In this document: positions 1-64,000 of the stretch, piece after piece
How positions within the stretch are numbered: the stretch's first letter is position 1
How the letters are laid out: each line of letters begins with the position of its first letter
Assembly: GCA_019310535.1 (NCBI GenBank)
Contig: JAFDED010000007.1
Span: forward strand, 1-64,000
Reading direction: 5' to 3'
DNA length: 64,000 nt
Origin: Deltaproteobacteria bacterium
GTDB lineage: Bacteria > Desulfobacterota > JAFDED01
Notes under the pieces: generated by a model
Told to the model about the DNA's origin: nothing
Seen by the model: only the letters and a program-made list of their open reading frames with translations
Databases searched by the model: none
Translations under genes and position numbers: made by a program

Positions 1-130
1 AAATCCTCTCTTATTGTTGCCTCTGCACCCATTGCTGTATTTCCTTCCATCCTTCCTTACCCATAACTTTTATCCTGACCAGGGGGATACCATGTTCGTT
101 CCGTTTCCCAAAAACAATCGCGGTTTTCCG

Positions 131-159
131 TTGACAATAACACCTGCCAACATTACAAT
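131..159 (+). promoter_or_regulatory. sigma70-type promoter, distal, for the O-antigen ligase-like gene
   Basis: A perfect -35 TTGACA (131-136) and a -10 TACAAT (154-159) are separated by 17 bases. Transcription would start near 166 and give a leader of about 280 bases before the TTG start at 450. I found no ops/JUMPstart-like motif in that leader. Confidence 0.55.
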
Positions 160-265
160 TGTAAACCATATGACTGCCCCACGCTGAAAAATATGGCAGG
201 AAAGCGCCTCGTTGTTTTGTTGAGAAAACAATCTCAAAGATTTGATTCTCTCTTTAACGATTGAT

Positions 266-293
266 TTGACGATTATTGATACTGTCTTATTAT
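266..293 (+). promoter_or_regulatory. sigma70-type promoter, proximal, for the O-antigen ligase-like gene
   Basis: TTGACG (266-271), 16 bases, then TATTAT (288-293). It lies 155 bases upstream of the start codon in otherwise non-coding DNA. The rest of 1-449 shows no credible gene on either strand. Confidence 0.45.
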
Positions 294-449
294 GACCTCA
301 CCGATAAAAGAGATGAGAAAGGAATCTACCGGTCCTTATAAATGGCGTTAAAAAACGGGCACCCATTGGGGATGCGACAATGGCAACAACGGACTTCCTT
401 CTTGATTTCTTATCTTTCCATGCAAACTAAGTAAGGAGAGGATTTCACA

Positions 450-1850
450 TTGCACCAAGGGATTATTAATGATCAGCAGTTGGATATTTTGCCTGAGATT
501 CCTTCTGATTCCTCAAAATCTCCTGCTGAAGAACAGCACGCGCCACAAGATCCTTGGAGCTCTCGTGATTCATGGATTAACTTATTTGATGCCACGATTG
601 GTTACTGTCTTTCATTGCTTCTTTTCATACTCTTTTTCGAGCATACGAACACCACAGCAGCCGCTTTGTACTTATTCCCTCTCTTGTTGTGGATCATCCG
701 GATGATACTGGCCAGGGATTTCCGATTGATCCGAACACCTATCTCCTTGCCTATACTGGCTTTTGTCATCATGGCTTTCATCTCCAGCGTTTTTTCAATG
801 GATCGCTGGTACAGCTTTGACGAGTTCCGGGGGGAAGTGCTCAAGCAAGCAATGCTGTTTTTGATGGTCGCCAATACCATAAGAAACAGAAAGCAGATTC
901 GGAATCTGCTGATCGGGCTTTTTACTGGCGCCGCATTTATGTCCATTGTGGGCATTGTTGGCTATTACACGGGTTTGACCGTGTATGAAGGACGCACGAT
1001 CTCCTGGTATTCCAATATGAGCTATACGAGTCTGGGATGCTATTTGGCCATCAATGTTACCTTAGTGCTGGCCATCGTCTATTTCGAAAGAAATAGAGCT
1101 CGGATCTTCTGGCTGTTATCAATGACGGCTGTCTTGGCCTGGTGCATTCTTCTGACGTTCACGCGGGGTGTCTGGATCGCTGTGGGAATAGCAGGTTCTT
1201 TTCTTTCGGTGGCTCGTAAAAAATTTATCGGCCTTTTAGTGCTCGCTATGATGATTTTTGTTCTGGCTGTTTTTCCCAACCCTTTCCGGGAGCGTCTTCT
1301 CAGCATAGCGGATCTGCGCAACTATCCAGTCTCTGGAGCCATCCTTTCCGATCGCGTCCTCTCCTGGCAAAGCGCACTGGACATGATCAAGGACCGTCCG
1401 CTCATCGGCATCGGTTATGGACCAAAGCTTTTTGAAGAGATTTATCCACAGTACGTGTATCCCGGTGCCAAAGAGCCCATGTCGTATGCCCACAACCTTT
1501 TTCTGGATTTAACGGTGCAGATGGGAATCCCGGGGCTGATTATCTTTTTCTGGTTGATCATTTCATACTTCCGGGGAGCCATTATAGTATTTCGAAAAGT
1601 ATCCTCGTCTTTTCTCCGCGCAGTCATTTTGGGTTCTATAACGGGAATCCTTATTTTGCTGGTAAATGGCCTGGTAAGCCTGCTGCTGTTTAATGAGTTA
1701 GGCTTGCTTATTTTCATCCTAATGGGGATCACTTACAGCAGAGCTATCCAGGTGGAGTGCGGCCTCATGGAGTTGAATCATCTCCCCCAAAAAGTGGCAT
1801 CCAGATTGGTTGCCTCTGTCCAGACGAAAAATGTTGATGCCCTGCACTGA
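450..1850 (+). CDS. O-antigen ligase family membrane protein (Wzy_C/WaaL-like)
   Basis: A polytopic inner-membrane protein of 466 residues with about ten hydrophobic segments. It would join or polymerise O-polysaccharide onto lipid A-core at the periplasmic face. Family features seen: a TFTRG motif after a membrane helix, the large periplasmic loop with SW..ALDMIKDRPLIGIGYG, and HNLFLDLTVQMG near the last helices. The start is TTG at 450, chosen because AAGGAGAGG lies 9-10 bases before it and the hydrophobic core follows a short polar N-terminus. Neighbours are LPS glycosyltransferases, which favours ligase or polymerase; the family cannot be split between those two by sequence alone. Confidence 0.85.
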   Translation: MHQGIINDQQLDILPEIPSDSSKSPAEEQHAPQDPWSSRDSWINLFDATIGYCLSLLLFILFFEHTNTTAAALYLFPLLLWIIRMILARDFRLIRTPISLPILAFVIMAFISSVFSMDRWYSFDEFRGEVLKQAMLFLMVANTIRNRKQIRNLLIGLFTGAAFMSIVGIVGYYTGLTVYEGRTISWYSNMSYTSLGCYLAINVTLVLAIVYFERNRARIFWLLSMTAVLAWCILLTFTRGVWIAVGIAGSFLSVARKKFIGLLVLAMMIFVLAVFPNPFRERLLSIADLRNYPVSGAILSDRVLSWQSALDMIKDRPLIGIGYGPKLFEEIYPQYVYPGAKEPMSYAHNLFLDLTVQMGIPGLIIFFWLIISYFRGAIIVFRKVSSSFLRAVILGSITGILILLVNGLVSLLLFNELGLLIFILMGITYSRAIQVECGLMELNHLPQKVASRLVASVQTKNVDALH

Positions 1851-1984
1851 ATTGAAGAAACCTGCTGCGACGACTCCCTGCACTCCTCAATCCTCTCCGA
1901 ACAAGTATTTGATGCAATGGCCGTCGGGACCGGTTAAAAAGCCTTTGCATATTACTTTATAGTGGATAATAATGAGATTGATCC

Positions 1985-3142
1985 ATGAACATCGCTTACT
2001 GCATCACGGACCCTTTCCCAGCGGAACGCGTCAGCTCAATCCAGATCGCGCACACGGTCAACGAATTAGCCAATCAAGGGGCTACCGTTCATCTTTTCAC
2101 TCCAGCAACGGCGCATAAGGGAGAAATCGAGCGTCATTTTGACCTAATGCTCTCTCCCAGACTTCAATTTCATACACAACATCCACCCACAGAACTGAGA
2201 TATAAACACAAATTTTCATCCTTTTCTTACCGTTGCTGGCTTTTGAAAAAACTCTGGGGGATGTCCAGGAGAGGCGAAATTGATTTTATTTACACGCGCC
2301 TCGTCAAGATTGCCAGTTTTTTGCAGATATGGGCGTCAACGGCCGGTTTCAGGATTGTATATGAAGCCCATAATCTTGAAAGGGATTGGACATATGACTC
2401 CTACGTTCGCGCCTGGAAAAACAACCGTCGGGAGCGTCGCATTTTCAACAGGCAATTGGCTGGTATGGTGTGCATCAGCGGTACACTTCTGAATAAACTG
2501 AAAACGTCTTATCCCTTGAAGTGCCCTACTACCCTCATCCCATGCGGTGTTCAAAGAAAGTTCCTTGCTGATGGGGTGAAGCTGCGCCCGAAAATTGGAC
2601 GCATTCGATACGTCGGCTCTCTCTCTTCTCTCGAGGGAGTGGATGTTCTGATGCGGGCCATGACATGGATAGAGGCAACCCTGGATATTTTCACCCGTTC
2701 TCGACCCACCCCGGCTTTGAAGGAAATGGTGACAACGCTGGGTCTCCAAAAAAAGGTCCGGTTTTGTGGACCCCTTGATCACGGGCAGGTTCCCCACGAG
2801 CTCCGACAGGCGGATTGTCTGGTAATCCCCTTGCCCGGCGAAAACCCCGTATCAATGGGCAGCTCTCCCCTCAAGCTCTTCGAATACATGGCATCCGGCA
2901 AACCCATCGTCGCCAGCGATGTACCGGGCGTCAAGGAGATTCTTCAGGATCGTCGAAATGCGATCCTGTTCCGTGCCTCCGATCCCCAGAGTCTGGCTCA
3001 AGCTGTTCTTGTTCTGCAAAGCGACACAAGACTGGCGCATCGCATTGCGGTCAATGCCCTGGCGGATGCCCAAAGGTACACATGGGACGAGCGCGCTCGG
3101 TCAATATTGCGATTTCTGGAAGGAATCCGGCCTGGTTCCTGA
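1985..3142 (+). CDS. glycosyltransferase family 4 (GT-B fold)
   Basis: A 385-residue cytoplasmic sugar transferase. The N-terminal half begins MNIAYCITDPFPAERVSS, typical of the acceptor-binding Rossmann domain. The C-terminal half carries RYVGSLSSLEGVDVLMRAM and the nucleotide-sugar binding stretch PLKLFEYMASGKPIVASDVPG, with the conserved Glu of the EX7E motif. It follows the O-antigen ligase-like gene by 134 bases on the same strand, and is convergent with the HD-domain gene. Donor and acceptor sugars cannot be told from the sequence. A TTGCAT-16-TAATAA element at 1945-1972 could be a promoter very close to the ATG. Confidence 0.85.
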   Translation: MNIAYCITDPFPAERVSSIQIAHTVNELANQGATVHLFTPATAHKGEIERHFDLMLSPRLQFHTQHPPTELRYKHKFSSFSYRCWLLKKLWGMSRRGEIDFIYTRLVKIASFLQIWASTAGFRIVYEAHNLERDWTYDSYVRAWKNNRRERRIFNRQLAGMVCISGTLLNKLKTSYPLKCPTTLIPCGVQRKFLADGVKLRPKIGRIRYVGSLSSLEGVDVLMRAMTWIEATLDIFTRSRPTPALKEMVTTLGLQKKVRFCGPLDHGQVPHELRQADCLVIPLPGENPVSMGSSPLKLFEYMASGKPIVASDVPGVKEILQDRRNAILFRASDPQSLAQAVLVLQSDTRLAHRIAVNALADAQRYTWDERARSILRFLEGIRPGS

Positions 3143-3181
3143 GATGATCCAGTGGCTCACGGTCAATTCTGAAAAAGTAAT

Positions 3182-4246
3182 TTATGCTTGCTCATCGGTC
3201 CTGGAGGCGAATAAGGGCAGTTCCTGACTTTCAACGTTATCCGGCGGGCTTTTTTCTTCCTTTAACCGGCCAGAAGGATCAGGATCAGACAGAGACATAT
3301 AAGAATGACGATAAAACGGACGACCGAAGACCCCATGGTGACTGGTCCAATCAGGGTCTTCACCCTCTTGCTGGGAAATAAAGCGGCCAACCCCAATCAT
3401 TTTAGCGTCCAGGTTATCAATGTAGTAAAATAAAAGGGCTTCCAGAGTCTTGGGTCTACGGGGTGAACCATACTCGTATTCTCCGTGATGGCTGATGATC
3501 AGGTGCTTTAAGTGAAGGGCCAACAGGTCCGGAAATCCCTCCACGTCCGACATCTTCTCATCCAATAGTTTCAATCCCTGCACAATATGCCCTAACAACC
3601 TTCCCTCCGTGGTATAATCGAATCCCCTGGAATAACTCAGCTCGAATACCTTGCCCATATCATGCAAAAAAGCGCCGGCCCTGAGCAGGTCGGGGTTTAC
3701 CTCCGGATAGAGAGGGGCAACCTGATCCACCAAGCGCAATAATGAGAGGGTGTGTTCCAGCAAGCCCCCGATATAAACGTGGTGGAGCCGTTTGGCGGCG
3801 GGTGCACGTTTGAACCTTTCCATGAGATCTTTATCCTGCAAATAGCTCTTTAGAAGAGCTTTCAAATAGACATCTTTGACCTTGCGCAACTGTGTTCTCA
3901 AATCCTGGAACATCTCTTCTGGATCTCTCTCGGCCTTGGGCAAAAAATCTCCCGGATCAATCTCATTCTCATCTACAGGCCGCAAATCAGCGATTACCAG
4001 TTGCAGCCGGTCCTGATACACTTCCGCCCGGGACTGGATCCAAATCAGGTCATTTTTTTCGAAAAGTTTACTCATTTCAACCGCACGGTCCCAGATTTTG
4101 GCCTCTATCTCGCCGGTGCGGTCTCCCAGGGTAAGTGATAAAAAAGGGTCTCCCCGACGGGTTTTTCCCTCACGCTTTTTCAAGACGAGAAAAACTCCCT
4201 CCGAAGATGTGTTTTCACGGATATCCTCTATGTGAATTTCTTTCAT
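3182..4246 (-). CDS. OB-fold plus HD-domain hydrolase, YhaM-like 3'-5' exoribonuclease
   Basis: 354 residues. Residues about 1-110 form an OB-type nucleic-acid binding domain (SLTLGDRTGEIEAKIWD). Residues about 155-310 are an HD phosphohydrolase domain with the metal ligands in GGLLEHTLSLL, GAFLHDMGK and SHHGEYEYG. This order matches the YhaM/CBF1 exoribonuclease family of Firmicutes, also common in Desulfobacterota. I chose the ATG at 4246 because AAGGATGA sits upstream and the OB domain starts there; an in-frame ATG at 4318 would add 24 unlike residues. It is the last gene of the minus-strand LPS cluster, so the link to LPS may be only positional. Confidence 0.8.
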   Translation of the reverse strand: MKEIHIEDIRENTSSEGVFLVLKKREGKTRRGDPFLSLTLGDRTGEIEAKIWDRAVEMSKLFEKNDLIWIQSRAEVYQDRLQLVIADLRPVDENEIDPGDFLPKAERDPEEMFQDLRTQLRKVKDVYLKALLKSYLQDKDLMERFKRAPAAKRLHHVYIGGLLEHTLSLLRLVDQVAPLYPEVNPDLLRAGAFLHDMGKVFELSYSRGFDYTTEGRLLGHIVQGLKLLDEKMSDVEGFPDLLALHLKHLIISHHGEYEYGSPRRPKTLEALLFYYIDNLDAKMIGVGRFISQQEGEDPDWTSHHGVFGRPFYRHSYMSLSDPDPSGRLKEEKSPPDNVESQELPLFASRTDEQA

Positions 4247-4379
4247 TGGGCGGTCATCCTTTTCCTCGCGTGAACGTTGCACAGAGCATGAACAGCCTCG
4301 ATTATCATCGGTGCTCACTGAGACAATGCCTCTCCGTCAAGGGTGATCTTATAAACATTTCCTGCCCCATGATTCGACT

Positions 4380-6146
4380 TTACCATTCCCCTGCGGCATT
4401 AAATTGCATTTTACAAAGCCGTAGGTATGGTCCATCCCTCTGGATCAATTCATCGTGTTTGCCCACATCTTGAATACGCCCGTTTTCCAGCACCACGATT
4501 TTGTCTGCGTTGACAATGGTGGATAGCCTATGGGCAATGACATATGTTGTGCGATTTTTCATGAGGTTCACCAGAGCCTTTTGGACCATATGCTCTGATT
4601 CGCTATCAAGCTCCGACGTCGCCTCATCCAGAATGAGAATCTCGGGATCGCGCAAAATCGCCCGCGCAATGCATATGCGTTGTCGCTGGCCACCGCTCAA
4701 TCGTACTCCTCGCTCCCCGATAATGGTCTCGTAGCCCTGGGGGATCTGCATGATGAATTCGTGGGCATAGGCCGCCTCTGCTGCGGCCCGAATCTCCTCC
4801 TGCGTCGCTCCGGGTTTACCGTACGCTATGTTGAAAGCAAGCGTATCGTTGAAAAGGATCGTTTCCTGGGTAACAATGCCGAACTTCCGACGCAAGGAGT
4901 TGATCTGAAACCGGCGAACATCCACCCCGTCGATCTCGATGCTCCCTTCGGACACATCGAAGAATCTGGGCATAAGGTCTCCCAGTGTGGTCTTGCCTGC
5001 CCCGCTATGGCCGACGATGGCCACGATCTCACCCCGTTCAACCTCTAGGTTGATCTCTCTGAGCACCATATCCGGGCTGTTATCGTACATAAACGACACG
5101 TTTCGAAAACGGATTCCGTGCTGAAGCGATCGGAACTGTTTGGCGTCGGGTGCATCCACGATTTCCGGTTTCTCTTCAAGAATCTCAAAAATCCTCTCGG
5201 CCGCCGCCATAGCTGCCATGATAAGGTTGTTGAGGCGGCTCAGCCGGCGAACTGGACCATAGAGCATCATGGTTGCGGCGATAAAAGAGAAAAATGTTCC
5301 CGGCGTCGTCATGCCGGTAATTACCTGACGGCCTCCATACCAGATTACCGCGGCAATTCCAATGGCACCGAGAAATTCCATCAATGGACTTAACACTTCC
5401 TCAGCCCGTACTCCCTTCATGCGAACGTCAAAGAGTTTCTTGTTCTGTTTGCTGAATTTCTCCTGCTCGCACTCCTCGCTGCCAAAGGCCTTAACGATCT
5501 TGATTCCGGTGAAGGTCTCTTGAAGGATCCTGGTCAACTCAGCGGTCATCTCCTGAATGGACTTGTTCAATCTCCTGATCTTGCGGCCGATGCGAATCAT
5601 GGGGAAATAACCCATGGGAAGCACTACCATAGCGATGGAGGCCAGGAACCAATCGCGGTAAAACGCGATGAAGATCAAGCCCAGAATGGTGAAGACCTGG
5701 CGAATAACGTCGGCAATCACACTGGATGTAACGCTTGATAGCCGGGAGACGTCGTTGATCGACCTGGATATCAACTGCGCCGAGGGGATACGGTGAAAAA
5801 AGCTCAATGACAGCCGATTCAAGTGGGCAAAAAGATCATCACGAATTTTCTGCACTACCCGATATCCCACATACTGGATCAAGTAAGATTGCCCATACGT
5901 TGCGATTCCTTTAATCAGGTATATTGCAAGAATCATGACGGGCAACAGCGTCAACATCAGCAGGTCTTTTTTTAAGAAAATATCATCCAGAACCGGCTTG
6001 ACCAGCCACGCCGTGAGAGCGTTTGTTATGGAAACCACCACTGCTAAGAATATGGCACTCGCCAGTCTGAAGCGATAAGGACGGACGTACTCAATCAATC
6101 TCCGAATTATTCGAATATCAACTTTGCTGAACCATTGGAATTTCAT
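4380..6146 (-). CDS. msbA: MsbA-type lipid A-core flippase, ABC transporter half-molecule
   Basis: 588 residues: six transmembrane helices in roughly the first 320 residues, then an ATP-binding cassette. Visible motifs are Walker A GHSGAGKTT, signature LSGGQRQR, Walker B ILILDEATSELD and the switch histidine in YVIAHRLSTI. Homodimers of this family flip lipid A-core across the inner membrane. Placement inside an LPS core cluster supports MsbA over a generic drug exporter. It lies 24 bases downstream of a glycosyltransferase gene, likely the same transcript. Confidence 0.88.
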   Translation of the reverse strand: MKFQWFSKVDIRIIRRLIEYVRPYRFRLASAIFLAVVVSITNALTAWLVKPVLDDIFLKKDLLMLTLLPVMILAIYLIKGIATYGQSYLIQYVGYRVVQKIRDDLFAHLNRLSLSFFHRIPSAQLISRSINDVSRLSSVTSSVIADVIRQVFTILGLIFIAFYRDWFLASIAMVVLPMGYFPMIRIGRKIRRLNKSIQEMTAELTRILQETFTGIKIVKAFGSEECEQEKFSKQNKKLFDVRMKGVRAEEVLSPLMEFLGAIGIAAVIWYGGRQVITGMTTPGTFFSFIAATMMLYGPVRRLSRLNNLIMAAMAAAERIFEILEEKPEIVDAPDAKQFRSLQHGIRFRNVSFMYDNSPDMVLREINLEVERGEIVAIVGHSGAGKTTLGDLMPRFFDVSEGSIEIDGVDVRRFQINSLRRKFGIVTQETILFNDTLAFNIAYGKPGATQEEIRAAAEAAYAHEFIMQIPQGYETIIGERGVRLSGGQRQRICIARAILRDPEILILDEATSELDSESEHMVQKALVNLMKNRTTYVIAHRLSTIVNADKIVVLENGRIQDVGKHDELIQRDGPYLRLCKMQFNAAGEW

Positions 6147-6170
6147 GGCATGTTCACTTCTTCATCTTTC

Positions 6171-7331
6171 TTAACGGTGAAACATTTCTCGATAGTTTTG
6201 TTTGCCTTCCCCGTTTGCTTCTTCTAGAAGACGAATATATACCTTTTCGGTCTTTTGAGCCATAATCTCCTCATTGAACCTCTCCATCACTAACTGTCTC
6301 CCTGCTTTTCCCATGGTACGGGCAGTTTTTCGGTCATGAAGCAATGAAATAATCTTTTCCGCCATGGCTCCCGGGTCACTAGGAGGTACCACATATCCGG
6401 TGATACCGTCAAGCACGGAAGATTCGATGGATCCCACGCGGGTGGCTACTACGGGCCGTTCCATGGCCATCGCCTCAAGGATGGAGGTGGGAAAAGATTC
6501 CTTCAGGGAAGAAATTGCAAATACGTCCAGAGCCGCCAATATCGGAGGGACGTCCTCGCGCAAATCCGTAAATATCACCTTTCCCTCGATACGCAGCTCA
6601 CGGGTATACGCTCTCAGCTCTTTGTCCAATGGTCCCTCACCAACCACCAGGAACATTGTGGACGGAATATGGCGGCAGACCTTTTGTGCCGCTTCCAAAA
6701 AATACTGGTGGCCTTTTTTCGGATCCAATCGTCCTACTATGCCCACCAGCGGAACATCGGAGGGGATGTTGAGAGCGGCTCTCACCCCATCCCCCGATAT
6801 GGAAGAATTAAAGAGGCGCGTGTCCACCGCGCTGAAAATTGTCTCGACCCGATGCGGCTCCACGAGTTTGTTGCGGCGAAATTCTTCCCTGACCGCATCG
6901 GAATTAGCGATTACCCTATGGATCAGACGGGTATACAGCCAGCGGTGGACAACATCAGTACCCACGGGATTTGTATTATGCCGTGTCCGTACTACGAGGG
7001 CAGATGGATGCGCCAGCCGCGCGGCCACCACGCCTGCCCACGTATCTTGAGAACCGTGTGTGTGCACTATCCGGATGCCCTTTTCCTCAATGAGTCGCCG
7101 CAGCTTTTGCACCTCAGAGAAATAAATCCACGGATGAAACCCACGGGGGAAACGCAGGTCATCAAAGACATCCAGCCCCTCACTATGAGCGCGACGGGAA
7201 AGGGTGCTGCCGCGGGGCACGGCCAATGTCACGCTATGGCCCCGCTCCCGCAAATGCATGCAAATTTTCAATATGCGGTTGGGCTGCCCTCCCCATCCGC
7301 CCCGGTGCATATTGGTATGCAGGATGCGCAT
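6171..7331 (-). CDS. glycosyltransferase family 4, LPS core/O-chain
   Basis: 386 residues from the ATG at 7331, which begins MRILHTNMHRGGWGGQ, the usual start of the N-terminal Rossmann domain; an in-frame upstream ATG at 7430 gives an unlikely polar extension, and 7340 is also possible. Motifs: the GGWGGQ loop, VGIVGRLDPKKGHQYFLEA in the donor domain, and ESFPTSILEAMAMERPVVAT with the EX7E glutamates. It would act on the cytoplasmic face on undecaprenyl- or lipid A-linked acceptors. It is part of the minus-strand run ending with msbA. The donor sugar is unknown. Confidence 0.85.
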   Translation of the reverse strand: MRILHTNMHRGGWGGQPNRILKICMHLRERGHSVTLAVPRGSTLSRRAHSEGLDVFDDLRFPRGFHPWIYFSEVQKLRRLIEEKGIRIVHTHGSQDTWAGVVAARLAHPSALVVRTRHNTNPVGTDVVHRWLYTRLIHRVIANSDAVREEFRRNKLVEPHRVETIFSAVDTRLFNSSISGDGVRAALNIPSDVPLVGIVGRLDPKKGHQYFLEAAQKVCRHIPSTMFLVVGEGPLDKELRAYTRELRIEGKVIFTDLREDVPPILAALDVFAISSLKESFPTSILEAMAMERPVVATRVGSIESSVLDGITGYVVPPSDPGAMAEKIISLLHDRKTARTMGKAGRQLVMERFNEEIMAQKTEKVYIRLLEEANGEGKQNYREMFHR

Positions 7332-7473
7332 TGATAGCATGATGACACAAACATCCCTTAGAGGATTATCCGGAAGGTAAATGCTTCTTGAGCGTTGACT
7401 CCGGACCCAAAAAGTAACGACCTCCCTCATTGCAAAAACAAACGGGAAGCTTCTTTGTCAAAAGCGGAAAATT

Positions 7474-8214
7474 TCATATAAGCCATTTCTTTATCAGGTG
7501 TTCCCAGTGATAAAACACCGAGGTCCGATAGATCAAACGCAAGAGGCCATTCCGCTGATGCATGGGAATTCTCTTGATCCTGAACAAATCGCGCCGACCG
7601 TGGCGATTGCCCCGCATCACGGTGCAGGCACTTGTGTAGCCTGCTTCTTGTACTTCCCGCTCTACTTCTTCATTAAATTCGCCGAAGGGATAGCAAAACG
7701 AGTGCACCGGTGCACCCAGTTTGTCTTCCAATATCTTCCTGGAATCAACGAGTTCCTTCCGTCTTTCCACCCGGCGCCGTCGGGTCAGGTCGGGGTGAGT
7801 CAGTGTGTGCGAACCGATCTCCATGCCGGCCCGATACATCTCCTGTATCTGATTCCATGTTAAAAGCGGGCCGGCGGTCTTGGGCGACCACTCCCCTATT
7901 CCGCCAATCCGATGCACCACCACGAAAAAAGTACCCACACAGCCATGCAGAGTCAAAAGTGGCAGCACATGTTCATAGTTGTCACGAAACCCATCGTCGA
8001 ACGTGAAAACCACCCTTTTCCCAGGCGCTTTTACCCCATCTTGCAAACAATCAGCGAGTTCGGACATGCGTAATGATTCATAGCCTCGAAGCACAAGAGT
8101 CTTCACATGCTTTCGGAATTGCTCCGGGGGGACAAACAATTGAGATACAGGCACTCCCCTGGGCCTGGCATCGATACCATGGTAGGTTAGGATCGGCACC
8201 GAGATCATGGTCAT
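7474..8214 (-). CDS. polysaccharide deacetylase (NodB-homology, CE4)
   Basis: 246 residues. The NodB signatures are present: TFDDG with the catalytic base and metal Asp, SHTLTHPDL with the two metal His residues, and CYPFGEF as the later motif. There is no signal peptide (it begins MTMISVPILTYHGID), so it is probably cytoplasmic, or membrane-associated through the aromatic/basic C-terminus. In this setting it probably removes an N-acetyl group from a sugar in the LPS, but a glycan-intermediate or peptidoglycan target is not excluded. It sits between two GT4 genes on the same strand. Confidence 0.82.
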   Translation of the reverse strand: MTMISVPILTYHGIDARPRGVPVSQLFVPPEQFRKHVKTLVLRGYESLRMSELADCLQDGVKAPGKRVVFTFDDGFRDNYEHVLPLLTLHGCVGTFFVVVHRIGGIGEWSPKTAGPLLTWNQIQEMYRAGMEIGSHTLTHPDLTRRRRVERRKELVDSRKILEDKLGAPVHSFCYPFGEFNEEVEREVQEAGYTSACTVMRGNRHGRRDLFRIKRIPMHQRNGLLRLIYRTSVFYHWEHLIKKWLI

Positions 8215-8273
8215 TCCACCGATTTGTTTCAGCCGCCATAAAGGACCTGTGGCGTTTACTCCATTAAGCCGCC

Positions 8274-9398
8274 TTAGGCGGGGATCAGTTCCTGATATAA
8301 GTTCTGCATCGATTCTACGTGGGTTTTCACATCGAAAAGACGCTCTGCCCTCTGTTTTCCCGCCTTACCCATGGCAATGCGAAGGGTTGAATCGCTCAAA
8401 AGAGTTTTCAAGGCTTCCGCCAATGCCGATGTGTTCTCAGGGGGCACCAATAAACCGGTTACACCATCCTCTACCACCTCTGGTATGCCCCCCACAGTCG
8501 TAGCGACAACGGGCTTGCCGGCAGACATGGCCTCCACCAGCGCCAGGCCGAACCCCTCTTCCCGGGAGGGCAAAACAGCCACATCTATCGCATTCGTAAT
8601 CCGGTCTATATCGCCACGAAACCCGGTAAAAATCACCGTCCCTGCCGGACAAAGTTCTTGGGCCAGCTCTTCCAGGCATGCTCGGTACCATCGGTCCTGC
8701 CGGGAAGTTTCGCCTGCCAGCAGGAGGGTAATATTGGGGAAGCCTTTCTGCATTACAGCCATTGCGCGAATAAGTGTATCCTGTCCCTTCAGCGGATCTA
8801 ACCGCGATATCATGCCTACCACAAGCCGATCTTTTCCGATGCCCAACTCTTCACGGACTGAATGTCCCCCGGGACGAGGACGAAACCGTTCAAGATCCAC
8901 CCCATCATACACTACCCGCACTCGGGGAATCAGTGTCGGTATGAAACCGGCCATCAGGGCCCTGGATACAGTCACAATGCGTGTTGCCCGATGAATCCTG
9001 TATTTCTGGATTTTGTCCGGAGTCCAACTGCCCCGAATATGACATATAATGGGAATACCCAATCGCCAGGCAGAGCCTATGGCATAAGGGTTATCCCATA
9101 GCGTGTTCGCATGTACCAGATGGATGGGTGTTCGGATTATAATGCGTCGCAGACTCAACAGGGAAAAAGGAATCTTGGGCCAGGATTTTGCCTTTCGCCA
9201 CATCCCCATGGGAACGACCAAATATGGCACTTCCCGCAATTTCAACTCCGACGTGAACTCTCCGTTTGCCGATGTCGCCACCATGGGTGAGAACCGCTGC
9301 CGATCCATCCTCTCCAGAAAATTCAAAAGCCCCCGGATTGAGCCACCCATTCGGGTTACTCCCTGGATAAAGAGGATGTTACGCCGGCAGCCTGTCAT
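8274..9398 (-). CDS. glycosyltransferase family 4
   Basis: 374 residues starting MTGCRRNILFIQGVTRMGGS, with the glycine-rich acceptor-domain loop GGSIRGLLNFL. The donor domain shows GMISRLDPLKGQDTLIRAM and REEGFGLALVEAMSAGKPVVATTVGGIPE, the standard EX7E region. Its start overlaps the stop of the upstream GT4 (9395-9398, ATGA), so the two are translationally coupled. Substrate unknown. Confidence 0.86.
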   Translation of the reverse strand: MTGCRRNILFIQGVTRMGGSIRGLLNFLERMDRQRFSPMVATSANGEFTSELKLREVPYLVVPMGMWRKAKSWPKIPFSLLSLRRIIIRTPIHLVHANTLWDNPYAIGSAWRLGIPIICHIRGSWTPDKIQKYRIHRATRIVTVSRALMAGFIPTLIPRVRVVYDGVDLERFRPRPGGHSVREELGIGKDRLVVGMISRLDPLKGQDTLIRAMAVMQKGFPNITLLLAGETSRQDRWYRACLEELAQELCPAGTVIFTGFRGDIDRITNAIDVAVLPSREEGFGLALVEAMSAGKPVVATTVGGIPEVVEDGVTGLLVPPENTSALAEALKTLLSDSTLRIAMGKAGKQRAERLFDVKTHVESMQNLYQELIPA

Positions 9399-10504
9399 TG
9401 GAGTGCCCCCAATTTGTTGAAAACATCCGCTGTCCGCCGAACCTGGAGGTCAAGGTTGTAATGCTTCTCGACCCGTACGCGCCCATTTCGGGAAAGCTTG
9501 GCACAGAGGTCCGGGCGCGCCAAAATTGATACGATGGCTTCCGCCAGTTCCCCCGGCGCCCGAGGTGATACCAGTATACCGCTGATGCCATTTTCCAGAA
9601 TTTCCCCCGGCCCGCCGACATCAGTCGCCACCACGGGAACCCCCGCAACCATGGCCTCCAGAATGACCAGGCCAAAAGGCTCTTCCCATGACGGCACCGC
9701 CAGGACATCCATCAGTCCCATGGCTGATGAAACGTCTTCGAGAAATCCGGTAAAAAAAAATCTTTTTTCAAGGCCTTTTTGGATGATTTGCGACCGGAGC
9801 TTGCGGACAAATGATCCATTTCCCGACTCCTCTCCCACAACAAGGAAAATTATTCCGGGATGCTGCGTGGAAAGCCTGGCAGCAGCCTCTACAAAATCTT
9901 CATGTCCTTTATGCGGAGAGACCTGTCCGACAATACCCACAACTTTCACCCCAGGAGGAATGCCCAGTCGCTCCCTGAGTTCCCCAATGCTGGTGGGCGG
10001 GAAAAGATGTCCCACTGAAACGCCATTGGGAATGACCACAACACGCGCCGGGTCGATGCCTTCATGCCGGATCAATGCTTCTTTCACACTCTGTGATACC
10101 GCAATAAACCGGTCAACCTTTCGGAAGCACATCCTGTGTAAGGGTGAACGACGCATGGGCAGCAGAAGGTGCCGTGTTAAGACTAAACGGCACCTTTTCG
10201 CACATGCAAGTGCAGCGATCAGATAGTCCCGCCCCACATGGGCATGGATGATATTTGCCCCCAACCGGTTGGATAATCGCCGAAGAGCATAGGCCGAAAC
10301 TAGATCCAGAGAATTTCGAAGCGGCAGAGTATATACGGGGATAGAACATTCTTTAAGTTTTGGTATCAAAGCGCTTTTAGGCCGCACCACCGCTGAAACA
10401 CTGAACCGGTCGCGCGATAAACCCGCCACCAGGTTAAGGAAATGGACCTCACCCCCACCTATATGCATTGCGGAGCTTATCTCTAATACCACCGGGTGTC
10501 TCAT
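9395..10504 (-). CDS. glycosyltransferase family 4
   Basis: 369 residues from the ATG at 10504, which overlaps the stop of the upstream GT2 gene as ATGA; an in-frame ATG at 10534 would lie inside that gene and is less likely. It begins MRHPVVLEISSAMHIGGGEV. The donor domain has GIVGQVSPHKGHEDFVEAA and WEEPFGLVILEAMVAGVPVVATDVGGPGE. Three linked GT4/GT2 genes with ATGA overlaps suggest successive sugar additions to the same outer-core or O-chain acceptor. Confidence 0.86.
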   Translation of the reverse strand: MRHPVVLEISSAMHIGGGEVHFLNLVAGLSRDRFSVSAVVRPKSALIPKLKECSIPVYTLPLRNSLDLVSAYALRRLSNRLGANIIHAHVGRDYLIAALACAKRCRLVLTRHLLLPMRRSPLHRMCFRKVDRFIAVSQSVKEALIRHEGIDPARVVVIPNGVSVGHLFPPTSIGELRERLGIPPGVKVVGIVGQVSPHKGHEDFVEAAARLSTQHPGIIFLVVGEESGNGSFVRKLRSQIIQKGLEKRFFFTGFLEDVSSAMGLMDVLAVPSWEEPFGLVILEAMVAGVPVVATDVGGPGEILENGISGILVSPRAPGELAEAIVSILARPDLCAKLSRNGRVRVEKHYNLDLQVRRTADVFNKLGALQ

Positions 10505-11271
10505 TCCCACTTTTCCAGCCGAAGGCGCTCCCATGCCTTCACGTATTTAAGCATAACGTAATAGGAGCTCAGCGCGCATAGCACAAGGCCGTGGAAGCCG
10601 TCCAGAAAGCCCAGTTTTAACACATACATCCTGAAAAACGTTGCCAGTGGACGCAGAATGATCTTGTCAGCACCCACGGGTTTCCCCTTTTTGACCACAT
10701 CCCCGGCTGACCAGTCGGTGTAACGATGTATCTTTTCAAGATAATGGGAAATGTTGCGGTATGATCTATGCACGAACGGGGAGCGAAGTTTTCCCACACG
10801 TCCCCCGTCCACCACAACGTCGGCATGCACCTCTTTGTTTTCATACCGCCCTTTGTCGCGCTTGAACAGGCGTACATTCGTATCATCCCCGGGACCCCAG
10901 CCGCAGTACCGTATCGGACGCCCCAGAAAGATGTTCCGCCGTGGGATAATAAAGCCGTCGAAGCCCTGCGGGTCGGCCAGCACGGATTCTATTTCCTGGC
11001 GCAGCTCTGGGCTCACCCGTTCATCGCAATCCACCACAAGGACCCACTGATGCGCGGCTAACGGGATTGCCCAGTTCTTCTGAGCAGCGGAATTAACGTA
11101 TTCATGCTGGAGTACCCGATCAGTATATTGCCGGGCCAGCTCAACGGTACGATCCGTACTGTAAGAGTCAACTACTAGTATCTCATCCGCCCAGGTCAAT
11201 CCTTTAAGGCAGCCCTCGATGTTTCCCTCTTCGTTGAACGAGGGCACAAGCACAGTAAGTTTCTCTCTCAT
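10501..11271 (-). CDS. glycosyltransferase family 2, WaaE/KdtX-like LPS core transferase
   Basis: 256 residues with a GT-A fold: VPSFNEEGNIEGCLKGL, then LVVDSYSTDRTVE, and the metal-binding DCDER. The later region FDGFIIPRRNIFLGRPIRY.GW and RLF is typical of WaaE-like beta-glucosyltransferases acting on the first heptose of the core. A hydrophobic stretch near residues 205-240 suggests membrane attachment. A strong promoter lies just upstream (11314-11342), so this is probably the first gene of a unit running to msbA. The exact sugar is inferred from the family, not shown. Confidence 0.82.
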   Translation of the reverse strand: MREKLTVLVPSFNEEGNIEGCLKGLTWADEILVVDSYSTDRTVELARQYTDRVLQHEYVNSAAQKNWAIPLAAHQWVLVVDCDERVSPELRQEIESVLADPQGFDGFIIPRRNIFLGRPIRYCGWGPGDDTNVRLFKRDKGRYENKEVHADVVVDGGRVGKLRSPFVHRSYRNISHYLEKIHRYTDWSAGDVVKKGKPVGADKIILRPLATFFRMYVLKLGFLDGFHGLVLCALSSYYVMLKYVKAWERLRLEKWE

Positions 11272-11313
11272 GTGAGGGTATGTCCCATTTGTTCATGGCA
11301 TATAACTGAAAAT

Positions 11314-11342
11314 TGTATAGCACAGCCCTGGTATATGGTCAA
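11314..11342 (-). promoter_or_regulatory. sigma70-type promoter for the GT2-GT4-GT4-deacetylase-GT4-msbA run
   Basis: Reading the minus strand, TTGACC (11342-11337) and TATACA (11319-11314) are separated by 17 bases. The start point would be near 11307, giving a leader of about 36 bases to the ATG at 11271. The rest of the 346-base gap 11272-11617 contains no credible gene. Confidence 0.6.
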
Positions 11343-11617
11343 GAATACCCGACTTTCAACCAGGCACCCATGGACAAAAGAGGACCGGATCCCCTGGTTA
11401 TTGAGGGTGTCGATAAATGAGATTTACATGAATTCGGCCCTTGTAAAATCAACGAGTTGCCTGATCAATATTGTTAAATTCCTGCGATTTTCGACAGCCT
11501 CTATTAGGAGGCGGCAGCGTCATATTTCCGGCGGAACCTTCCATTCAGGTGAGCATTCAGGTTAATGCAAGCCCGTCTCCCGGCGGGAAATCCTTTTGAG
11601 CATGGAGCAAGATGCAA

Positions 11618-12655
11618 TTATACAATCTCGCGAACCGCTGCAAAAACCTCATCGATGCGGATTGAGCGTATGCACACGGGATCGGGACATTGGCGGCGGT
11701 AGCATCCGGAGCAAGGCAAGGGGGAATGGAGAATCCGGGAAGTGTTGCCATATGGGCCGTTCCGATGCGGGTCTGATGGGCCAAACAGAGCCACCGTCGG
11801 GACGCCCAGAGCAGCGGCGATGTGGAGCGGTCCGGTGTCGCTCCCAATGAAAAGACGGCATTTGCTCAATAGCGCTGCCAGTTGACGGATGTCGGTAGGT
11901 GGTGCAAGAAAAACGCCCCGACCTGCTCGGCGGACAAGCTCATGTGCCTGTCGGCCTTCCGCTTCGCCGCCCCATGTAACGACTACGGGAAAGCCCAGCA
12001 CATCCACGATGCGTTGCGCAAGGGCCACATAGCGATCCTGGGGCCAGCGCTTCGTCGGCCACGATGCACCCGGGTTGATTACAATCGGCCCACTTTCCCG
12101 CCGGTTCAACCGGGAGATAAATTCTTCAGCATGACGTTCGTCTTCCCTGCGAAGAAGGATCTGGAAACGACGATCAGGCTCAATAATACCCAGTGGGCGC
12201 AGCAGTTCCAATTGCTGATCCACAATGTGTGTGTCGGCCCGAGTCTGGACGTGGAGGTTGTTGAACCTGGCGCTGAAAGGCTCCCGACATCGGCTTCGGT
12301 GGTACCCGATGCGGAGCCGAGCCCCTGTTATTCGGGCAATGAAGCCACTTTTGATCAGCCCCTGGAGATCCAGTGTAAGATCATATTCAGCGCTCCGCAG
12401 TTGGCGGATTGTCTCCGCCATCTCCTGCAAAGCCGAAAGGCTCTTTCGTTGACGCCACCTTTTAGTGCGGAGGATAAGAGCACGGCTCAAGTCCGGGTTA
12501 TCCTCCAGAATTGATGCTGAGGTCTCTTCCACGGCCCAGTCTATCCGGGCTTCGGGATAGATGGATCGGAGCGTGCGCACCACTGGCAACGCCATGACAA
12601 CGTCCCCCAGGGCGCTGGTTCGAATCAGGAGGATTCTCCGCGGAGTTTTTGTCAT
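11618..12655 (-). CDS. GT9 ADP-heptose:LPS heptosyltransferase (WaaC/WaaF superfamily)
   Basis: 345 residues from the ATG at 12655, which overlaps the upstream heptose adenylyltransferase stop (ATGA); an in-frame start at 12751 would lie inside that gene. The family start RRILLIRTSALGDVVMALP is clear, with INPGASWPTKRWP in the donor domain and the ADP-heptose site GSDTGPLHIAAALGVP followed by GPSDPHRNGPYG. The DLQGLIKSG stretch is closer to heptosyltransferase I/WaaC than to WaaF. It would add L,D-heptose to the Kdo or heptose region in the cytoplasm. Confidence 0.83.
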   Translation of the reverse strand: MTKTPRRILLIRTSALGDVVMALPVVRTLRSIYPEARIDWAVEETSASILEDNPDLSRALILRTKRWRQRKSLSALQEMAETIRQLRSAEYDLTLDLQGLIKSGFIARITGARLRIGYHRSRCREPFSARFNNLHVQTRADTHIVDQQLELLRPLGIIEPDRRFQILLRREDERHAEEFISRLNRRESGPIVINPGASWPTKRWPQDRYVALAQRIVDVLGFPVVVTWGGEAEGRQAHELVRRAGRGVFLAPPTDIRQLAALLSKCRLFIGSDTGPLHIAAALGVPTVALFGPSDPHRNGPYGNTSRILHSPLPCSGCYRRQCPDPVCIRSIRIDEVFAAVREIV

Positions 12656-13161
12656 CCCGATTCCAGCCGTTTTTTTGCCTTCTTCAGCATTTCGGTGGAA
12701 GAGTGCTCTTTGGGATCGCCGGTAATGGCGATGCGGCCTCCATATGACCAAACAGTCTGCCTCTCGGGGACGCTCTCTTCCGTGTAGTCAGTTCCTTTGG
12801 CGTGGATATGGGGGCGCAGACTCAGGAGGAGCCTGCTGACATCTGAATCGTCAAAAGGCAGAATATAATGCACACACCTGAGTTCCGCGAGAATCTCCAT
12901 ACGTTCGGACAAGGGCATAAAAGGTCGACCCGGCCCTTTGATCCGTCGGGCGGATTCGTCGCTGTTGACAGCCACGATCAGGAGGTCTCCACAAGCTCTT
13001 GCACCGCGTAAATAGCGGATGTGCCCAACGTGAAGCAAATCAAAGCATCCATTGGCAAAAACAATGGTTTTGCCCCTCTGGCGTTCTTGTTCAATTTCGG
13101 GAATTAAATTTTCCAAAGATCTTATCCGGGCTGGTTCAAGGGGATCCATCGAGTGTCTCAT
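12652..13161 (-). CDS. rfaE2: D-glycero-beta-D-manno-heptose 1-phosphate adenylyltransferase (HldE C-terminal domain as a separate protein)
   Basis: 169 residues of the nucleotidyltransferase fold: FANGCFDLLHVGHIRYL contains the HxGH signature, and NSDESARRIKGPGRPF follows. It makes ADP-D,D-heptose from heptose 1-phosphate and ATP, the donor precursor for the heptosyltransferases on either side. In E. coli this activity is fused to the kinase as HldE; here kinase and adenylyltransferase are adjacent genes overlapping by ATGA at 13158-13161. Confidence 0.9.
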   Translation of the reverse strand: MRHSMDPLEPARIRSLENLIPEIEQERQRGKTIVFANGCFDLLHVGHIRYLRGARACGDLLIVAVNSDESARRIKGPGRPFMPLSERMEILAELRCVHYILPFDDSDVSRLLLSLRPHIHAKGTDYTEESVPERQTVWSYGGRIAITGDPKEHSSTEMLKKAKKRLESG

Positions 13162-14180
13162 GAAGGTCCCTCCATATCCGAATTTACGGCAGCGTGCAAC
13201 TCACCGGCACTGATGGTGGCCGTCCCTCTTTTCATTACAACAAGGCCGCCCGCCATGTTGGCCAATTGCGATGCATCAACCATATCAGCCCCGGCGACCA
13301 GCCCAAGGGTGAACGTGGCGATCACCGTATCGCCGGCACCGGTCACGTCGGCGATTTCATCGGTCCCGTAAATGGAGAGGTGAGTCGTGGGTCTGCGGGG
13401 CTGGAAAAGAGCCATACCTTTCCGCCCGCGAGTGATAAGGACTCCCTGGGGTTGAATGGCTTCCAGGACAGTCCTCCCCGCTTTTTCGAGCGTCCCGTCG
13501 TCCAGGCATATTCCCAATGCGTCCTCGATTTCCTCCTCATTGGGAGTGACAGCGGTAACGTGATGAAACTTAAGAATGGAGCGGCGGGAATCCACTGTAA
13601 TAATGCCCTTATCCTCACGGGCCAACCGAACAACCTCTTCACTGACGGCATCGTTGATAATGCCCAGGGAGTAATCCGAGACCAGTAGGGCGTCCCATTG
13701 TCCGCGAGACCGCCGCAGCTCTCCAAGAATTCGCTCATGAGTGCCGGCCAGCGGTTTCCGCTCAGGCTCGCGGTCAATACGGATGACTTGCTGCTTGGTA
13801 GTGTTTTGCCCGCCTGCCAGGATTCGGGTTTTAGTTGTTGTAACAGCTCCCTGTTCAATAATTATATTGCGCGTATCCACGCCGCTTCGATTCAGGATCT
13901 CGAGTAATCGAAGACCAATTTCGTCATCACCCACCACTCCCAGGGGGACGGGATGGGCTCCCAGTGCCTTCAAGTTTGCCGTGGCATTCCCGGCGGCCCC
14001 CGGGGCGAGCATTTCCGAATCATATTTCAGGATCAAAACCGGCGCTTCACGGGATACCCGGGAGCTCATTCCCAGGATGTAGCGATCCGCCACCAGATCC
14101 CCCACAACCATGATCCTCTTCCCCGCGAATTTCCCGATGATCTCTTTATATTTCCTCTGTCTGTCCATCCGAAAAAACAT
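13158..14180 (-). CDS. rfaE1: D-glycero-beta-D-manno-heptose-7-phosphate kinase (PfkB family)
   Basis: 340 residues of the ribokinase/PfkB family. Near residue 35 it carries ILGMSSRVSREAPVLILKYD, the substrate-recognition region of HldE kinases; the C-terminal anion hole and catalytic base are in DVTGAGDTVIATFTLGL. It phosphorylates heptose 7-phosphate at C1. An in-frame ATG four codons later is an alternative start. Neither gmhA, gmhB nor hldD is in the window, so the remaining ADP-heptose steps must be encoded elsewhere. Confidence 0.9.
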   Translation of the reverse strand: MFFRMDRQRKYKEIIGKFAGKRIMVVGDLVADRYILGMSSRVSREAPVLILKYDSEMLAPGAAGNATANLKALGAHPVPLGVVGDDEIGLRLLEILNRSGVDTRNIIIEQGAVTTTKTRILAGGQNTTKQQVIRIDREPERKPLAGTHERILGELRRSRGQWDALLVSDYSLGIINDAVSEEVVRLAREDKGIITVDSRRSILKFHHVTAVTPNEEEIEDALGICLDDGTLEKAGRTVLEAIQPQGVLITRGRKGMALFQPRRPTTHLSIYGTDEIADVTGAGDTVIATFTLGLVAGADMVDASQLANMAGGLVVMKRGTATISAGELHAAVNSDMEGPS

Positions 14181-14288
14181 TCATGAGGGAGCAATCCTCA
14201 ACGCCCTGCTCGGTGTATCTCGCGTCAGAAGAATCGCCCGCAAAAATCGAAAACGCATCCCGAAACGGATTCCTCCAAGTATTTCATG

Positions 14289-15245
14289 CTAATGTGTAAC
14301 TGTAATTTGATATGCCACAGCGCGCAAAACATCGTCAACGGAGATGGCCTTCATGCATTCGAAGTTGCGGTCGCATTTTCGTTTCCCACATGGCGCGCAG
14401 GGGACATTCGCCTGGATAATGGAGCATGGTCCACTGTACGGAGCGGTGATGCGGGGATCGGTGGAACTAAATATGGCCACCACCGGAGTTCCCACAGCAG
14501 CGGCAACATGCATTGGGCCTGTACCCACCAATGTAAAAGAAGGTTCATGCATTTGTCGCCTGACTTCTTCCACGCGATTTAGATCGCCTGAGCCACCGAA
14601 AAAGACCACAGAAGCTCCAAAATGCTGGACAATGAGGTCCGCCACCCTGGCGAATCGAGAAGAAAGCCACATTTTTGCATCACTGTTCTGCGCTCCAGGG
14701 AGAAGGCCCACCAAAGGCCGACTCGTGTCGACTCTCTTTTGTTCAAAGATCCGGGCTGCCTGAAGGCGTTGTTCATCATTAATCGCTAATCTTGGAGCCG
14801 AGGCGACGGGTTCCAACCCGATGGCCCGCAGGATCTCCAGATAATATTCAACCATGTGGAGGGAGCAGGCCCCCTCATTCCTTGCCAGGGAATGGGTTAA
14901 CAACAAGCCTCGACCATCCGACCTGTAGCCCGCTCGCACCGGGATTCCTCCCAAAAAGCTCAATAGTGCCGCCCTGAATGAGTTGGGCATAAGCACCGCC
15001 AGATCGTACCCTCCATTGCGTATGGAAGCTGCCATACCAAGCAAGGTACGGTATCTTCCCTGCGCCTCGTAGAACCAGACTTTGTCCAGGGTTTTATACG
15101 CTTCCAGCAATTTGGCAACCCATGATCTGGCCAGAGCATCGATGCGCGAATGGGGATATGCCTCGCGAAGTCTGTCAACGGCGGGCAAGGCCATAACAGT
15201 ATCCCCAATCCAACTGGGCATGAACACAAGGATATTGTTGTACAT
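14289..15245 (-). CDS. waaF: GT9 heptosyltransferase II-like (WaaF), apparently with an internal in-frame deletion
   Basis: 318 residues from the ATG at 15245 (a GTG at 15287 would add 14). WaaF features: ILVFMPSWIGDTVMALPAVD, LMPNSFRAALLSFLGGIPVRAGY and LLPGAQNSDAKMW. The expected region between the last beta strand and the ADP-heptose loop is missing: FTLVG runs straight into TGPMHVAAAVGTPVV, where relatives have about 20-25 more residues including the Asp of the DTGPMH motif. The GT9 at 11618 keeps that region. The protein may therefore be impaired, or the assembly may have lost about 70 bases in frame. Confidence 0.78.
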   Translation of the reverse strand: MYNNILVFMPSWIGDTVMALPAVDRLREAYPHSRIDALARSWVAKLLEAYKTLDKVWFYEAQGRYRTLLGMAASIRNGGYDLAVLMPNSFRAALLSFLGGIPVRAGYRSDGRGLLLTHSLARNEGACSLHMVEYYLEILRAIGLEPVASAPRLAINDEQRLQAARIFEQKRVDTSRPLVGLLPGAQNSDAKMWLSSRFARVADLIVQHFGASVVFFGGSGDLNRVEEVRRQMHEPSFTLVGTGPMHVAAAVGTPVVAIFSSTDPRITAPYSGPCSIIQANVPCAPCGKRKCDRNFECMKAISVDDVLRAVAYQITVTH

Positions 15246-15312
15246 AGACGAATCCGCTTGACGTTTTTTATAAACTTTGCGCGTCACATCGATGTACCTG
15301 GTCCGTGTAGAT

Positions 15313-15486
15313 TCACTTGTCCAGGGGAATGGCCTCGTCCTTAAGCATCACGGGAATATCGTCCTTGATTGGGTACATAAGCCGGCAGGCCTCGCAAATC
15401 AGCCCATCCTGCTCCTCGTTCAAGTGGATTTCCCCCTTGCACTCAGGGCAGACAAGAATCTCCAATAGTTCCTGTCTAATAGTCAT
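15313..15486 (-). CDS. Trm112/YcaR-like zinc-ribbon peptide (UPF0434)
   Basis: A 57-residue protein. It begins MTIRQELLEILVCPECKG and has a second Cys pair in LICEACRLMYPIKDDIP, the pattern of the Trm112/YcaR family: four Cys for a zinc ribbon, then the MYPI.DDIPVML strand. AAGGAGGAT lies 5-13 bases before the ATG, and a good promoter precedes that. In many Proteobacteria this small gene lies next to lpxK or kdsB, so its place among LPS genes is usual. Its bacterial role is not well established; eukaryotic Trm112 activates methyltransferases. Confidence 0.85.
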   Translation of the reverse strand: MTIRQELLEILVCPECKGEIHLNEEQDGLICEACRLMYPIKDDIPVMLKDEAIPLDK

Positions 15487-15515
15487 ATATATCCTCCTTG
15501 AATTACAGTATGTGT

Positions 15516-15544
15516 ATGTTAGCCCGGAACGGCTGAAAGGTCAA
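15516..15544 (-). promoter_or_regulatory. sigma70-type promoter for the Trm112-like gene and downstream waaF/hld genes
   Basis: On the minus strand, TTGACC (15544-15539), 17 bases, TAACAT (15521-15516). The predicted start near 15509 is about 23 bases upstream of the ATG at 15486, with an ideal ribosome binding site between. It sits just beyond the left edge of the dispersed repeat (15557). Confidence 0.5.
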
Positions 15545-15556
15545 ACTCTTTGTATT

Positions 15557-15718
15557 ATAGAATTATCCACTTTGATCAGCAACATATTGATCAGCGATAT
15601 TACAGTCAAATCTCCGCCAATAATAGATAAAGAATGTTGTTGGGGTGACCCGGACGACTTGTCGTCCGGGTCGCGAAGCGACAAGAGGTTTAGCCGGTAT
15701 TGAATCACAGCTTTCGGT
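15557..15718. repeat. dispersed repeat, copy A (about 162 bp)
   Basis: Nearly identical to 36883-37053. It begins ATAGAATTATCCACTTTGAT and ends in CACAGCTTTCGGT. It contains a perfect 12-bp hairpin, GACCCGGACGAC-TT-GTCGTCCGGGTC (15647-15672), and an alternative stem CTTGTCG/CGACAAG. The two copies differ by scattered substitutions and one 9-base indel (absent here). The rest of the gap up to the lpxL-like stop at 15892 has nothing else I can name. Confidence 0.8.
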
Positions 15719-15891
15719 TTGTATTATCATTCCAGTGTCTCGGCAAAGTGAGATGATGTTGGGGCCATGGAAGGGATTTTCCGGAGCCGGGAATCTTATA
15801 AAGATGATATTCAGGCATGTAATCCCGATTCCGGACAAGGCGAACCCAACGGCACGGCACAAGATCATTGAGATGCGCTCCCTCAACGCCT

Positions 15892-16848
15892 TCAATCTGG
15901 CTGCGGCGAATCCTTCGGCCTTGTCTTCCATCGGCGATGCATCCATACCCATTGGTCAGGAAATTGTCGAATATACCGCTCGACGATATCCATGCAGGAC
16001 TGGGTGATCCGGCGAATTTCCTGTTCCCGATCTTCTGATGGGTTCGCCACGATGGGTTCTTCCATGTAAACGCGGTGGAGACCATCATCGTCCCGTGCAA
16101 TAAAAACCGGTACAATGGGTGCTCCTGAGGCGAGGGCGAGTATGGCCGGTCCCCGGGCCGTATATGTCGGTTGATTGAAATGGCTGACGAAAATACCGTT
16201 AAAATGCGAATCCTGATCAATCAAGATTGCCAATATCTCTTTGTCTCGAAGGTGTCGAAGCATATGGACGATACGCTCATCGCGAAACACCATGGCCACG
16301 CCCGCTCTCGACCGGCTCTGGTAAAGAAGACGATCGATACGGGAATCCCGGATCCGGTTGGCAACCACCCGCGTGGGGAAACCAAGGGCCGAGGCGGCAC
16401 AGGCCAAAAGCTCCCAGTTGCCCAGATGGGCTGATACGATGATAACCCCCCTCCCCTTTTCCAGAGCACGCGTCAGCCGATCAATGTTATCAATATGGAG
16501 ATGCTTCAGAAGATCGTATTTCCCACCATAGAACCGGAAAAGCTCGATGGCGCTGCGCCCGAGGTTTCGAAAAACCGCCCGCATTACGCGCTCCCGTTGT
16601 TCAGAGCGCCACCGGGGAAAAGCTGTTTTCAGGCTTTGATCTGCCTGCATTTTATTCTTGCGCGCGCATTTGTGCCATATTCCCGACATGACCTCTCCCA
16701 TCCCAAACGCCAGAGACTCTGGAAGAATGATCGCCAATCCGCGTGTTATCCGGATTAAAACGAAAAGAAGGTGCCACTGAAACCAGCGTCGGATCGATCT
16801 TATTCGTTTATGGAGAGACCGCATGTATTTTTTGGAAAATTTTCCCAC
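15892..16848 (-). CDS. lpxL: Kdo-dependent lipid A acyltransferase family (LpxL/HtrB)
   Basis: 318 residues with an N-terminal hydrophobic anchor (HLLFVLIRITRGLAIILP). The acyltransferase HX4(D/E) motif is in VSAHLGNWELLACA, followed by the conserved RDSRIDRLLYQSR and LIDQDSHFNGIFVSHF. It would add a secondary acyl chain to Kdo2-lipid IVA at the inner membrane. Only one such gene is in the window. The start is 16848, or 16824 by a second ATG. It follows lpxK by 167 bases. Confidence 0.87.
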   Translation of the reverse strand: MGKFSKKYMRSLHKRIRSIRRWFQWHLLFVLIRITRGLAIILPESLAFGMGEVMSGIWHKCARKNKMQADQSLKTAFPRWRSEQRERVMRAVFRNLGRSAIELFRFYGGKYDLLKHLHIDNIDRLTRALEKGRGVIIVSAHLGNWELLACAASALGFPTRVVANRIRDSRIDRLLYQSRSRAGVAMVFRDERIVHMLRHLRDKEILAILIDQDSHFNGIFVSHFNQPTYTARGPAILALASGAPIVPVFIARDDDGLHRVYMEEPIVANPSEDREQEIRRITQSCMDIVERYIRQFPDQWVWMHRRWKTRPKDSPQPD

Positions 16849-17015
16849 TGGATATCATTTCAGGCCCGGTATGCATTCTCAGCAGCCAGAATGCGGTCGC
16901 TTTCATTGGGGCCGCTCCCGGCTTCACCTATAACCCAAGCCCCATCCGACGAAAGACCTAACCATGGAGAGTGGGTTCTATAATGGAATACATTCTAAGT
17001 CTGAACAAAATCCCT

Positions 17016-18137
17016 TTACCGTTCATGCATTTCTATGCGTTCCAACAAAAAACTCAGAAATGGCTCATGTTCTATGATTTCCTGCTCAACCGCCAGCGCG
17101 AGGATATCTGAAACTCTCCCACCCAGTTTAACCATGTCCTTTTCGGTCGTGATAACACAATCGGCCTTTCGGGCGCGGCCCTCAATCCAGGGCAGGATCC
17201 TGTCGGGATAGCGGTAATGATCCGTAAACAGGCAAGAATTGATCACCTGAGCCCCGAGGGACGACAAAGTTGAGAGGAAATGCTCTGCGTCGGCCACTCC
17301 GGCCACAGCACACACATTAGCTCCTCGGAGTTCCTGAACAGCACGCCGCGCTCCCTTTGCATCCACAAGGGCAACCGCGCGGTAACGAGCATGGAAAACG
17401 GGTGCCGTGGGGTTCCAGCGACGTGCCGCCAATTCACCTCGACCAGGCTCAAGACGGCCATCCCACTTTGTAAGCAGAATGGCGCTCGCCCTGGCCAGAG
17501 CTTCGGGCGACTCCCGCAATGGACCGGCCGGCAGAACCCGTCCATTTCCAAGGCCGTACCGGGAATCGATCAGGGTCAAATCGATCTGCCTATCCAAAGA
17601 AAGGTGTTGAAAGCCGTCATCCAGTACGATTAGATCCGCTCCGAAGCGCTCCACGGCCTCCAGGCCCGGGTTTATGCGCCGTCGACCGATCAACACCGGA
17701 GTGTCTGGCAACGATTCGCCGATCAAAACTGGCTCGTCCCCGGCCTCACGAAATCCCATAAGAAGATTATGGCCGTCGGACACCACATTGCTCCTCCCTC
17801 GCGCCCTGCCTCGATACCCCCGGCTGATAACCGCCGGATGACGCCCTGCTTCCTTGAGAATACGGGCAAGGAGGATCACCGTGGGGGTCTTTCCCGTACC
17901 TCCGACGGTAAGGTTTCCCACGCTTATGACCGGGCACGGCAGACGATGAATCCTCAGACAACCGGATCGGTAAAGCCTGCCCCGCAGCTTCATCCCTTCG
18001 GCATAAAGAGAGGACAACGGGATCAGCAAAGGCCATACCGTCCCCTGGATCCTACGAAAGCGGCTCCATCTGTACGGCACTTGATCGATCATACGGAAGG
18101 CCAGTTTACTTATTTTCTTTTCCAAACAACCCGTCAT
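17016..18137 (-). CDS. lpxK: tetraacyldisaccharide 4'-kinase
   Basis: 373 residues from the ATG at 18137; the frame stays open to 18590, but that part overlaps waaA and does not look coding. The P-loop GNLTVGGTGKTP is in the family position, with VISRGYRGR and LIVLDDGFQHLSLDRQIDL after it; DDGFQH carries the catalytic Asp/His pair. It phosphorylates the 4' position of the lipid A precursor at the inner membrane. It starts 29 bases after the waaA stop. The N-terminus is slightly longer than usual, so the start could be the later ATG at 18092. Confidence 0.88.
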   Translation of the reverse strand: MTGCLEKKISKLAFRMIDQVPYRWSRFRRIQGTVWPLLIPLSSLYAEGMKLRGRLYRSGCLRIHRLPCPVISVGNLTVGGTGKTPTVILLARILKEAGRHPAVISRGYRGRARGRSNVVSDGHNLLMGFREAGDEPVLIGESLPDTPVLIGRRRINPGLEAVERFGADLIVLDDGFQHLSLDRQIDLTLIDSRYGLGNGRVLPAGPLRESPEALARASAILLTKWDGRLEPGRGELAARRWNPTAPVFHARYRAVALVDAKGARRAVQELRGANVCAVAGVADAEHFLSTLSSLGAQVINSCLFTDHYRYPDRILPWIEGRARKADCVITTEKDMVKLGGRVSDILALAVEQEIIEHEPFLSFLLERIEMHER

Positions 18138-18166
18138 CCCCGGTTTTGCATGCGGGGAGCCATGCT

Positions 18167-19468
18167 CTATAACGCGGATTTGCGCGATTGTAGACCTTCG
18201 AGCAAAATCTCCGCAAGTGCTGAAGAAGCGCCGCGCTGTGTCTCTATCCAATTCATGGCCCGGCGGACGGACGCTCGGGACTCTTCCGGTGATTCCAGGG
18301 TTTTTTTCATATGATCCACCACATCTGAATAGCCTCTTACCATGGTTGAGGCTCCTAACAGGCCAAGTTGGCGGGCATTCCCGGCAACATTTTCCACGCA
18401 GGGACCGTGCGTCACCTGCACCCCCTGGACCGCGGGTTCCAGTAAACTGTGCCCCCCTCCGGGCGGAAAGAGGCTGTTCCCCACAAAGGCCACCGTGGCG
18501 ATGGCATACAATCGTGCCAACTCTCCCATAGTATCGATGATAACCACACCATCCACGCGGGAACCGGCATGGAGATCCGTCCAATTGCACACAGGCAAAT
18601 GCAGGCCGACGATCTCGCGGCGCACCTCTTCCAACCGCTCCAGTCTTCGGGGTGCCAGTATCAAGATCGCTTTTGGATACTTTTCGCGAATTATCTTATA
18701 TGCCACAGCCAGTTCACGCTCTTCTCCAGGGTGAGTGCTTCCGGCAACCAGCACTGGATCATATGGTTCAAGGCCCAGCTTCTTTCGAAGCAGGGAGCGC
18801 TCATCTTCGGACACTGTCTCTAAATTATCAAATTTAGTGTTCGGTAAAATACGAAAGCGGTCTTTGTCGGCGCCTGCTGCAACAAATCGATCACGTGTGG
18901 GTAAATCTTCCACGGTAATGCAGTGAAAAAAATTGAATACCCAACGGAAAATAGCAGGGAATCTTCTCCATCGCTGGAAAGATCTCTCGGACATGCGGGC
19001 TTGAGCCAAGATGGTCATAGCTCCTTGCAAACGTGCCTGGATCAGCATGTTGGGCCAGTAGCCTGTTTCCATGACCAACAATACCGACGGCCTGAAACGA
19101 CGAATGAACCTTTTCACAGACCAGGGATGATCCAGGGGTGCATACAGGATAGCATGTGCGAAGGGAAAACTCCGTCGTGCGGTCTCCATGCCCGCAGTCG
19201 TCTGCGTGGTGATCACCAATGGGTGGGAAGGCTCCAGATTTCGGATGGCGCGGGCAACGGGGAGTAACGCGTTGAGTTCGCCAACGGATATGGCATGAAG
19301 CCACATCGTCGATGGTCCGTGGGAATCACCTGGCAGGAATAGAGTGAGACGTTCCCCAATCCCCATGTATTTTTTCCCCGCAACCCTCGTTACCAACAAG
19401 AACAGCGGGAGCAGACCGGGGGCCGCTATGAACCATGCCATATTATAAAGGGAGGAAATCCCTTTCAC
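18167..19468 (-). CDS. waaA: 3-deoxy-D-manno-octulosonic acid (Kdo) transferase
   Basis: 433 residues: an N-terminal membrane anchor (MAWFIAAPGLLPLFLLV), then MWLHAISVGELNALLPVARAI with the catalytic Glu, PLDHPWSVKRFIRRFRP, and in the C-terminal domain VAGSTHPGEE and GNSLFPPGGGHSLLEPA. It adds one or more Kdo residues to lipid IVA before LpxL acts. Its start overlaps the lpxB stop by ATGA. Confidence 0.92.
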   Translation of the reverse strand: MKGISSLYNMAWFIAAPGLLPLFLLVTRVAGKKYMGIGERLTLFLPGDSHGPSTMWLHAISVGELNALLPVARAIRNLEPSHPLVITTQTTAGMETARRSFPFAHAILYAPLDHPWSVKRFIRRFRPSVLLVMETGYWPNMLIQARLQGAMTILAQARMSERSFQRWRRFPAIFRWVFNFFHCITVEDLPTRDRFVAAGADKDRFRILPNTKFDNLETVSEDERSLLRKKLGLEPYDPVLVAGSTHPGEERELAVAYKIIREKYPKAILILAPRRLERLEEVRREIVGLHLPVCNWTDLHAGSRVDGVVIIDTMGELARLYAIATVAFVGNSLFPPGGGHSLLEPAVQGVQVTHGPCVENVAGNARQLGLLGASTMVRGYSDVVDHMKKTLESPEESRASVRRAMNWIETQRGASSALAEILLEGLQSRKSAL

Positions 19469-20658
19469 AGCACGACCTTGCTGAATGAAGCACTGCTTCT
19501 CTGGTCACCGCCTTTGCTCATTATAAATTCGTGCGCCAGCCGGGCTACCCTGAAGGATGCTCCGGGTTCCCCGAGCTTATTCTTAATTTTGAGAAATTCC
19601 TGGCGAATCCAGGACAACCTGTCCGGGTCATCAAGGATTGCCAGTGCTTCTTGAACGATCCGATCCGGCCTCATCTGCCACTGGATCAATTCGGGCACAA
19701 CTTGTTTTTCGGCGACGATATTCACCAAGCCGATATTTTTAATGGATACCAGAAGGCGACCAAGGAGATAGGTTAATAGAGAGGTACGATAAACAATCAC
19801 CATGGGAATTCCCAGCATAGCGGCCTCAAGTGTTGCCGTTCCGGATGCCACTACAAGAAAGTCCGACGCGTGGATGATATCATAATAGTGTTCCTTGAAA
19901 ACTTTAACAGTTACGTCAAATTTGTCCAGGATATTATGGAGGTTAGCTTCGTCGCACGTAGGGGCCAAGGGCAGGATAAACTGAAACCGGCCCTCCTTGT
20001 GAGACAGGATACGGGCGGCCTCCAGCATTTTAGGCAGCATCGATTTGATCTCGCTGTCCCTGCTCCCGGGAAGAAGGCCGATAGTAGTCTTTTCACGATC
20101 CAGATTGAACTGCTTTGCGGCTTCCTGCCGGCTCAGCACAGGACGGACCAAGTCGATCAGGGGGTGGCCTATGAACTTCACCTGGACATTCTCTTTATAG
20201 TAGAAAGGAACTTCGAATGGAAAAATCACCGCCATACAATCCACCAGTCGAGCTATTTGCTTGACCCGCCCCTTTCGCCATGCCCAAATCTGGGGGCTGA
20301 TATAATAAAGAACGGGAATCCGCATTTTTTTTGCCACTCTCGCGAGCCTGAGGTTAAAAAAAGGATAATCGATAAGGATCAAAAGATCGAAACGAATCGT
20401 CTCCAAGGCTCGTTTGAGGCGGCGATACGTACGAATAATGCCGGGCAATTTCTCCAGCACTTCCGTGAATCCAACTACGGCCATTTCCGAGGCATCGAAC
20501 ATAACTCCGGGACACACAGCGCGAATTCGAGCGCCGCCAACCCCACTTATGCGAACACGAGGATTAAGCTGAAGCAGTGCTCTCAGGAGATCAGCTCCAT
20601 GCATGTCTCCGGAGGCCTCACCGGCCACGATCATGATTTGCGGGGATTGATTATTCAC
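19465..20658 (-). CDS. lpxB: lipid-A-disaccharide synthase
   Basis: 397 residues, GT19 family. It has IVAGEASGDMHGADLLRAL at the start, ISPQIWAWRKGRV in the middle, LLPGSRDSEI, and VASGTATLEAAMLGIPMVIVYR in the UDP-binding half. It condenses UDP-2,3-diacylglucosamine with lipid X. It overlaps both neighbours (waaA and the Gfo/Idh oxidoreductase) by four bases, so it is translationally coupled on each side. Confidence 0.94.
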   Translation of the reverse strand: MNNQSPQIMIVAGEASGDMHGADLLRALLQLNPRVRISGVGGARIRAVCPGVMFDASEMAVVGFTEVLEKLPGIIRTYRRLKRALETIRFDLLILIDYPFFNLRLARVAKKMRIPVLYYISPQIWAWRKGRVKQIARLVDCMAVIFPFEVPFYYKENVQVKFIGHPLIDLVRPVLSRQEAAKQFNLDREKTTIGLLPGSRDSEIKSMLPKMLEAARILSHKEGRFQFILPLAPTCDEANLHNILDKFDVTVKVFKEHYYDIIHASDFLVVASGTATLEAAMLGIPMVIVYRTSLLTYLLGRLLVSIKNIGLVNIVAEKQVVPELIQWQMRPDRIVQEALAILDDPDRLSWIRQEFLKIKNKLGEPGASFRVARLAHEFIMSKGGDQRSSASFSKVVL

Positions 20659-21686
20659 TGCTTTCGAGTGCCGGAACGGTTCTTGGGCGTGCTTAGCACT
20701 GAATCTTCACGTGCTCGTCTCGCCCATGCCATGGATTCCTGAATGCTCTCTATAATGTTGTTAGCCACTTCCAATGCACGGCGTCCCTCCACGCCCGATA
20801 CTTCGGGAGGAGTCCTGGTAGCCACCGAATGGAGAAACGCCTCTATCTGATCCTGAAGAGAATCAGTGGTGGGGATATTGCGTTTATCTACGACGATTCG
20901 GGGCATTCCATCCGGAGAGTTTTCTGTGCTCTTACGGTAGATTAAAACTTCTCGCATCACGTAATCAATGGAAAGATAGGCATCGGGTTGAAAGATTCGT
21001 GTTTTTCTCATCTCTTTATCAGAAATACGGCTGGCTGTCAGGTTTGCCATACACCCATTGGCGAACCTCAGGCGAACATTGGCGATGTCGATGAGAGAAC
21101 TCAACACCGGTATGCCGATGGCTTCAATATTAACCACATCCGATCTTACAAAACTCATGATGATATCAATATCATGAATCATAAGATCCAGGACAACATC
21201 CACATCAGTACTTCTTGTCTTGAAAAGGCTCAGACGATGGGATTCGAAAAAGAGGGGGGAGTTTAGAATACTTTTGATGCCGCGAATGGCCGGGTTAAAG
21301 CGTTCCAGGTGGCCAACCTGAAGGATACAATCATTTTTCGATGCTTTGCGGATTAAATCATCAGCCTGTTCCACTGTGAGCGTCATGGGTTTTTCTAACA
21401 GCACGTCTATACTGCGATCCAGAAAGTCCATTGCAATCTCATAGTGACAGTTGGTCGGCGTTGCAATGCTCACGGCATCTACCATATCGTAAATTTGGGC
21501 CTGGTGGGTAAAGTCTCGGGTGTGGAACTTTTGTGCTGTGGATCGAGCCCTTTCAGGGCGAATATCGACAACTGCTGTCAAATCTGCATGCCGGCTTTGG
21601 GCATACTTAGCAGCATGAAACCGACCAACGTATCCCACACCCACAACGCCCGCTCGAATCTTTGCATCGCTTTTTTTCATCGGCAT
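20655..21686 (-). CDS. Gfo/Idh/MocA-family NAD(P)-dependent oxidoreductase inside the lpx cluster
   Basis: 343 residues. The N-terminal Rossmann domain has VGVGYVGRFHAAKYAQ; the family EKP motif is in VLLEKPMTLT, with LQVGHLERFNPAI and DLMIHDIDIIMSF in the C-terminal domain. It overlaps lpxB by ATGA, so co-expression with lipid A synthesis is likely. GnnA, which oxidises C3 of UDP-GlcNAc so that lipid A acquires amide-linked chains, belongs to this family, but its partner aminotransferase GnnB is not in the window. GnnA is therefore only a candidate role. Confidence 0.85.
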   Translation of the reverse strand: MPMKKSDAKIRAGVVGVGYVGRFHAAKYAQSRHADLTAVVDIRPERARSTAQKFHTRDFTHQAQIYDMVDAVSIATPTNCHYEIAMDFLDRSIDVLLEKPMTLTVEQADDLIRKASKNDCILQVGHLERFNPAIRGIKSILNSPLFFESHRLSLFKTRSTDVDVVLDLMIHDIDIIMSFVRSDVVNIEAIGIPVLSSLIDIANVRLRFANGCMANLTASRISDKEMRKTRIFQPDAYLSIDYVMREVLIYRKSTENSPDGMPRIVVDKRNIPTTDSLQDQIEAFLHSVATRTPPEVSGVEGRRALEVANNIIESIQESMAWARRAREDSVLSTPKNRSGTRKQ

Positions 21687-21812
21687 ATATTAAATTAAAT
21701 AAATGTTTCGGCGTCAACAAGTCGTTGAATTTTGAGAAGAAATTCTGAAAGGATACCGGGACAGACCGGTTTTCCTAATCTTTTTTATCCCCTTATCCTG
21801 TCAATAATCTCT

Positions 21813-22631
21813 TTATGACAACTTTCCATTGGTGGTTCCCAGGATGGAGATGTTCGCCTCATTTGCCAACCGAATCATCTCTTCCCGCTCGAACATCAAA
21901 GTTCGACCAGTTTCCACAACCAGAACAGACGCACCAACCTGTTGCATGGTTCGGATGGTCTGGGCTCCCACCACCGGAACATCGAATCGCATGTCTTGGT
22001 TAGGTTTGCTCACCTTGATGACTAATACTCCACGTCCACCCAGTTGACCGCCCCGCAAGATGGCCTGGTCAGTACCCTCGATGGCCTCAATGGCAAGCAC
22101 GGTGAGGTCCTTGACAACCACACACTGTCCAATGTCGAGGTTTCCTATTTCCTTGGCCAGCTTCCATCCAAACATCACGTCTTCTTTTTCCCGCGAAGTG
22201 AGGTGCCGTTTGGTCATCAAGCCCGATTCACTCAGCAGAGGAACAATAAATGGAGTATTATCCTCCAAAATGATTCCTTCATTTTCCAGCTCCTCGGCCA
22301 CTGCCCGTAAAATGGCATCGTCTCCCCTGTTTGATAGCCGGCTCCACAGGCTGATCCCTTTGATATCCATCCGAATATTGGAGAACATCAGCGTCTTTTT
22401 GATCTTTCCCACCATTACAGCGCGGGTGATTTTCTCCTTTTTAAACAGTTTAATCAGCCGACCTAGCTGGCCGATGCTAATCCAATGGATGGTGTCCACA
22501 TGTTCAGCTAAGAGGGGGGATGTCTGTTCCTTTAAGGCAATGGCGACCACTTCGACATCATTCAGGCGGGCGTTTTTGGCGAATATAATAGGATGTTCGC
22601 CATATCCTGCAATCATTCCGATTTTTTGCAT
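21813..22631 (-). CDS. lpxI: UDP-2,3-diacylglucosamine pyrophosphatase, LpxI type (DUF1009)
   Basis: 272 residues starting MQKIGMIAGYGEHPIIFAK, the LpxI signature start. The C-terminal domain has VVKDLTVLAIEAIEGTDQAI and KPNQDMRFDVPVVGAQTI, with the expected catalytic Asp region. It hydrolyses UDP-diacylglucosamine to lipid X, replacing LpxH. It begins directly after the lpxA stop. Confidence 0.92.
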   Translation of the reverse strand: MQKIGMIAGYGEHPIIFAKNARLNDVEVVAIALKEQTSPLLAEHVDTIHWISIGQLGRLIKLFKKEKITRAVMVGKIKKTLMFSNIRMDIKGISLWSRLSNRGDDAILRAVAEELENEGIILEDNTPFIVPLLSESGLMTKRHLTSREKEDVMFGWKLAKEIGNLDIGQCVVVKDLTVLAIEAIEGTDQAILRGGQLGGRGVLVIKVSKPNQDMRFDVPVVGAQTIRTMQQVGASVLVVETGRTLMFEREEMIRLANEANISILGTTNGKLS

Positions 22632-23402
22632 TTACCTGCATATTCCTCTTTGAGAAGATGTGATAAATTGAATTAAATGTTCCACCTCCGGGCCATCGAG
22701 GCCCTCTTTTTTAACCTGAGCCACCGCTTCCTTAAGATTCAAAGCTGAACGGAATATTATTCGATACGTTTTTTTAAGTTTCCGAATGGTTTCCGGGCTG
22801 AAGCCATGACGCTTCAGCCCCACGATATTCAGTCCATATAATCGAGCCCGGTTGCCCGCTGCGCACACATATGGGGGGATGTCCATAGGGACACCTGTTG
22901 CACCACCCAGGATCGCATAGGCGCCAACTCGAACATATTGATGAATGGCTGTTAAGCCACCGATGATAGCATAGTCTTCAATTTCAATATGCCCGGCCAG
23001 GGTGGCCGCATTGGCCATGATCACTCCATTGCTGAGATGGCAGTCGTGTGCAATATGGCTATATGCCATTATAAAATTATTACTCCCCAACGATGTCTTC
23101 CCTCCTCCCTGGAGGGTTCCTCTATGTATAGTAACATATTCACGAATTATGTTCCCATCCCCCATTATAACCTGAGTATCTTCTCTTTTGTACTTAAGGG
23201 ATTGGGGAACAGTGCCAATGGAGGCGAACTGAAAAATCTTACAATCATTTCCTATAGTAGTTCTACCCTGGATGACGACATGGGACCCAATCACGGTGCC
23301 CTTTCCGATGGTCACATGCTCGTCAATAATAGAATATGGGCCCACTTCGACTTCCTCGGCCAATTCTGCCCGGGGGTCAACGATAGCTGTCGGATGGATC
23401 AC
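22632..23402 (-). CDS. lpxA: acyl-ACP:UDP-N-acetylglucosamine O-acyltransferase
   Basis: 256 residues of left-handed beta-helix with hexapeptide repeats (IHPTAIVDPRAELAEEVEVG). SIGTVPQSLKYKRE is the substrate-contact loop, and the catalytic His pair lies in SHIAHDC. The C-terminal helical part has NIVGLKRHGFS. First step of lipid A synthesis. It overlaps the lpxD stop by four bases (ATGA at 23399-23402). fabZ, usual between lpxD and lpxA, is absent. Confidence 0.94.
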   Translation of the reverse strand: MIHPTAIVDPRAELAEEVEVGPYSIIDEHVTIGKGTVIGSHVVIQGRTTIGNDCKIFQFASIGTVPQSLKYKREDTQVIMGDGNIIREYVTIHRGTLQGGGKTSLGSNNFIMAYSHIAHDCHLSNGVIMANAATLAGHIEIEDYAIIGGLTAIHQYVRVGAYAILGGATGVPMDIPPYVCAAGNRARLYGLNIVGLKRHGFSPETIRKLKKTYRIIFRSALNLKEAVAQVKKEGLDGPEVEHLIQFITSSQRGICR

Positions 23403-24433
23403 GAAATTTTACCCTCCAGTTGAGCGATCTTGTCCTCAAGTTCTCGAATTTTTTTTCGCATCTCAGGCAGCCGGGCGAAAATCACCTGGCATTGTCGCCA
23501 CTTAGTGTGCGGCATGATGGGGGTTCCGGAAAAAGTTCCCTTGGGGGGAAGGTTTTTGCTCACCCCTCCCCGGCCCCCAACGATGGTATTATCACCGATG
23601 GTTACATGTTGGGCAACGCCGGTCTGACCAGCCAGCACCACGTGACGGCCGATTCTGGCGCTGCCCGAAATCCCCACCTGGGCGATAATGAGGCTGTGCG
23701 CACCAATTACACAATTGTGTCCAATTTGGATCAGATTGTCCGTCTTTACCCCTTCCTGAATCCATGTCCTCCCCATGGAGGCCCTGTCAATGGCGTTAAG
23801 GGCTCCAATTTCAACATCGTCGTCAATCCGGACGCATCCTGTTTGAGGAATCTTGAAAGCATGATTTTCTTCGTCCATAACGTATCCGAAACCATCGCTG
23901 CCGATGACTGTTCCCGCGTGGACTATCACCCGACGTCCGATTCGCGTATGAGGATAAAGGACCACCCCTGGATGCAACACGCTTTGTTCGCCGATAACGC
24001 TGTTATGCCCCACATAAACATGGGGATAGAGCGTTACACCATCATCGAGTTCGACCTCATCTCCCACGAAAACCATTGGGAAAATCGAAATATCGCGCCC
24101 CAACCGGCAATTTTCTCCGATGTGCGCCAATTTGGAAATTCCTGGGGTCGGTTCTTCTGATGGGGCAAACAGCGCGGCGCATCGGGCATAGGCGAGATAG
24201 GGGTTTTCCACCACCACGAGATTATTCTCGATGTGACGGTGGGCGGGGGAAACGATGAGAGCGGCGGCCTGGCTTTTTTCGGCCAATTGCAGAAACCGGG
24301 AGCTGGCAACGAAGGAAATCTGGCCTTCCTGTGCTTCGTCCAGTCCGCGAATCCCGTGTATTCTAATGTCCGGGTCTCCCAGCAGTTCACCACCGAGGCG
24401 CCGTGCAATTTCTCCAAGAATCAACTCTTTCAT
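23399..24433 (-). CDS. lpxD: UDP-3-O-acylglucosamine N-acyltransferase
   Basis: 344 residues. The N-terminal uridine-binding domain includes GIRGLDEAQEGQISFVA; the hexapeptide beta-helix follows, with catalytic His in LIQIGHNCVIGAH and the conserved IDRASMGRT. The C-terminal helix is coiled-coil-like (KKIRELEDKIAQLEGK). It adds the N-linked acyl chain. It follows the Skp-like gene by 76 bases. Confidence 0.94.
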   Translation of the reverse strand: MKELILGEIARRLGGELLGDPDIRIHGIRGLDEAQEGQISFVASSRFLQLAEKSQAAALIVSPAHRHIENNLVVVENPYLAYARCAALFAPSEEPTPGISKLAHIGENCRLGRDISIFPMVFVGDEVELDDGVTLYPHVYVGHNSVIGEQSVLHPGVVLYPHTRIGRRVIVHAGTVIGSDGFGYVMDEENHAFKIPQTGCVRIDDDVEIGALNAIDRASMGRTWIQEGVKTDNLIQIGHNCVIGAHSLIIAQVGISGSARIGRHVVLAGQTGVAQHVTIGDNTIVGGRGGVSKNLPPKGTFSGTPIMPHTKWRQCQVIFARLPEMRKKIRELEDKIAQLEGKIS

Positions 24434-24509
24434 TTTGTTTCAAGCTCTTCCTTTTTCTCGCTCTTCCCACTACGGCAGAGCATAGGCATAATCAGGAGTT
24501 GCAGAGCAT

Positions 24510-25043
24510 TCACCGCTTGGTCTTACGATAATATGCGTTATAGCGCCTGATCAGTTCATCGGTAATATCAATGGCTTCCGGGGAATAGATAATGACGCTC
24601 TTGTCCTTGTGGACTATGAGGGTATACCCTCCTTTTTTCCCGATATTTTTGACAATACGTTCAAGTTCTCGCAAAATGGGATTCCGGAGGTCCTTCTCGC
24701 GCAATTTCATCTCTTCCACAAAGTCATTGTACTTTCTCTTAAACTCCCTGCTTTTAAAAGCAAGTTCTCGTTTTTTTTCTTTCAGGACATCAGGGCTAAG
24801 CATAGTTGATTGTTTTTCCAGCGTTTCCCGAAGGTGTTTTATTTCATTTCTCTGCTCAATCAGGATTTTCTCTTTGTCTTTAAACAATTTCTCCAGTTCG
24901 AGCTTGGCGTCCTTACCTGCTTCGCACTGATCAAGCGCTTTCTGAAAGTCTATCACCCCTATCCGGACGCTTTCAAGTCCCTGTGCGGGAACGGAAAAGA
25001 CAGTCAGAAACAGGATCAAGAATGGCAAGGCCAAACGTTTCAT
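24510..25043 (-). CDS. skp: OmpH/Skp-family periplasmic chaperone
   Basis: 177 residues: a Sec signal peptide (MKRLALPFLILFLTVFSVPAQG), then VRIGVIDFQKALDQCEAGK, a long charged helical region (about residues 40-125) that forms the Skp tentacles, and a closing beta strand (GYTLIVHKDKSVIIYSPEAIDIT). It holds unfolded outer-membrane proteins for BamA, whose gene is 48 bases upstream. Confidence 0.88.
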   Translation of the reverse strand: MKRLALPFLILFLTVFSVPAQGLESVRIGVIDFQKALDQCEAGKDAKLELEKLFKDKEKILIEQRNEIKHLRETLEKQSTMLSPDVLKEKKRELAFKSREFKRKYNDFVEEMKLREKDLRNPILRELERIVKNIGKKGGYTLIVHKDKSVIIYSPEAIDITDELIRRYNAYYRKTKR

Positions 25044-25091
25044 TTCCGTACTCCTTTTATTCTATTAGTATAAATGGCTTTAAATATTATT

Positions 25092-27794
25092 TTAAAATGT
25101 CGCCCCGATGCTGAACTCAAAATTTTGTTTTTCCTCTCCTGGCAATGGGTCCAGAACGCGCCCCCAAAAGAGTTTTATCAAACCAATAGGGGATAGCCAT
25201 CGTATTCCTGCACCAGCACTTGCTCTCAATTCCCCGAAATTTTCAAAGTTATCATAGGCATTGCCTACATCCAGGAACGTGAGAAAATAGAGATTCGCCT
25301 TTGGGATGAGAGGGAATATCCATTCCAGATTGAAGACCACCTCTAAATCACCTCCGATGGTGTCACCGGTGGCGGGATCCTTTGGACCCACTTCGAATGC
25401 CTCAAACCCACGCAACGTATTGATGCCGCCAATACGAAACAGCTCAAAAACCGGAACCTCTTTACCGTTGTATCCTTGGGCGTATCCAAACAGACCGCGC
25501 AAATGTATGGAACCTGCGAAGGGAAGTCGGTAGTAGAAGCTGTGATCCAGGATATACTTGACAAAGAAGAAGTCTCCACCGATTCCGGCAAGTTCTACGG
25601 AAAGATCCGTGAGCATCCCCTCCAGGGGAATAAAGATATTGTCCCGCTTATCGCGATTCACTCCAACGGTAATACTGCTGGTTATGCCGGAATCAAAATT
25701 TTCTCCGAACAATCTCATTAAAGTTTCTTCAAAACTTGGGTTGATATCTAACAACTCGGTCTCCTCGTACCTGTAAATCCCGCGGAACCGCACATCCTCT
25801 GCAATTGGATAGCTGGCTAAAAGAGAGCCGCCCTTCCCTTTTTTTGTATAATTTTCAAATTCTCTTTCCTCATTAAAGAGGCTGACCCCAAGTTTCATTT
25901 GAGTATCTAAGAAATATGGCTCGATAAAGCTTAAACGAATATTTTGACGCTTGCCGCTAATTTCACCCTTTAAAGAAATGGTCCACCCGTATCCCATGAA
26001 ATTTCTTTCTGCAATTTCCCCCAGTCCTATAATGTTATCCACCGAGCTGTAGCCGGCCCCGATGCTGAAAAATCCCGTGCTCTTTTCCTCCACGTATACA
26101 CCCAGGCGAAGCTTGTCGGGTGTGGATCCTTTTTCTTTCTTTATGTCAACCTTTTTGAAGTAACCTGTATTATTCAGTCTCCGTATGCTTTTTTTTATCG
26201 GTGTGGATTTATACAGTTGGCCCTCCTGAAGCAGCAATTCCCGACGAATGACTTTATCTCGTGTGCGGGTATTCCCTCTGATTACTATTTCCTCCACGGT
26301 TACCTTTTTGCCCTTATTGATAGTCAACGATAGATCCACTCTGCGATGTTTTACATCGAATTGGGTGTCCACATCCGCGTCGGCAAATGCAAAACCCTCA
26401 TTCGCGTAAAATTCTTTAATCCGTTCAATCTCTTCCCTTACCTTGATCCTATTAAAAATATCACCGCTGCCCAGCAAGGAATCTTTCATCACATCGCTGA
26501 CAGGACCGATCAGATCGCCCTGAATACGAATGTTTCCAACGAAAAATTGAGGACCTTCATCTATGGTAATAGTAATAACGAGGTGGTCTTTCTTTACTTT
26601 GACTTCGGGTTCTCCCACACGGTGCCGTGCAAATCCTTGCATCGCATAAAAATGGCTGATTCGAGAGATGTCATCACGTACTTGTTCTTTCTTGTAAGTG
26701 CCCGAACCTGTAATCCACCAAAAAAACCCTTTTTCTTTTGTCTTCATGACCTTTTTGAGGTCGGAATCCGATACGCTTTTATTCCCTTGAAACAGAATCT
26801 TGGTGATGAAAAGCCTGGGGTTCTCCTTTATTTGAAGAATGAGCCGAACCCAGTTTTCTTCTTTTTCGATGGGTTCAACCTTAGGTTCAATCTGGACGTG
26901 GTAGTATCCTTTATCTGTATAGAGGGTTTGAATTTTACGGATATCTTCATTCAGAGTAGTTTCATCAAATATCTCATGTGTCTTGAGTTTTATGACGGTC
27001 TCGATATCCTTGGTATCAATGTTCTCATTTCCTTTAATCACAAGAGTCTTTATGGTGGGCTTCTCTTTTACCACAATAACCAGGGAGATACCATCAGGGA
27101 CCGGGATTTGTTGGACGACGATATCTTTAAAAAAGCCCATCTTATACATTGAGCGAATATCTTCCTGGATGGTGGCGATGGAAAGGGGACGCCCCACTTT
27201 GCTCTTAATTTTTCCGAGGATTGCATCGGCATCTATGCGTTTGTTCCCCTGGATACGTATATCCCTGATTATTTTCCGGGGGATGATCCGGGCGATCAAA
27301 GCTTCAACTACTTCGTCAAGCCTTGCGATAAGATCGTCTGGATTTTTCCCGGTGAAAGAGTATCTCTCCACGGGAACATCTCTTGCCATCTCCAACAATT
27401 GCAAATCGAGGCTTATGCGCTGACCGAATTGGGAAATGCTTCCCCACAGGACATAATCTGCTCCTGTTTCCTTGCCTATTGCACGAATATCCGTTAATGT
27501 GAGCGAAGGTTTTTTTGCCTTGGGCACACGTGCGGCCGTACTGGCGGGACTGACGATTTCTATGTCTTTTTGTGCAGCCAGCAGCGATGCGATAATATCT
27601 TCAACGACCCGAACCAGGGATTTGGTCGCTTCAATCCCATACACCTTCAATGGGACAAAAGTTATTCTGGGAGCCTTGGCGTGAGCCTTGCCTCCCATCA
27701 CCAATACCCATCCCATAAGGATAAACAAAAATATTTTATTAATGATCTTCAATCCGGGTTCGTTCAAACGATCAGACCGCTTCCAGTTGGCCAT
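25092..27794 (-). CDS. bamA: outer-membrane protein assembly factor BamA with an added N-terminal domain
   Basis: 900 residues. After a signal peptide ending near GGKAHA, residues about 42-165 form a TolB-N/FlgO-like alpha/beta domain (ITFVPLKVYGIEATKSL, ETGADYVLWGSISQFG). Five POTRA repeats follow, starting near RKIIRDIRIQGNKRID, then the Omp85 barrel with FRIGGINTLRGFE (the RGF motif) and a C-terminal Phe (FSIGATF). The usual proteobacterial BamA lacks the first domain and is about 800 residues. The start at 27794 overlaps lolD by 23 bases; a TTG at 27752 is the alternative. Confidence 0.9.
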   Translation of the reverse strand: MANWKRSDRLNEPGLKIINKIFLFILMGWVLVMGGKAHAKAPRITFVPLKVYGIEATKSLVRVVEDIIASLLAAQKDIEIVSPASTAARVPKAKKPSLTLTDIRAIGKETGADYVLWGSISQFGQRISLDLQLLEMARDVPVERYSFTGKNPDDLIARLDEVVEALIARIIPRKIIRDIRIQGNKRIDADAILGKIKSKVGRPLSIATIQEDIRSMYKMGFFKDIVVQQIPVPDGISLVIVVKEKPTIKTLVIKGNENIDTKDIETVIKLKTHEIFDETTLNEDIRKIQTLYTDKGYYHVQIEPKVEPIEKEENWVRLILQIKENPRLFITKILFQGNKSVSDSDLKKVMKTKEKGFFWWITGSGTYKKEQVRDDISRISHFYAMQGFARHRVGEPEVKVKKDHLVITITIDEGPQFFVGNIRIQGDLIGPVSDVMKDSLLGSGDIFNRIKVREEIERIKEFYANEGFAFADADVDTQFDVKHRRVDLSLTINKGKKVTVEEIVIRGNTRTRDKVIRRELLLQEGQLYKSTPIKKSIRRLNNTGYFKKVDIKKEKGSTPDKLRLGVYVEEKSTGFFSIGAGYSSVDNIIGLGEIAERNFMGYGWTISLKGEISGKRQNIRLSFIEPYFLDTQMKLGVSLFNEEREFENYTKKGKGGSLLASYPIAEDVRFRGIYRYEETELLDINPSFEETLMRLFGENFDSGITSSITVGVNRDKRDNIFIPLEGMLTDLSVELAGIGGDFFFVKYILDHSFYYRLPFAGSIHLRGLFGYAQGYNGKEVPVFELFRIGGINTLRGFEAFEVGPKDPATGDTIGGDLEVVFNLEWIFPLIPKANLYFLTFLDVGNAYDNFENFGELRASAGAGIRWLSPIGLIKLFWGRVLDPLPGEEKQNFEFSIGATF

Positions 27795-28482
27795 CCGCCA
27801 AATTGTACAGGTATTTCATCCGGGCTGCAAGACGCTGTTTATGAGTCACCAGAATAATGGTTACGCCCCTGCGTTCGTTCATACGAACAAGCAACCCCTC
27901 GATCCCCTCGCCCGTGTTCTGATCCAGGTTTCCTGTGGGTTCATCAGCCAATAAAATTTCCGGCTCCAGTACCAGTGCCCTGGCAACAGCCACGCGCTGT
28001 TGCTCCCCTCCCGACAGTTCTCCGGGTTTATGCGTTATTCGATCGGCCAGTCCGACATCATTCAAAATCTGGCTGGCCGCTTGAGCGGCGTTTTTTTTTC
28101 GATGGCCCCGAATCAACATGGGCATCATGACATTCTCTAATGCATTAAACTCGGGAAGCAGATGATGGAATTGGAATACAAAACCGATGTTGCGATTGCG
28201 AAAATCGGCTAGACTTCGCTCGTTCTGCGCAAACAGGTCCTCTCCGCGATAAAGCACTTGGCCTTCAGTGGGCGGCTCCAGTGTTCCCAGTATTTGCAAT
28301 AATGTGCTCTTTCCTGCTCCCGATTCACCCATTATAGCGATGGTATCTCCCTGGTAAACATCCAAACTCAGTCCCTGAAGCACACGCAGTTCCCTTTCTC
28401 CGTTTCGAAAAAATTTATACAAGCTGACCACACGAATCAAGGGCCCCCAGCTCTGCTTGTTGTCCCATCGAGCTTCATTCAT
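27772..28482 (-). CDS. lolD: lipoprotein-releasing ABC transporter ATP-binding subunit
   Basis: 236 residues from the ATG at 28482, which overlaps the lolC stop by 8 bases; an in-frame ATG at 28545 lies inside lolC. Walker A GESGAGKST, signature LSGGEQQR and Walker B ILLADEPTGNLD are present. With LolC/E it extracts lipoproteins from the inner membrane. Position directly downstream of lolC and upstream of bamA supports LolD over other MacB-type ATPases. Confidence 0.9.
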   Translation of the reverse strand: MNEARWDNKQSWGPLIRVVSLYKFFRNGERELRVLQGLSLDVYQGDTIAIMGESGAGKSTLLQILGTLEPPTEGQVLYRGEDLFAQNERSLADFRNRNIGFVFQFHHLLPEFNALENVMMPMLIRGHRKKNAAQAASQILNDVGLADRITHKPGELSGGEQQRVAVARALVLEPEILLADEPTGNLDQNTGEGIEGLLVRMNERRGVTIILVTHKQRLAARMKYLYNLADGQLEAV

Positions 28483-29713
28483 ACCGAAGTGCTTCCGCCG
28501 GTTGGAGTTTTGACGCATGCCATGATGGATAAATAGTGGCCGCAAAACTTATGACGATGGCGGACGCCGCCACCACCAAAAAATCGAATATGTCGGGCTT
28601 CACGGGTAAATAACTCAATGGATAAACATCTCTGGGGAGCGGGAAAGGATATCTGGCCAGCAGCAAGCAAAGCCCGTATCCTCCCATGATACCCAGGGCT
28701 GTCCCCATCACCCCCACTACAACGCCCTCTATAATGAAAATATTGAGGATTTTTCGGGCGGTAGCTCCCATCGATTTCAAAATTGCGATATCTCGGGTCT
28801 TCTCCATGACTACCATCGTCAGTGTGCCTATAATGTTGAAAGCCGCCACCATAATAATGAGTGCCAGAAGGATGAACATCATGATTTTCTCTAACTTAAG
28901 GGCGGAAAAGAGATTTTTGTTCATCTGCATCCAGTCCTTGGTCCAATAGGGAAATCCCAACTCCCGCGCAACGCGCTGGGAAACTTCATCGGCTTGATAG
29001 ATATCTTGAACCCGGACCTCGATACCTGTAACTCGATCGGGCATATCAAAAAAATCTTGCGCTGCTCTCAGATCGAGAAACACCAGGGTGGAATCGTATT
29101 CATACATCCCCGACTCAAAGACCCCCGTTACCTTGAATTTCCGCATTCTGGGGACCATGCCTACCGGCGTCATCACCCCGGTGGGGGAAATCATATTTAT
29201 TTCGTCCCCCCTTGAAACCCCCAGCAAGTTTTCCAGTTCTCTTCCTATGATCATGCCTTCAGGAGAATCAACGCCCGCCGGCCCCTCAGGGGAGTGCAAT
29301 TCATCCAGGGTCCCCTCCTTCAAGTTTATTTCCAGGTTCACGACTCTGGACGCCGTTTCAGGATCGATGCCGCGAACCACCACACCGGTGGCGGCCCTGT
29401 CCGTCGATAGCATAGCTTGGCCCAAAACGAAAGGGGTGGCTGCCACCACTCCTTCCACTGTCTCCACCCGCCTGGTAATTGTTTGGTATTCCCGAATTCC
29501 ACCACTCCCATCAAGTACTAAAACATGAGAGGTAATGCCCAGGATCTTGTTCCGAATATCTTCCTGGAAGCCGTTCATGACTGCCAGCACGGTCACCAAT
29601 GCCATCACGCCCACCATCACACCAACTATGGAAATGACACTGATAATGGATATGAATGTCTGCTTTCGCTTGGCTCTCAGGTAGCGGAGGCCTATGAATA
29701 ATTCAAATCGCAT
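28475..29713 (-). CDS. lolC: lipoprotein-releasing ABC transporter permease (LolC/LolE)
   Basis: 412 residues from the ATG at 29713 (MRFELFIGLRYLRAKRKQ); an earlier in-frame ATG at 29791 adds 26 unlike residues. One N-terminal membrane helix, a periplasmic domain of about 220 residues, then three C-terminal helices (FNIIGTLTMVVMEKTRDIAILKSMG is the coupling region), the type VII ABC layout. Only one permease gene is present, so it probably forms a LolCD homodimer-type complex, as in bacteria with a single LolF-like gene. Confidence 0.88.
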   Translation of the reverse strand: MRFELFIGLRYLRAKRKQTFISIISVISIVGVMVGVMALVTVLAVMNGFQEDIRNKILGITSHVLVLDGSGGIREYQTITRRVETVEGVVAATPFVLGQAMLSTDRAATGVVVRGIDPETASRVVNLEINLKEGTLDELHSPEGPAGVDSPEGMIIGRELENLLGVSRGDEINMISPTGVMTPVGMVPRMRKFKVTGVFESGMYEYDSTLVFLDLRAAQDFFDMPDRVTGIEVRVQDIYQADEVSQRVARELGFPYWTKDWMQMNKNLFSALKLEKIMMFILLALIIMVAAFNIIGTLTMVVMEKTRDIAILKSMGATARKILNIFIIEGVVVGVMGTALGIMGGYGLCLLLARYPFPLPRDVYPLSYLPVKPDIFDFLVVAASAIVISFAATIYPSWHASKLQPAEALRYE

Positions 29714-29825
29714 ACGGTGCATCCACAGTGAGGGGAAATCGCCGGAGCGGCTATATCGTCCTCTTTTTTCATAAACCCTGCCGACAGGCACCCTCCGCCA
29801 TCTATGTGATCCATGAGATATTGAC

Positions 29826-31352
29826 TCACTTCTCTGATCTCAGTTGCGGAAAAAGGATAACCTCTCGAATGGAAGAGACATCCACCAGCAACATGAGCAG
29901 TCGGTCGATGCCGATCCCCTCGCCTGCAGAGGGCGGCATGCCGTATTCCAACGCCCGCAGGTAATCTTCATCAATAATCTGGCCCGCTTCCTCCATCTCC
30001 GTTTTCTGGCGAGCCTGCCATTCGAAACGGTCTCGCTGATCCAGTGGATCATTGAGCTCCGAGAAGGCGTTAGCGATCTCCCGCCCACCAACAAATAGCT
30101 CAAAACGATCCACAAGCCCGGGGTCGGTATCCTTTTTTCGAGATAACGGGGATACATCAACAGGATAATCAACGATGAAAGTGGGCTGCAAAAGTTTGGG
30201 CTCTACCACTGTATCGAAGAGTTCTGTCATGAGTTTTCCCGAAGTCCATTCGGGCCTCGTCTCGATACCCAATTCCTCTGCCCTCTTTTTGAGATGATCC
30301 GGATCCCTGATTTTTTCGGGGGGAATGGAGTCATATTCAATCAAGGCCTGGTGCAATGACATCCTGCGCCATGGTCGGCTCCAGTCGATGCGGTGCCCCT
30401 GGTGGGAGGTGGTCAAAGTGCCGATCACCTCCTGAATCACGTGGGTTAGCATCTCCTCGGTAAGGTCCATCAGATCATCATAGGTTGCGTAAGCCTGGTA
30501 GAATTCCAGCATGGTGAATTCGGGGTTATGTTCAGTGGAAATCCCTTCATTACGGAAGGTGCGGTTAAGTTCATAGACTCGATCCAGCCCCCCCACCAGC
30601 AGGCGTTTCAGATAAAGTTCAGGCGCTATACGCAAATACATGGGCTGATCCAGGGCGTTGTGATAAGTTTTAAACGGTCGAGCCACTGCGCCCCCCGGAA
30701 TGAGCTGCATCATCGGAGTCTCCACCTCCAGAAACCCCCTTGCATCGAGAAATTGCCTGATTAATCTCACCACACGGCTGCGAAGCTGAAAGATCTCCCT
30801 TGTACGCGGGTTGACGATGAGGTCCAGATAGCGCTGTCGATAACGCGTCTCGATATCTTTCAATCCATGCCATTTCTCAGGCAAGGGGCGCAAGGATTTC
30901 GCGAGAAGACGAACTTCACGGGCCAGCACAGTCAATTCTTCGGTCCGCGTTCGGAAAATCTTCCCCCTTATTCCCACAAAGTCGCCCACATCCAGCCGTT
31001 GGAATTGCTGGTACGCCTTTTCCCCTATCTGATCCCGGCGCACATACGCCTGTATTCGGCCCGTCCCGTCCTGCACATGGATGAATGTGGCCTTACCAAA
31101 GTGCCGAAATTGCATCATCCGGCCGGCTACTGCCAGCTCATCATTGATATGCTCCAACTCTTCAGGGCTCTTTGACTCAAACCGCTGTATCACATCATGC
31201 ACGCGCTGTCGCACCCGAAAGTCATTAGGATATGGATTTATACCATTATTAACTAACTCCCGGTATTTGGCAATCCGTTGTTCCATTAAAAATGTTTTTT
31301 CTTCCATTGCCTGTCTTTCAAATCCTGCAATAATAATGAGAGGAAATGCCAT
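29826..31352 (-). CDS. lysS: lysyl-tRNA synthetase, class II
   Basis: 508 residues. The N-terminal OB anticodon-binding domain has GRMMQFRHFGKATFIHVQDG. Class II motifs: motif 1 near FLEVETPMMQLIPGGAVARPF, motif 2 FRNEGISTEHNPEFTMLE, motif 3 GIGIDRLLMLLVD. It charges tRNA-Lys in the cytoplasm. GAGAGGG lies 8 bases before the ATG at 31352 and a promoter lies above it, so I keep that start; the ATG at 31307 would give a more typical 493 residues. First gene of the lol-bam-lpx run. Confidence 0.92.
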   Translation of the reverse strand: MAFPLIIIAGFERQAMEEKTFLMEQRIAKYRELVNNGINPYPNDFRVRQRVHDVIQRFESKSPEELEHINDELAVAGRMMQFRHFGKATFIHVQDGTGRIQAYVRRDQIGEKAYQQFQRLDVGDFVGIRGKIFRTRTEELTVLAREVRLLAKSLRPLPEKWHGLKDIETRYRQRYLDLIVNPRTREIFQLRSRVVRLIRQFLDARGFLEVETPMMQLIPGGAVARPFKTYHNALDQPMYLRIAPELYLKRLLVGGLDRVYELNRTFRNEGISTEHNPEFTMLEFYQAYATYDDLMDLTEEMLTHVIQEVIGTLTTSHQGHRIDWSRPWRRMSLHQALIEYDSIPPEKIRDPDHLKKRAEELGIETRPEWTSGKLMTELFDTVVEPKLLQPTFIVDYPVDVSPLSRKKDTDPGLVDRFELFVGGREIANAFSELNDPLDQRDRFEWQARQKTEMEEAGQIIDEDYLRALEYGMPPSAGEGIGIDRLLMLLVDVSSIREVILFPQLRSEK

Positions 31353-31381
31353 TCCGGCAACCCTCTCGGAATAATTTATTT

Positions 31382-31410
31382 TCCATACCCTATTTCTTAA
31401 CGTGAGTCAA
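31382..31410 (-). promoter_or_regulatory. sigma70-type promoter for the lysS-lol-bam-lpx run
   Basis: On the minus strand, TTGACT (31410-31405), 17 bases, TATGGA (31387-31382). The start would be near 31375, giving about 23 bases to the ATG at 31352. It is the only good promoter I see above lysS, and no clear terminator interrupts the run down to lpxL. Confidence 0.45.
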
Positions 31411-31432
31411 GAGAAAACCCCAAATGTGTTAA

Positions 31433-31917
31433 TGCAATATGATTATGTCACCCTTCTTTAAAATCTGCTGATATTGAGGCACTTCCTAAGAAGGAGGTGC
31501 TGGATGGAAAAAGAGGTGCCCTTTACCATGAGGGAGATGAAGCGTTATGGGGTGATACAAGCCTTATTGGAGAAGAAAATGACCGCCAGAGAAGCAGCTT
31601 CGGCTTTGACTGTTTCCCACCTCCACGCGTCTGCACTTTGTCAAAGCGAAGGTGGAAGTCAACCAGTGGTTGGATGGCTCCTGGCATGTCTTCCACCCCC
31701 AAGCGGGTGAAATTCCTTGCAAACCCCCGGCGGATATGCCAAAGAAATTCCCGGGGTATCCCGAGACACGGGTGCGGCCGGCCGGGCTGCTATACAGCTC
31801 AAGGCCGGCGATCGAAGCAAGAGCGCCTCCCCGTTATTGCCACAACCATTCCCTCCGGCCGCACCCCGAGGGGGTGACATTTTCTCATTGCAAAAAGGGT
31901 GACATTTTCATGTTGCA
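31433..31917 (+). mobile_element. deleted insertion sequence with intact terminal inverted repeats (ISNCY-like)
   Basis: Left end TGCAATATGATTATGTCACC (31433 on) and the complement of the right end (31917-31895) match at 21 of 23 positions. A second, imperfect copy of the right-end motif lies just inside (GGGGGTGACATTTTCTCATT, near 31870). The 485-bp element holds only a fused head and tail of a transposase, so it is a non-autonomous deletion derivative. I see no target-site duplication. Confidence 0.75.
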
Positions 31918-31918
31918 A
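31504..31918 (+). pseudogene. transposase remnant, ISNCY-type, internally deleted and frameshifted
   Basis: The ATG at 31504 opens a frame with MREMKRYGVIQALLEKKMTA, the N-terminal helix-turn-helix of ISNCY-like transposases. After about 38 residues the match moves to another frame, where RLHFVKAKVEVNQWLDGSWH and VFHPQAGEIPC resemble the C-terminus of the same family (from about 31627). The whole catalytic core is missing. Family assignment is from memory of these end motifs and needs a database comparison. Confidence 0.65.
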
Positions 31919-31960
31919 TGACAGCGGCCCGTCAAAAGATAAAAAAGGAACAAGGAGACC

Positions 31961-31988
31961 TTGACATGGTGATTTCTTCTGCTATGAT
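31961..31988 (+). promoter_or_regulatory. sigma70-type promoter for the icd-like gene
   Basis: TTGACA (31961-31966), 16 bases, TATGAT (31983-31988). It lies 135 bases before the ATG at 32124 and just right of the insertion-sequence remnant. The transcript would carry the palindrome at 32031-32089 in its leader. Confidence 0.6.
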
Positions 31989-32030
31989 ACTTTTTAAATT
32001 ATCATCATATTTTATATGATAAAATTTTTT

Positions 32031-32089
32031 TGACGGGCTGACAGGATAAAAAGGATTAACAGATGCTCGTTCATCCTGTAACCCTGTCA
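32031..32089. repeat. imperfect palindrome in the icd-like leader (family member 1)
   Basis: Left arm TGACGGGCTGACAGGAT (32031-32047) and right arm ATCCTGTAACCCTGTCA (32073-32089) pair at 14 of 17 positions around a 25-base loop. The arms resemble those of the palindrome at 52881-52949, so this is probably a dispersed palindromic repeat rather than a gene-specific switch. Confidence 0.6.
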
Positions 32090-32123
32090 AAACCAATATA
32101 AGTGACCGCGGAGAAAGGGGCAC

Positions 32124-33254
32124 ATGGAAATGGATTACACAGTACCCGTGATTGCTGGCGATGGTGTCGGGCCGGAGATCATAGCCGAGGGGAAAAAAGT
32201 TATTGAGGCCGCTGCACGGAGGGAGGAATTCCAGGTTACGTGGATCGATTTTCCTCATGGAACTGAGCATTATCTCAAGACAGGAGAGACCCTTTCCCAT
32301 CAGGCCCTGGAAGAACTCGGGAAATATCGGGCCATCTATATGGGATCATTGGGGGACCCGCGGGTCCCAGCCGGAGTTGTTGAGATGGGGATCATCCTGA
32401 AAACTCGATTTTATTTTGACCAGTACGTAAACCTTCGCCCGGTGAAGCTGCTTGAGGGGGTGGATACTCCCCTCAAAGACAAGGGGCCAAAGGATATAGA
32501 TTTCGTCGTTATTCGAGAAAATACTGAAGATTTTTATATCGGCCTGGGGCACCGTGTAAAGAGGGGGAAAAACCACGTTCTGTTAGACTTGCAGCGGCAA
32601 GAATACAGAGCGCGGTTTGATATCGATGTGGAAACGAGCAGCGAGGAGATCGGCTTCCACCTGGGAATCATCAGCAAAGAAGGAGCTCGCCGCATCATTC
32701 AGTACGGCTTTGAATTGGCCCGGAAGAAGGGCAAAAACAAGGTCACATGCCTGGACAAAGCCAACGTGCTTGCCAGCATGTACAACTTCTGGCGGGAAGT
32801 GGCAGAAGAAGTAGCCCAGGGCTACCCGGAAATCCAGTTGGAGATCATGCTGGCGGACGCCGCCACCATGTGGTTTGTAAAGAATCCCGAGAGATTTCAG
32901 GTGGTGGTTGCTCCAAACCTGTTCGGGGATATCGTAACAGACCTTGGCGCCATGATTGCCGGTGGGTTGGGAATGGCTCCCGGGGGCAACATCAACCCTG
33001 AAGGAACCTCCATGTTCGAACCCATCCACGGCTCCGCGCCCAAGTATGCCGGTCAGAACAGGGCCAATCCCATCGCCACCATCTGGTCAGGGGCGCTCAT
33101 GCTTGATTTCCTCGGCGAGACGAAGGCCGCCGACCGGATAGTCTGGGCCATAGAGCAAACCGTGATGGAAAAGAAGGTGCTGACGCCCGATCTTGGCGGC
33201 ACGGCGGGAACGCGGGACGTGGGAGACGAAATAGCCCGGAAGGTGGCTGGATAG
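32124..33254 (+). CDS. isocitrate/isopropylmalate dehydrogenase family protein
   Basis: 376 residues of the beta-decarboxylating dehydrogenase fold. The substrate-binding stretch is [13 protein letters not shown], metal-binding Asp residues are in LADAATM and [19 protein letters not shown], and the cofactor loop is [15 protein letters not shown]. The Lys-Tyr after Pro in that loop matches NADP-dependent isocitrate dehydrogenases; NAD enzymes usually have Asp-Ile there. FDQYVNLRP also occurs in isopropylmalate and tartrate dehydrogenases, so the substrate is uncertain. AGAAAGGGG precedes the ATG. It stands alone between an insertion-sequence remnant and a TRAP operon. Confidence 0.83.
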
Positions 33255-33416
33255 CTTTATTGAAGGCCAGATAATGTAACTTTTTGTGTCCGGCGACAGC
33301 AATGCTTGTAAAAATGTTTAGAAAAAAAGGCATTTCGCCCTCTGGCCAGGTGTCTTAACCGGGCACAGGAGGAGGAACGCTCTTTAAATTTTCCCACAAT
33401 TGTAATAAATATTTGC

Positions 33417-33446
33417 TTGACATTGATCTTTTTTTATTCCATACAT
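33417..33446 (+). promoter_or_regulatory. possible promoter for the TAXI-TRAP operon
   Basis: A perfect TTGACA (33417-33422) is followed by a weak -10, ATACAT at 33441 with an 18-base spacer. It is 324 bases before the binding-protein start, and a terminator-like hairpin lies in between. A TATAAT at 33703-33708 nearer the gene lacks a good -35. Confidence 0.35.
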
Positions 33447-33557
33447 GGAAATATGAGCCCATGAACTAAATTCTGAAATGTTCAATCTTACTTGTGGATG
33501 GCCGCCTTTATAAACCCGTTTTTCGGCAGGAGGACGGAATTAATGAAACGGCTGTAG

Positions 33558-33597
33558 AAAACTCCTTTTTCCTTTCATGGAAAAACGGAGTTTTTTT
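33558..33597 (+). terminator. rho-independent terminator-like hairpin upstream of the TAXI-TRAP genes
   Basis: Left arm AAAACTCCTTTTTCC (33558-33572), loop TTTCAT, right arm GGAAAAACGGAGTTTT (33579-33594, one bulged C), then a T run to 33597. It could end the icd-like transcript or act as an attenuator of the TRAP leader. A minute frame, MKRL-stop at 33543-33557 with AGGAGG at 33528, ends right at its base. Confidence 0.65.
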
Positions 33598-33740
33598 ATT
33601 TCCGATGAATATACGTAATTGCCATTAAAGAAATCAAAGAGGATAAAGGTGATAGATTATTACATACATTATTGATTGATCGAAAACTAAAGAAGTCAGG
33701 TTTATAATTTGTCTATCATCAACAAAAAGGAGGAAGTGCA

Positions 33741-34742
33741 ATGAAAAGCAAAAGACCTTTAAAATTAACATTACTTGCGGTCATTTATCTTATCATGGGG
33801 CTGACATGCATGTCTCTTATGCCTGTCCCTTCAGTTGCAATCACCCTTAAAGTGGGGACGGGACCTGTAGGAGGAAACTGGTTCCCGCTGGGTGCGGTAT
33901 TGTCCACCATCGTCAATGAGAAAGTGGAGGGCGTCAGGGCGGCGCCGACACTTGGTGGCGGCACCAGCAATATGAAAGCCCTGAATGCCGGCACCCAGGA
34001 CTTCTCTCTCACCATAGGAATGACCAACGCCAACGCCTGGGAAGGCAAACCACCCTTTAAAAAGAAGTATCGCAACATTCGGTCGGCCTTCAACACCTAT
34101 ATTAACATTTTTCATGTTTACACCACGGTAAAGACCGGCATAAAGAAATTCGAAGACTTGAAAGGCAAGAAGATGTCTCCCGGCAAAAAGGGATTCACCG
34201 GGGAAGTCCTTACCCGTTTTGTGCTGAAAGAATATGGCATGAGCTATAAGGATTTCGCTAATGTGGTACTGGTTGGATATTCTGAGGGGGGAATGTTAAT
34301 GAAGGATAAGCACCTTGACGCCTATTCGCTCATAACGATGCCGCCCAGTGCCGCTTTTGTTGAACTGGACGCATTTACGCCGGTTTATATATTCAGCGCT
34401 TCCCCGGAGGTAATAGATAGGATGATTGAGAAGTATTCCGGGTTAACCAAAATACAAATTCCGGGCGGCATCTACCGGGGAAGGCCTGAACCGCTTGATA
34501 CGTTTGGTACCCCCTGTGTTTTCGCTACAAGAAAAGACCTCCCCGTCGATGTGATCTATGGGGTGACGAAAGCATTCTGGGAAAACTATAAAAGATCATG
34601 GAAGGTTAACCCAAATTTCAAAGATTATATAAAGCCTGAGAATGCGCTCAGTGGTCTGGCAACTCCGCTGCATCCTGGAGCGTACAAGTATTACAAGGAA
34701 GCGGGCTATAAAATCCCCAAGAAGCTCATGCCGATAGATTAA
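33741..34742 (+). CDS. TAXI-family TRAP transporter solute-binding protein
   Basis: 333 residues: an N-terminal signal peptide (LLAVIYLIMGLTCMSLMPVP), then ITLKVGTGPVGGNWFPLGAV, the typical TAXI opening with the ligand-site GG.W. Further features are GGGTSNMKALNAG and FGTPCVFATRKDLP. It binds a periplasmic solute, probably a carboxylate or amino acid, for the permease encoded next. AAAGGAGG lies well before the ATG. Separated from the permease by a strong stem-loop. Ligand unknown. Confidence 0.88.
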   Translation: MKSKRPLKLTLLAVIYLIMGLTCMSLMPVPSVAITLKVGTGPVGGNWFPLGAVLSTIVNEKVEGVRAAPTLGGGTSNMKALNAGTQDFSLTIGMTNANAWEGKPPFKKKYRNIRSAFNTYINIFHVYTTVKTGIKKFEDLKGKKMSPGKKGFTGEVLTRFVLKEYGMSYKDFANVVLVGYSEGGMLMKDKHLDAYSLITMPPSAAFVELDAFTPVYIFSASPEVIDRMIEKYSGLTKIQIPGGIYRGRPEPLDTFGTPCVFATRKDLPVDVIYGVTKAFWENYKRSWKVNPNFKDYIKPENALSGLATPLHPGAYKYYKEAGYKIPKKLMPID

Positions 34743-34771
34743 TGAGTTTTTAGGTTGGGTAGCATACAGAC

Positions 34772-34812
34772 GGGGTTGCTGCCAGCACAATTTCATTACT
34801 GGCAGCAACCCC
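34772..34812 (+). promoter_or_regulatory. intercistronic stem-loop between TRAP binding protein and permease genes
   Basis: Perfect 14-bp stem GGGGTTGCTGCCAG (34772-34785) with CTGGCAGCAACCCC (34799-34812) around 13 bases. No T run follows, so it is more likely an mRNA-stability or processing hairpin that lets the binding protein be made in excess, as known for other binding-protein operons. It ends two bases before an in-frame ATG at 34814, which argues against that start. Confidence 0.7.
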
Positions 34813-34834
34813 TATGTTTAGAAAAGGCTGGGGC

Positions 34835-36733
34835 ATGAGCTTCAAGGAATCTGTGCTGGGAATCCAGCAATCCAAAGGCATGGCCGAGATACTGAGGCAA
34901 AAAAGGCCCCTCAGTATAATAACCACGCTGATAGCCTTGGCCCTGGCTTTTTATCACCTCTATACTTCTTTCGCAGGCTGCCCCCCGGCCCTCCTCCACC
35001 GCAGTATACATCTCTTCACTGTCCTTATACTGATTTTTCTGACTGCTTCATTAAAGAAAAGCAGCCGCTGGTATTTGGCTCTGAACATCGTGCTTTCCCT
35101 TCTGGCTTTTGCCATATTGGTATTTATTTCTTACGACTATGAAGATATGCCGTGGCGCGCGGAAGAAGCCAGCCCGCTCGATCTTGTACTAGGTGCTATA
35201 ACATTATTAATCACCATTGAAGCATGCCGGCGCGTGGTAGGCCCGGCTATGGCGAGCCTGGTCGTTTTCTTTTTGCTCTACACCCGTCTTGGGGGATATA
35301 TTCCCGGTGAGCTTGGTCATGCCGGATTTTCCTGGAGAGAAATACTTGATACGCAGTTTTTAACCTTGAATGGTGTTTTTACTACCCCTATAGGGGTTAT
35401 GTCCACGTTTATCATCATCTTTCTCATATTTGCCGGGCTCCTTATGAAATCGGGGGCGGTCTTTGCCTTTATGGACCTGGCCACTAAATTATTAGGACGC
35501 ACATCGGGCGGACCGGCTAAGGCGGCCATACTCGCCAGTACGTTTATGGGATCGGTGAGTGGAAGTGCGGCAGCCAATGTACTTGTTACCGGTTCCATTT
35601 CCATCCCCCTGATGAAGAAGCTGGGATACCAGCCGAGCTTCGCCGGGGCGGTGGAGGCATCGGTTTCCTCGGGGGGGCAGTTCATGCCGCCGATTATGGG
35701 TGCATCTGCCTTCATTATAGCCGCCGTACTGGGAAAACCATATATTATCATTTGTTTACGAGCAATCATCCCAGCTCTGCTATGGTTCTTTTGCTTTTTC
35801 ATAACGCTGCATTTTGAAGCCAAGAGGCTGGGATTTAAACCTGTACCCAGAGAACAAATACCACCAACAGTTAAAGTTCTAAAGGACCTCTATTTCTTTA
35901 TCCCTATCATTGCTCTGGTATATCTTTTAACACAAGGTTATTCCCCGATGTATGCCGGTTTCATCACGGTCGTGCTGCTCTTTGCCCTGACTTTCCTGAG
36001 AAAGGAAACAAGGTTTAACCTTACGAGCTTTATAGCCGCTCTGGAATATGGCATCAAGGGAGCATTACCGGTGGCTGCCGCTTGTGCCGGTGCTGGAATA
36101 ATCGTCGGATGCGTAATGCAATCAGGAGTGGGATATTACCTCTCCGCAGCGCTGGTTAAGATCAGTGGGGGGCAGTTATTTTTGCTATTACCCCTTGTCG
36201 TAATCGCATCTCTCTTACTGGGAATGGGAATGGTGACTGTGGGGGCATACATTATTGTCTCTATATTGGTGTCGCCCGCCATGATAGATATGGGTGTAAC
36301 TCCCATAGCGGCGCACTTATTCCCGTTTTACTTTGCCATTATATCGGCGATCACGCCTCCGGTGGCGGTTGCCTCCTATGCCGCAGCAGGGATAGCAGAC
36401 GCTCCCCCCTGGGAAACGGGAATGAAGGGGATCAGACTCGCCCTGCCCGCACTTCTTATACCCTTTGTATTCGTCACTCAGCCGTCTTTGCTCTTCTTGG
36501 GGACGCCATTTTCCATTTTAGCCACTACCATTACCACCATCTTAGGGTTGACGTGCATAGCCTCAGCGCTGATAGGCTATTTCTTAAAAGAACTTAAAAT
36601 CTATGAAAGAATAACGTTGATTCTTGCTTCTCTTATGCTTCTCTTCCCTGCCGGGGCAATAAATTTGATAGGGATGGGGTTGTTGGCTCTTGTTGTCTTA
36701 TTACAGAAGCAAAGCCCAAAGCCGGGCTCATGA
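34835..36733 (+). CDS. TRAP transporter fused permease (DctQM type)
   Basis: 632 residues from the ATG at 34835; an ATG at 34814 abuts the stem-loop with no ribosome site. The first four hydrophobic segments correspond to the small DctQ subunit (ALAFYHLYTSF onward); the rest is the DctM-type transporter, with GRTSGGPAKAAILASTFMGS, SGSAAANVLVTGSISIPLM, SSGGQFMPPIMGASAFI and ITPPVAVASYAAAGIA as conserved membrane loops. It moves the TAXI-bound solute inward with an ion gradient. Fused QM permeases normally pair with TAXI proteins, as here. Confidence 0.9.
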   Translation: MSFKESVLGIQQSKGMAEILRQKRPLSIITTLIALALAFYHLYTSFAGCPPALLHRSIHLFTVLILIFLTASLKKSSRWYLALNIVLSLLAFAILVFISYDYEDMPWRAEEASPLDLVLGAITLLITIEACRRVVGPAMASLVVFFLLYTRLGGYIPGELGHAGFSWREILDTQFLTLNGVFTTPIGVMSTFIIIFLIFAGLLMKSGAVFAFMDLATKLLGRTSGGPAKAAILASTFMGSVSGSAAANVLVTGSISIPLMKKLGYQPSFAGAVEASVSSGGQFMPPIMGASAFIIAAVLGKPYIIICLRAIIPALLWFFCFFITLHFEAKRLGFKPVPREQIPPTVKVLKDLYFFIPIIALVYLLTQGYSPMYAGFITVVLLFALTFLRKETRFNLTSFIAALEYGIKGALPVAAACAGAGIIVGCVMQSGVGYYLSAALVKISGGQLFLLLPLVVIASLLLGMGMVTVGAYIIVSILVSPAMIDMGVTPIAAHLFPFYFAIISAITPPVAVASYAAAGIADAPPWETGMKGIRLALPALLIPFVFVTQPSLLFLGTPFSILATTITTILGLTCIASALIGYFLKELKIYERITLILASLMLLFPAGAINLIGMGLLALVVLLQKQSPKPGS

Positions 36734-36882
36734 GCATAAGAAAGGGGCCACCGTGGACTCAAATTTTGACTATTGGCCGAGAATTCTCACTACAGATTGG
36801 GGCCTACCGAATTGTTTGCTCATTATTATGAACGAAACAGCCTAACCGTATGGTCAATCCATCTTCTGCGGCTGAAAAACTC

Positions 36883-37053
36883 ATAGAATTATCCACTTTG
36901 ATCAGCAACATATTGATCAACGATATTACAGTCAAATCGCCCAAATCGCCGCCAATAATAGATGAAGGATTTTGTTGGGGCGGCCAGGACGACTTGTCGT
37001 CCGGTTCGCGAAGCGACAAGAGGTTTGGCCGGTATTGAACCACAGCTTTCGGT
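36883..37053. repeat. dispersed repeat, copy B (about 171 bp)
   Basis: Matches 15557-15718 along its whole length apart from a 9-base insertion and scattered changes. The hairpin core GGACGACTTGTCGTCC (36987-37002) and the CTTGTCG/CGACAAG alternative stem are kept. In the plus direction both copies can be read as the same peptide ending DDLSSGSRSDKRF.RY-stop, but the palindromes argue for a structured non-coding element. Apart from it, 36734-37377 holds an 8-bp stem CCATGGGG/CCCCATGG (37214-37244) and no gene I can support. Confidence 0.8.
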
Positions 37054-37377
37054 CCAATGGTTAAGCAATAAGAATTTAATAAAAATCAAGCAATTAAAGT
37101 TTTGCTGACCTAATGGAATAATCCTAAAAATTAATGTTGACTGAAAACAACAAGATACAGGCGAACATTCCCTTTGCGACACTACAAGTTATTTCAGGTC
37201 TCCGATATGAGACCCATGGGGATTATTGAACCCCAGCCCCATGGAAAGCGCGGCCTTACCATTCAGTTCATGCAATTTTATTTCCCCATGGCCGCTCCCC
37301 TTGTTTCCCTTGTCATATCTTCAGCACCGGGGAAAGCATTGCATGATATAGAACAATTGGAATGAACAGGCAATAGC

Positions 37378-38745
37378 TCACTCCTGTGATGGGCCGGGCG
37401 AAAGGTATTGCCCGCCCACATTCTGGCATAATTGCTGGAAATTGATATCGCCCAAAGTCTTCTCAAATGTCATTCTGGCCGGTGCCAGCGTGTCTCGAAG
37501 CATGTCCTTCTCCGCCTTGGTCATTGGCTCAGGCGGGTCGTATCCTCCACTAGAAATGGCCATTACCACGTCGAGCATGGAAATCTTCCCAAGGGCGCGA
37601 GCGGGGATGAAACGGCGTCCACCGCTCTGCAACTCCATGAGGAGCCCTCCATCATGCAGTTTGGAGAGGACTTCCTCCAGGAGCGAGGGATGTACCTGTA
37701 ATGCTCTTGAGATCTCTTCCATATCCCACGGGGGACCTCCACTGTAAAACCGATGGGCTATCCCCATCATGGCTCGCAACGCCAATCGCTCCCGATACAA
37801 TGGGCTGGCGTGGGGCGTTGATTGCAGGCTTCGGAAGGAGTGGAGGTTCTGGTGAAAAAACGTGATCACCGCTCCGAACAGGACGATCACCCAGCTTACA
37901 TAGAGCCACACCAAGAAAAACGGGAGGCTGGCAAAACCGGAGTAAATAGCGTTGTAGCGGGCCAGGCCGACTTGAAAATACGTGTAGCTCCAGAGGGAGA
38001 CCTGCCAGAGGGTCCCGGCCAGGATACCGCCGATTATGGCGGATCCGGGTCGCACCCTCGTGTTCGGGGCGAACATATAAAGAAAGATGAACCCCAGCCA
38101 CAGCATCGTGTAGGGACCCAGGGCAAACAGCCAGTCCATGACCTGGCTAATGGGGCCGATAAGGCGTAATTTCTGGGTAATGGTCGCACTTGATATGGTA
38201 GCGGTCATGGCCAGTGAGAATGTAACCGCCAGAGGGCAAATGGCAAGGATGCTTATATAATCTGCTACCTTACGAAAACCACGCCGGTGGGAACGAATTC
38301 CCCAGATGTCGTTGAAGCTGCGCTCGATAGTCCCCATGGCCTGAATAACCGAGAACAAGACGAGTGCGAAACCAATGCTTCCCAGCGCTTTGACATTGGT
38401 GTTGCCGATGTATTGAATGACGCGCCTGACTACCTCCTCCTGGCCGGCTGAGACATATTTTAAAAGAAACGGTTCCAGGGTTTGATGGACCCCAAATCCC
38501 TTGGCCAACGCAAAGACGAACGCCAGAGTGGGCACAATGGACATTGCCGTAACATAGGTCAGCGCAGAGGCCCGAAGGAAGAGCAAATGGCTGCGACGTC
38601 TATCCCAGACCAGCAGAATGATCCTCAACGGCGCAACCCAGAGGTGCTTCCAGCCCCTCCTATCGATGTCCTCCTCCCACAACTCCCGCTGAAAAAAGTG
38701 GGTCCATCGCTTTACAGCCTGTTGGAAAAGTCGTTCATTGATCAT
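37378..38745 (-). CDS. YihY/BrkB family inner-membrane protein with a C-terminal winged-helix-like region
   Basis: 455 residues from the ATG at 38745, preceded by AGGGAGG. Six membrane helices lie between residues about 50 and 300, with the family motifs SALTYVTAMSIVPTLAFVFAL, ERSFNDIWGIRSHRRGFRKVADY and GSAIIGGILAGTLWQ. Residues about 330-400 look like a winged helix (GPPWDMEEISRALQVHP, LLEEVLSKLHDGGLLMEL). The family was once mistaken for RNase BN; its function is not settled. It is divergent from the PTS genes. Confidence 0.85.
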   Translation of the reverse strand: MINERLFQQAVKRWTHFFQRELWEEDIDRRGWKHLWVAPLRIILLVWDRRRSHLLFLRASALTYVTAMSIVPTLAFVFALAKGFGVHQTLEPFLLKYVSAGQEEVVRRVIQYIGNTNVKALGSIGFALVLFSVIQAMGTIERSFNDIWGIRSHRRGFRKVADYISILAICPLAVTFSLAMTATISSATITQKLRLIGPISQVMDWLFALGPYTMLWLGFIFLYMFAPNTRVRPGSAIIGGILAGTLWQVSLWSYTYFQVGLARYNAIYSGFASLPFFLVWLYVSWVIVLFGAVITFFHQNLHSFRSLQSTPHASPLYRERLALRAMMGIAHRFYSGGPPWDMEEISRALQVHPSLLEEVLSKLHDGGLLMELQSGGRRFIPARALGKISMLDVVMAISSGGYDPPEPMTKAEKDMLRDTLAPARMTFEKTLGDINFQQLCQNVGGQYLSPGPSQE

Positions 38746-38880
38746 GCGCCCTCCCTGAATATAGCCCCAATCCACCCAAAAGGCCTTGTTAGCAGGGCCT
38801 TACCTGACAATTCGCATTATTGTATCAAAGGATGTTTTATTGTACTACCATAAAACGATCTGGAAGTGAAAAAGCATTTA

Positions 38881-38917
38881 TGTAACAAAGAGATATGGCT
38901 GAAGATATATTGTTACA
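38881..38917. promoter_or_regulatory. inverted repeat, candidate operator upstream of the PTS genes
   Basis: TGTAACAA (38881-38888) and TTGTTACA (38910-38917) form a perfect 8-bp inverted repeat with 21 bases between. It lies in the divergent gap between the BrkB-family and EIID genes, about 70 bases above the EIID promoter. The regulator is unknown. Confidence 0.4.
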
Positions 38918-38988
38918 GCAACTAACAAAAGTTACTGCGAAAAGTTAGAATAAATAAAAATGGGGAAACGCCGGGAATTCATGTCATC

Positions 38989-39017
38989 TTGCAATAATTG
39001 GCGAAAAATGTTATAAA
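38989..39017 (+). promoter_or_regulatory. sigma70-type promoter for the EIID-HPr-EI genes
   Basis: TTGCAA (38989-38994), 17 bases, TATAAA (39012-39017). Transcription would begin near 39024, only 12 bases before the TTG at 39036, so the ATG at 39057 is the better start for the first gene. Confidence 0.5.
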
Positions 39018-39056
39018 AAATTCATTAAAAAAGATTTGCATCGAGTATACGGCACC

Positions 39057-39809
39057 ATGAGGAAATGGACTCTTATACAGGTGTTTCTTCGTTGTTTCGT
39101 TGCACAGGTCGCCATGGGAATGCGCTATATGCAAAGCTTTGGGTTTGCCTACGCCATCTATCCCGGGCTGCGCGAGGTGTATCCTGAGGGCCGGAAGCTG
39201 ACAGAAGTATTCCGCAGGCACCTGTCATTTTTTCATACGCACCCTGTGTTTTTTCCGTGCATCCTTGGCTGCATACTGCGTGGAGAAATTGAGTCCATCA
39301 GGGGCGGGGGCGACAGTGTGCAACTGGCCGCCACAAAAGATGTTCTGATGGGCCCGTTTTCTGCTATTGGGGATGGTTTTTTCGGAGCGGCCCTGCGGCC
39401 TTTGGCTGCTGTGGTAGGTGTTGCTCTGGCAATTCAGGGGAGCTTCTGGGGCCCTGCGGCCTTAATAACGATCTACAATGTGCCGAATCTGTGGTTTCGA
39501 CTGGAAGGTTTCATCCAGGGCTTCAGGCGGGGTGTTGGGGTCTTGGATAAAGTCAGGCAGTGGCAACCTACCCGATATATGCGATGGATGCGCGTTACCT
39601 CGGCCCTCGTGGGCGGAGCCTTCGTAGCGTCATGGGTCCACACCGAAGCGAGTATGCCTCTGTTGAGCGGTAGAGGACTCTGGACAGCCCTAGGCAGCCT
39701 GGGACTGGCAATTCTTGTCCAGCGTTTGCTCTCTCGGGGATTTTCAGCAATATATATCTTATATTTGGTGGCCTTAGTCGTCGGAGGCATAGCACTTTAT
39801 ACGGCATGA
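39057..39809 (+). CDS. PTS mannose/fructose/sorbose-family EIID-like membrane protein
   Basis: 250 residues. The EIID features are FLRCFVAQVAMGMRYMQSFGF near the start, HLSFFHTHPVFFPCILG, KDVLMGPFSAIGDGFFGAALRPL, and C-terminal hydrophobic segments. In a complete permease it works with EIIA, EIIB and EIIC, none of which is in this window. It overlaps the HPr gene by ATGA. It may serve a regulatory PTS or pair with subunits encoded elsewhere. No clear ribosome site precedes the ATG. Confidence 0.83.
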   Translation: MRKWTLIQVFLRCFVAQVAMGMRYMQSFGFAYAIYPGLREVYPEGRKLTEVFRRHLSFFHTHPVFFPCILGCILRGEIESIRGGGDSVQLAATKDVLMGPFSAIGDGFFGAALRPLAAVVGVALAIQGSFWGPAALITIYNVPNLWFRLEGFIQGFRRGVGVLDKVRQWQPTRYMRWMRVTSALVGGAFVASWVHTEASMPLLSGRGLWTALGSLGLAILVQRLLSRGFSAIYILYLVALVVGGIALYTA

Positions 39810-40102
39810 AAAAGGATACTAAACTCCTTAACCAAGGGATGAAGGCCCGAGTTTACCTGAAAAATGATCTGGGTATGCATGCCAGGGTTGCGGGACTCAT
39901 ATTCCAGACAGCCCGGAAATTCAAAGCCAATGTGTACATCCGTAAAGGAGATCAAGAAGTGAGCTCCGATAGTGTCGTTGAGATGCTCACCCTGGATTGT
40001 CCCAAGGGAACCCCCTTGATTATTCGTGCCGAGGGAAAGGAAGCGCGCGCAGCTTTGGAATCAATTGTCAGCCTTTTTGAGGAAAAGTTCGGAGAGAACT
40101 GA
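39806..40102 (+). CDS. ptsH: HPr phosphocarrier protein
   Basis: 98 residues from the overlapping ATG, or 87 from an ATG at 39839, which would place the active His at about 14, near its usual position 15. The phosphorylated His is in DLGMHARVAG; the usual HARPA Pro is Val here. A Ser corresponding to the regulatory Ser46 is in SSDSVVEML. It carries phosphate from EI to EIIA proteins or regulators. An HPr kinase gene is not in the window. Confidence 0.9.
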   Translation: MKKDTKLLNQGMKARVYLKNDLGMHARVAGLIFQTARKFKANVYIRKGDQEVSSDSVVEMLTLDCPKGTPLIIRAEGKEARAALESIVSLFEEKFGEN

Positions 40103-40136
40103 TGCCCTCATTTGAGATATTGATCGGGCAGGAACG

Positions 40137-41960
40137 ATGACGGAAACCAAAACACCCATTATGTTGAAAGGACTTGGGGTCTCCCGCGGGATCGCCATCG
40201 GTCGGGCATACCTTGTGGATCGAAGTCGTGCTGAAATCGTATCCCAGTGCTTTATTCACCTTGCTGACGTGGACCTGGAGATTGAACGGTTCCACCAGGC
40301 ACTTGAGGTTTCCATGCAACAACTCCTTGAAATTCAGGAGAGTGTCCAGGACAAGGAATTGCAGAGTCATCTTCACATACTGGACACGCACAAGATGATC
40401 CTGCAGGATAGATTGTTGATCGAGGAAACAGAGAACCGCATCAGAAACGAAAAGTTGAACTCCGAATGGGCATTGAAACAGACTCTGGACAAACTTAAAA
40501 AAATTTTCGATATGATCCAGGATGAATACCTGAGGGAGCGCAAAAGCGACATAGAATACGTAGGCGAACGAATATTGCGGAACCTGATCGGGAAAAAGCA
40601 ACACAGTGTCACTGAAATGTCTGAAGAGGGGATCATTGTGGCACACGATCTGTCCCCGGCTGATACCGCCCAGATGAACAAGCAGATGGTGATGGCCTTC
40701 ATCACCGATATCGGGGGCAAAACCTCGCACACCGCCATCATGGCCAAGGCATTGGGAATTCCAGCCGTGGTCGGCCTTGAAAATATCACCCGCTTCTCTG
40801 CCACGGGCGATACCCTTATTGTTGACGGAACCTCGGGCCTTGTCATAGTTAATCCTACTCAAGATTCATATTTGCACTTTCTCGAGCGGCAAGAGCGTTA
40901 TCGCTCGACCGAGAGGGTCGTACTCCACCATTACAGCCGATTTCCCGGCGAGACCCGCGACGGCTATCGTGTCCGGATCGAGGCCAACGTGGAGCGCGTG
41001 GATGAACTTCCCACCTTGAACCATTACGGAGCTGAGGGGATCGGCCTGTACCGTACTGAATTCCTCTATTTAGGCCGAAGGCAGCTTCCATCCGAGGAGG
41101 AGCAATATCAGACATATAAAAATGCAGTGGAGGCCTGCGGCGACAATCCTGTTGTCATCAGGACGCTGGACATCGGTGGAGATAAATTCCTCACCCACCT
41201 GGATCTGGCGGAGGAAATGAACCCTGCCATGGGGCTTCGGGCCATCAGGTTCTCACTGAAAGAACCCGAGATTTTTCGGACTCAACTCCGGGCCATTCTC
41301 CGGGCCGGGGCCCTGGGAACCGTCAAGATTCTCATCCCCATGATCTCCGGAGTTGAAGAAGTTCTGCGAATCAAAGACATCATTAAGAAAACAGAAGACG
41401 AGTTGCGCAGAGAGGGTCGGGAGTTCAAAGAGAATATGGAGATGGGAATCATGATAGAAATCCCCTCGGCCATGAGCATCGCCGACCTACTGGCTCAAGA
41501 GGTGGATTTTTTCAGCATCGGAACCAATGACCTTATCCAGTATTCGCTCGCAATAGACCGGGTCAATGAGCAAGTTGCCTATCTCTATCAGCCCCTCCAT
41601 CCTGCGGTCTTGCGGTTTATTAACCAGACAGTTGAAGCCGCCCACAGCAAAGGGATATCCGTTGCCCTTTGCGGGGAAATGGCGGGCGAGCCGCTCTATA
41701 TCCCCATCCTCCTGGGATTTCAATTGGACGAACTGAGCATGAATCCTGTCTCAATACCCAGGGTAAAAAAAATTATCCGCTCGCTCTCCATGAAGGAGTG
41801 CTTCAACATGCTTGCACAGATCATGAAGATGCGACACCCTCAGGAAATTCATCAATTGGTTCTGGAAGAAATGCAAAAGACCTTTCCTGAAGATTTCCTT
41901 AACGATTACCTGAATGATAATGACAAAACCAGGGGTGTCTCCGATTCCGGGTCGGTTTAA
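40137..41960 (+). CDS. ptsI: phosphoenolpyruvate-protein phosphotransferase (PTS enzyme I)
   Basis: 607 residues, full length. The N-terminal domain has GLGVSRGIAIGRAYL and the phosphorylated His in GGKTSHTAIMAKALGIP. The PEP-binding barrel has GIGLYRTEFLYLGR, MGLRAIRFSLKEP, ILIPMISG and SIGTNDLIQYSLAIDR, with CGEMAG near the end. It transfers phosphate from PEP to HPr, encoded 34 bases upstream. GCAGGAACG before the ATG is the ribosome site. Confidence 0.95.
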   Translation: MTETKTPIMLKGLGVSRGIAIGRAYLVDRSRAEIVSQCFIHLADVDLEIERFHQALEVSMQQLLEIQESVQDKELQSHLHILDTHKMILQDRLLIEETENRIRNEKLNSEWALKQTLDKLKKIFDMIQDEYLRERKSDIEYVGERILRNLIGKKQHSVTEMSEEGIIVAHDLSPADTAQMNKQMVMAFITDIGGKTSHTAIMAKALGIPAVVGLENITRFSATGDTLIVDGTSGLVIVNPTQDSYLHFLERQERYRSTERVVLHHYSRFPGETRDGYRVRIEANVERVDELPTLNHYGAEGIGLYRTEFLYLGRRQLPSEEEQYQTYKNAVEACGDNPVVIRTLDIGGDKFLTHLDLAEEMNPAMGLRAIRFSLKEPEIFRTQLRAILRAGALGTVKILIPMISGVEEVLRIKDIIKKTEDELRREGREFKENMEMGIMIEIPSAMSIADLLAQEVDFFSIGTNDLIQYSLAIDRVNEQVAYLYQPLHPAVLRFINQTVEAAHSKGISVALCGEMAGEPLYIPILLGFQLDELSMNPVSIPRVKKIIRSLSMKECFNMLAQIMKMRHPQEIHQLVLEEMQKTFPEDFLNDYLNDNDKTRGVSDSGSV

Positions 41961-41969
41961 ATAACAGGC

Positions 41970-41998
41970 TTGATCGTCCCTCAAAACAGTGATATACT
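41970..41998 (+). promoter_or_regulatory. sigma70-type promoter for smpB
   Basis: TTGATC (41970-41975), 17 bases, TATACT (41993-41998). The start would be near 42005. The ORF that runs back to a TTG at 41970 therefore begins inside the -35 box, which decides for the later TTG at 42027 as the smpB start. Confidence 0.55.
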
Positions 41999-42026
41999 AT
42001 TAATACAATTTAAAAAGAAACGGAAT

Positions 42027-42509
42027 TTGAAACCAAAAGACCGGGCTGTTAACAAAAAGAATCCTGTTACAATAGTCTGCCGGAACAAGCGGGCTCGTTT
42101 TGAATACGAAATATCGGAAACGTATGAAGCAGGGATGGTCCTTCAAGGCACAGAGGTGAAATCCCTGCGGGATGGAAGAGCCAACTTGAGCGACAGCTAT
42201 GCGGAAGTGCACGAGAAGGGGATCGTTTTAGTGGGTGCTCACATCAGCCCATATCCTCAGGGCAACCGCGAGAACCATGAACCCACTCGGCCCCGAAAAC
42301 TGCTGATGAAAAAACGAGAGATCCGGAAGCTGTCCGGAAAAACGCAGGAAAAGGGGTTTACGTTGATCCCGGTGAAAATTTATTTTAAACATGGGCTGGC
42401 TAAAGTAGAGATCGCCCTGGCACGCGGTAAAAAACTTTACGACAAGCGGGAAACCTTAAAGCGCCGAGCGGAGGAGCGCCAGATGGAGCGCGAAGCCCGG
42501 TGGAAATGA
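42027..42509 (+). CDS. smpB: SsrA-binding protein
   Basis: 160 residues from a TTG at 42027, the normal SmpB length; AAGAAACGGAA precedes it. The OB-fold core shows [39 protein letters not shown] and HPY-like HISPYPQGN; the basic C-terminal tail is [18 protein letters not shown] onward. It delivers tmRNA to stalled ribosomes. The tmRNA gene starts 21 bases after its stop, the usual bacterial pairing. Confidence 0.92.
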
Positions 42510-42530
42510 ACATCCGATATATAAAATAAG

Positions 42531-42885
42531 GGGGGCGTACTGGTTTCGACGGGGATAATTGATGCCTGAGAGGCATGCCGGGGTTCCTACCGGGCCCGTT
42601 AACAAGGTAGGAAACACATAATCGCCAACGATTATAACTATGCCCTAGCGGCGTAAATCCGCTAGCGTCCCGGCGGGCTTTTCCTGTGGGCTCGCCGAGG
42701 GCGTCGCACAGCAGGATCGCCCGGCCCAGTTTCCCACGGGGGCAGGGTTAAAGACAGTGGGATCGTCTTCGCCGGATCCCGTCCGCGGGAGCTGATGAAG
42801 ATCAGAACAAAACGCGGACTAAGCATGTAGGACTCTCAGAGTTGAAGATTCTCGGACGCGGGTTCGATTCCCGCCGCCTCCACCA
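42531..42885 (+). ncRNA. ssrA: transfer-messenger RNA (tmRNA)
   Basis: 5' end GGGGGCG (42531-42537) pairs with CGCCTCC (42875-42881), followed by ACCA, giving the tRNA-like acceptor. GTACTGGTTTCGACGGGG and the T-arm GGTTCGATTCC are diagnostic. The tag frame at 42624-42656 reads ANDYNYALAA-stop, with the usual C-terminal hydrophobic ALAA degron. Length 355 bases. A TATATAAAAT box lies about 10 bases upstream. Confidence 0.95.
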
Positions 42886-42894
42886 TTTTATTGC

Positions 42895-42934
42895 GAGTCA
42901 TTTCAAAAGCTTGACTTTTGAAATGGCTCTTTTT
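42895..42934 (+). terminator. rho-independent terminator of tmRNA
   Basis: 15-bp stem GAGTCATTTCAAAAG (42895-42909) with CTTTTGAAATGGCTC (42915-42929, one G-T pair), 5-base loop, then TTTTT. It starts 10 bases after the CCA end. Confidence 0.88.
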
Positions 42935-43024
42935 CTGTTGGTAAAAAGCAGACAAGATAGGAAAAATATTGAGATCCTCTCCCTTTCCCACCACAATATT
43001 CTCTCCAATGAAAAGGCTGGAGAA

Positions 43025-43450
43025 ATGGAATTAGCCGTTCAATTTGACAAGAATACCAGTTGTTTTACCACAGAGACGGGGTCAGGCAACAAACTGGAGG
43101 TCGCCACCGCTTTTACCGAAAAAACCCAGTGCGATGGACTCAGGCCCATGCAACTGATCTTGGTAGGCCTGGCAGCCTGTATGGGTACGAACGTTGTATC
43201 AATACTCAAGAAAATGAGGCAGGCGTTTTCGGACTACCGGATAAAAATCAGGGCAACCAGAGCCGCTGATACTCCAAGGGTTTTCACTTCTATCAAAATG
43301 GATCATTTCGTTTGCGGCACGAAAATTTCTTCTCATGCTTTACGGAGAGCGGTGAAGCTTTCCGAGGAGAAATATTGTTCTGCCTTCGCGATGTTCAAGC
43401 AAACGGTGGCGATGAGTAGCGAGATACACGTCTTAAAGCGTGAAGAATGA
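43025..43450 (+). CDS. OsmC/Ohr-family protein
   Basis: 141 residues from the ATG at 43025, with GGAGAA before it; the frame stays open back through the tmRNA terminator, which is not coding. The two redox-type Cys are in LILVGLAACMGTNVVSILKK and EEKYCSAFAMF, the standard OsmC spacing. Members reduce organic hydroperoxides, but the YhfA/OsmC-like subgroup here has less certain activity. It follows tmRNA on the same strand. Confidence 0.85.
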   Translation: MELAVQFDKNTSCFTTETGSGNKLEVATAFTEKTQCDGLRPMQLILVGLAACMGTNVVSILKKMRQAFSDYRIKIRATRAADTPRVFTSIKMDHFVCGTKISSHALRRAVKLSEEKYCSAFAMFKQTVAMSSEIHVLKREE

Positions 43451-43484
43451 ATAATACTTACATGCCCGCGAGGCAGTCGAGCAC

Positions 43485-43742
43485 ATGCTCACTCTGTCCA
43501 TGGCGCTGATTACAGGTCCAGCGGCGAGACGATATTTTGCTGTGATGCAACAGGTTCTTGAGCATAAAATCCATCAAGCAATACATTGGACTCCCGGAAA
43601 TTGTAAAGTCCGCATTATCGGCCCTATCTTTGAGACATTCGTGTCCGGTAAGCTCAACCGAGATATATTTTTCCCCCTTAAACCGCGGAGAAGCATAACT
43701 GCGTCCATCAACGCCCAGTTTCTGGAGGAGAAAAGCTCATGA
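43485..43742 (+). CDS. hypothetical 85-residue protein, possibly a gene remnant
   Basis: I do not recognise it. The frame is open from 43455, so LHAREAVEH could precede the ATG at 43485. It is basic, has the stretch CKVRIIGPIFETFVSGKLN, and no signal peptide or membrane helix. No ribosome site is seen. It ends about 60 bases before the aldolase start. It could be the tail of a decayed sugar-acid gene or a chance frame. Confidence 0.3.
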   Translation: MLTLSMALITGPAARRYFAVMQQVLEHKIHQAIHWTPGNCKVRIIGPIFETFVSGKLNRDIFFPLKPRRSITASINAQFLEEKSS

Positions 43743-43800
43743 CCGAGGGTATCAGGCAGGGCATCCCGATAATACGCCACAAGAGAAGGAGGTAAATAAA

Positions 43801-44472
43801 TTGGCTACTCACACAAGATTAGAAGTGCTCACCGCCATGTTTGATATAGGATTTATACCTCTTTTTCACCACCCGGACCCGCAGGTGGCCATAAAGGTTA
43901 TACAAGCGTGCGCAGCAGGCGGCGCAAAAGTTGTTGAGTTTACTAACCGTGGAGATTTTGCCATCGATGTATTCAAAGCCGCCAAACAGCACTTCTTGCG
44001 AGTAGACCCATCAATAATACTTGGAGCGGGCTCAGTCAATGATCCAGCCGCTGCTTCCCTGTTTATCATGTACGGCGCGGACTTTATAGTCTCCCAGGTT
44101 CTCTGCCCGGATGTTGCCCGTGTGTGCAACCGCCGTAAAATACCTTACTCCCCCGGCTGCTCCACCCTCACAGAACTCCAAACCGCTGAAGAATTGGGTT
44201 GTGAACTGCCCAAAATCTTTCCCGGCGATCTCCTGAAGCCGTCTTTTGTCAAGGCAATAAAAGGCCCTTCCCCCTGGACCACTGTGCTGGTCACCGGCGG
44301 CGTCGAGCCCACAAAAGAATCGATCACCGCATGGATTAAAGCAGGCGCATCCGTACTTGGCATGGGAAGTAAACTCATCTCCAAAGAGATCATCGAAAAA
44401 AAGGACTATCCGGCCATCACTCAGACAGTGCGCCAGGTCATCCAACACATACAGGAGGCCAGGGGACAGTAA
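43801..44472 (+). CDS. eda: KDPG/KHG-family aldolase (class I)
   Basis: 223 residues from a TTG with AGAAGGAGG 9 bases upstream. The barrel motifs are VVEFTNRGDFAI (Glu near the active site), IILGAGSVNDPAAA, the Schiff-base Lys in LPKIFPGDLLKPSF, and VLVTGGVEPTKESI as the phosphate loop. It would split 2-keto-3-deoxy-6-phosphogluconate or 4-hydroxy-2-oxoglutarate. No other Entner-Doudoroff gene is nearby, so the true substrate could be another 2-keto-3-deoxy acid. Confidence 0.87.
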   Translation: MATHTRLEVLTAMFDIGFIPLFHHPDPQVAIKVIQACAAGGAKVVEFTNRGDFAIDVFKAAKQHFLRVDPSIILGAGSVNDPAAASLFIMYGADFIVSQVLCPDVARVCNRRKIPYSPGCSTLTELQTAEELGCELPKIFPGDLLKPSFVKAIKGPSPWTTVLVTGGVEPTKESITAWIKAGASVLGMGSKLISKEIIEKKDYPAITQTVRQVIQHIQEARGQ

Positions 44473-44620
44473 CAACAACGTGCGAGCCAGGCAGCGGGGC
44501 AGTGCTTCACCCGCGTCCATACGCGCTAATTTAAAGGAGGTAGTACCCCTCCATGAAAGCACGCTACTTCGAGCGGGGATAACCCCCTATCGCCCGGTTT
44601 TTCAGAAATTGATCCGAACC

Positions 44621-44833
44621 TCACCTGCGAAAAAGATAAAAGAAGAGAGAAAGAATTATGCTGATCAGGATGCAGGTCGTCAGGGGAAAATAAACGCGGA
44701 TACGGGGGCGCTGAACTACAATATCCCCGGGCAACCTACCCAGCCAGGGGATATTGGCGCCAAAGACAAAGATCACCCCAATTGCAGCAAGCACGAGCCC
44801 CGTTATAATAAGCAATTTCCCCAATTCGCTCAT
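44621..44833 (-). CDS. DUF2905 small membrane protein
   Basis: 70 residues with two membrane helices (LLIITGLVLAAIGVIFVFG and TTCILISIILSLFFYLF) and the family linker LGRLPGDIVVQRPRIRVYFP. Function unknown. It is downstream of queH on the same strand; in other bacteria DUF2905 genes lie near queA/ruvB, so the association with queuosine genes is a known pattern. Confidence 0.85.
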   Translation of the reverse strand: MSELGKLLIITGLVLAAIGVIFVFGANIPWLGRLPGDIVVQRPRIRVYFPLTTCILISIILSLFFYLFRR

Positions 44834-44868
44834 GTTCTTTCAGAAATGCCGTTCAGTGAGTAAAACTT

Positions 44869-44900
44869 GGGGAAACCCGTTTGTAAAAAGGGTTATCCCC
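44869..44900. terminator. stem-loop between queH and the DUF2905 gene
   Basis: GGGGAAACCC (44869-44878) pairs with GGGTTATCCCC (44890-44900) with a small bulge. There is only a short run of T after it in either direction, so a weak terminator or a processing site is possible. Confidence 0.35.
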
Positions 44901-45047
44901 CCAATCCCCTTTCTAAAATTTTTACATTTTCATCCAAGCTTTTCAAAGCCACCAGAAATTTAAAAGCTTTTCTCCATTAATCGATGCGCTTTATTGCTGA
45001 AATGAACTCACCTTGATATAAAGCCGTGTGCTCAAAACCCGGGTGCA

Positions 45048-45692
45048 TCACATTCCGCTCCTGTGCCCGCGTTTTCTCCTCCCTTCACGATGGCGCTGCT
45101 TTTCACCTGGCTGAACCAGGACGGCCTTGGGCGGCAAAGGCTCATTATTCGGGAGGAGCTTGCCGGCCTTAATATATCGTTCTTTTTCGCTGTAAATGCA
45201 TCCACAGTATTGTTGCCGGTAAATGCTGAGCTTTTTGCTGGTCTCTATGCCATCATTCCATCCCTTGCGAAAGTCCTCATAATAGAATTTCAGACCGTGG
45301 TGTTTGGCCAGCGACTCCCCCATCTCCTTGATCAATTGATGGTTTTGGTGTCGGCTATACAACAGCGTGGAGGTGAACTGGGGGATATGCTCCTGTGCAG
45401 CGGCCCTGGCGGCTGACTCCAGCCGGGAATGGTAACAGTAATGGCATCTTTCTTGTTCCCTGAATACAACATTTTGAAGAAATTCCTCCAGATTGTACTC
45501 GTCTCGATACATTACCGGGAGTTGAACAAGATCGACATAGCCCTGCACAGCGTCCCTGCGCCTCTTGTATTCCTGGTAAGGATGAATGTTCGGGTTATAA
45601 AAATAGCCAACCACCTCCATCCTGCTCTCTTTAAGGCGCTTGATGGGAAATATGGAGCACGGAGCGCAGCATATGTGAAGTAATATTTTCAT
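45048..45692 (-). CDS. queH: epoxyqueuosine reductase QueH (DUF208)
   Basis: 214 residues from the second ATG (45692; 45695 is equally possible). It begins MKILLHICCAPCS, the paired-Cys start of QueH, followed by REQERCHYCYHSRLE and QQYCGCIYSEKERY, which supply the iron-sulfur and redox Cys residues. It reduces epoxyqueuosine to queuosine in tRNA, the last step in bacteria without QueG. It stands alone apart from the DUF2905 gene. Confidence 0.92.
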   Translation of the reverse strand: MKILLHICCAPCSIFPIKRLKESRMEVVGYFYNPNIHPYQEYKRRRDAVQGYVDLVQLPVMYRDEYNLEEFLQNVVFREQERCHYCYHSRLESAARAAAQEHIPQFTSTLLYSRHQNHQLIKEMGESLAKHHGLKFYYEDFRKGWNDGIETSKKLSIYRQQYCGCIYSEKERYIKAGKLLPNNEPLPPKAVLVQPGEKQRHREGRRKRGHRSGM

Positions 45693-45892
45693 CATTCAAT
45701 TTCCTCTCGATTGCTGGGATCCTTCTTGAAAATAGCCTTTTTATCCGGCCCTGTCAATGCCTTTTATGACATGCTTTTTATAACAGGAATTACCCCATAA
45801 TTTTCAAGGGATTAAAATCCAACGCATTTTGATAAATACGTATGAATTATTGGGGAAAGTCCTGCTTTTATGACAATGTTGGATGGAACCGG

Positions 45893-45921
45893 TTGACAAT
45901 GTGCATGTTTGTCTTTATAAA
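45893..45921 (+). promoter_or_regulatory. sigma70-type promoter for the PaaK-type ligase gene
   Basis: TTGACA (45893-45898), 17 bases, TATAAA (45916-45921), close to consensus. The start would be near 45928, about 29 bases before the ATG, with CAGGAG between. Confidence 0.65.
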
Positions 45922-45956
45922 GCGTAGAGAAACAACAAGAACCCAGGAGTTGACGC

Positions 45957-47279
45957 ATGTACTGGCAGAAAGAGCTGGAGACCATGGAAGACGCCCGTAT
46001 TCGCCGGTTGCAACTTAAAAGACTCAGGGAGACTGTGCGTGCGGCATCGCGTTCTACTTTTTACAGGGAGCGATTTCAGCAACTGGGCCTTTCGCCAGAA
46101 GACATTTGCACGCTGGACAGTTTGCGCAAGCTCCCTTTTACCACCAAAAATGACCTCAGGCAGGCGTATCCATTCGGTTTTCTGGCTGTTCCGAAGGGGC
46201 GCGTTGTCCGCATGCACGCCTCCACCGGGACCACCGGGCGCTCAACCGTGGTCTTTTACACCAGGGCCGACCTGGATCAATGGACAGACCTCGTGGCACG
46301 CTGCATGGTGATGACCGGTGCAAGGCAGGGGGATGTGTTCCAGAACATGACGGGATATGGCCTTTTTACAGGCGGTCTGGGATTCCACTACGCTGCGGAA
46401 CGGCTGGGCATTTTCACCATTCCCATCGGCTCCGGCAATACCCGGCGACAAATCCATATGATGCGAGAATTTGAGACGACCGTCATTCACTGCATTCCCA
46501 GTTTTGCCCTTTACATGGTCCATTCATTACATGCAATGGGTATTGATCCCCGGAGGGACCTCCCCCTCCGCATTGCGTTTCTGGGGGCGGAGCCCCACTC
46601 GGAGCACGTCCGCCGCAAAGTGGAAGAGCTATACGGCGTGGACGCGTTCAACTCCTACGGCCTTTCGGAAATGTACGGTCCCGGGGTTGCCTTCGAGTGT
46701 CCGGCTAAAGACGGTATGCACCTCTGGGAAGATGCGTATCTGCCCGAAATTGTTGACCCCGGCACGGGAGAGCCCGTGGAAGACGGCGCAAAGGGAGAAC
46801 TGGTATTGACCTCCCTGGGCCGGGAGGCCATGCCCCTGCTCCGCTACCGAACCGGAGACCTGACGGCGTTTTGCACGGGCGAGTGCGGCTGCGGACGCAG
46901 GCATCGACGCATCAGGCGCATCATCGGCCGAGCGGATGACATGTTTATCATCAAAGGAGTGAATATTTTCCCCACCCAGGTGGAGGAGGCACTTCTGGGC
47001 ATGGAGGAGGTGGGAAACAACTACCAAATTATCCTCAAGAGAAAGGATTATACGGACATAATGACCGTTACGGTGGAAGTTCAGGAGCGGTTTTTCCGTG
47101 GAGACCCGCAAGAGCGGGAACAACTCCGCCGTCGGATGGCAAAACGCCTTCGCGAGGAACTCCTTGTCACTCCGGACATCGAGCTGCTCAAGCCCGGGGC
47201 ACTGGAGAGCACCGGGGGCAAGGCCGTGCGGGTCGTGGACAAGAGGGATATTTATGAGGGGGGGATATCCGACACATAG
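45957..47279 (+). CDS. paaK: phenylacetate-CoA ligase (PaaK) family, AMP-forming
   Basis: 440 residues, the usual PaaK length. It has LPFTTKNDLRQAYPFG, the phosphate loop HASTGTTGRSTVVFYT, NSYGLSEMYGPGVAFEC for the adenylate site, GELVLTSLGREAMPLLRYRTGD, and RIIGRADDMFIIKGVNIFP at the C-terminal hinge. It activates an aryl acid (phenylacetate or a relative) to the CoA thioester in the cytoplasm. In anaerobic Desulfobacterota such stand-alone copies accompany indolepyruvate oxidoreductase, which is not in this window. It is single-gene and has its own promoter. Confidence 0.9.
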   Translation: MYWQKELETMEDARIRRLQLKRLRETVRAASRSTFYRERFQQLGLSPEDICTLDSLRKLPFTTKNDLRQAYPFGFLAVPKGRVVRMHASTGTTGRSTVVFYTRADLDQWTDLVARCMVMTGARQGDVFQNMTGYGLFTGGLGFHYAAERLGIFTIPIGSGNTRRQIHMMREFETTVIHCIPSFALYMVHSLHAMGIDPRRDLPLRIAFLGAEPHSEHVRRKVEELYGVDAFNSYGLSEMYGPGVAFECPAKDGMHLWEDAYLPEIVDPGTGEPVEDGAKGELVLTSLGREAMPLLRYRTGDLTAFCTGECGCGRRHRRIRRIIGRADDMFIIKGVNIFPTQVEEALLGMEEVGNNYQIILKRKDYTDIMTVTVEVQERFFRGDPQEREQLRRRMAKRLREELLVTPDIELLKPGALESTGGKAVRVVDKRDIYEGGISDT

Positions 47280-47393
47280 CAGCAATAGGCGGTGGATGCT
47301 ATCTTCAATTGATGTCAGAGTGCAATATTGTGCCGGGTAAATCCTCTCGGTGCTTTGCGGTCCCAACGATAAGAAGGTCGGGCCATTTGTTCC

Positions 47394-47738
47394 TTACTCC
47401 CCACCAAACTCAAACGGATCCTCCGGTCCCGGCCAGCGATATTTTTTCAGGTCCACCCGATCTCCGTCTTCAAAAACGACCCCCTCAGATTCCAGCAGCG
47501 CCCGCTGGGCCTCGGCGGCGTAAACATCGCCCTTGATGCTGATGCGGCCCCGGGCATTGATGACCCGGTGCCACGGAATTCCCTGGCCATGCGGAGTCCG
47601 GTGCATGGCGTACCCCACGGCACGGGCCGCACCGGGGCACCCAAGAATGACGGCCACCTGGCCGTAAGTGACCACCTGTCCACGCGGCACCCGGCACACT
47701 ACCCGGTATATCTGATGATAAAAAGAGGGTTCAGACAT
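47394..47738 (-). CDS. alkyltransferase-like protein (ATL/MGMT C-terminal domain)
   Basis: 114 residues matching the DNA-binding domain of O6-methylguanine methyltransferase: VPRGQVVTYGQVAVILG, the recognition helix ARAVGYAMHR, then IPWHRVINARGRIS. The position of the alkyl-acceptor Cys in PCHRV is Trp here, as in ATL proteins, which bind O6-alkylguanine and hand it to nucleotide excision repair instead of repairing it. It lies 41 bases after the TPR lipoprotein gene on the same strand. Confidence 0.9.
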   Translation of the reverse strand: MSEPSFYHQIYRVVCRVPRGQVVTYGQVAVILGCPGAARAVGYAMHRTPHGQGIPWHRVINARGRISIKGDVYAAEAQRALLESEGVVFEDGDRVDLKKYRWPGPEDPFEFGGE

Positions 47739-47779
47739 ATCTACGGCGATGATTCAAGGTAGCCTGTCCCTGTGCCCGT

Positions 47780-49201
47780 TCAACTTCCTCTGTGTTCTTG
47801 CATTCTGCTAAGGAACCCCTGAAAACGCTCCTCAATGGAACGGATCCGGGCTGCCCATTCTTTATGGGCCAGAACGTTCTGCTGCAGGAGAGAATTGGCT
47901 TTATTGACAGTCTCAACCCGCACTCGCTCCAGCGTGCGGAGGATATGAATACGCTGGTTGAATTTTCTCCAGCCGGAGCGAAAAAGAACCTCGTCCTCGG
48001 CCAGGATCTGTATCTCCTGATCCGAGAGAATGGACTGTTCGTATTTGCGGTCGATCATGGCTACCTGTTTGGTAAAGTAGTCCAGGATCGCCTTTCTCAC
48101 AGGCTCAGGGTCGGATTCCAGTTCTTGCTGCAGGTTCAAGGCACGGGTGATTGAGTCGATAACCATGGGGTTCATCCCCTCAATGCCGGCGCCCACTCGG
48201 GTTACCTCCAGGAATTGTTCCGCTGCCCAACTCCGCTGTCCGCTGTTGAGCAGGGCTCTGGCCAAACGGTAGTGGGCCTCCAGGTCATCGGGGTGGTAGA
48301 GGACAAAGGCTTGCAAGTACATGGCAGCTTCAGCGTAACGACCCATTCTATATGCTTGCATTCCCTGGCCCCGGAGCTTATCAGAAGATACATGCACCCG
48401 ATCCAACGCTTCTTCAAAACTTTTTTTTGCGGCAGGATTAAGGTTTCGAGAACGGGAGAAGTTAACCAGAGCCTCCAGCCAACGGCCTTTTTTGGCATGG
48501 AGAAGCCCTTGATAGTACATGGCTTCTATGCGCTGAGGCGAGCTGTCCGGAATCCGGCCCAGATAATCCATGGCCAGATCGTATTTTCCCTGGCGAACGT
48601 ACTCGGCCCCTAAAAACAGGAGCGTCATATCTGATTTATTCTTTATTTTTTCCAGCCTTGAAACATAAGGACGGAATTCTTCGGGTTTTCCCTGTTTTTT
48701 CGTAACCCAGGCAAGGACGAGGTAGGCACGCTCCTGGTTTTCATCCAGCTTGATGGACTTCTTCAGGTGCTTACTTGCTCGCTCCAGCGAGGCTTCTTCC
48801 CAGCCGGCCCCCTCAGGGTCAGAGGCGAAGTCGTAGTAAGCTTTGCCCAACTGATAGTGCGCCAGAGCCGAATCTTTATCCTCGGCGACCGTTTTTTGAG
48901 CGTCGATCAGGGGCTTGAATTTTCTGTAGAGTAAATTTCGATCATTTTCAAAGGGTTTGCCCCCTGCCTCATAAAGCTTATACGCCTCGTAATATTCCAT
49001 TCGGCTTACCAGTTGGTCGGCTTTTTTCTGGCGTTCGGTGGCCTCTCGGATTTGCATTTGGTCGGCAATGTCGTCCAAAACGGTGCGTTCTATCTGTTGG
49101 CTTCCAACCGTGGTTACAGGGCCTCTTGGGGCCGGGCCGCAGTTGGACATTAAACACACTGACATCGCAAAAAGAAATGCTGGATATAAAATCCGTGGCA
49201 T
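47780..49201 (-). CDS. TPR-repeat lipoprotein, partner gene of the E2-like fusion
   Basis: 473 residues. It has a signal sequence with a lipobox-like end (MSVCLMSNCG; Asn at -1 is unusual). Then come several TPR-like helix pairs, the clearest being DSALAHYQLGKAYYDFA, RAYLVLAWVTKKQGKPEEF, PQRIEAMYYQGLLHAKKGRW and DLEAHYRLARALLNSGQ. The C-terminal 120 residues are helical. It is probably periplasmic and membrane-anchored. It begins 51 bases after the stop of the 1054-residue E2-like protein, whose C-terminal half should also be periplasmic, so the two may form one complex. Confidence 0.75.
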   Translation of the reverse strand: MPRILYPAFLFAMSVCLMSNCGPAPRGPVTTVGSQQIERTVLDDIADQMQIREATERQKKADQLVSRMEYYEAYKLYEAGGKPFENDRNLLYRKFKPLIDAQKTVAEDKDSALAHYQLGKAYYDFASDPEGAGWEEASLERASKHLKKSIKLDENQERAYLVLAWVTKKQGKPEEFRPYVSRLEKIKNKSDMTLLFLGAEYVRQGKYDLAMDYLGRIPDSSPQRIEAMYYQGLLHAKKGRWLEALVNFSRSRNLNPAAKKSFEEALDRVHVSSDKLRGQGMQAYRMGRYAEAAMYLQAFVLYHPDDLEAHYRLARALLNSGQRSWAAEQFLEVTRVGAGIEGMNPMVIDSITRALNLQQELESDPEPVRKAILDYFTKQVAMIDRKYEQSILSDQEIQILAEDEVLFRSGWRKFNQRIHILRTLERVRVETVNKANSLLQQNVLAHKEWAARIRSIEERFQGFLSRMQEHRGS

Positions 49202-49252
49202 GGGTGAATACCTCCATTGGGTGGAGTACCCGTCTGATCAAGCTTGTGATCC

Positions 49253-52200
49253 CTAACCTATTTTCTTTTGGATCTTCAACAGTAGTGTTTTTTCCCTCGC
49301 CAGAGGCTCTTCCAGGGAATCCACCCCCGCCAGGAACTCTTTCATCTCCGCAATGCGATTTTTCTTGCCGGAAATCTCTTGCCTGGCATCCGCCAGTGCT
49401 CTCCGGAGACGCCGCCGCTCCTGAAGAAAGTCCTTGATACTCTCTTCAATGGTGCGGACTTTATCGGATTTCTCCTGGCTTGCACGAAACAGTTCACGGG
49501 CCCTCTGCTTGCTGAATTCATAGGTAGGCTTATCCACCTGTTGATATTGCACGCTGTTGCGGTATGCTTCTCCCTGAAGCCGGATTCGGTCGTCGATGGT
49601 TTTAACGGTGCTGCGATGTTGGTCCAGTTCGGCGGTGATCCGTTTGAGTTCGGTTTTCAATGCCTTGAGTTCCTCGGACAGACCAGCCTCTTTGGAATAG
49701 CGGGTTTCGAAGGATTTTATGTCGGTCTCCTTATCAACCAGTCCAAAGGTATCGGATTCTATTTCTTCGCTTAATCGGGTGATATCCTCAGCGTATCGAT
49801 CTCTTTTGCGGTGGAGGTCGTTAATTTTGCGCTCAATTTCCTGCAAACGGTCCTGAACCGTTTGTCGAAACCGGCCGGTCAACTCGGCAACTTCGGTCTT
49901 TTGATGATTCAGGCCCTGGAGGGCTTGGATGGATTGAAAGGCCTCGGCCCACTGCCGTGCCTTCATATATTTGGTGCTCAGCATCAACAGAACCGATACG
50001 CGATCCCGGACGGCTCTGGCGCGCAATTGTTCCCCCTCTGCAAGGGCTTGAATCATTGCTTCCAGCAGTTTATCCGCCTGTTCCAGCTTTCCCTGAGCTG
50101 CCCACGTCTCGGCCCGTCCGATTTGAGCGCGGGAGATATTCATGATTTTTTGCTCGATATTCTGATCCCGTCCTCCGCTGAGCATGGCCTGTGCATAAGC
50201 CCGCAGCGCTTTATCCCATTGATTGGATTTGGCGAACCGGTCTCCTTCTTCCATTTTCATGGAGTATAAGGCGTCAGCCCGCAATTCCTTCATATGCGTA
50301 CGCGTCAGCAAGGGCGGTGGACTGGCTTGATCAATCTTCCGAATTGCCAGCCGATATTCCCGCTTTTCCATCAAAATAACGGCATCGTTGAGGTTCTGTC
50401 TCTCCAGAGTGTAGTACCCTCCCAATACCGCCACCGCCAGGAGGATCGCCAGAAAAATATACAGTCCCATACGGCTGGCATGAGCCACCACCTCTTTGTG
50501 GTGAGTTATTTTCCGCAGTCTGGCGATGGCCTGCTGAGCCTCGGCGTTGTCAGGATCAATGCTCTGTACTTTTCGCCATTCCTGAGCGGCCGCTTCGAAC
50601 CTTTTTTCGTCCTGAAGGCGTTCCGCTTCGCACTTATGGAAAAGAACCTTTTCCATGCGCTCTATTTCCACGCGGAGAGCTTTCAGGTCCCCTTCTCTCT
50701 TCCTGGCCACAGGAGTGATGAGGGACGCGAAGTGCATATGGGCGCGCGCAATCTCAACGTCCATGGCCTTTAATCTCTGGCGAGCACCACGCAGTTTTGA
50801 ATCGAACCGCCATTCCAGCGTGCGGTCGATCTCATCATAAACGGATTGATCCTGGGTGAGCCGCCGGAGATTCTGGTATTCATCCAGAGCTTCCTGGATT
50901 TGACCGGTATCGAATAAACGTGACGCCGTGCTCTTGATTCGCTCGATCTCCTGGTGGAGCTCCTTTTTTTGGAGCGCCTCCTCTGCCGTGGATTTCAGAG
51001 CTTCGAATCTGCTATCTCCAAGGCAATACGGCGAGATTGATGACAGTGCGGCCAGGGCCTTTTCCGGAAAACCGGCTTCTACGTTGACAGCCGCTTCATC
51101 AAGTGTGTTGGCAATCTCCCTGCGAAGTGCTTCTTTCTCCGCAATACCCTCCCTTATAGCTTCAAGGAGTTCACCGTATTCCGCTTCCTCCCCAAGAATA
51201 GGCTTGAGTGCTTCCATCCGCGGCAGGGCATTTTCGGGATCACCGGACAGAAGCATCTGCCGGGCCTCTTCCATTTCCTTCAGTGCCTCGGCTTTTCGCT
51301 TCCTTTTATCCTCAACAATCTGTCTGGTGGAACGAATCAACTCTTCAAAAGAAAGATCCTCTCCCAGGCGATCGGTCAGGCCTTCCAAGAGGATCAGCGC
51401 TTCTTCTTCCCGGTCTTCATTGATCAGGCCTCTTGCCTTTTCCATCTCCTGAACGGCTTCCCGGTGCTTTGCTTCTTCTTCTTCCACAGCTTGTCGAAGA
51501 GCCTCCTGCAACTCCTGGAAAGTCATCTCGCCGGAGAAAGCGGGCTCGATTTTTTCTGCTGCTTGTAATGCGCTCTGGAGGTCGCCTTTCTTCAAGAAAG
51601 CCCATGCCTCTTCCTTCAAGTCAAGTGCCTTTTTCTTCTTTTCCTCACGGGCCTGAATCGCTTTCCGGATTTTCCCCAGCACTTTGCGAAAATGTTTCTC
51701 CTCACCAGCGGTCGGTTCCAGAGGCTCGAGAAGTTCCAGGGCTTGTTCCAGGAGCCCCGATTCCAAATGTTTTTCCGCTTTCCGGATGGTATCTTCCTGA
51801 CGCTTGAGTTCTTCGCGCGCACTGGCTATTCTTTGCTGGACGGCAGGGTGAACAGATAATTCGGAATCAGCTTCCCATTCTTCCAGTGCCTGCCGGTAAG
51901 CTCCACGGGTGAACAACTCCTCGCCTCTTGCAAGAAGCCGCTCCCGGTCGCGCCAGCGCGAATCGGGCACCAGTGGGGATGGATCGATGGGGAATAGGTT
52001 CTTTTTTTTGGAAGCCCACTGTGCGGCCTTTGTATTTAGGACATCTTTTAATTCGTATTTCTGAAAAGAAAGCAATTCACCAACGAACAGGATTATTTCG
52101 CAGAGGTCACCGGTGGCCGCCCAAACCGATCCAACATCCACTATCTCACCAATGTTCGGGTGGAAAACGGGGGTGAGAATGATGCATTGAGGCGGTTCTT

Positions 52201-52417
52201 CGGGATATTTTCCCGGAAGAACTACCTCTATTTGTGCTGAGGATATTTTCGCCACTTCTCGCTTGGGCGTGAGGGTAAGGCTTTTGATTTGGTATTCAAG
52301 TTTATACCGTTCCGGAGGGTCTCCCGTGGTCTCTATGATTCGAACCAAGCTATCGGAATCAAAGACTCTCAGGATTTTCTCCCGGTCTTGCTGAAGTCGC
52401 TCCTGTCGTCGGGGCAT
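49253..52417 (-). CDS. large membrane protein with an N-terminal ubiquitin-conjugating-enzyme (E2)-like domain, TPR/coiled-coil regions and one membrane segment
   Basis: 1054 residues. Residues 1-145 follow the E2 fold: N-terminal helix, beta meander, KYPEEPPQCIILTPVFHPNI (70-89, with the HPN triad at 86-88), Trp99, helix ILFVGELLSF and DVLNTKAAQWA (125-135), then LFPID. The distance Trp99 to ELL is 17 residues, as in eukaryotic E2s. The catalytic Cys position (in GEIVDV, 90-95) is not Cys; Cys106 is seven residues after Trp and probably structural. Residues 150-640 are charged TPR-like/coiled-coil repeats. One membrane helix lies at 650-672, followed by TPR-like (675-860) and coiled-coil (860-1040) segments, probably periplasmic. 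GGAG precedes the ATG. Its own promoter is at 52501-52529. I do not know a function. Confidence 0.72.
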   Translation of the reverse strand: MPRRQERLQQDREKILRVFDSDSLVRIIETTGDPPERYKLEYQIKSLTLTPKREVAKISSAQIEVVLPGKYPEEPPQCIILTPVFHPNIGEIVDVGSVWAATGDLCEIILFVGELLSFQKYELKDVLNTKAAQWASKKKNLFPIDPSPLVPDSRWRDRERLLARGEELFTRGAYRQALEEWEADSELSVHPAVQQRIASAREELKRQEDTIRKAEKHLESGLLEQALELLEPLEPTAGEEKHFRKVLGKIRKAIQAREEKKKKALDLKEEAWAFLKKGDLQSALQAAEKIEPAFSGEMTFQELQEALRQAVEEEEAKHREAVQEMEKARGLINEDREEEALILLEGLTDRLGEDLSFEELIRSTRQIVEDKRKRKAEALKEMEEARQMLLSGDPENALPRMEALKPILGEEAEYGELLEAIREGIAEKEALRREIANTLDEAAVNVEAGFPEKALAALSSISPYCLGDSRFEALKSTAEEALQKKELHQEIERIKSTASRLFDTGQIQEALDEYQNLRRLTQDQSVYDEIDRTLEWRFDSKLRGARQRLKAMDVEIARAHMHFASLITPVARKREGDLKALRVEIERMEKVLFHKCEAERLQDEKRFEAAAQEWRKVQSIDPDNAEAQQAIARLRKITHHKEVVAHASRMGLYIFLAILLAVAVLGGYYTLERQNLNDAVILMEKREYRLAIRKIDQASPPPLLTRTHMKELRADALYSMKMEEGDRFAKSNQWDKALRAYAQAMLSGGRDQNIEQKIMNISRAQIGRAETWAAQGKLEQADKLLEAMIQALAEGEQLRARAVRDRVSVLLMLSTKYMKARQWAEAFQSIQALQGLNHQKTEVAELTGRFRQTVQDRLQEIERKINDLHRKRDRYAEDITRLSEEIESDTFGLVDKETDIKSFETRYSKEAGLSEELKALKTELKRITAELDQHRSTVKTIDDRIRLQGEAYRNSVQYQQVDKPTYEFSKQRARELFRASQEKSDKVRTIEESIKDFLQERRRLRRALADARQEISGKKNRIAEMKEFLAGVDSLEEPLAREKTLLLKIQKKIG

Positions 52418-52500
52418 GGTTTCTCCATCCTGATTTGGTTATATACAGGAATGTCCCCTCCGGTCTCGGGAAGACTGGTAAGGCGAAAAATTGTAACAAA

Positions 52501-52529
52501 AGAATAGAGTTATCGGGTTCATTTGTCAA
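52501..52529 (-). promoter_or_regulatory. sigma70-type promoter for the E2-like fusion gene
   Basis: On the minus strand, TTGACA (52529-52524), 17 bases, TATTCT (52506-52501). The start near 52494 gives a leader of about 77 bases. The E2-like gene and the TPR lipoprotein would share this transcript, possibly with the ATL gene. Confidence 0.6.
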
Positions 52530-52692
52530 GCAAAACGGTTCGGCGGTAACGTCCATGATGATGGAGATGGTCGAGATTGCGTTTGTAAAAAAATTGGCTT
52601 ACGACTTGTCGTCAAATCCATTAAGACTTGCAACCGTATGCAAATTAAATTACCATAATATATAAAATCCATGAAACAATCAATCGAGTAAA

Positions 52693-52773
52693 ATGAGCAA
52701 TGCCATCATCGCCCTCCGCTGCTGCCACCTCTCAGGCCGGATGGAAGACTTCTGGGAACAGCGGGTCTGCTAA
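52693..52773 (+). pseudogene. possible transposase C-terminal remnant
   Basis: A 26-codon frame whose product begins MSNAIIALRCCHLSGRMEDF and continues WEQRVC-stop. The pattern IxALRxxxLSGRxEDFW resembles the C-terminus of ISKra4-type transposases as I remember them. No other part of such an element is visible. Otherwise 52530-52988 has only the palindrome at 52881-52949. Confidence 0.3.
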
Positions 52774-52880
52774 AAACCCACTTTTATGTCGCAGGCCCTA
52801 AAATGAGGGCGGCACCGGAATATGAGGCCTTTCCTGGTGGAGATCCGCAATTTGATGGAATCGTTGAATAAAAAATTTCC

Positions 52881-52949
52881 GACGGGATAATAGGACAGGC
52901 AGGATATCTATGTGGCACCCGAGTATCCGGTTTATCCTGTTATCCCGTC
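52881..52949. repeat. imperfect palindrome upstream of the yejA-like gene (family member 2)
   Basis: The 25-base arms 52881-52905 (GACGGGATAATAGGACAGG...) and 52925-52949 (...TATCCTGTTATCCCGTC) pair at 20 of 25 positions. The outer arm closely resembles 32073-32089, so both belong to a dispersed palindromic family. It ends 40 bases before the ATG at 52989. Confidence 0.6.
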
Positions 52950-52988
52950 AGCAGTTCAAATTCAAGCCGGCCAGCCTGGGAGATACGC

Positions 52989-54773
52989 ATGAAAAGAAAA
53001 GCCTTGTTTTCGATTGTTTGCCTGACGCTTTGTATAATGTTCACGGTGGCAATAGGCCCGTCCGCGGGAAAGGCGGCCTTCGTCTCCAGCAAGGACTTCC
53101 CCCTTATCGGAGACCCTGGAGCCCGAAAAGGAGGCGTCCTGCGGTACGCCATTCGTGAGTATCCGGCCACCTTCAGGGTTTATGGCCCCAACTCCAATAC
53201 CACTTTTATCAGCATGATGGAAAGCCTGGTATATCAACGGCTGGTCTCTATTCATCCGGAGACCCTGGAATTCATTCCATCGCTGGCCGAGGCGTGGGAG
53301 ATTGGGAAAGACCAAAAGACTTTCCGATTTCGCCTGGATCCGGACGCCCGTTGGGCGGATGGTAAGCCGGTAACACCGGAGGATGTGCTCTTTTCCTGGG
53401 AGTTGGCCACCGACCCCCGAATCAAAGATCCATACACTACAGAGCTTTACAGTAAATTCCATCGACCCGTCATAGAGGATTCCCGCACCGTGAAGATCGT
53501 GGCAAAGGGCCTTCACTGGCGCAACTTCATGTTCGTTGGCGCCAACCTTGCCATTCTGCCGGCTCATACCTATCGCGGTCAAAATTACCTGAAAACATTC
53601 CAGTGGAAAATACCCAATGGATCGGGTCCTTACGAATTGGGGAAATTTTCAAAGGGCAGAACCATCGAATTCAGGCGAAGAAAGGATTTTTGGGCCAGGG
53701 ACAAGAGGGCGTTCCAAGGCACCCACAATTTCGATAAAATTCGATTCATCGTCATCAGGGACCCCAACCTGGAGATTGAAAAGTTCAAAAAAGGTGAGCT
53801 GGACTTTTACGGTGTGGCGGTGGCCCGCAAGTGGAAAGAGGAGCTGACGCTGGAAAAAATCAGCTCCCTGCGCATGGGATGGATGCAAAAGCGGAAAATA
53901 TACACCCTGAGACCAAACGGCATTTACGGACTGGCGTTCAACATGAGGCGGAAGCCCTTTGACGATGTGCGGGTCCGCAAGGCCATGGCGCTGCTGTATG
54001 ACCGTGGCACGTTGATTGAGAAGCTTTTTTATAACGAGTACCTTCCTATGAACTCCTATTTCCCGGGCACTGTGTACGAAAACCCGGAGAATGAAAAAAT
54101 TACGTATGACACCGAGAAGGCGAGGGAACTGCTGGCGCAGGCCGGATGGGTCAAGCGAAACGCCCGGGGCATCCTTGAAAAAGACGGCAAATCATTCAGC
54201 TTTACCCTGCTTTACGGCTCACAACAGAGTGAAAGGCATCTCGCCGTCTACCAGCAGGATTTGCGCCGGGCCGGCATTGACTTGAAGTTGCAGTTGACCA
54301 ACTTCGCCACCATGTGGAAGCTCGTCGACGATCGCCGCTTCGACATGGTCAGCGTGGGATGGAGCGCTCTGATCTTCCCCAACCCGGAGTTCAACTTTCA
54401 TTCCCGCTACGCCGACCGGAAGCAGACCAACAACATCACAGGGTACAAAAACCCGCGTGTTGACCAGATACTGGATGCCTATCCGGGGATGTTCGACCTT
54501 CAAGAGCGCATCCGCGCGCTGAGGGAAATGGACGGGCTGATCCACCGGGAACACCCGTATGTGCTGAACTGGTACGGGCCGTTCACCAGAATACTCTACT
54601 GGAACCGTTTTGGCATGCCGCCGTCCTACTTAAGCAAGATGGGGGACATGAATGATATTCTGACACTCTGGTGGATCGACCCGGAGAAGAAGCGGACATT
54701 GAAAGATGCCATGGATAACGATAGAGCCTTGCCCGTCGGCCCCGTAGAGGTGAAATACTGGCTGGAGCGCTGA
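52989..54773 (+). CDS. yejA: extracellular solute-binding protein family 5, YejA-like (oligopeptide/microcin C type)
   Basis: 594 residues: a Sec signal peptide (LFSIVCLTLCIMFTVAIGPSAGKA, no lipobox), then GVLRYAIREYPATFRVYGPNSN, typical of the YejA subgroup, and the family-5 core with SLAEAWEIGKDQKTFRFRLD, YGLAFNMRRKPFDDVRVRKAM and YNEYLPMNSYFPGTVYE. It binds peptides in the periplasm. GGGAG precedes the ATG. The permease gene is 177 bases downstream, with two stem-loops in between. Confidence 0.86.
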   Translation: MKRKALFSIVCLTLCIMFTVAIGPSAGKAAFVSSKDFPLIGDPGARKGGVLRYAIREYPATFRVYGPNSNTTFISMMESLVYQRLVSIHPETLEFIPSLAEAWEIGKDQKTFRFRLDPDARWADGKPVTPEDVLFSWELATDPRIKDPYTTELYSKFHRPVIEDSRTVKIVAKGLHWRNFMFVGANLAILPAHTYRGQNYLKTFQWKIPNGSGPYELGKFSKGRTIEFRRRKDFWARDKRAFQGTHNFDKIRFIVIRDPNLEIEKFKKGELDFYGVAVARKWKEELTLEKISSLRMGWMQKRKIYTLRPNGIYGLAFNMRRKPFDDVRVRKAMALLYDRGTLIEKLFYNEYLPMNSYFPGTVYENPENEKITYDTEKARELLAQAGWVKRNARGILEKDGKSFSFTLLYGSQQSERHLAVYQQDLRRAGIDLKLQLTNFATMWKLVDDRRFDMVSVGWSALIFPNPEFNFHSRYADRKQTNNITGYKNPRVDQILDAYPGMFDLQERIRALREMDGLIHREHPYVLNWYGPFTRILYWNRFGMPPSYLSKMGDMNDILTLWWIDPEKKRTLKDAMDNDRALPVGPVEVKYWLER

Positions 54774-54798
54774 TGTGGGGGCTTAACGCTCCCCTCCG

Positions 54799-54814
54799 CC
54801 CCCGCATGCGGGGG
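54799..54814 (+). promoter_or_regulatory. intercistronic stem-loop 1 between binding-protein and permease genes
   Basis: The 16-base perfect palindrome CCCCCGCATGCGGGGG starts 26 bases after the yejA-like stop. A second GC-rich stem, CCCCCTC/GAGGGGG, spans 54873-54909. No T run follows either one, so mRNA protection or partial termination is more likely than full termination. Confidence 0.55.
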
Positions 54815-54950
54815 AGTGTCAGTGTGCCGGGTGTCTGACGTAGAGGCACAGCGCGTTGTGCCTTACAAAATTCCCCCTCACCCCCACCATCGAGAGTGTG
54901 GAGAGGGGGCAGTTTAACTTCCTGGCTAACAGTTGTCTGGGGAAGTTGAG

Positions 54951-55988
54951 ATGCGCGAATATTTTCTCCGCCGCCTGTTGCTGGTGATTCCCACGCTCAT
55001 CGGGATCACCCTCGTCAGCTTCGTGATCATGCACATGGTGCCCGGAGGCCCCATTGAGCGGGCCATATGGCAGATCCGCATGGGAGGCGCGGCCGGCGGC
55101 GAGAGTGGAGGCTCAGGCGGAGGCCAGATTGCCGACTCCTTTTTAACACAGGAAGCCATTGAAGAAATGCGCCGGGATTACGGCTTTGACAAGCCCATCC
55201 ACGTTCGATACCTCAGGTGGGTATGGCGCATGGCTCACCTGGATTTCGGAACTTCGTACACATATGGGGATCCGGTCTGGGACGTGGTCAAGTCCCGCTT
55301 TCCCATCTCCCTTTACTTCGGCTCCATCGGGTTCCTCATGACCTATCTGGTATGCATCCCCTTGGGGGTGATAAAGGCCGTCCATCATCGGAAAGCATTC
55401 GATACAACCACCAGCATCCTGGTCTTTGCGGGCTACGCCACGCCGGGGTTCGCCCTGGGTGTCGTGCTGCTGGTCCTGTTCGGCGGGGGTAGCTTCTGGA
55501 ACATCTTCCCGCTGGGAGGGTTCGTTTCCGACAGCTTCGAGGAACTCTCTTTCTGGGGCAAACTCTGGGACCTGATCCATCACACCATCCTGCCCGTTAT
55601 CTGCTACATGGTCTCCTCCTTTGCCACCCTGACCATCCTGATGAAGAACTCGCTTCTGGAGAACCTGGCGCAGGATTATGTTCGCACCGCGCTGGCCAAG
55701 GGCTTGAGCGCCAGGACGGTCATCTTCAAGCACGCCCTGCGCAACTCCCTGATCCCCTTGGCCACCGGGTTCGGTCATTTTATCTCCATCCTCTTGGCTG
55801 GCTCTTACCTCATCGAAAAAGTCTTCAATATCAACGGAATGGGGCTGCTGGGGTTCAACGCCATCGTGGAGCGGGACTACCCTGTGGCGCTGGGCATCCT
55901 GGTCATATCCAGCGTGCTGGCCCTCCTGGGGAACATCCTGTCGGATATTTGTTACGTCCTGGTGGATCCACGCATCCAGTTTCGGTGA
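54951..55988 (+). CDS. yejB: ABC transporter permease, YejB/DppB-like
   Basis: 345 residues from the ATG at 54951 (MREYFLRRLLLVIPTLIGI), with GGGAAG upstream. Six membrane helices. It has the N-terminal FVIMHMVPGGP motif, a glycine/serine-rich insert after the first periplasmic loop (GGESGGSGGG), DYGFDKPIHVRYLRW, and the EAA loop RTALAKGLSARTVIFKHALRNSL. The inner-membrane channel for YejA-bound peptides. The second permease (YejE) and the ATPase (YejF) are not encoded next to it. Confidence 0.87.
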   Translation: MREYFLRRLLLVIPTLIGITLVSFVIMHMVPGGPIERAIWQIRMGGAAGGESGGSGGGQIADSFLTQEAIEEMRRDYGFDKPIHVRYLRWVWRMAHLDFGTSYTYGDPVWDVVKSRFPISLYFGSIGFLMTYLVCIPLGVIKAVHHRKAFDTTTSILVFAGYATPGFALGVVLLVLFGGGSFWNIFPLGGFVSDSFEELSFWGKLWDLIHHTILPVICYMVSSFATLTILMKNSLLENLAQDYVRTALAKGLSARTVIFKHALRNSLIPLATGFGHFISILLAGSYLIEKVFNINGMGLLGFNAIVERDYPVALGILVISSVLALLGNILSDICYVLVDPRIQFR

Positions 55989-56373
55989 GTTGGATTCAAG
56001 TCCACCCATGATTGGGTGCCACCGGCGGTGATCAGCACCCGCCGGCCGGGCCGCCTGTTGAATATCCGGTTGAAAATTTTGCTACCCATACAATTCAGAA
56101 TTTGGTATGCTTCTTTCATCATGAGCGTTTCTTCTGGTTTGTTTTGACAAGCCAATTCTAAAAGTCAAAAGGATGTGACCGCCAGTTCACTTTTCGCTTC
56201 AAACCGCATATAAGATGCCCTCTATTTTCGTCAATTCTGTTAACAGCTTGATTTTCTTTTTAACCCGTTGTAAATGTAAAAAAGCTGATCTCGATGAGTT
56301 ATCGTACCTATCGCTTCTCTGATATGGCACATTCAATCTGACTTACCATCCTTTTTTTTAAATATTCGGGGCC
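55989..56373. other. non-coding gap of 385 bp
   Basis: Where yejE/yejF would be expected. I find no credible frame, repeat or IS end. The first 80 bases are GC-rich (GGTGCCACCGGCGGTGATCA region); the rest is AT-rich with no good promoter. A minus-strand frame at 55952-56155 overlaps the yejB end and is not convincing. Confidence 0.5.
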
Positions 56374-56880
56374 ATGTCCTATTTTCTCCCTATGAGAATG
56401 AGGTTTTCCGCTGCACATAGGAAGGGGTGCTACATCCTGATCCTCAGGGTGCCGCGGCGGAGGACATTGGAGATAGGTGCACTGGGGACTATCCGTATTA
56501 CCGGAGGGTCTTACGCTTATGTTGGGTCGGCGATGAACGGGTTGGATGCAAGGGTTGCACGGTATCTGCGTCCGGAGCGGGCGCGGCGGTGGCATATTGA
56601 CTACCTGGTGGATTATGCCCGCCTGTTGGATATTGTCGTGGCTCCCTGTGAAAATAGCGTTGAGTGCGAGGTAAGCCGCAGGTTGATGCTGGAATGGCCC
56701 GTGGTGCCAAGATTCGGCAGCAGCGACTGCCGGTGCCCGGGGCATCTGTTTGGCCCGGCCCCGCTGAAGCAATTGCGCGCCTCTGCATACCGCGCTTTCA
56801 GCCAATGTGGCATCAAGCCGCAGCCCTGGGAAGGATTACATAACTCAGGGCATGCGAAAGGTCAAAAGGAGTTGCCATGA
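56374..56880 (+). CDS. DUF123 GIY-YIG-like nuclease-family protein
   Basis: 168 residues. It has GCYILILRVPR, ITGGSYAYVGSAMNGLDARV (the GIY-YIG-like core), RARRWHIDYLVDYA and SDCRCPGHLFG, the conserved blocks of DUF123. Relatives are related to the endonuclease III-fused domain of archaea, and their substrate is uncertain. An ATG at 56392 is an alternative start. It overlaps the CNNM gene by ATGA, so the two are coupled. Confidence 0.8.
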   Translation: MSYFLPMRMRFSAAHRKGCYILILRVPRRRTLEIGALGTIRITGGSYAYVGSAMNGLDARVARYLRPERARRWHIDYLVDYARLLDIVVAPCENSVECEVSRRLMLEWPVVPRFGSSDCRCPGHLFGPAPLKQLRASAYRAFSQCGIKPQPWEGLHNSGHAKGQKELP

Positions 56881-58172
56881 GCACTTTTTTCTTTGGCGAG
56901 TTCATCCTGGTCCTGGGCCTTATTCTGGTCAATGGCCTGCTGTCAGGGGCTGAAATTGCCGTCATTTCCTCACGCCATTCACGTCTTCAAGATATGGCCA
57001 GTAAAAAGGTGCGAGGGGTACGGACCGTAGAGAGATTGAAGCAAGATCCAGCCCGCTTTTTCGCCACCGTGCAAATAGGGATCACCGTGGTGGGCTCTCT
57101 TGCTTCTGCCGTAGGGGGCGCCTTTGCCGTAAAAGAGGTGATGCCTTGGATCGCGGCCACATTCCCCGATACATTACGGCCTTACAGCCAAGCTATAGCT
57201 ATTGCTGTTATCGTCCTGAGCATATCGTATCTATCCCTTATCTTTGGCGAATTGGTGCCGAAATCTCTGGCTGTCCGCTGGCCGGAGCCGCTGGCAATAA
57301 AGGTCGGGCAGCCCATCAAGTTCCTGGAAATGGTCGCACGCCCGATGGTGGCTTTTTTAACAGCCTCTACCAATATGATCCTGAGTCCTCTGGGGGAAGG
57401 GGTATCTCGCGAGGATGGAATACACTTCATTAAAGATATTCAGTACTTGCTTCGACATGGGAGAGAACACGGCATGCTCGGTCGCCGCGAGGAGACACTG
57501 ATCCGCAGCGCCCTGTATTTTTCCAAGCAAACCACCAGGAACGTGATGATCCCCCGCGGCCGCGTGGCAGCTATTCCTATTAACAGCACTCTTGAAGAAG
57601 CTTTGCAAAAAGCCCTTGATGCAGGTTTTACCCGGTATCCGGTTTACCAGGATACCTTGGATCAGATTCGGGGTGTGGTTCACCTTCGACGGTTGATCCA
57701 GGCAACCCGGCAGGAAGTGCCCCCCTCCCTGGAGACCATTATGGACCCGCCCTTTTTTGTCCCGGAGAGCAAGAACGTAGCAGCCCTTATGAGAGAGATG
57801 CAGACAAGGCGAATTCCCATAGCGATGGTTGTGGACGAGTTCGGATCCGTTGAAGGACTGGTTTCCTTAGAGGACATTCTGGAGGAACTTGTTGGAGAGA
57901 TCCAGGATGAGTATCGGCACGAGGTGATGCCGGTTATTGAGATCAATGAGCGAACTCTCATGGTACAAGGCTCCGAGAGCATTCGGTCCCTCAGGTTGCG
58001 ACATGGTCTTACGCTTCCCGAGTCCTCGCAATACGAAACTCTGGCTGGCTTTGTCATGTCAAAGCTTGGAAGCATTCCTCGAGGAGGCGAGGTGATTCAG
58101 GAGGGCGATCTCAAGCTGACCGTCACCGAAGTTGACCGTAACCGGGTAGCATGGATCCGGATTGAGTGGTAA
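56877..58172 (+). CDS. CNNM/CorC (hemolysin C-like) transporter-associated protein
   Basis: 431 residues: a CNNM membrane domain with NGLLSGAEIAVISSRHSRL, ATVQIGITVVGSLASAVGG and LSLIFGELVPKSLAVRWPE; two CBS domains, starting near TRNVMIPRGRVAAIPINS and MVVDEFGSVEGLVSLEDILEE; and a C-terminal CorC_HlyC domain. Members are linked to magnesium or other divalent-ion efflux; the old name hemolysin is misleading. Confidence 0.88.
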   Translation: MSTFFFGEFILVLGLILVNGLLSGAEIAVISSRHSRLQDMASKKVRGVRTVERLKQDPARFFATVQIGITVVGSLASAVGGAFAVKEVMPWIAATFPDTLRPYSQAIAIAVIVLSISYLSLIFGELVPKSLAVRWPEPLAIKVGQPIKFLEMVARPMVAFLTASTNMILSPLGEGVSREDGIHFIKDIQYLLRHGREHGMLGRREETLIRSALYFSKQTTRNVMIPRGRVAAIPINSTLEEALQKALDAGFTRYPVYQDTLDQIRGVVHLRRLIQATRQEVPPSLETIMDPPFFVPESKNVAALMREMQTRRIPIAMVVDEFGSVEGLVSLEDILEELVGEIQDEYRHEVMPVIEINERTLMVQGSESIRSLRLRHGLTLPESSQYETLAGFVMSKLGSIPRGGEVIQEGDLKLTVTEVDRNRVAWIRIEW

Positions 58173-58228
58173 AGGGATGATTCGGCGCCACCCATGCGCA
58201 AACAAGTCCGAGCGCAGGCTGCGGCATC

Positions 58229-58258
58229 TTGACAATATTGCTGAATTTGCTGTAAATA
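58229..58258 (+). promoter_or_regulatory. possible promoter for the histidine kinase-receiver pair
   Basis: TTGACA (58229-58234) with TAAATA at 58253 (18-base spacer) or GTAAAT at 58252 (17). It lies 105 bases above the kinase ATG in the non-coding gap after the CNNM gene. Confidence 0.4.
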
Positions 58259-58362
58259 AAAATAAATAGATCAATGAAAGCGATGTTCGAAGAATAGGCT
58301 CATCAAAGCGGTTACAAGGGGCCCCTTATACTGTGTTTATATGACCAGGAACTGATGCATTC

Positions 58363-60531
58363 ATGGATGAAAGGCAGACAGCTTTCTTGCAGGATAATTT
58401 TCTGTTGATCCTGGAATCCATTAGCGACCCAATTCTGGTGCTGACGCCAGATTTTCGGATCCTCTTTGCAAATCACGCTGTGCAGGAAAAGTTTGGCCTC
58501 ATTGCCGATGAGTTGCGAGGCCAGTCCTGTAGGGCGGTGTTCAAGCATGCCCATATCAAGGAGGAGTGCCCGGCGTGCAGGGTTTTCGAGGATGGCAAGC
58601 CCCACCAGGCCGAAATTCCCTATTTGCGGGAACAAGAAACAGCCTCCCGCGTTTACCAGGTTGTGGCTTCTCCTGTGCGCGACAGCGAAGGGAAGGTAGC
58701 GGCAGCCGTTGAGGTTATGCGGGACATAAGCGAAATAAAAGCCCTGGAAAAAGCCATACGCAGATCCAAAGACCGGTATCAAGATCTTTTCGAAAGCACA
58801 TCGGTGGCCATTTACTCCACCGACATCCACGGCGTGATCCTTTCCTTGAACCGAAAAGGAGAGGCATTGCTGGGATATTCAAGTAAAGAATTGATCGGTC
58901 AGCATGTGAGCGTGCTTTTGCCGGAGGAGGAGATAGTTGCGTCCCGCGAAAAGGCTAAGGTTCTTCTTAGAGGCGAAGCCCTTCCTCCGTTTGAGACTGA
59001 ATTTATCGCTCGGGACGGAGAGAGGAAAAAGGTTGAGGTGTACCTGAGTCCAATTCGGGAAGAAGGCCGCGTAGTTGGTTTCCAGGGAATCGCCAGTGAT
59101 ATCACGTTGCGCAAGCAACTTGAGGAAGAATACAAACGCTTTGCCCGGGAGTTGGAGTTTCAGGTTGCAGAGCTTTCATTTCTGAACCAACTGGGCGATA
59201 TGCTCATGGATACGCGTGAACTGCACAAGATTCTGTTCATGTTGCTAATAGCGGTGACCGCACGACAGGGGCTGGGATTCAACCGGGCATTTCTTCTCCT
59301 CCTAAACCCTGAGAAAGAGGAGCTTGAGGGGAAGTTTGCAATAGGCCCATCCGACGCTCACGAGGCTGGACTTATCTGGTCCAGGCTGGACCGTCGAGGG
59401 CAAACGTTACGTGAAATACTGGAGTCCGTCCGTCAATCGGGCTTCCAGGAAGATGCGCGGGTCAACCAAATCGTCCGCAGCCTGCGGATACCGCTGAGTA
59501 ATAGAAATCACCTTCTGGTTCGCGCGCTGTTGGAACAGCGGTCAATTAGTATAAAGGATGGCGACAACGAAACGACAGATATATCCGGGCTGGACGCCGT
59601 CCTGGGAACCGGGTCCTTTGTTGTGGTGCCGCTTGTTACCCCGCGCGGCCCCGTAGGCACTCTCCTGGCGGATAACGCCATCACAGGAAAGCCCATTCGA
59701 GATGAGGACCTTGAGCGTTTGAAAGTCGTCTCCTATTACGCCAGTGCCGCCATTGAGAACTCCTTGCTCCATCAAAGCCTAGAGGAAAAGGTGAGGATGC
59801 TGAATAAGGTGACGAATGATCTGAGGGAGAACCGCGATCGGCTGGTTCGGGCCGAGAGGCTGTCCGCCGTGGGAGAAATGTCTGCCGGTGTTGCACATGA
59901 AATCCGAAATCCTCTTGTTGCCATCGGTGGGTTCACACGCTATATTCTCAAGCGGATGCCGCAGGATGATCAAAACCGTAAGCACCTCGAAATTATAGTA
60001 AAAGAGGTGGACCGACTGGAAAACATCCTGCGGGGGATACTGGATTTTGTTCGTCTCGCGGAAGTGCATCCCACCCCAACTGATATTAACGTGATCATCC
60101 GCCAGATATTCGAAATGCTCGAGCCTGAGTTGCTGGAGGCTTCCATCAAGGCACGGAAGGAATTGAGCAATGATCTTCCTGAGCTTCATATCGATCCCGA
60201 CAGGATTCGTCAGGTACTGATCAATATTTACAGAAACGCCATCCAGGCCATGCCGGAAAGCGGGACTCTCACTGTCCGAAGCTTCCAAAGGAATGGCCGC
60301 GTTATAGTGGAAGTGGAGGACACAGGAATCGGGATACCGAACCCGGAGGATCCAAAGATATTCGAGCCTTTCTACACAAGCAAGAATACCGGATTGGGCC
60401 TGGGTTTGACCATATCTTCCCAGGTCTTGAAAATACATGGGGGAATTATTTCCGCGCGGGCGGGAAGGGACCGTGGGACTGTCATCATCATCGAAATTCC
60501 CATAAAACAAGATGAAACGGGGCCAACATGA
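58363..60531 (+). CDS. soluble PAS-PAS-GAF sensor histidine kinase
   Basis: 722 residues with no membrane helix. PAS 1 is about 10-120 (LLILESISDPILVLTPDFRI; an unusual CRAVFKHAHIKEECPACRV pair of Cys). PAS 2 is 135-250 (IYSTDIHGVILSLNRKGEAL), GAF 275-470, and HisKA follows with His512 in AGVAHEIRNPL. HATPase has an N box with INIYRNAIQAM, then VEDTGIGIP and GLGLGLTIS. It would sense a cytoplasmic signal; the CXXC in PAS 1 hints at redox or metal sensing. It overlaps the receiver gene by ATGA. Confidence 0.9.
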   Translation: MDERQTAFLQDNFLLILESISDPILVLTPDFRILFANHAVQEKFGLIADELRGQSCRAVFKHAHIKEECPACRVFEDGKPHQAEIPYLREQETASRVYQVVASPVRDSEGKVAAAVEVMRDISEIKALEKAIRRSKDRYQDLFESTSVAIYSTDIHGVILSLNRKGEALLGYSSKELIGQHVSVLLPEEEIVASREKAKVLLRGEALPPFETEFIARDGERKKVEVYLSPIREEGRVVGFQGIASDITLRKQLEEEYKRFARELEFQVAELSFLNQLGDMLMDTRELHKILFMLLIAVTARQGLGFNRAFLLLLNPEKEELEGKFAIGPSDAHEAGLIWSRLDRRGQTLREILESVRQSGFQEDARVNQIVRSLRIPLSNRNHLLVRALLEQRSISIKDGDNETTDISGLDAVLGTGSFVVVPLVTPRGPVGTLLADNAITGKPIRDEDLERLKVVSYYASAAIENSLLHQSLEEKVRMLNKVTNDLRENRDRLVRAERLSAVGEMSAGVAHEIRNPLVAIGGFTRYILKRMPQDDQNRKHLEIIVKEVDRLENILRGILDFVRLAEVHPTPTDINVIIRQIFEMLEPELLEASIKARKELSNDLPELHIDPDRIRQVLINIYRNAIQAMPESGTLTVRSFQRNGRVIVEVEDTGIGIPNPEDPKIFEPFYTSKNTGLGLGLTISSQVLKIHGGIISARAGRDRGTVIIIEIPIKQDETGPT

Positions 60532-60896
60532 AAACCATCCTGATAGTGGACGACGAAAAGTATATCCGAGAATTATACACTCAGGAACTTATAGACGAGG
60601 GCTATCGCGTCGAGACAGCGGCCACAGGAAAGGAAGCGCTGGAGAAGGTTGCACAGGAACCCCCGGATTTAATCGTCATGGATATCAAGATGCCAGGGAT
60701 GGATGGCATTGAAGCCATCAACCAGATACTCGGTCGCAACGCAAATATTCCGATTATCCTCAATACCGCGTACCCATCATACAAGGACAGCTTTATGGCC
60801 TGGTCCGCTGATGAGTATGTGATCAAATCCAGCGACCTGACCGAACTCAAGACAAAAATCCGGCAACTCCTGGACAAAGCAAAAAAAAGCAAGTGA
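60528..60896 (+). CDS. receiver-only response regulator (CheY-like)
   Basis: 122 residues: acidic pair Asp8/Asp9 in ILIVDDEKYIR, phospho-acceptor Asp52 in LIVMDIKMPGMDG, Thr in LNTAYPSY, and Lys in EYVIKSSDL. No output domain. Its start overlaps the kinase stop, so it is the cognate partner of that kinase. It may pass phosphate on in a relay, or bind a target protein. Confidence 0.92.
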   Translation: MKTILIVDDEKYIRELYTQELIDEGYRVETAATGKEALEKVAQEPPDLIVMDIKMPGMDGIEAINQILGRNANIPIILNTAYPSYKDSFMAWSADEYVIKSSDLTELKTKIRQLLDKAKKSK

Positions 60897-61037
60897 ATAT
60901 CTGGATTGACCCATTTTGAGTGCAGAAGAATTTTTCATTCTGTGAACTCGATGATGCCGATTCTTATTCCGTTGCCGGCTCCATTAAGTAAGACAGGTTG
61001 GGAAGTCATTGAAAATGCCGGCTGAAACCATCTCTAT

Positions 61038-61787
61038 ATGATTAATCTGAAAAGCAAAAAAGAGATCGATTCTATCGAGCGCAGTTGCCGAGTGGTGGCC
61101 GAAGTGCTCCGGCGTCTGGAGAGAAAAATCCACCCGGGTGTCTCCACAAAAGAGTTGGATACCATAGCGGAACAATGGATCAGGGAAATGCACGCCGAGC
61201 CTGCCTTTAAGAATTACCGGGGGTACCCGGCCACCTTATGTGTTTCCATTAACGAGGAGGTTGTCCACGGTATTCCATCCCCCCGACAGCTCAAAGAAGG
61301 GGATATCGTGAGCATCGATGTGGGAGCCCGCCAGAATGGCTATTACGGTGATGCCGCTTTCACATTCCCCGTGGGCGAAGTGGCACCCCATGCACTCCGG
61401 GTAATCAAGGTTACACGCGAATCCCTTTATCGTGGGATCGAGCAGGCCCGGGCGGGAAATCATCTCTCGGACATATCCTGGGCCATTCAGAGTTGGGTGG
61501 AAAGGTTCGGGCTTTCCGTTGTGCGCGATTTTGTTGGACATGGCATCGGGAAAGAACTTCACGAGCCACCGCAAATTCCCAACTACGTTACACAAGGGAA
61601 AGGAGTCCGCCTCGAAGTCGGGATGGTGTTTGCCCTTGAGCCCATGATCAACGCGGGTACACACAGGGTGAAGATTCTAGACGACGGCTGGACTGCTATA
61701 ACAGAAGACAACTCGCTCTCGGCGCACTTTGAGCATACGGTGGCAATAATGGAGAATGGTCCCCGTATTCTGACTCAATGGGAATGA
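61038..61787 (+). CDS. map: methionine aminopeptidase, type I
   Basis: 249 residues. The metal ligands are in VSIDVGARQNGYYGDAAFTF (two Asp), GHGIGKELHEPP (His), ALEPMIN (Glu) and TEDNSLSAHFEHTV (Glu). It removes the initiator Met from new proteins. It lies 141 bases after the receiver gene; a TTGACC at 60907 has no good -10 partner. Confidence 0.94.
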   Translation: MINLKSKKEIDSIERSCRVVAEVLRRLERKIHPGVSTKELDTIAEQWIREMHAEPAFKNYRGYPATLCVSINEEVVHGIPSPRQLKEGDIVSIDVGARQNGYYGDAAFTFPVGEVAPHALRVIKVTRESLYRGIEQARAGNHLSDISWAIQSWVERFGLSVVRDFVGHGIGKELHEPPQIPNYVTQGKGVRLEVGMVFALEPMINAGTHRVKILDDGWTAITEDNSLSAHFEHTVAIMENGPRILTQWE

Positions 61788-61869
61788 AAGCGACTTGAGA
61801 ACGGCCATCCAACCTCCCTGTGTCGTTTTGCCGGGGAAAATGGACATTCACCACAAGGAGCCGCCGCTG

Positions 61870-62190
61870 ATGGAAGAAATCATTATGGTTATGGTCACGG
61901 TGGGCACAGAATCACAGGGTCTTGAAATCGGCCGATCCTTGGTCCAGGAGAAATTGGCAGCCTGTGTAAACCTGATAAAAGGTGTAAAGTCCCTGTACAT
62001 ATGGGAAGGCCGCCTGAGCGATGACCAGGAAATTCTGATGCTGATCAAGACGAGGCGGTCTCTTTTCTCCAGACTGAGAGATCGAGTGGAAGAACTTCAC
62101 ACCTATGAGGTACCGGAGATCATCGCCCTTCCGGTGATTGAGGGCTCCCCTTCCTATCTCCGGTGGGTAGCCGAAATGACCGGGCCTTAA
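61870..62190 (+). CDS. cutA: CutA-type divalent ion tolerance protein
   Basis: 106 residues from the ATG at 61870, chosen because AAGGAG lies about 10 bases upstream and the length fits CutA; the frame runs back to a TTG at 61795. The core has LVQEKLAACVNLIKGVKSLY and WEGRLSDDQEILMLIKTR, with EVPEIIALPVIEGS. A trimeric cytoplasmic protein; the link to copper tolerance is weak in most species. It ends two bases before the channel gene. Confidence 0.9.
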   Translation: MEEIIMVMVTVGTESQGLEIGRSLVQEKLAACVNLIKGVKSLYIWEGRLSDDQEILMLIKTRRSLFSRLRDRVEELHTYEVPEIIALPVIEGSPSYLRWVAEMTGP

Positions 62191-62191
62191 G

Positions 62192-63211
62192 ATGCGGCCA
62201 GGTAAGACGCCATCAGACATTCCCCTGGCCAAAGCGCTTTTGGTCTTGTGTCTGGTTTTTGCGGCGGGGACGGTCGGTTACTCGGTCATTGAGGGGTGGG
62301 ATTTCCTGGATTCCCTCTATATGACAATTATTACCATCACCAACGTTGGCTTCGGCGAGGTTCGTCCCCTCCACCCAATGGGCCGCCTTTTCACCATATT
62401 CCTGCTGCTGTTCAGCATTGGGACGGTTACCTATTTTGCAGCGGCCTTTGCACGAGGGGTTGTTGAAGGAGAACTCCTGCGGGCTCTGGGGAGGAGAAGG
62501 TTGGAAAAAAAGATTCAAGCTCTTTTCGGGCACTACATTATCTGTGGTTTTGGACGCATCGGTGGCTATATTTGCCGGGAGCTGTCTCTCAAGAATGTTC
62601 CCATAGTGGTGATAGAGAGCGATCCGGAAACAGCCCTGCGCATCGACCAGGAGGGATACCTCTATATCCGGGGCAACGCCACGGACGATGAAGTGCTGAG
62701 AGCCGCCGGCGTCGAAAAGGCGAGAGGTTTAGTAACTGCTGTCGCCTCTGACGCTGATAATCTCTATATCACCCTTTCAGCCAGGGAAATGAACCCCGAT
62801 CTGTTTATCTTAGCCCGCTCCAGTGATCTGACGGTGGAGAAAAAGCTCCGCACCGCAGGGGCTAATCTCGTTGTCGCGCCCTATATTCTGGGCGCCAGGC
62901 GCATGGTTAACGCCATCCTTCGGCCAGCGGTGATGGATGTTATCGAGATCGCTCTTCACCAGAAGACCAATCTGGAGATGCTCCGGCTGGACGAAATTCC
63001 CGTGAAGAGCGTGGACCGCCTCGACTCACAGGTTTTAAAAGACTCGGGCATCCGGAGCAAATTGGGCCTCATGGTAGTGGCCGTCCAGAAACCCGGAAGC
63101 CATATGATGTTCAACCCCTCCCCCGAAACGGTTATTGATTCCGGAGACATTCTGATCTGCCTGGGCCAAAAAGCCAATCTGGAGAGGCTGGAACTTCTCG
63201 TTGGGGGCTGA
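62192..63211 (+). CDS. 2TM potassium-channel-like protein with TrkA N and C (RCK) domains
   Basis: 339 residues. The two helices (ALLVLCLVFAAGTVGYSVI and GRLFTIFLLLFSIGTVTYF) flank a pore loop YMTIITITNVGFGEVRPL. The selectivity filter reads NVGFG where TVGYG is usual. The RCK Rossmann domain follows (YIICGFGRIGGYICRE, VVIESDPETALRI, GNATDDEVLRAAG), then a TrkA-C domain (QVLKDSGIRSKLGLMVVAV). A ligand- or nucleotide-gated ion channel; the filter change makes strict K+ selectivity uncertain. Confidence 0.88.
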   Translation: MRPGKTPSDIPLAKALLVLCLVFAAGTVGYSVIEGWDFLDSLYMTIITITNVGFGEVRPLHPMGRLFTIFLLLFSIGTVTYFAAAFARGVVEGELLRALGRRRLEKKIQALFGHYIICGFGRIGGYICRELSLKNVPIVVIESDPETALRIDQEGYLYIRGNATDDEVLRAAGVEKARGLVTAVASDADNLYITLSAREMNPDLFILARSSDLTVEKKLRTAGANLVVAPYILGARRMVNAILRPAVMDVIEIALHQKTNLEMLRLDEIPVKSVDRLDSQVLKDSGIRSKLGLMVVAVQKPGSHMMFNPSPETVIDSGDILICLGQKANLERLELLVGG

Positions 63212-63299
63212 CTCCTGCAGGTATGGAAAAAACACGTGCGCAGAGAGAAAGAGAATTTACCGGGGAGATCGCAGAGACCACAGAGTCAGCCAGGCTTCT

Positions 63300-64000
63300 T
63301 CATTCATTTAAACCGGATATCTCGTTTTCTCGCAACGGCATAATTGAGCTTGCCGTTATGGAGAACCAGAAGTCGATATGCTCGCTGGAAATAATTTCCA
63401 GGGTGCCGGGCTCCTCCAGCTTCTGCCGGATATGGTGTACCTGGCTGCCCACCATGCCCGCAAGCACATACCAGCGGGCAATATGGAAAAATTCTTTCTG
63501 CGAAGCAAGCGTCTCCAAGCCTTCCATCGGGAGATTGGCCAGAAGAAGGCACACCCTGCGGTTTAAAAAATCCAGCGCTTCCCCGTTGACCACTGTCACC
63601 ACATTATCCAGCCCGTTGTGCCTCACGTTGTGACGTACGGTCTGGACAGCGAGGTTGTTGTTGTCCACGGCCAGCACGCTCTTCGCCCCCAACCGAGCTG
63701 CGGCGAGCGAAAGGATGCCCGTTCCGCATCCCAGATCAAGCACTGTTTCAAACCCTTCATTTCCACTCAACCTTATAATGGCATCCAGGCACAATCGGGT
63801 ACTGGGGTGAAGTCCTGAACCGAAAACAACTCCGGGATCGATAATAATATCCCCCTCTTCAGGAAAGAAGCCGCCCGACTCCCAAGGCGGACGAATCCTC
63901 AATGGTCCCGTCCGGTATGTGCGAATTTTATCCCCCGCCTCCCAATCTTGATATGGCATTACTGTCTCTGATCGGTAACTGAGGCCGGTATGTTTCCTGA
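63300..64000 (-). CDS. prmA: ribosomal protein L11 methyltransferase-like (PrmA), 5' end outside the window
   Basis: The visible 219 residues from the ATG at 63959 hold the SAM-binding domain: GGFFPEEGDIIIDPGVVFGSG, VLDLGCGTGILSLAAARLGA, AVDNNNLAVQTVRHNVRHNG and LLLANLPME. The frame stays open to the window edge at 64000, so the usual N-terminal L11-binding domain of about 80 residues is probably encoded beyond it. NLPME replaces the usual NI..-type end, and the QDWE just after the ATG matches the domain linker of PrmA. Confidence 0.8.
   Translation of the reverse strand, partial: RKHTGLSYRSETVMPYQDWEAGDKIRTYRTGPLRIRPPWESGGFFPEEGDIIIDPGVVFGSGLHPSTRLCLDAIIRLSGNEGFETVLDLGCGTGILSLAAARLGAKSVLAVDNNNLAVQTVRHNVRHNGLDNVVTVVNGEALDFLNRRVCLLLANLPMEGLETLASQKEFFHIARWYVLAGMVGSQVHHIRQKLEEPGTLEIISSEHIDFWFSITASSIMPLRENEISGLNE

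Follow-up and report, generated by a model that had tools for sequence, protein, structure and literature searches.

The five-POTRA BamA is a classical protein, and the superfamily of alpha/beta domains that includes TolB-N, FlgO, LpoB and CsgG is well known. TolB joins its TolB-N domain to a propeller, LpoB binds peptidoglycan or a peptidoglycan synthase, and elsewhere the relatives of the domain described here likewise bind, or assemble with, proteins of the envelope. Heinz and Lithgow (2014, PMC4104836) present Omp85 subfamilies, among them WD40-Omp85, whose N-terminal domains are not POTRAs, the added module being a beta-propeller that resembles the propeller of TolB. In E. coli, SurA touches POTRA1 of BamA (PMC9177699). 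For the delta- and epsilon-proteobacterial BAM, Anwari et al. (2012, PMC3359395) report that BamB, BamC and BamE are not evident, and propose that other proteins may have evolved for these roles. Here, in a window of 64,000 nucleotides from a Deltaproteobacteria bacterium of the Desulfobacterota related to known sulfate reducers (contig JAFDED010000007.1), we characterized a full five-POTRA BamA which, unlike these Omp85 proteins, carries what reads as the other domain of TolB. No description of a TolB-N-type domain on BamA was found in the literature searched by title or abstract start; a 2026 Chem Rev article on BAM (PMC13067283) contains no mention of TolB, deltaproteobacteria, an accessory domain or an N-terminal extension, the terms desulfo and myxococc being likewise absent from it, and the combination is, as far as searched, not described.

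The original prediction of a BamA with an extra N-terminal domain before five POTRAs was borne out down to the exact limits of the gene, an open frame of 900 aa whose coordinates include the stop codon (Table 1). TIGR03303, the model for BamA, scores 678.8 bits over residues 174-900 (cut-off 297.15), Pfam recognizes five PF07244 (POTRA) stretches and a C-terminal Omp85 barrel, and the protein is the sole match to itself when the draft genome is searched. Its signal peptide, read by eye in the translation, is devoid of a lipobox cysteine. The E. coli-type BamA (TIGR03303) shares with it the five POTRAs, the Omp85 barrel and a gene followed by skp, lpxD and lpxA (the bamA-skp-lpxD order being also present in E. 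coli), but is devoid of the 133-residue TolB-N-type domain that precedes POTRA1 in the window BamA. That a standard BamA begins at POTRA1 holds for E. coli K-12, whose BamA is unmatched by the profile of the extra domain and whose signal peptide runs directly into POTRA1. The stretch of extra residues initially proposed also stands, its length being ~133 aa (~residues 40-172) rather than ~125.

The neighbourhood of the window bamA is an ordinary envelope cluster, with lolC/E and lolD upstream and skp/ompH, lpxD, lpxA, lpxI, a Gfo/Idh-type oxidoreductase, lpxB and a Kdo transferase downstream, lolD and the Kdo transferase being named from best matches that are both below their cut-offs. Between positions 20655 and 25043, where the lpxD-lpxA-lpxI-oxidoreductase-lpxB succession lies, fabZ is absent between lpxD and lpxA. 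The best match of the oxidoreductase is a UDP-GlcNAc 3-dehydrogenase model (202 bits, below the cut-off of 450), and the presence of such an enzyme in an lpx cluster could point to a 2,3-diamino lipid A.

Table 1. Coordinates, within the window, of bamA, of the segments of its product and of the adjacent genes.
Feature	Coordinates	Strand	Evidence
bamA: signal peptide, TolB-N-type domain (predicted), five POTRAs, Omp85 barrel	25092..27794	-	TIGR03303
Signal peptide, ~residues 1-39, ends ...GGKAHA	27678..27794	-	by eye; presumed cleavage site
TolB-N-type alpha/beta domain (predicted), ~residues 40-172	27279..27677	-	AlphaFold2, TolB Z 12.9, hhalign 97.2%
Most conserved stretch, residues 111-135, GADYVLWGSISQFGQRISLDLQLLE: beta-hairpin (predicted) and preceding residues	27390..27464	-	alignments
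POTRA1, ~residues 174-245	27060..27275	-	TIGR03303 start 174; solved BamA structures align from 175
POTRA2-5, ~residues 246-570, approximate boundaries	26085..27059	-	Pfam PF07244
Omp85 beta-barrel, residues 598-900	25095..26003	-	PF01103 196.9 bits
lolD, 3' end overlapping bamA start	27772..28545	-	TIGR02211 282.6 bits, best match, below cut-off 307.75
skp/ompH, downstream of bamA	24510..25043	-	PF03938 103.9 bits

Between the signal peptide and POTRA1, no family of the Pfam and NCBI models exceeds its cut-off; PF04052 (TolB_N) leaves the window protein unmatched at E <= 1 in Pfam, and DUF3280 reaches 15.6-17.8 bits, under its cut-off of 30.1. Weak Pfam matches (E <= 0.1) were obtained among 24 homologues of the domain, for DUF3280 (13 homologues), TolB_N (8), FlgO (6), LpoB (6), FlgT_M (3) and CsgG (2). 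An AlphaFold2 model, produced from the window domain and 11 natural homologues (7 from BamAs and 4 from FG-GAP-type proteins), predicts a folded alpha/beta domain with a pLDDT of 85.3 and a pTM of 0.80, its last residues being poor: the pLDDT is already dropping where helix 3 comes to its end, at model residue 133 (residue ~170). In this model, strands 77-86 and 89-98 form a predicted hairpin that corresponds to residues 114-135, and the motif ETGADYVLWGSISQFG quoted in the original prediction is located at residues 109-124. Foldseek placed TolB at the top of its matches (E 7.5e-7), followed by GNA1162, PelC, LpoB and FlgT, and alignment of the model to solved chains with VIA-align gave a Z of 12.9 for TolB (124 of 141 residues, rmsd 2.9 A), then 12.2 for FlgT, 10.5 for PelC, 9.5 for LpoB and 8.8 for CsgG. 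Profile-profile comparison by hhalign of 39 BamA domains with the TolB-N domains of the same phylum (15 genomes) scored 97.2% (E 4e-11, 94 columns). From these predicted-fold matches and profile-profile scores, it is strongly supported that the extra domain is a real and conserved alpha/beta domain, related to TolB-N and not to the POTRAs; the TolB-N/FlgO-like fold first proposed is thereby upheld by the fold search, the profile-profile comparison and the weak Pfam matches. Its location ahead of POTRA1 is where a sixth, divergent POTRA would stand, a reading that we regard as vanishingly improbable, the hhalign scores of the domain against POTRA1-5 (0.2-0.7%) being set against 97.8% for POTRA1 with POTRA2 and 92.3% for POTRA1 with POTRA3 as positive controls, and the fold matches of the model being of TolB type; the region is thus predicted neither as a sixth POTRA nor as unstructured. 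With regard to the N-terminal domain of TolB (PF04052), the likeness in predicted fold and profile is accompanied by differences, as the window domain has no TolA-binding arm, is not followed by a propeller and scores below the Pfam cut-off. TolB itself was rejected as an identity for the whole protein, in which POTRAs and a barrel, and no six-bladed propeller, follow the N-terminal domain. When the PDB was searched by sequence with the profile of the domain, LpoB was found at E 0.098; the designed TIM barrels at the top of this search (E 8e-4) were taken as chance matches.

The occurrence of the domain was surveyed in 59 genomes of the phylum, all of which (own genome included) gave a match to the whole protein. 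Six of them were not classified, namely G004, G009 and G041 (no full BamA found), G011 (fragment), and G027 and G028 (domain unsure). In the 53 classifiable BamAs, the domain was present in 28, from 21 families, and absent from 25, from 21 other families, with no mixed family among the 42 classified. The extra domain belongs to many BamAs of the Desulfobacterota. It is carried, among others, by Desulfatibacillum alkenivorans DSM 16219 and by a Candidatus Zymogenaceae bacterium; the BamA of D. alkenivorans has a score identical to that of G035, from which the sampled relatives are assigned to the Thermodesulfobacteriota/Desulfobacterota. The window domain by itself matches the same place in the BamAs of relatives (e.g. 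L002, 46.6 bits), and a profile (A1) built on 24 of the 30 available domains detects it in BamAs of genomes outside the profile (e.g. G292, 150 bits, whose protein was confirmed as a BamA). When the set was widened to 394 genomes, 339 of them were matched by the domain profile, whether in BamA, in FG-GAP proteins or in others; the weak matches may be other members of the superfamily. A second contig scan with the whole protein yielded 11 loci, 8 with BamAs and 3 with FG-GAP-type proteins. An insertion lies between the domain and POTRA1 in L010 and L019. In the BamA of L075 (G027, family f28), POTRA1 is preceded by a region as long as the domain but unmatched by its profile, perhaps a degenerate remnant.

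On the tree of BamA bodies (fragment L080 left out), six changes are needed to account for the distribution of the domain, only one of them being forced by well supported branches. In a tree of 68 domains, from which hits below 50 bits (L028, L033) and duplicate loci (L003, L020, L031, L032) were left out, the grouping of the 34 BamA copies as a single clade, separate from the FG-GAP copies, was not rejected (p-AU 0.705) and had a likelihood above that of the free tree. The simplest and most likely history is a single fusion, early in the phylum, followed by losses in several lineages.

The domain is real and constrained, yet fast-evolving. Its omega ranged from 0.24 to 0.56 in five close pairs, and in 8 of 13 pairs no other segment compared has a lower identity, one of these cases being a tie. 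Because it is found by profile in relatives, evolves at such omega values and has a predicted fold with a pLDDT of 85, it is more than a chance extension. That the domain serves as a spacer or helps in folding, has no specific partner and persists for historical reasons is a reading that we consider unlikely: it would fit with an identity below that of POTRA5 in all 13 pairs, with the absence of the domain from 21 of the 42 classified families and with the L075 BamA, where a region of suitable length has lost its match to the profile, but it is opposed by the purifying selection, by the retention of the domain over 21 families and by the conservation of the hairpin motif.

A first search revealed that the domain also matches, in many genomes, a separate open frame of ~490-660 aa. 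These proteins carry the same N-terminal domain followed by FG-GAP repeats, with PF13517 in 27 of the 34 proteins scanned (E <= 0.001), the 34 including some shorter frames of other kinds. The own genome encodes one of them (549 aa, L091:5110-6756, minus strand of G000:C163, with the domain at G000:C163:48324-48668), whose N-terminal domain exceeds the Pfam TolB_N cut-off (25.8 vs 22.4 bits), together with a true TolB on another contig (G000:C105, 376 bits, over the family cut-off). The hhalign score between the BamA and FG-GAP domain sets was 100%; the L091 protein bears a sister N-domain, but one followed by FG-GAP repeats in a TolB-like layout and not by POTRAs and a barrel. With FG-GAP proteins scored by hand as frames of at least 490 aa and at least 59 bits, and not confirmed by Pfam genome by genome (L039, counted as such, matches no Pfam family), they occur in 18 of the 28 genomes with the BamA domain vs 4 of the 25 without it (Fisher p 0.0006), a co-occurrence that amounts to one phylogenetically independent pair on supported branches. 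By these criteria, an FG-GAP protein is missing from ten of the genomes with the BamA domain.

The neighbours of the FG-GAP gene were considered for 24 of the 34 proteins. Directly downstream, on the same strand, a gene family of 461-504 aa was present at 6 of these loci (L048, L049, L050, L083, L094 and L099). The four members read (L048, L050, L094, L099) start with a signal peptide and end in a barrel-like F, the four scanned (L048, L049, L094, L099) gave no Pfam match at E 0.001, and these proteins are putative outer-membrane barrels. The domain type was also observed in one frame with LptA/LptD_N (L088:3665-4948 in G033, PF03968, 73.8 bits), a link to LPS transport, and with TPR repeats in two genomes (L082:2310-3557, where the TPRs are below Pfam cut-offs, and L089:4482-5825); in one genome, two domain-bearing proteins stand in tandem (L099:2599-4296 and 4385-6079).

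Coevolution of the BamA and FG-GAP domains, which looked strong in a first sample, was not retained. Distance correlations between both domains initially gave a partial r of 0.63 (16 genomes) and 0.67 (15 genomes), the comparison r in the 15-genome sample being flat for TolB-N (0.14) and BamD (0.13) and reaching 0.41 for the TolB propeller and 0.46 for the FG-GAP body. In 23 new genomes, some of the same families, the partial r was 0.24 (p 0.013), or 0.10 by ranks (p 0.17), and in 12 new genomes with one per family it was -0.09 (p 0.73). The 39 genomes together gave 0.49, and 19 genomes with one per family gave 0.45 (p 0.0015), a value that fell to 0.25 (p 0.08) when the divergent G000, G036 and G053 were removed. 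We do not claim coevolution, since neither the fresh families nor the set without these three genomes bore it out. That the TolB-N-type domain at the tip of BamA pairs with the like domain of the FG-GAP protein, which would replace BamB and feed porins to the barrel, is in our opinion quite unlikely.

The original prediction also suggested that the domain could recruit periplasmic partners in place of missing Bam lipoproteins, a suggestion that is retained in part. In the own genome (a draft ~95% complete), profile searches gave no match to BamB and BamE; BamD, by contrast, is present (197.5 bits). Over the 59 genomes, BamD exceeds its cut-off in 58, BamE matches in 8, and BamB exceeds its cut-off in none, with weaker matches in 18; this scarcity of BamB and BamE agrees with Anwari et al. 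(2012, PMC3359395). Genomes with and without the domain differ little in this respect: BamE is found in 4 of 28 vs 4 of 25, BamB-like matches of at least 100 bits in 3 of 28 vs 4 of 25, and those down to E 0.001 in 6 of 28 vs 10 of 25, the BamB-like matches being a little more frequent in non-carriers. Possession of the domain thus bears no clear relation to the absence of the lipoproteins, which non-carriers mostly lack too; this absence belongs for the most part to the phylum at large and cannot alone account for the domain.

We consider partner docking the likeliest role, because the domain sits at the end that SurA contacts in E. coli and because its relatives bind envelope proteins or assemble with them. 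In this reading, to which we attribute an evenly balanced probability, the TolB-N-type domain that enlarges the sole BamA found, most likely fused once, would act as a docking module for a periplasmic partner. As only a few residues separate the domain (helix end at ~170) from POTRA1 (174), it would lengthen the periplasmic arm of BamA as an almost linker-free extension of the end at which SurA, in E. coli, meets POTRA1 close to BamB. The partner docked there could be an OMP-carrying chaperone of the SurA type or an FG-GAP propeller protein with its sister domain, and the domain may thereby dock helper proteins that are attached otherwise in other bacteria. The own genome has SurA_N_3 matches of 185.9 bits, in a 652-aa frame that by its size may be PpiD rather than SurA, and of 62.5 bits for the next one. 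We counted for docking the fold and homology of the domain, its conserved place before POTRA1 (28 of 53 BamAs, 21 families), its possible single clade, its omega values, the sister copy on FG-GAP proteins with the gene family that follows them, and the presence of Skp and BamD in the own genome, where BamB and BamE are undetected; we counted against it the absence of the domain from half of the classified families, its lowest identity in 8 of the 13 pairs, the single independent pair behind the FG-GAP co-occurrence, the ten carriers lacking an FG-GAP protein, the distance correlations in new genomes and the distribution of BamE.

Two other roles are suggested by the relatives of the domain. 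Coupling of BamA to the Tol-Pal system or to the inner membrane, in the way that TolB is coupled to TolA by its N-terminal part, would agree with TolB being the best structural match and with the true TolB of the own genome, and is nevertheless decidedly improbable. In mature TolB, the stretch that binds TolA consists of the first 12 residues (PMC7391070). By eye, the BamA domains begin strand 1 ~3-9 residues past the presumed cleavage site, whereas such an arm (e.g. KVYIDIxSPSFRKFP) precedes strand 1 in the TolBs of the phylum, as seen in the 10 of 15 rows, the own genome among them, whose N-terminus was shown by a crude pattern; with the TolA-binding arm missing, a link to TolA by the means of TolB itself is unlikely. 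Furthermore, G006 and G043 (family f7) carry the BamA domain and gave no TolB match. These two genomes are also without an FG-GAP protein by the domain profile. Binding of peptidoglycan or of a peptidoglycan synthase, as by LpoB, which would tie OMP insertion to wall growth, was given a similarly slim probability: LpoB appears in the fold matches and in the weak Pfam matches (6 of 24), but well under TolB in the ranking, and membership of the superfamily is silent on the partner.

Whichever partner it may have, the domain at the tip of BamA, for which there is no dedicated annotation, is conserved in half of the classified families, and it shows that a five-POTRA BamA tolerates the addition of a module at its N-terminus. 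Together with its sister copy on a propeller protein, it would offer a concrete candidate for the question of substitute proteins raised by Anwari et al. (2012, PMC3359395). If the pairing with the FG-GAP protein were true, many members of the phylum would run a BAM machine of a different build.

Follow-up and report, generated by a model that had tools for sequence, protein, structure and literature searches.

Described bacterial E2 systems and the layout of the window gene

To our knowledge, accounts of bacterial E2-like proteins deal almost exclusively with components of conjugation or antiphage operons. UEV and RWD domains, by comparison, dock proteins with an E2 fold that lacks the catalytic cysteine. 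In the Bil, Bub, PolyUbl and CBASS operons, the E2 is encoded together with an E1 and a JAB protease or a ubiquitin-like protein (Ubl). The bacterial PolyUbl operons contain a UBC domain that is described as inactive, alongside polyubiquitin-like, JAB and E1 genes (reviewed in PMC11354881).

The gene analyzed here lies in a 64,000-nucleotide stretch of contig JAFDED010000007.1, hereafter the window. In contrast to the E2s of the four operon types, it is encoded without these partners and has no PADLOC match. Like the PolyUbl UBC domain, its E2 domain is bacterial and, by prediction, inactive, but the Ubl/E1/JAB set that accompanies the former (PMC11354881) was not found for it. With eukaryotic UEV and RWD domains it shares an E2 fold without the catalytic cysteine, which those domains use for binding; unlike them, its listed structure matches are catalytic E2s, its RWD match is sub-threshold and no partner E2 was found. 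NCBIfam and PADLOC searches of the window protein gave nothing near a cut-off, and no relative was found on the viral contigs searched, so that there was no sign of a phage module. The gene, its parts and the adjoining TPR gene are laid out as follows.

49253..52417, minus strand: whole gene for a pseudo-E2, helical-repeat, transmembrane, TPR and coiled-coil protein of 1054 aa (ATG at 52417)
51968..52417, minus strand: E2 (UBC) domain, residues 1-150 (PF00179, AlphaFold2, Foldseek)
52154..52162, minus strand: HPN motif, residues 86-88 (alignment of 85 sequences)
52136..52138, minus strand: Asp94 codon, at the catalytic-cysteine position (aligned to the L010 and L031 E2s)
50966..51820, minus strand: five tandem 57-residue helical repeats, residues 200-484 (self-alignment, offset 57)
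50498..50650, minus strand: TPR on the N side of the membrane helix, residues ~590-640 (TPR_11/TPR_2 sub-threshold at 594-628; collinear profile match)
50414..50470, minus strand: single predicted transmembrane helix, residues ~650-668 (hydropathy; 4 K/R before, 1 after)
49910..50260, minus strand: predicted periplasmic TPR region, residues ~720-836 (hhalign to Desulfobulbales tails; TPR_7 sub-threshold at 729-745)
49268..49870, minus strand: C-terminal coiled coil, residues ~850-1050 (SMC-like matches at 763-1043, far below cut-offs; sequence inspection)
47780..49201, minus strand: TPR protein of 473 aa, probable lipoprotein (51 bp downstream of the pseudo-E2 gene, same strand)

The reading frame at 49253-52417 (minus strand) is intact and free of internal stops, the single open frame comprising 1061 codons. 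Along the protein, the E2 head is followed by the five repeats, a TPR, the transmembrane (TM) helix, TPR-like helices and the coiled coil. The fusion of an E2 domain to a TPR/coiled-coil membrane scaffold, which the original prediction had described, was thus recovered, with one predicted TM helix (~650-668) and TPR-like repeats on both sides of it. Exactly one such helix was predicted, with positive charge on its N side; from hydropathy and charge alone, and by the positive-inside rule, we infer that the E2 head faces the cytoplasm and the tail the periplasm (N-in/C-out). The five repeats are 21-35% identical to one another, and the offset-57 self-alignment scored 254, whereas none of 500 shuffles exceeded 64. 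This array (50966-51820, minus strand), which the original prediction did not mention, is apparently absent from the Desulfobulbales relatives discussed below.

The E2 fold and the catalytic position

An E2 fold had been proposed for the block at residues ~70-145. The UQ_con profile (PF00179; curated cut-off 27 bits) scored 30.4 bits against the whole 1054-aa protein and 34.4 bits against residues 1-150; this was the sole PF00179 match in the whole 4.8-Mb assembly, and 14 control genomes gave none. A phmmer search of the PDB returned eukaryotic E2s, with UBE2T the best at 3.9e-6. AlphaFold2 modelled residues 1-155, using 48 homologues, at a pLDDT of 92.4 and a pTM of 0.88, with elements in the order found in E2s (helix, strands, long loop, helices). 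All 50 of the 50 Foldseek matches listed for this model were E2s or complexes or fusions containing an E2 (E ~1e-5, TM ~0.6-0.7), while the RWD profile stayed under its cut-off (14.5 versus 22.8 bits). Residues 1-150 are a true E2/UBC domain: the structure prediction with its Foldseek search and the UBC profile search each returned the proposed fold.

We aligned 85 E2 domain sequences, in which P34, P35, H86, P87, A131 and P143 are invariant. The alignment placed Asp94 of the window protein opposite the catalytic cysteine of two relatives encoded in E1/JAB clusters (L010 and L031), confirming that the expected cysteine is absent. Trp99 was rejected as a direct substitute for it, since this residue aligns with a conserved W motif that follows the cysteine (84 of 85 sequences) while Asp94 occupies the cysteine position itself. 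Cys106 is unlikely to be a displaced nucleophile, as it is not conserved in relatives.

The window protein retains HPN at 86-88. Although H86 and P87 are present in 85/85 sequences, the HPN asparagine is limited to the window protein and the two E1/JAB-cluster relatives. Of the 85 domains, 34 have Cys at the active position, 47 have Arg, 2 have Ala, 1 has Asp and 1 has Tyr. Read as pairs of the HPN-asparagine and cysteine positions, members of the membrane-TPR family have N/D (the window), D/C (32), D/R (47), A/A (2) or D/Y (1). Thus, all 32 Cys-bearing family members have HPD instead of HPN, and the complete Asn and Cys pair occurs only in the two cluster relatives and in no family member, window included. 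Arginine characterizes the Desulfobulbaceae, cable bacteria among them, and separately Desulfobia.

When the cysteine column was left out of the tree building, the states at this position required 5 changes on the resulting tree, compared to an average of 29.9 after shuffling, and strongly supported branches forced at least 2 of them. As read from these sequences, the distribution shows that the cysteine was lost independently at least twice in this orphan membrane-anchored E2 family. The window member, from the sole genome of its class in the comparison, forms a long branch. Its description as 'UEV-type' holds for the loss of the cysteine, as an analogy; descent from UEVs does not, since the structural matches listed are E2s of the catalytic kind, the genome yielded no second E2 and relatives keep the cysteine, all of which argue for a separate bacterial loss.

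The two cluster relatives illustrate conjugation-type settings. The L031 locus (assembly G341, 3904-14217) is a complete cluster of ThiF (E1), JAB, FHA, Prok-RING_1 and E2 genes, followed by DnaJ-like, AAA ATPase and subtilase-like genes. Its E2 comes from the same phylum, is 34% identical to that of the window and likewise lies at the N terminus of a longer protein; unlike the window protein, it has HPN with a cysteine and a C-terminal zinc ribbon, and lacks the TPR/TM array. L031 may represent the kind of system from which a window-type E2 came. In L010 (G076, 7587-17077), the E1, Cys-bearing E2 and JAB-like genes adjoin a proteasomal-type AAA ATPase and two proteins of the Pup-ligase family (PF03136, 335 and 293 bits), a single cluster combining ubiquitin-like with Pup-type components.

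Desulfobulbales relatives of the membrane-anchored E2

Within the phylum, the E2 profile matched in 12 of 395 genomes. Scanning 84,980 species genomes yielded 80 loci (of 86 confirmed), nearly all of them Desulfobulbales by title, from Desulfobulbus, Desulfogranum, Desulfocapsa, Desulfurivibrio and the cable bacteria Electrothrix and Electronema; because the single peptide pattern used for this does not fit the window protein itself, members resembling it may have escaped. One TM helix was predicted in 76/76 full-length members, with an excess of K/R on its N side in 63 of the 76. As in the window protein, these relatives have an N-terminal E2, TPRs, a single TM helix and further TPRs, and lack conjugation neighbours.

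The window E2 head matched the family heads with an E-value of 1.6e-32, at 27-35% identity over the domain to Desulfobulbales members. Since phmmer found no direct sequence match between the window tail and the family tails, we compared the tails as profiles. Hhalign returned a collinear TPR-TM-TPR alignment, TM on TM, at a probability of 87% (51% with the TM masked); as controls, 20 shuffles reached at most 1.4% and the TPR lipoprotein 1.6%. The match ended before the conserved C-terminal domain of the family. Taken together, the head match and the collinear tail profile suggest that, most likely, the window protein belongs to the Desulfobulbales family as an old member and did not arise as an independent fusion.

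There are nonetheless clear differences. The window protein combines Asp94 with HPN, whereas Desulfobulbales members combine Cys, Arg, Ala or Tyr with HPD or HPA; it has the additional array of five 57-aa repeats; and it ends in a coiled coil, in contrast to the conserved C-terminal alpha/beta domain of the relatives. That domain, in a Desulfobulbales member (L035:11537-12046), was modelled at a pLDDT of 92.7, and a Foldseek search of the PDB found no match at E <= 0.001 and only weak similarity to NTF2-like structures.

No family name was found for these E2-TPR-TM-TPR proteins, and this orphan membrane E2 family was without a description in the literature searched, whose coverage missed key papers. 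The window protein would be an outlier within a family that has attracted little notice and is common in Desulfobulbales. An order-wide, membrane-anchored orphan family places the E2 fold outside conjugation in bacteria, like the eukaryotic UEV and RWD domains, and suggests that in bacteria the fold has come to serve as a docking module that is membrane-bound and non-enzymatic.

It might be argued that the domain, joined to a TPR protein, is instead a degenerate and functionless leftover of a former E1/E2 system. The missing cysteine, the missing E1/JAB partners and the long branch of the window domain fit such a history, but the six residues invariant in 85 sequences, the retention of the domain across a whole order and the long, intact reading frame of the window gene do not, and we consider it highly improbable.

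Conjugation partners, neighbouring genes and proposed role

The window assembly is 95% complete, and the absences of partners reported here are bounded by that completeness and by the searches run. As originally noted, no ThiF/E1, JAB or ubiquitin-like gene lies nearby; the neighbours of the window gene are the TPR protein, an ABC transporter and housekeeping genes. Such genes were likewise absent, as far as searched, from the rest of the assembly. In the genome-wide search, the only full match to ThiF was a MoeB-like protein of 279 aa, which we rejected as a candidate conjugation E1 because it is MoeB; one sub-threshold JAB match was rejected as a candidate protease because it is RadC. PF00240 detected no ubiquitin in the window genome, and PF00179 no second E2 with which a UEV-like protein could pair.

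These results, together with the loss of the cysteine and the membrane scaffold, lend support to the proposed non-conjugating use of the fold, although the 32 relatives that keep the cysteine count against extending it to the whole family. One could suppose that Cys-bearing members work as E2s, receiving a ThiS/MoaD-type Ubl from a MoeB-like E1, and that only some lineages, including that of the window, have become inactive. Beyond those 32 members, two Cys-bearing relatives do sit in real E1/JAB clusters, MoeB/ThiF proteins occur in most genomes examined and one Cys genome has a JAB beside ThiF. Nevertheless, each of the 32 has HPD in place of HPN, family loci have no dedicated E1/JAB/Ubl neighbours, no PF00240 ubiquitin was found in the Cys genomes searched, and on more than one occasion the cysteine was lost from a gene that was itself retained. 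A JAB above cut-off was found in only 1 of 4 Cys genomes of this family, and the ThiF protein beside it is a common sulfur-pathway arrangement. We therefore regard such cryptic conjugation as unlikely.

E2 faces commonly bind beta-grasp proteins, and the head could instead be a non-covalent receptor for Ubl-fold proteins, for which UEVs provide a precedent and with which the retained HPN loop of the window protein is compatible. Since PF00240 yielded no Ubl candidate in the window genome and no conserved Ubl neighbour was noticed across 80 loci, this seems a rather remote prospect; it also overlaps with docking in general, from which it differs solely in the ligand.

We consider it probable that the window protein is a bitopic inner-membrane TPR scaffold whose dead E2 head docks a cytoplasmic partner and relays its state across the membrane. 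Without thioester chemistry, the head would bind its partner protein in the manner of UEV and RWD domains, and the bound state would be communicated through the repeat array and TM helix to the TPR/coiled-coil tail in the periplasm. In the window organism, that tail might work with the TPR lipoprotein of the adjoining gene. The 473-aa protein is probably a lipoprotein, with an imperfect lipobox, and its gene and the pseudo-E2 gene are likely co-transcribed. It was rejected as a conserved partner, since no close homologue was found in 197 other genomes of the phylum, and without conserved linkage the idea of this partner is not directly transferable.

In Desulfobulbales, a divergent gene for a DUF4388 (PATAN) protein lay within 1.5 kb in 63 of the 72 loci with enough upstream sequence, and was kept where other neighbours vary (L035-L042). 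In several lineages the protein also carries a cyclic-nucleotide-binding (cNMP) domain. Judged by this linkage, the cNMP-DUF4388/PATAN protein is a likely cytoplasmic partner or co-regulator there, and a second-messenger signal may be relayed to an envelope complex. PATAN proteins act on the type IV pilus apparatus in cyanobacteria (PMC7690835), which offers a lead for Desulfobulbales. In contrast to most Desulfobulbales loci, the window has no such neighbour. A search of its genome found no DUF4388 protein, which led us to reject this protein as a partner in the window organism; the idea thus does not carry over to it directly. More broadly, a conjugating E2 may repeatedly have become, in bacteria, the cytoplasmic receptor of a TPR machine that spans the envelope and that in Desulfobulbales, cable bacteria among them, is tied to PATAN proteins and second messengers; we offer this generalization tentatively and hold it to be somewhat doubtful. 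If true, the E2 fold would be in use outside any ubiquitin-like pathway. Since Cys and non-Cys forms coexist in related, partly cultured species, the role of a cysteine-less E2 is directly testable.

Some loci departed from these patterns. In some Desulfobulbaceae (e.g. L050), the DUF4388 protein has no cNMP domain. In L073 and L083 (by gene clustering also L075, L105 and L113), from cable bacteria and their kin, the divergent DUF4388 gene is absent and replaced by a Sua5/YciO-like gene. In the bacterial assembly G341, which also holds L031, a reading frame on contig C12 (L168, 1459-2049, minus strand) matched ubiquitin over PF00240 positions 1-53 at ~60 bits; the match lies behind a hydrophobic, signal-like segment and stops before the usual C-terminus, and Fic-like genes adjoin it.
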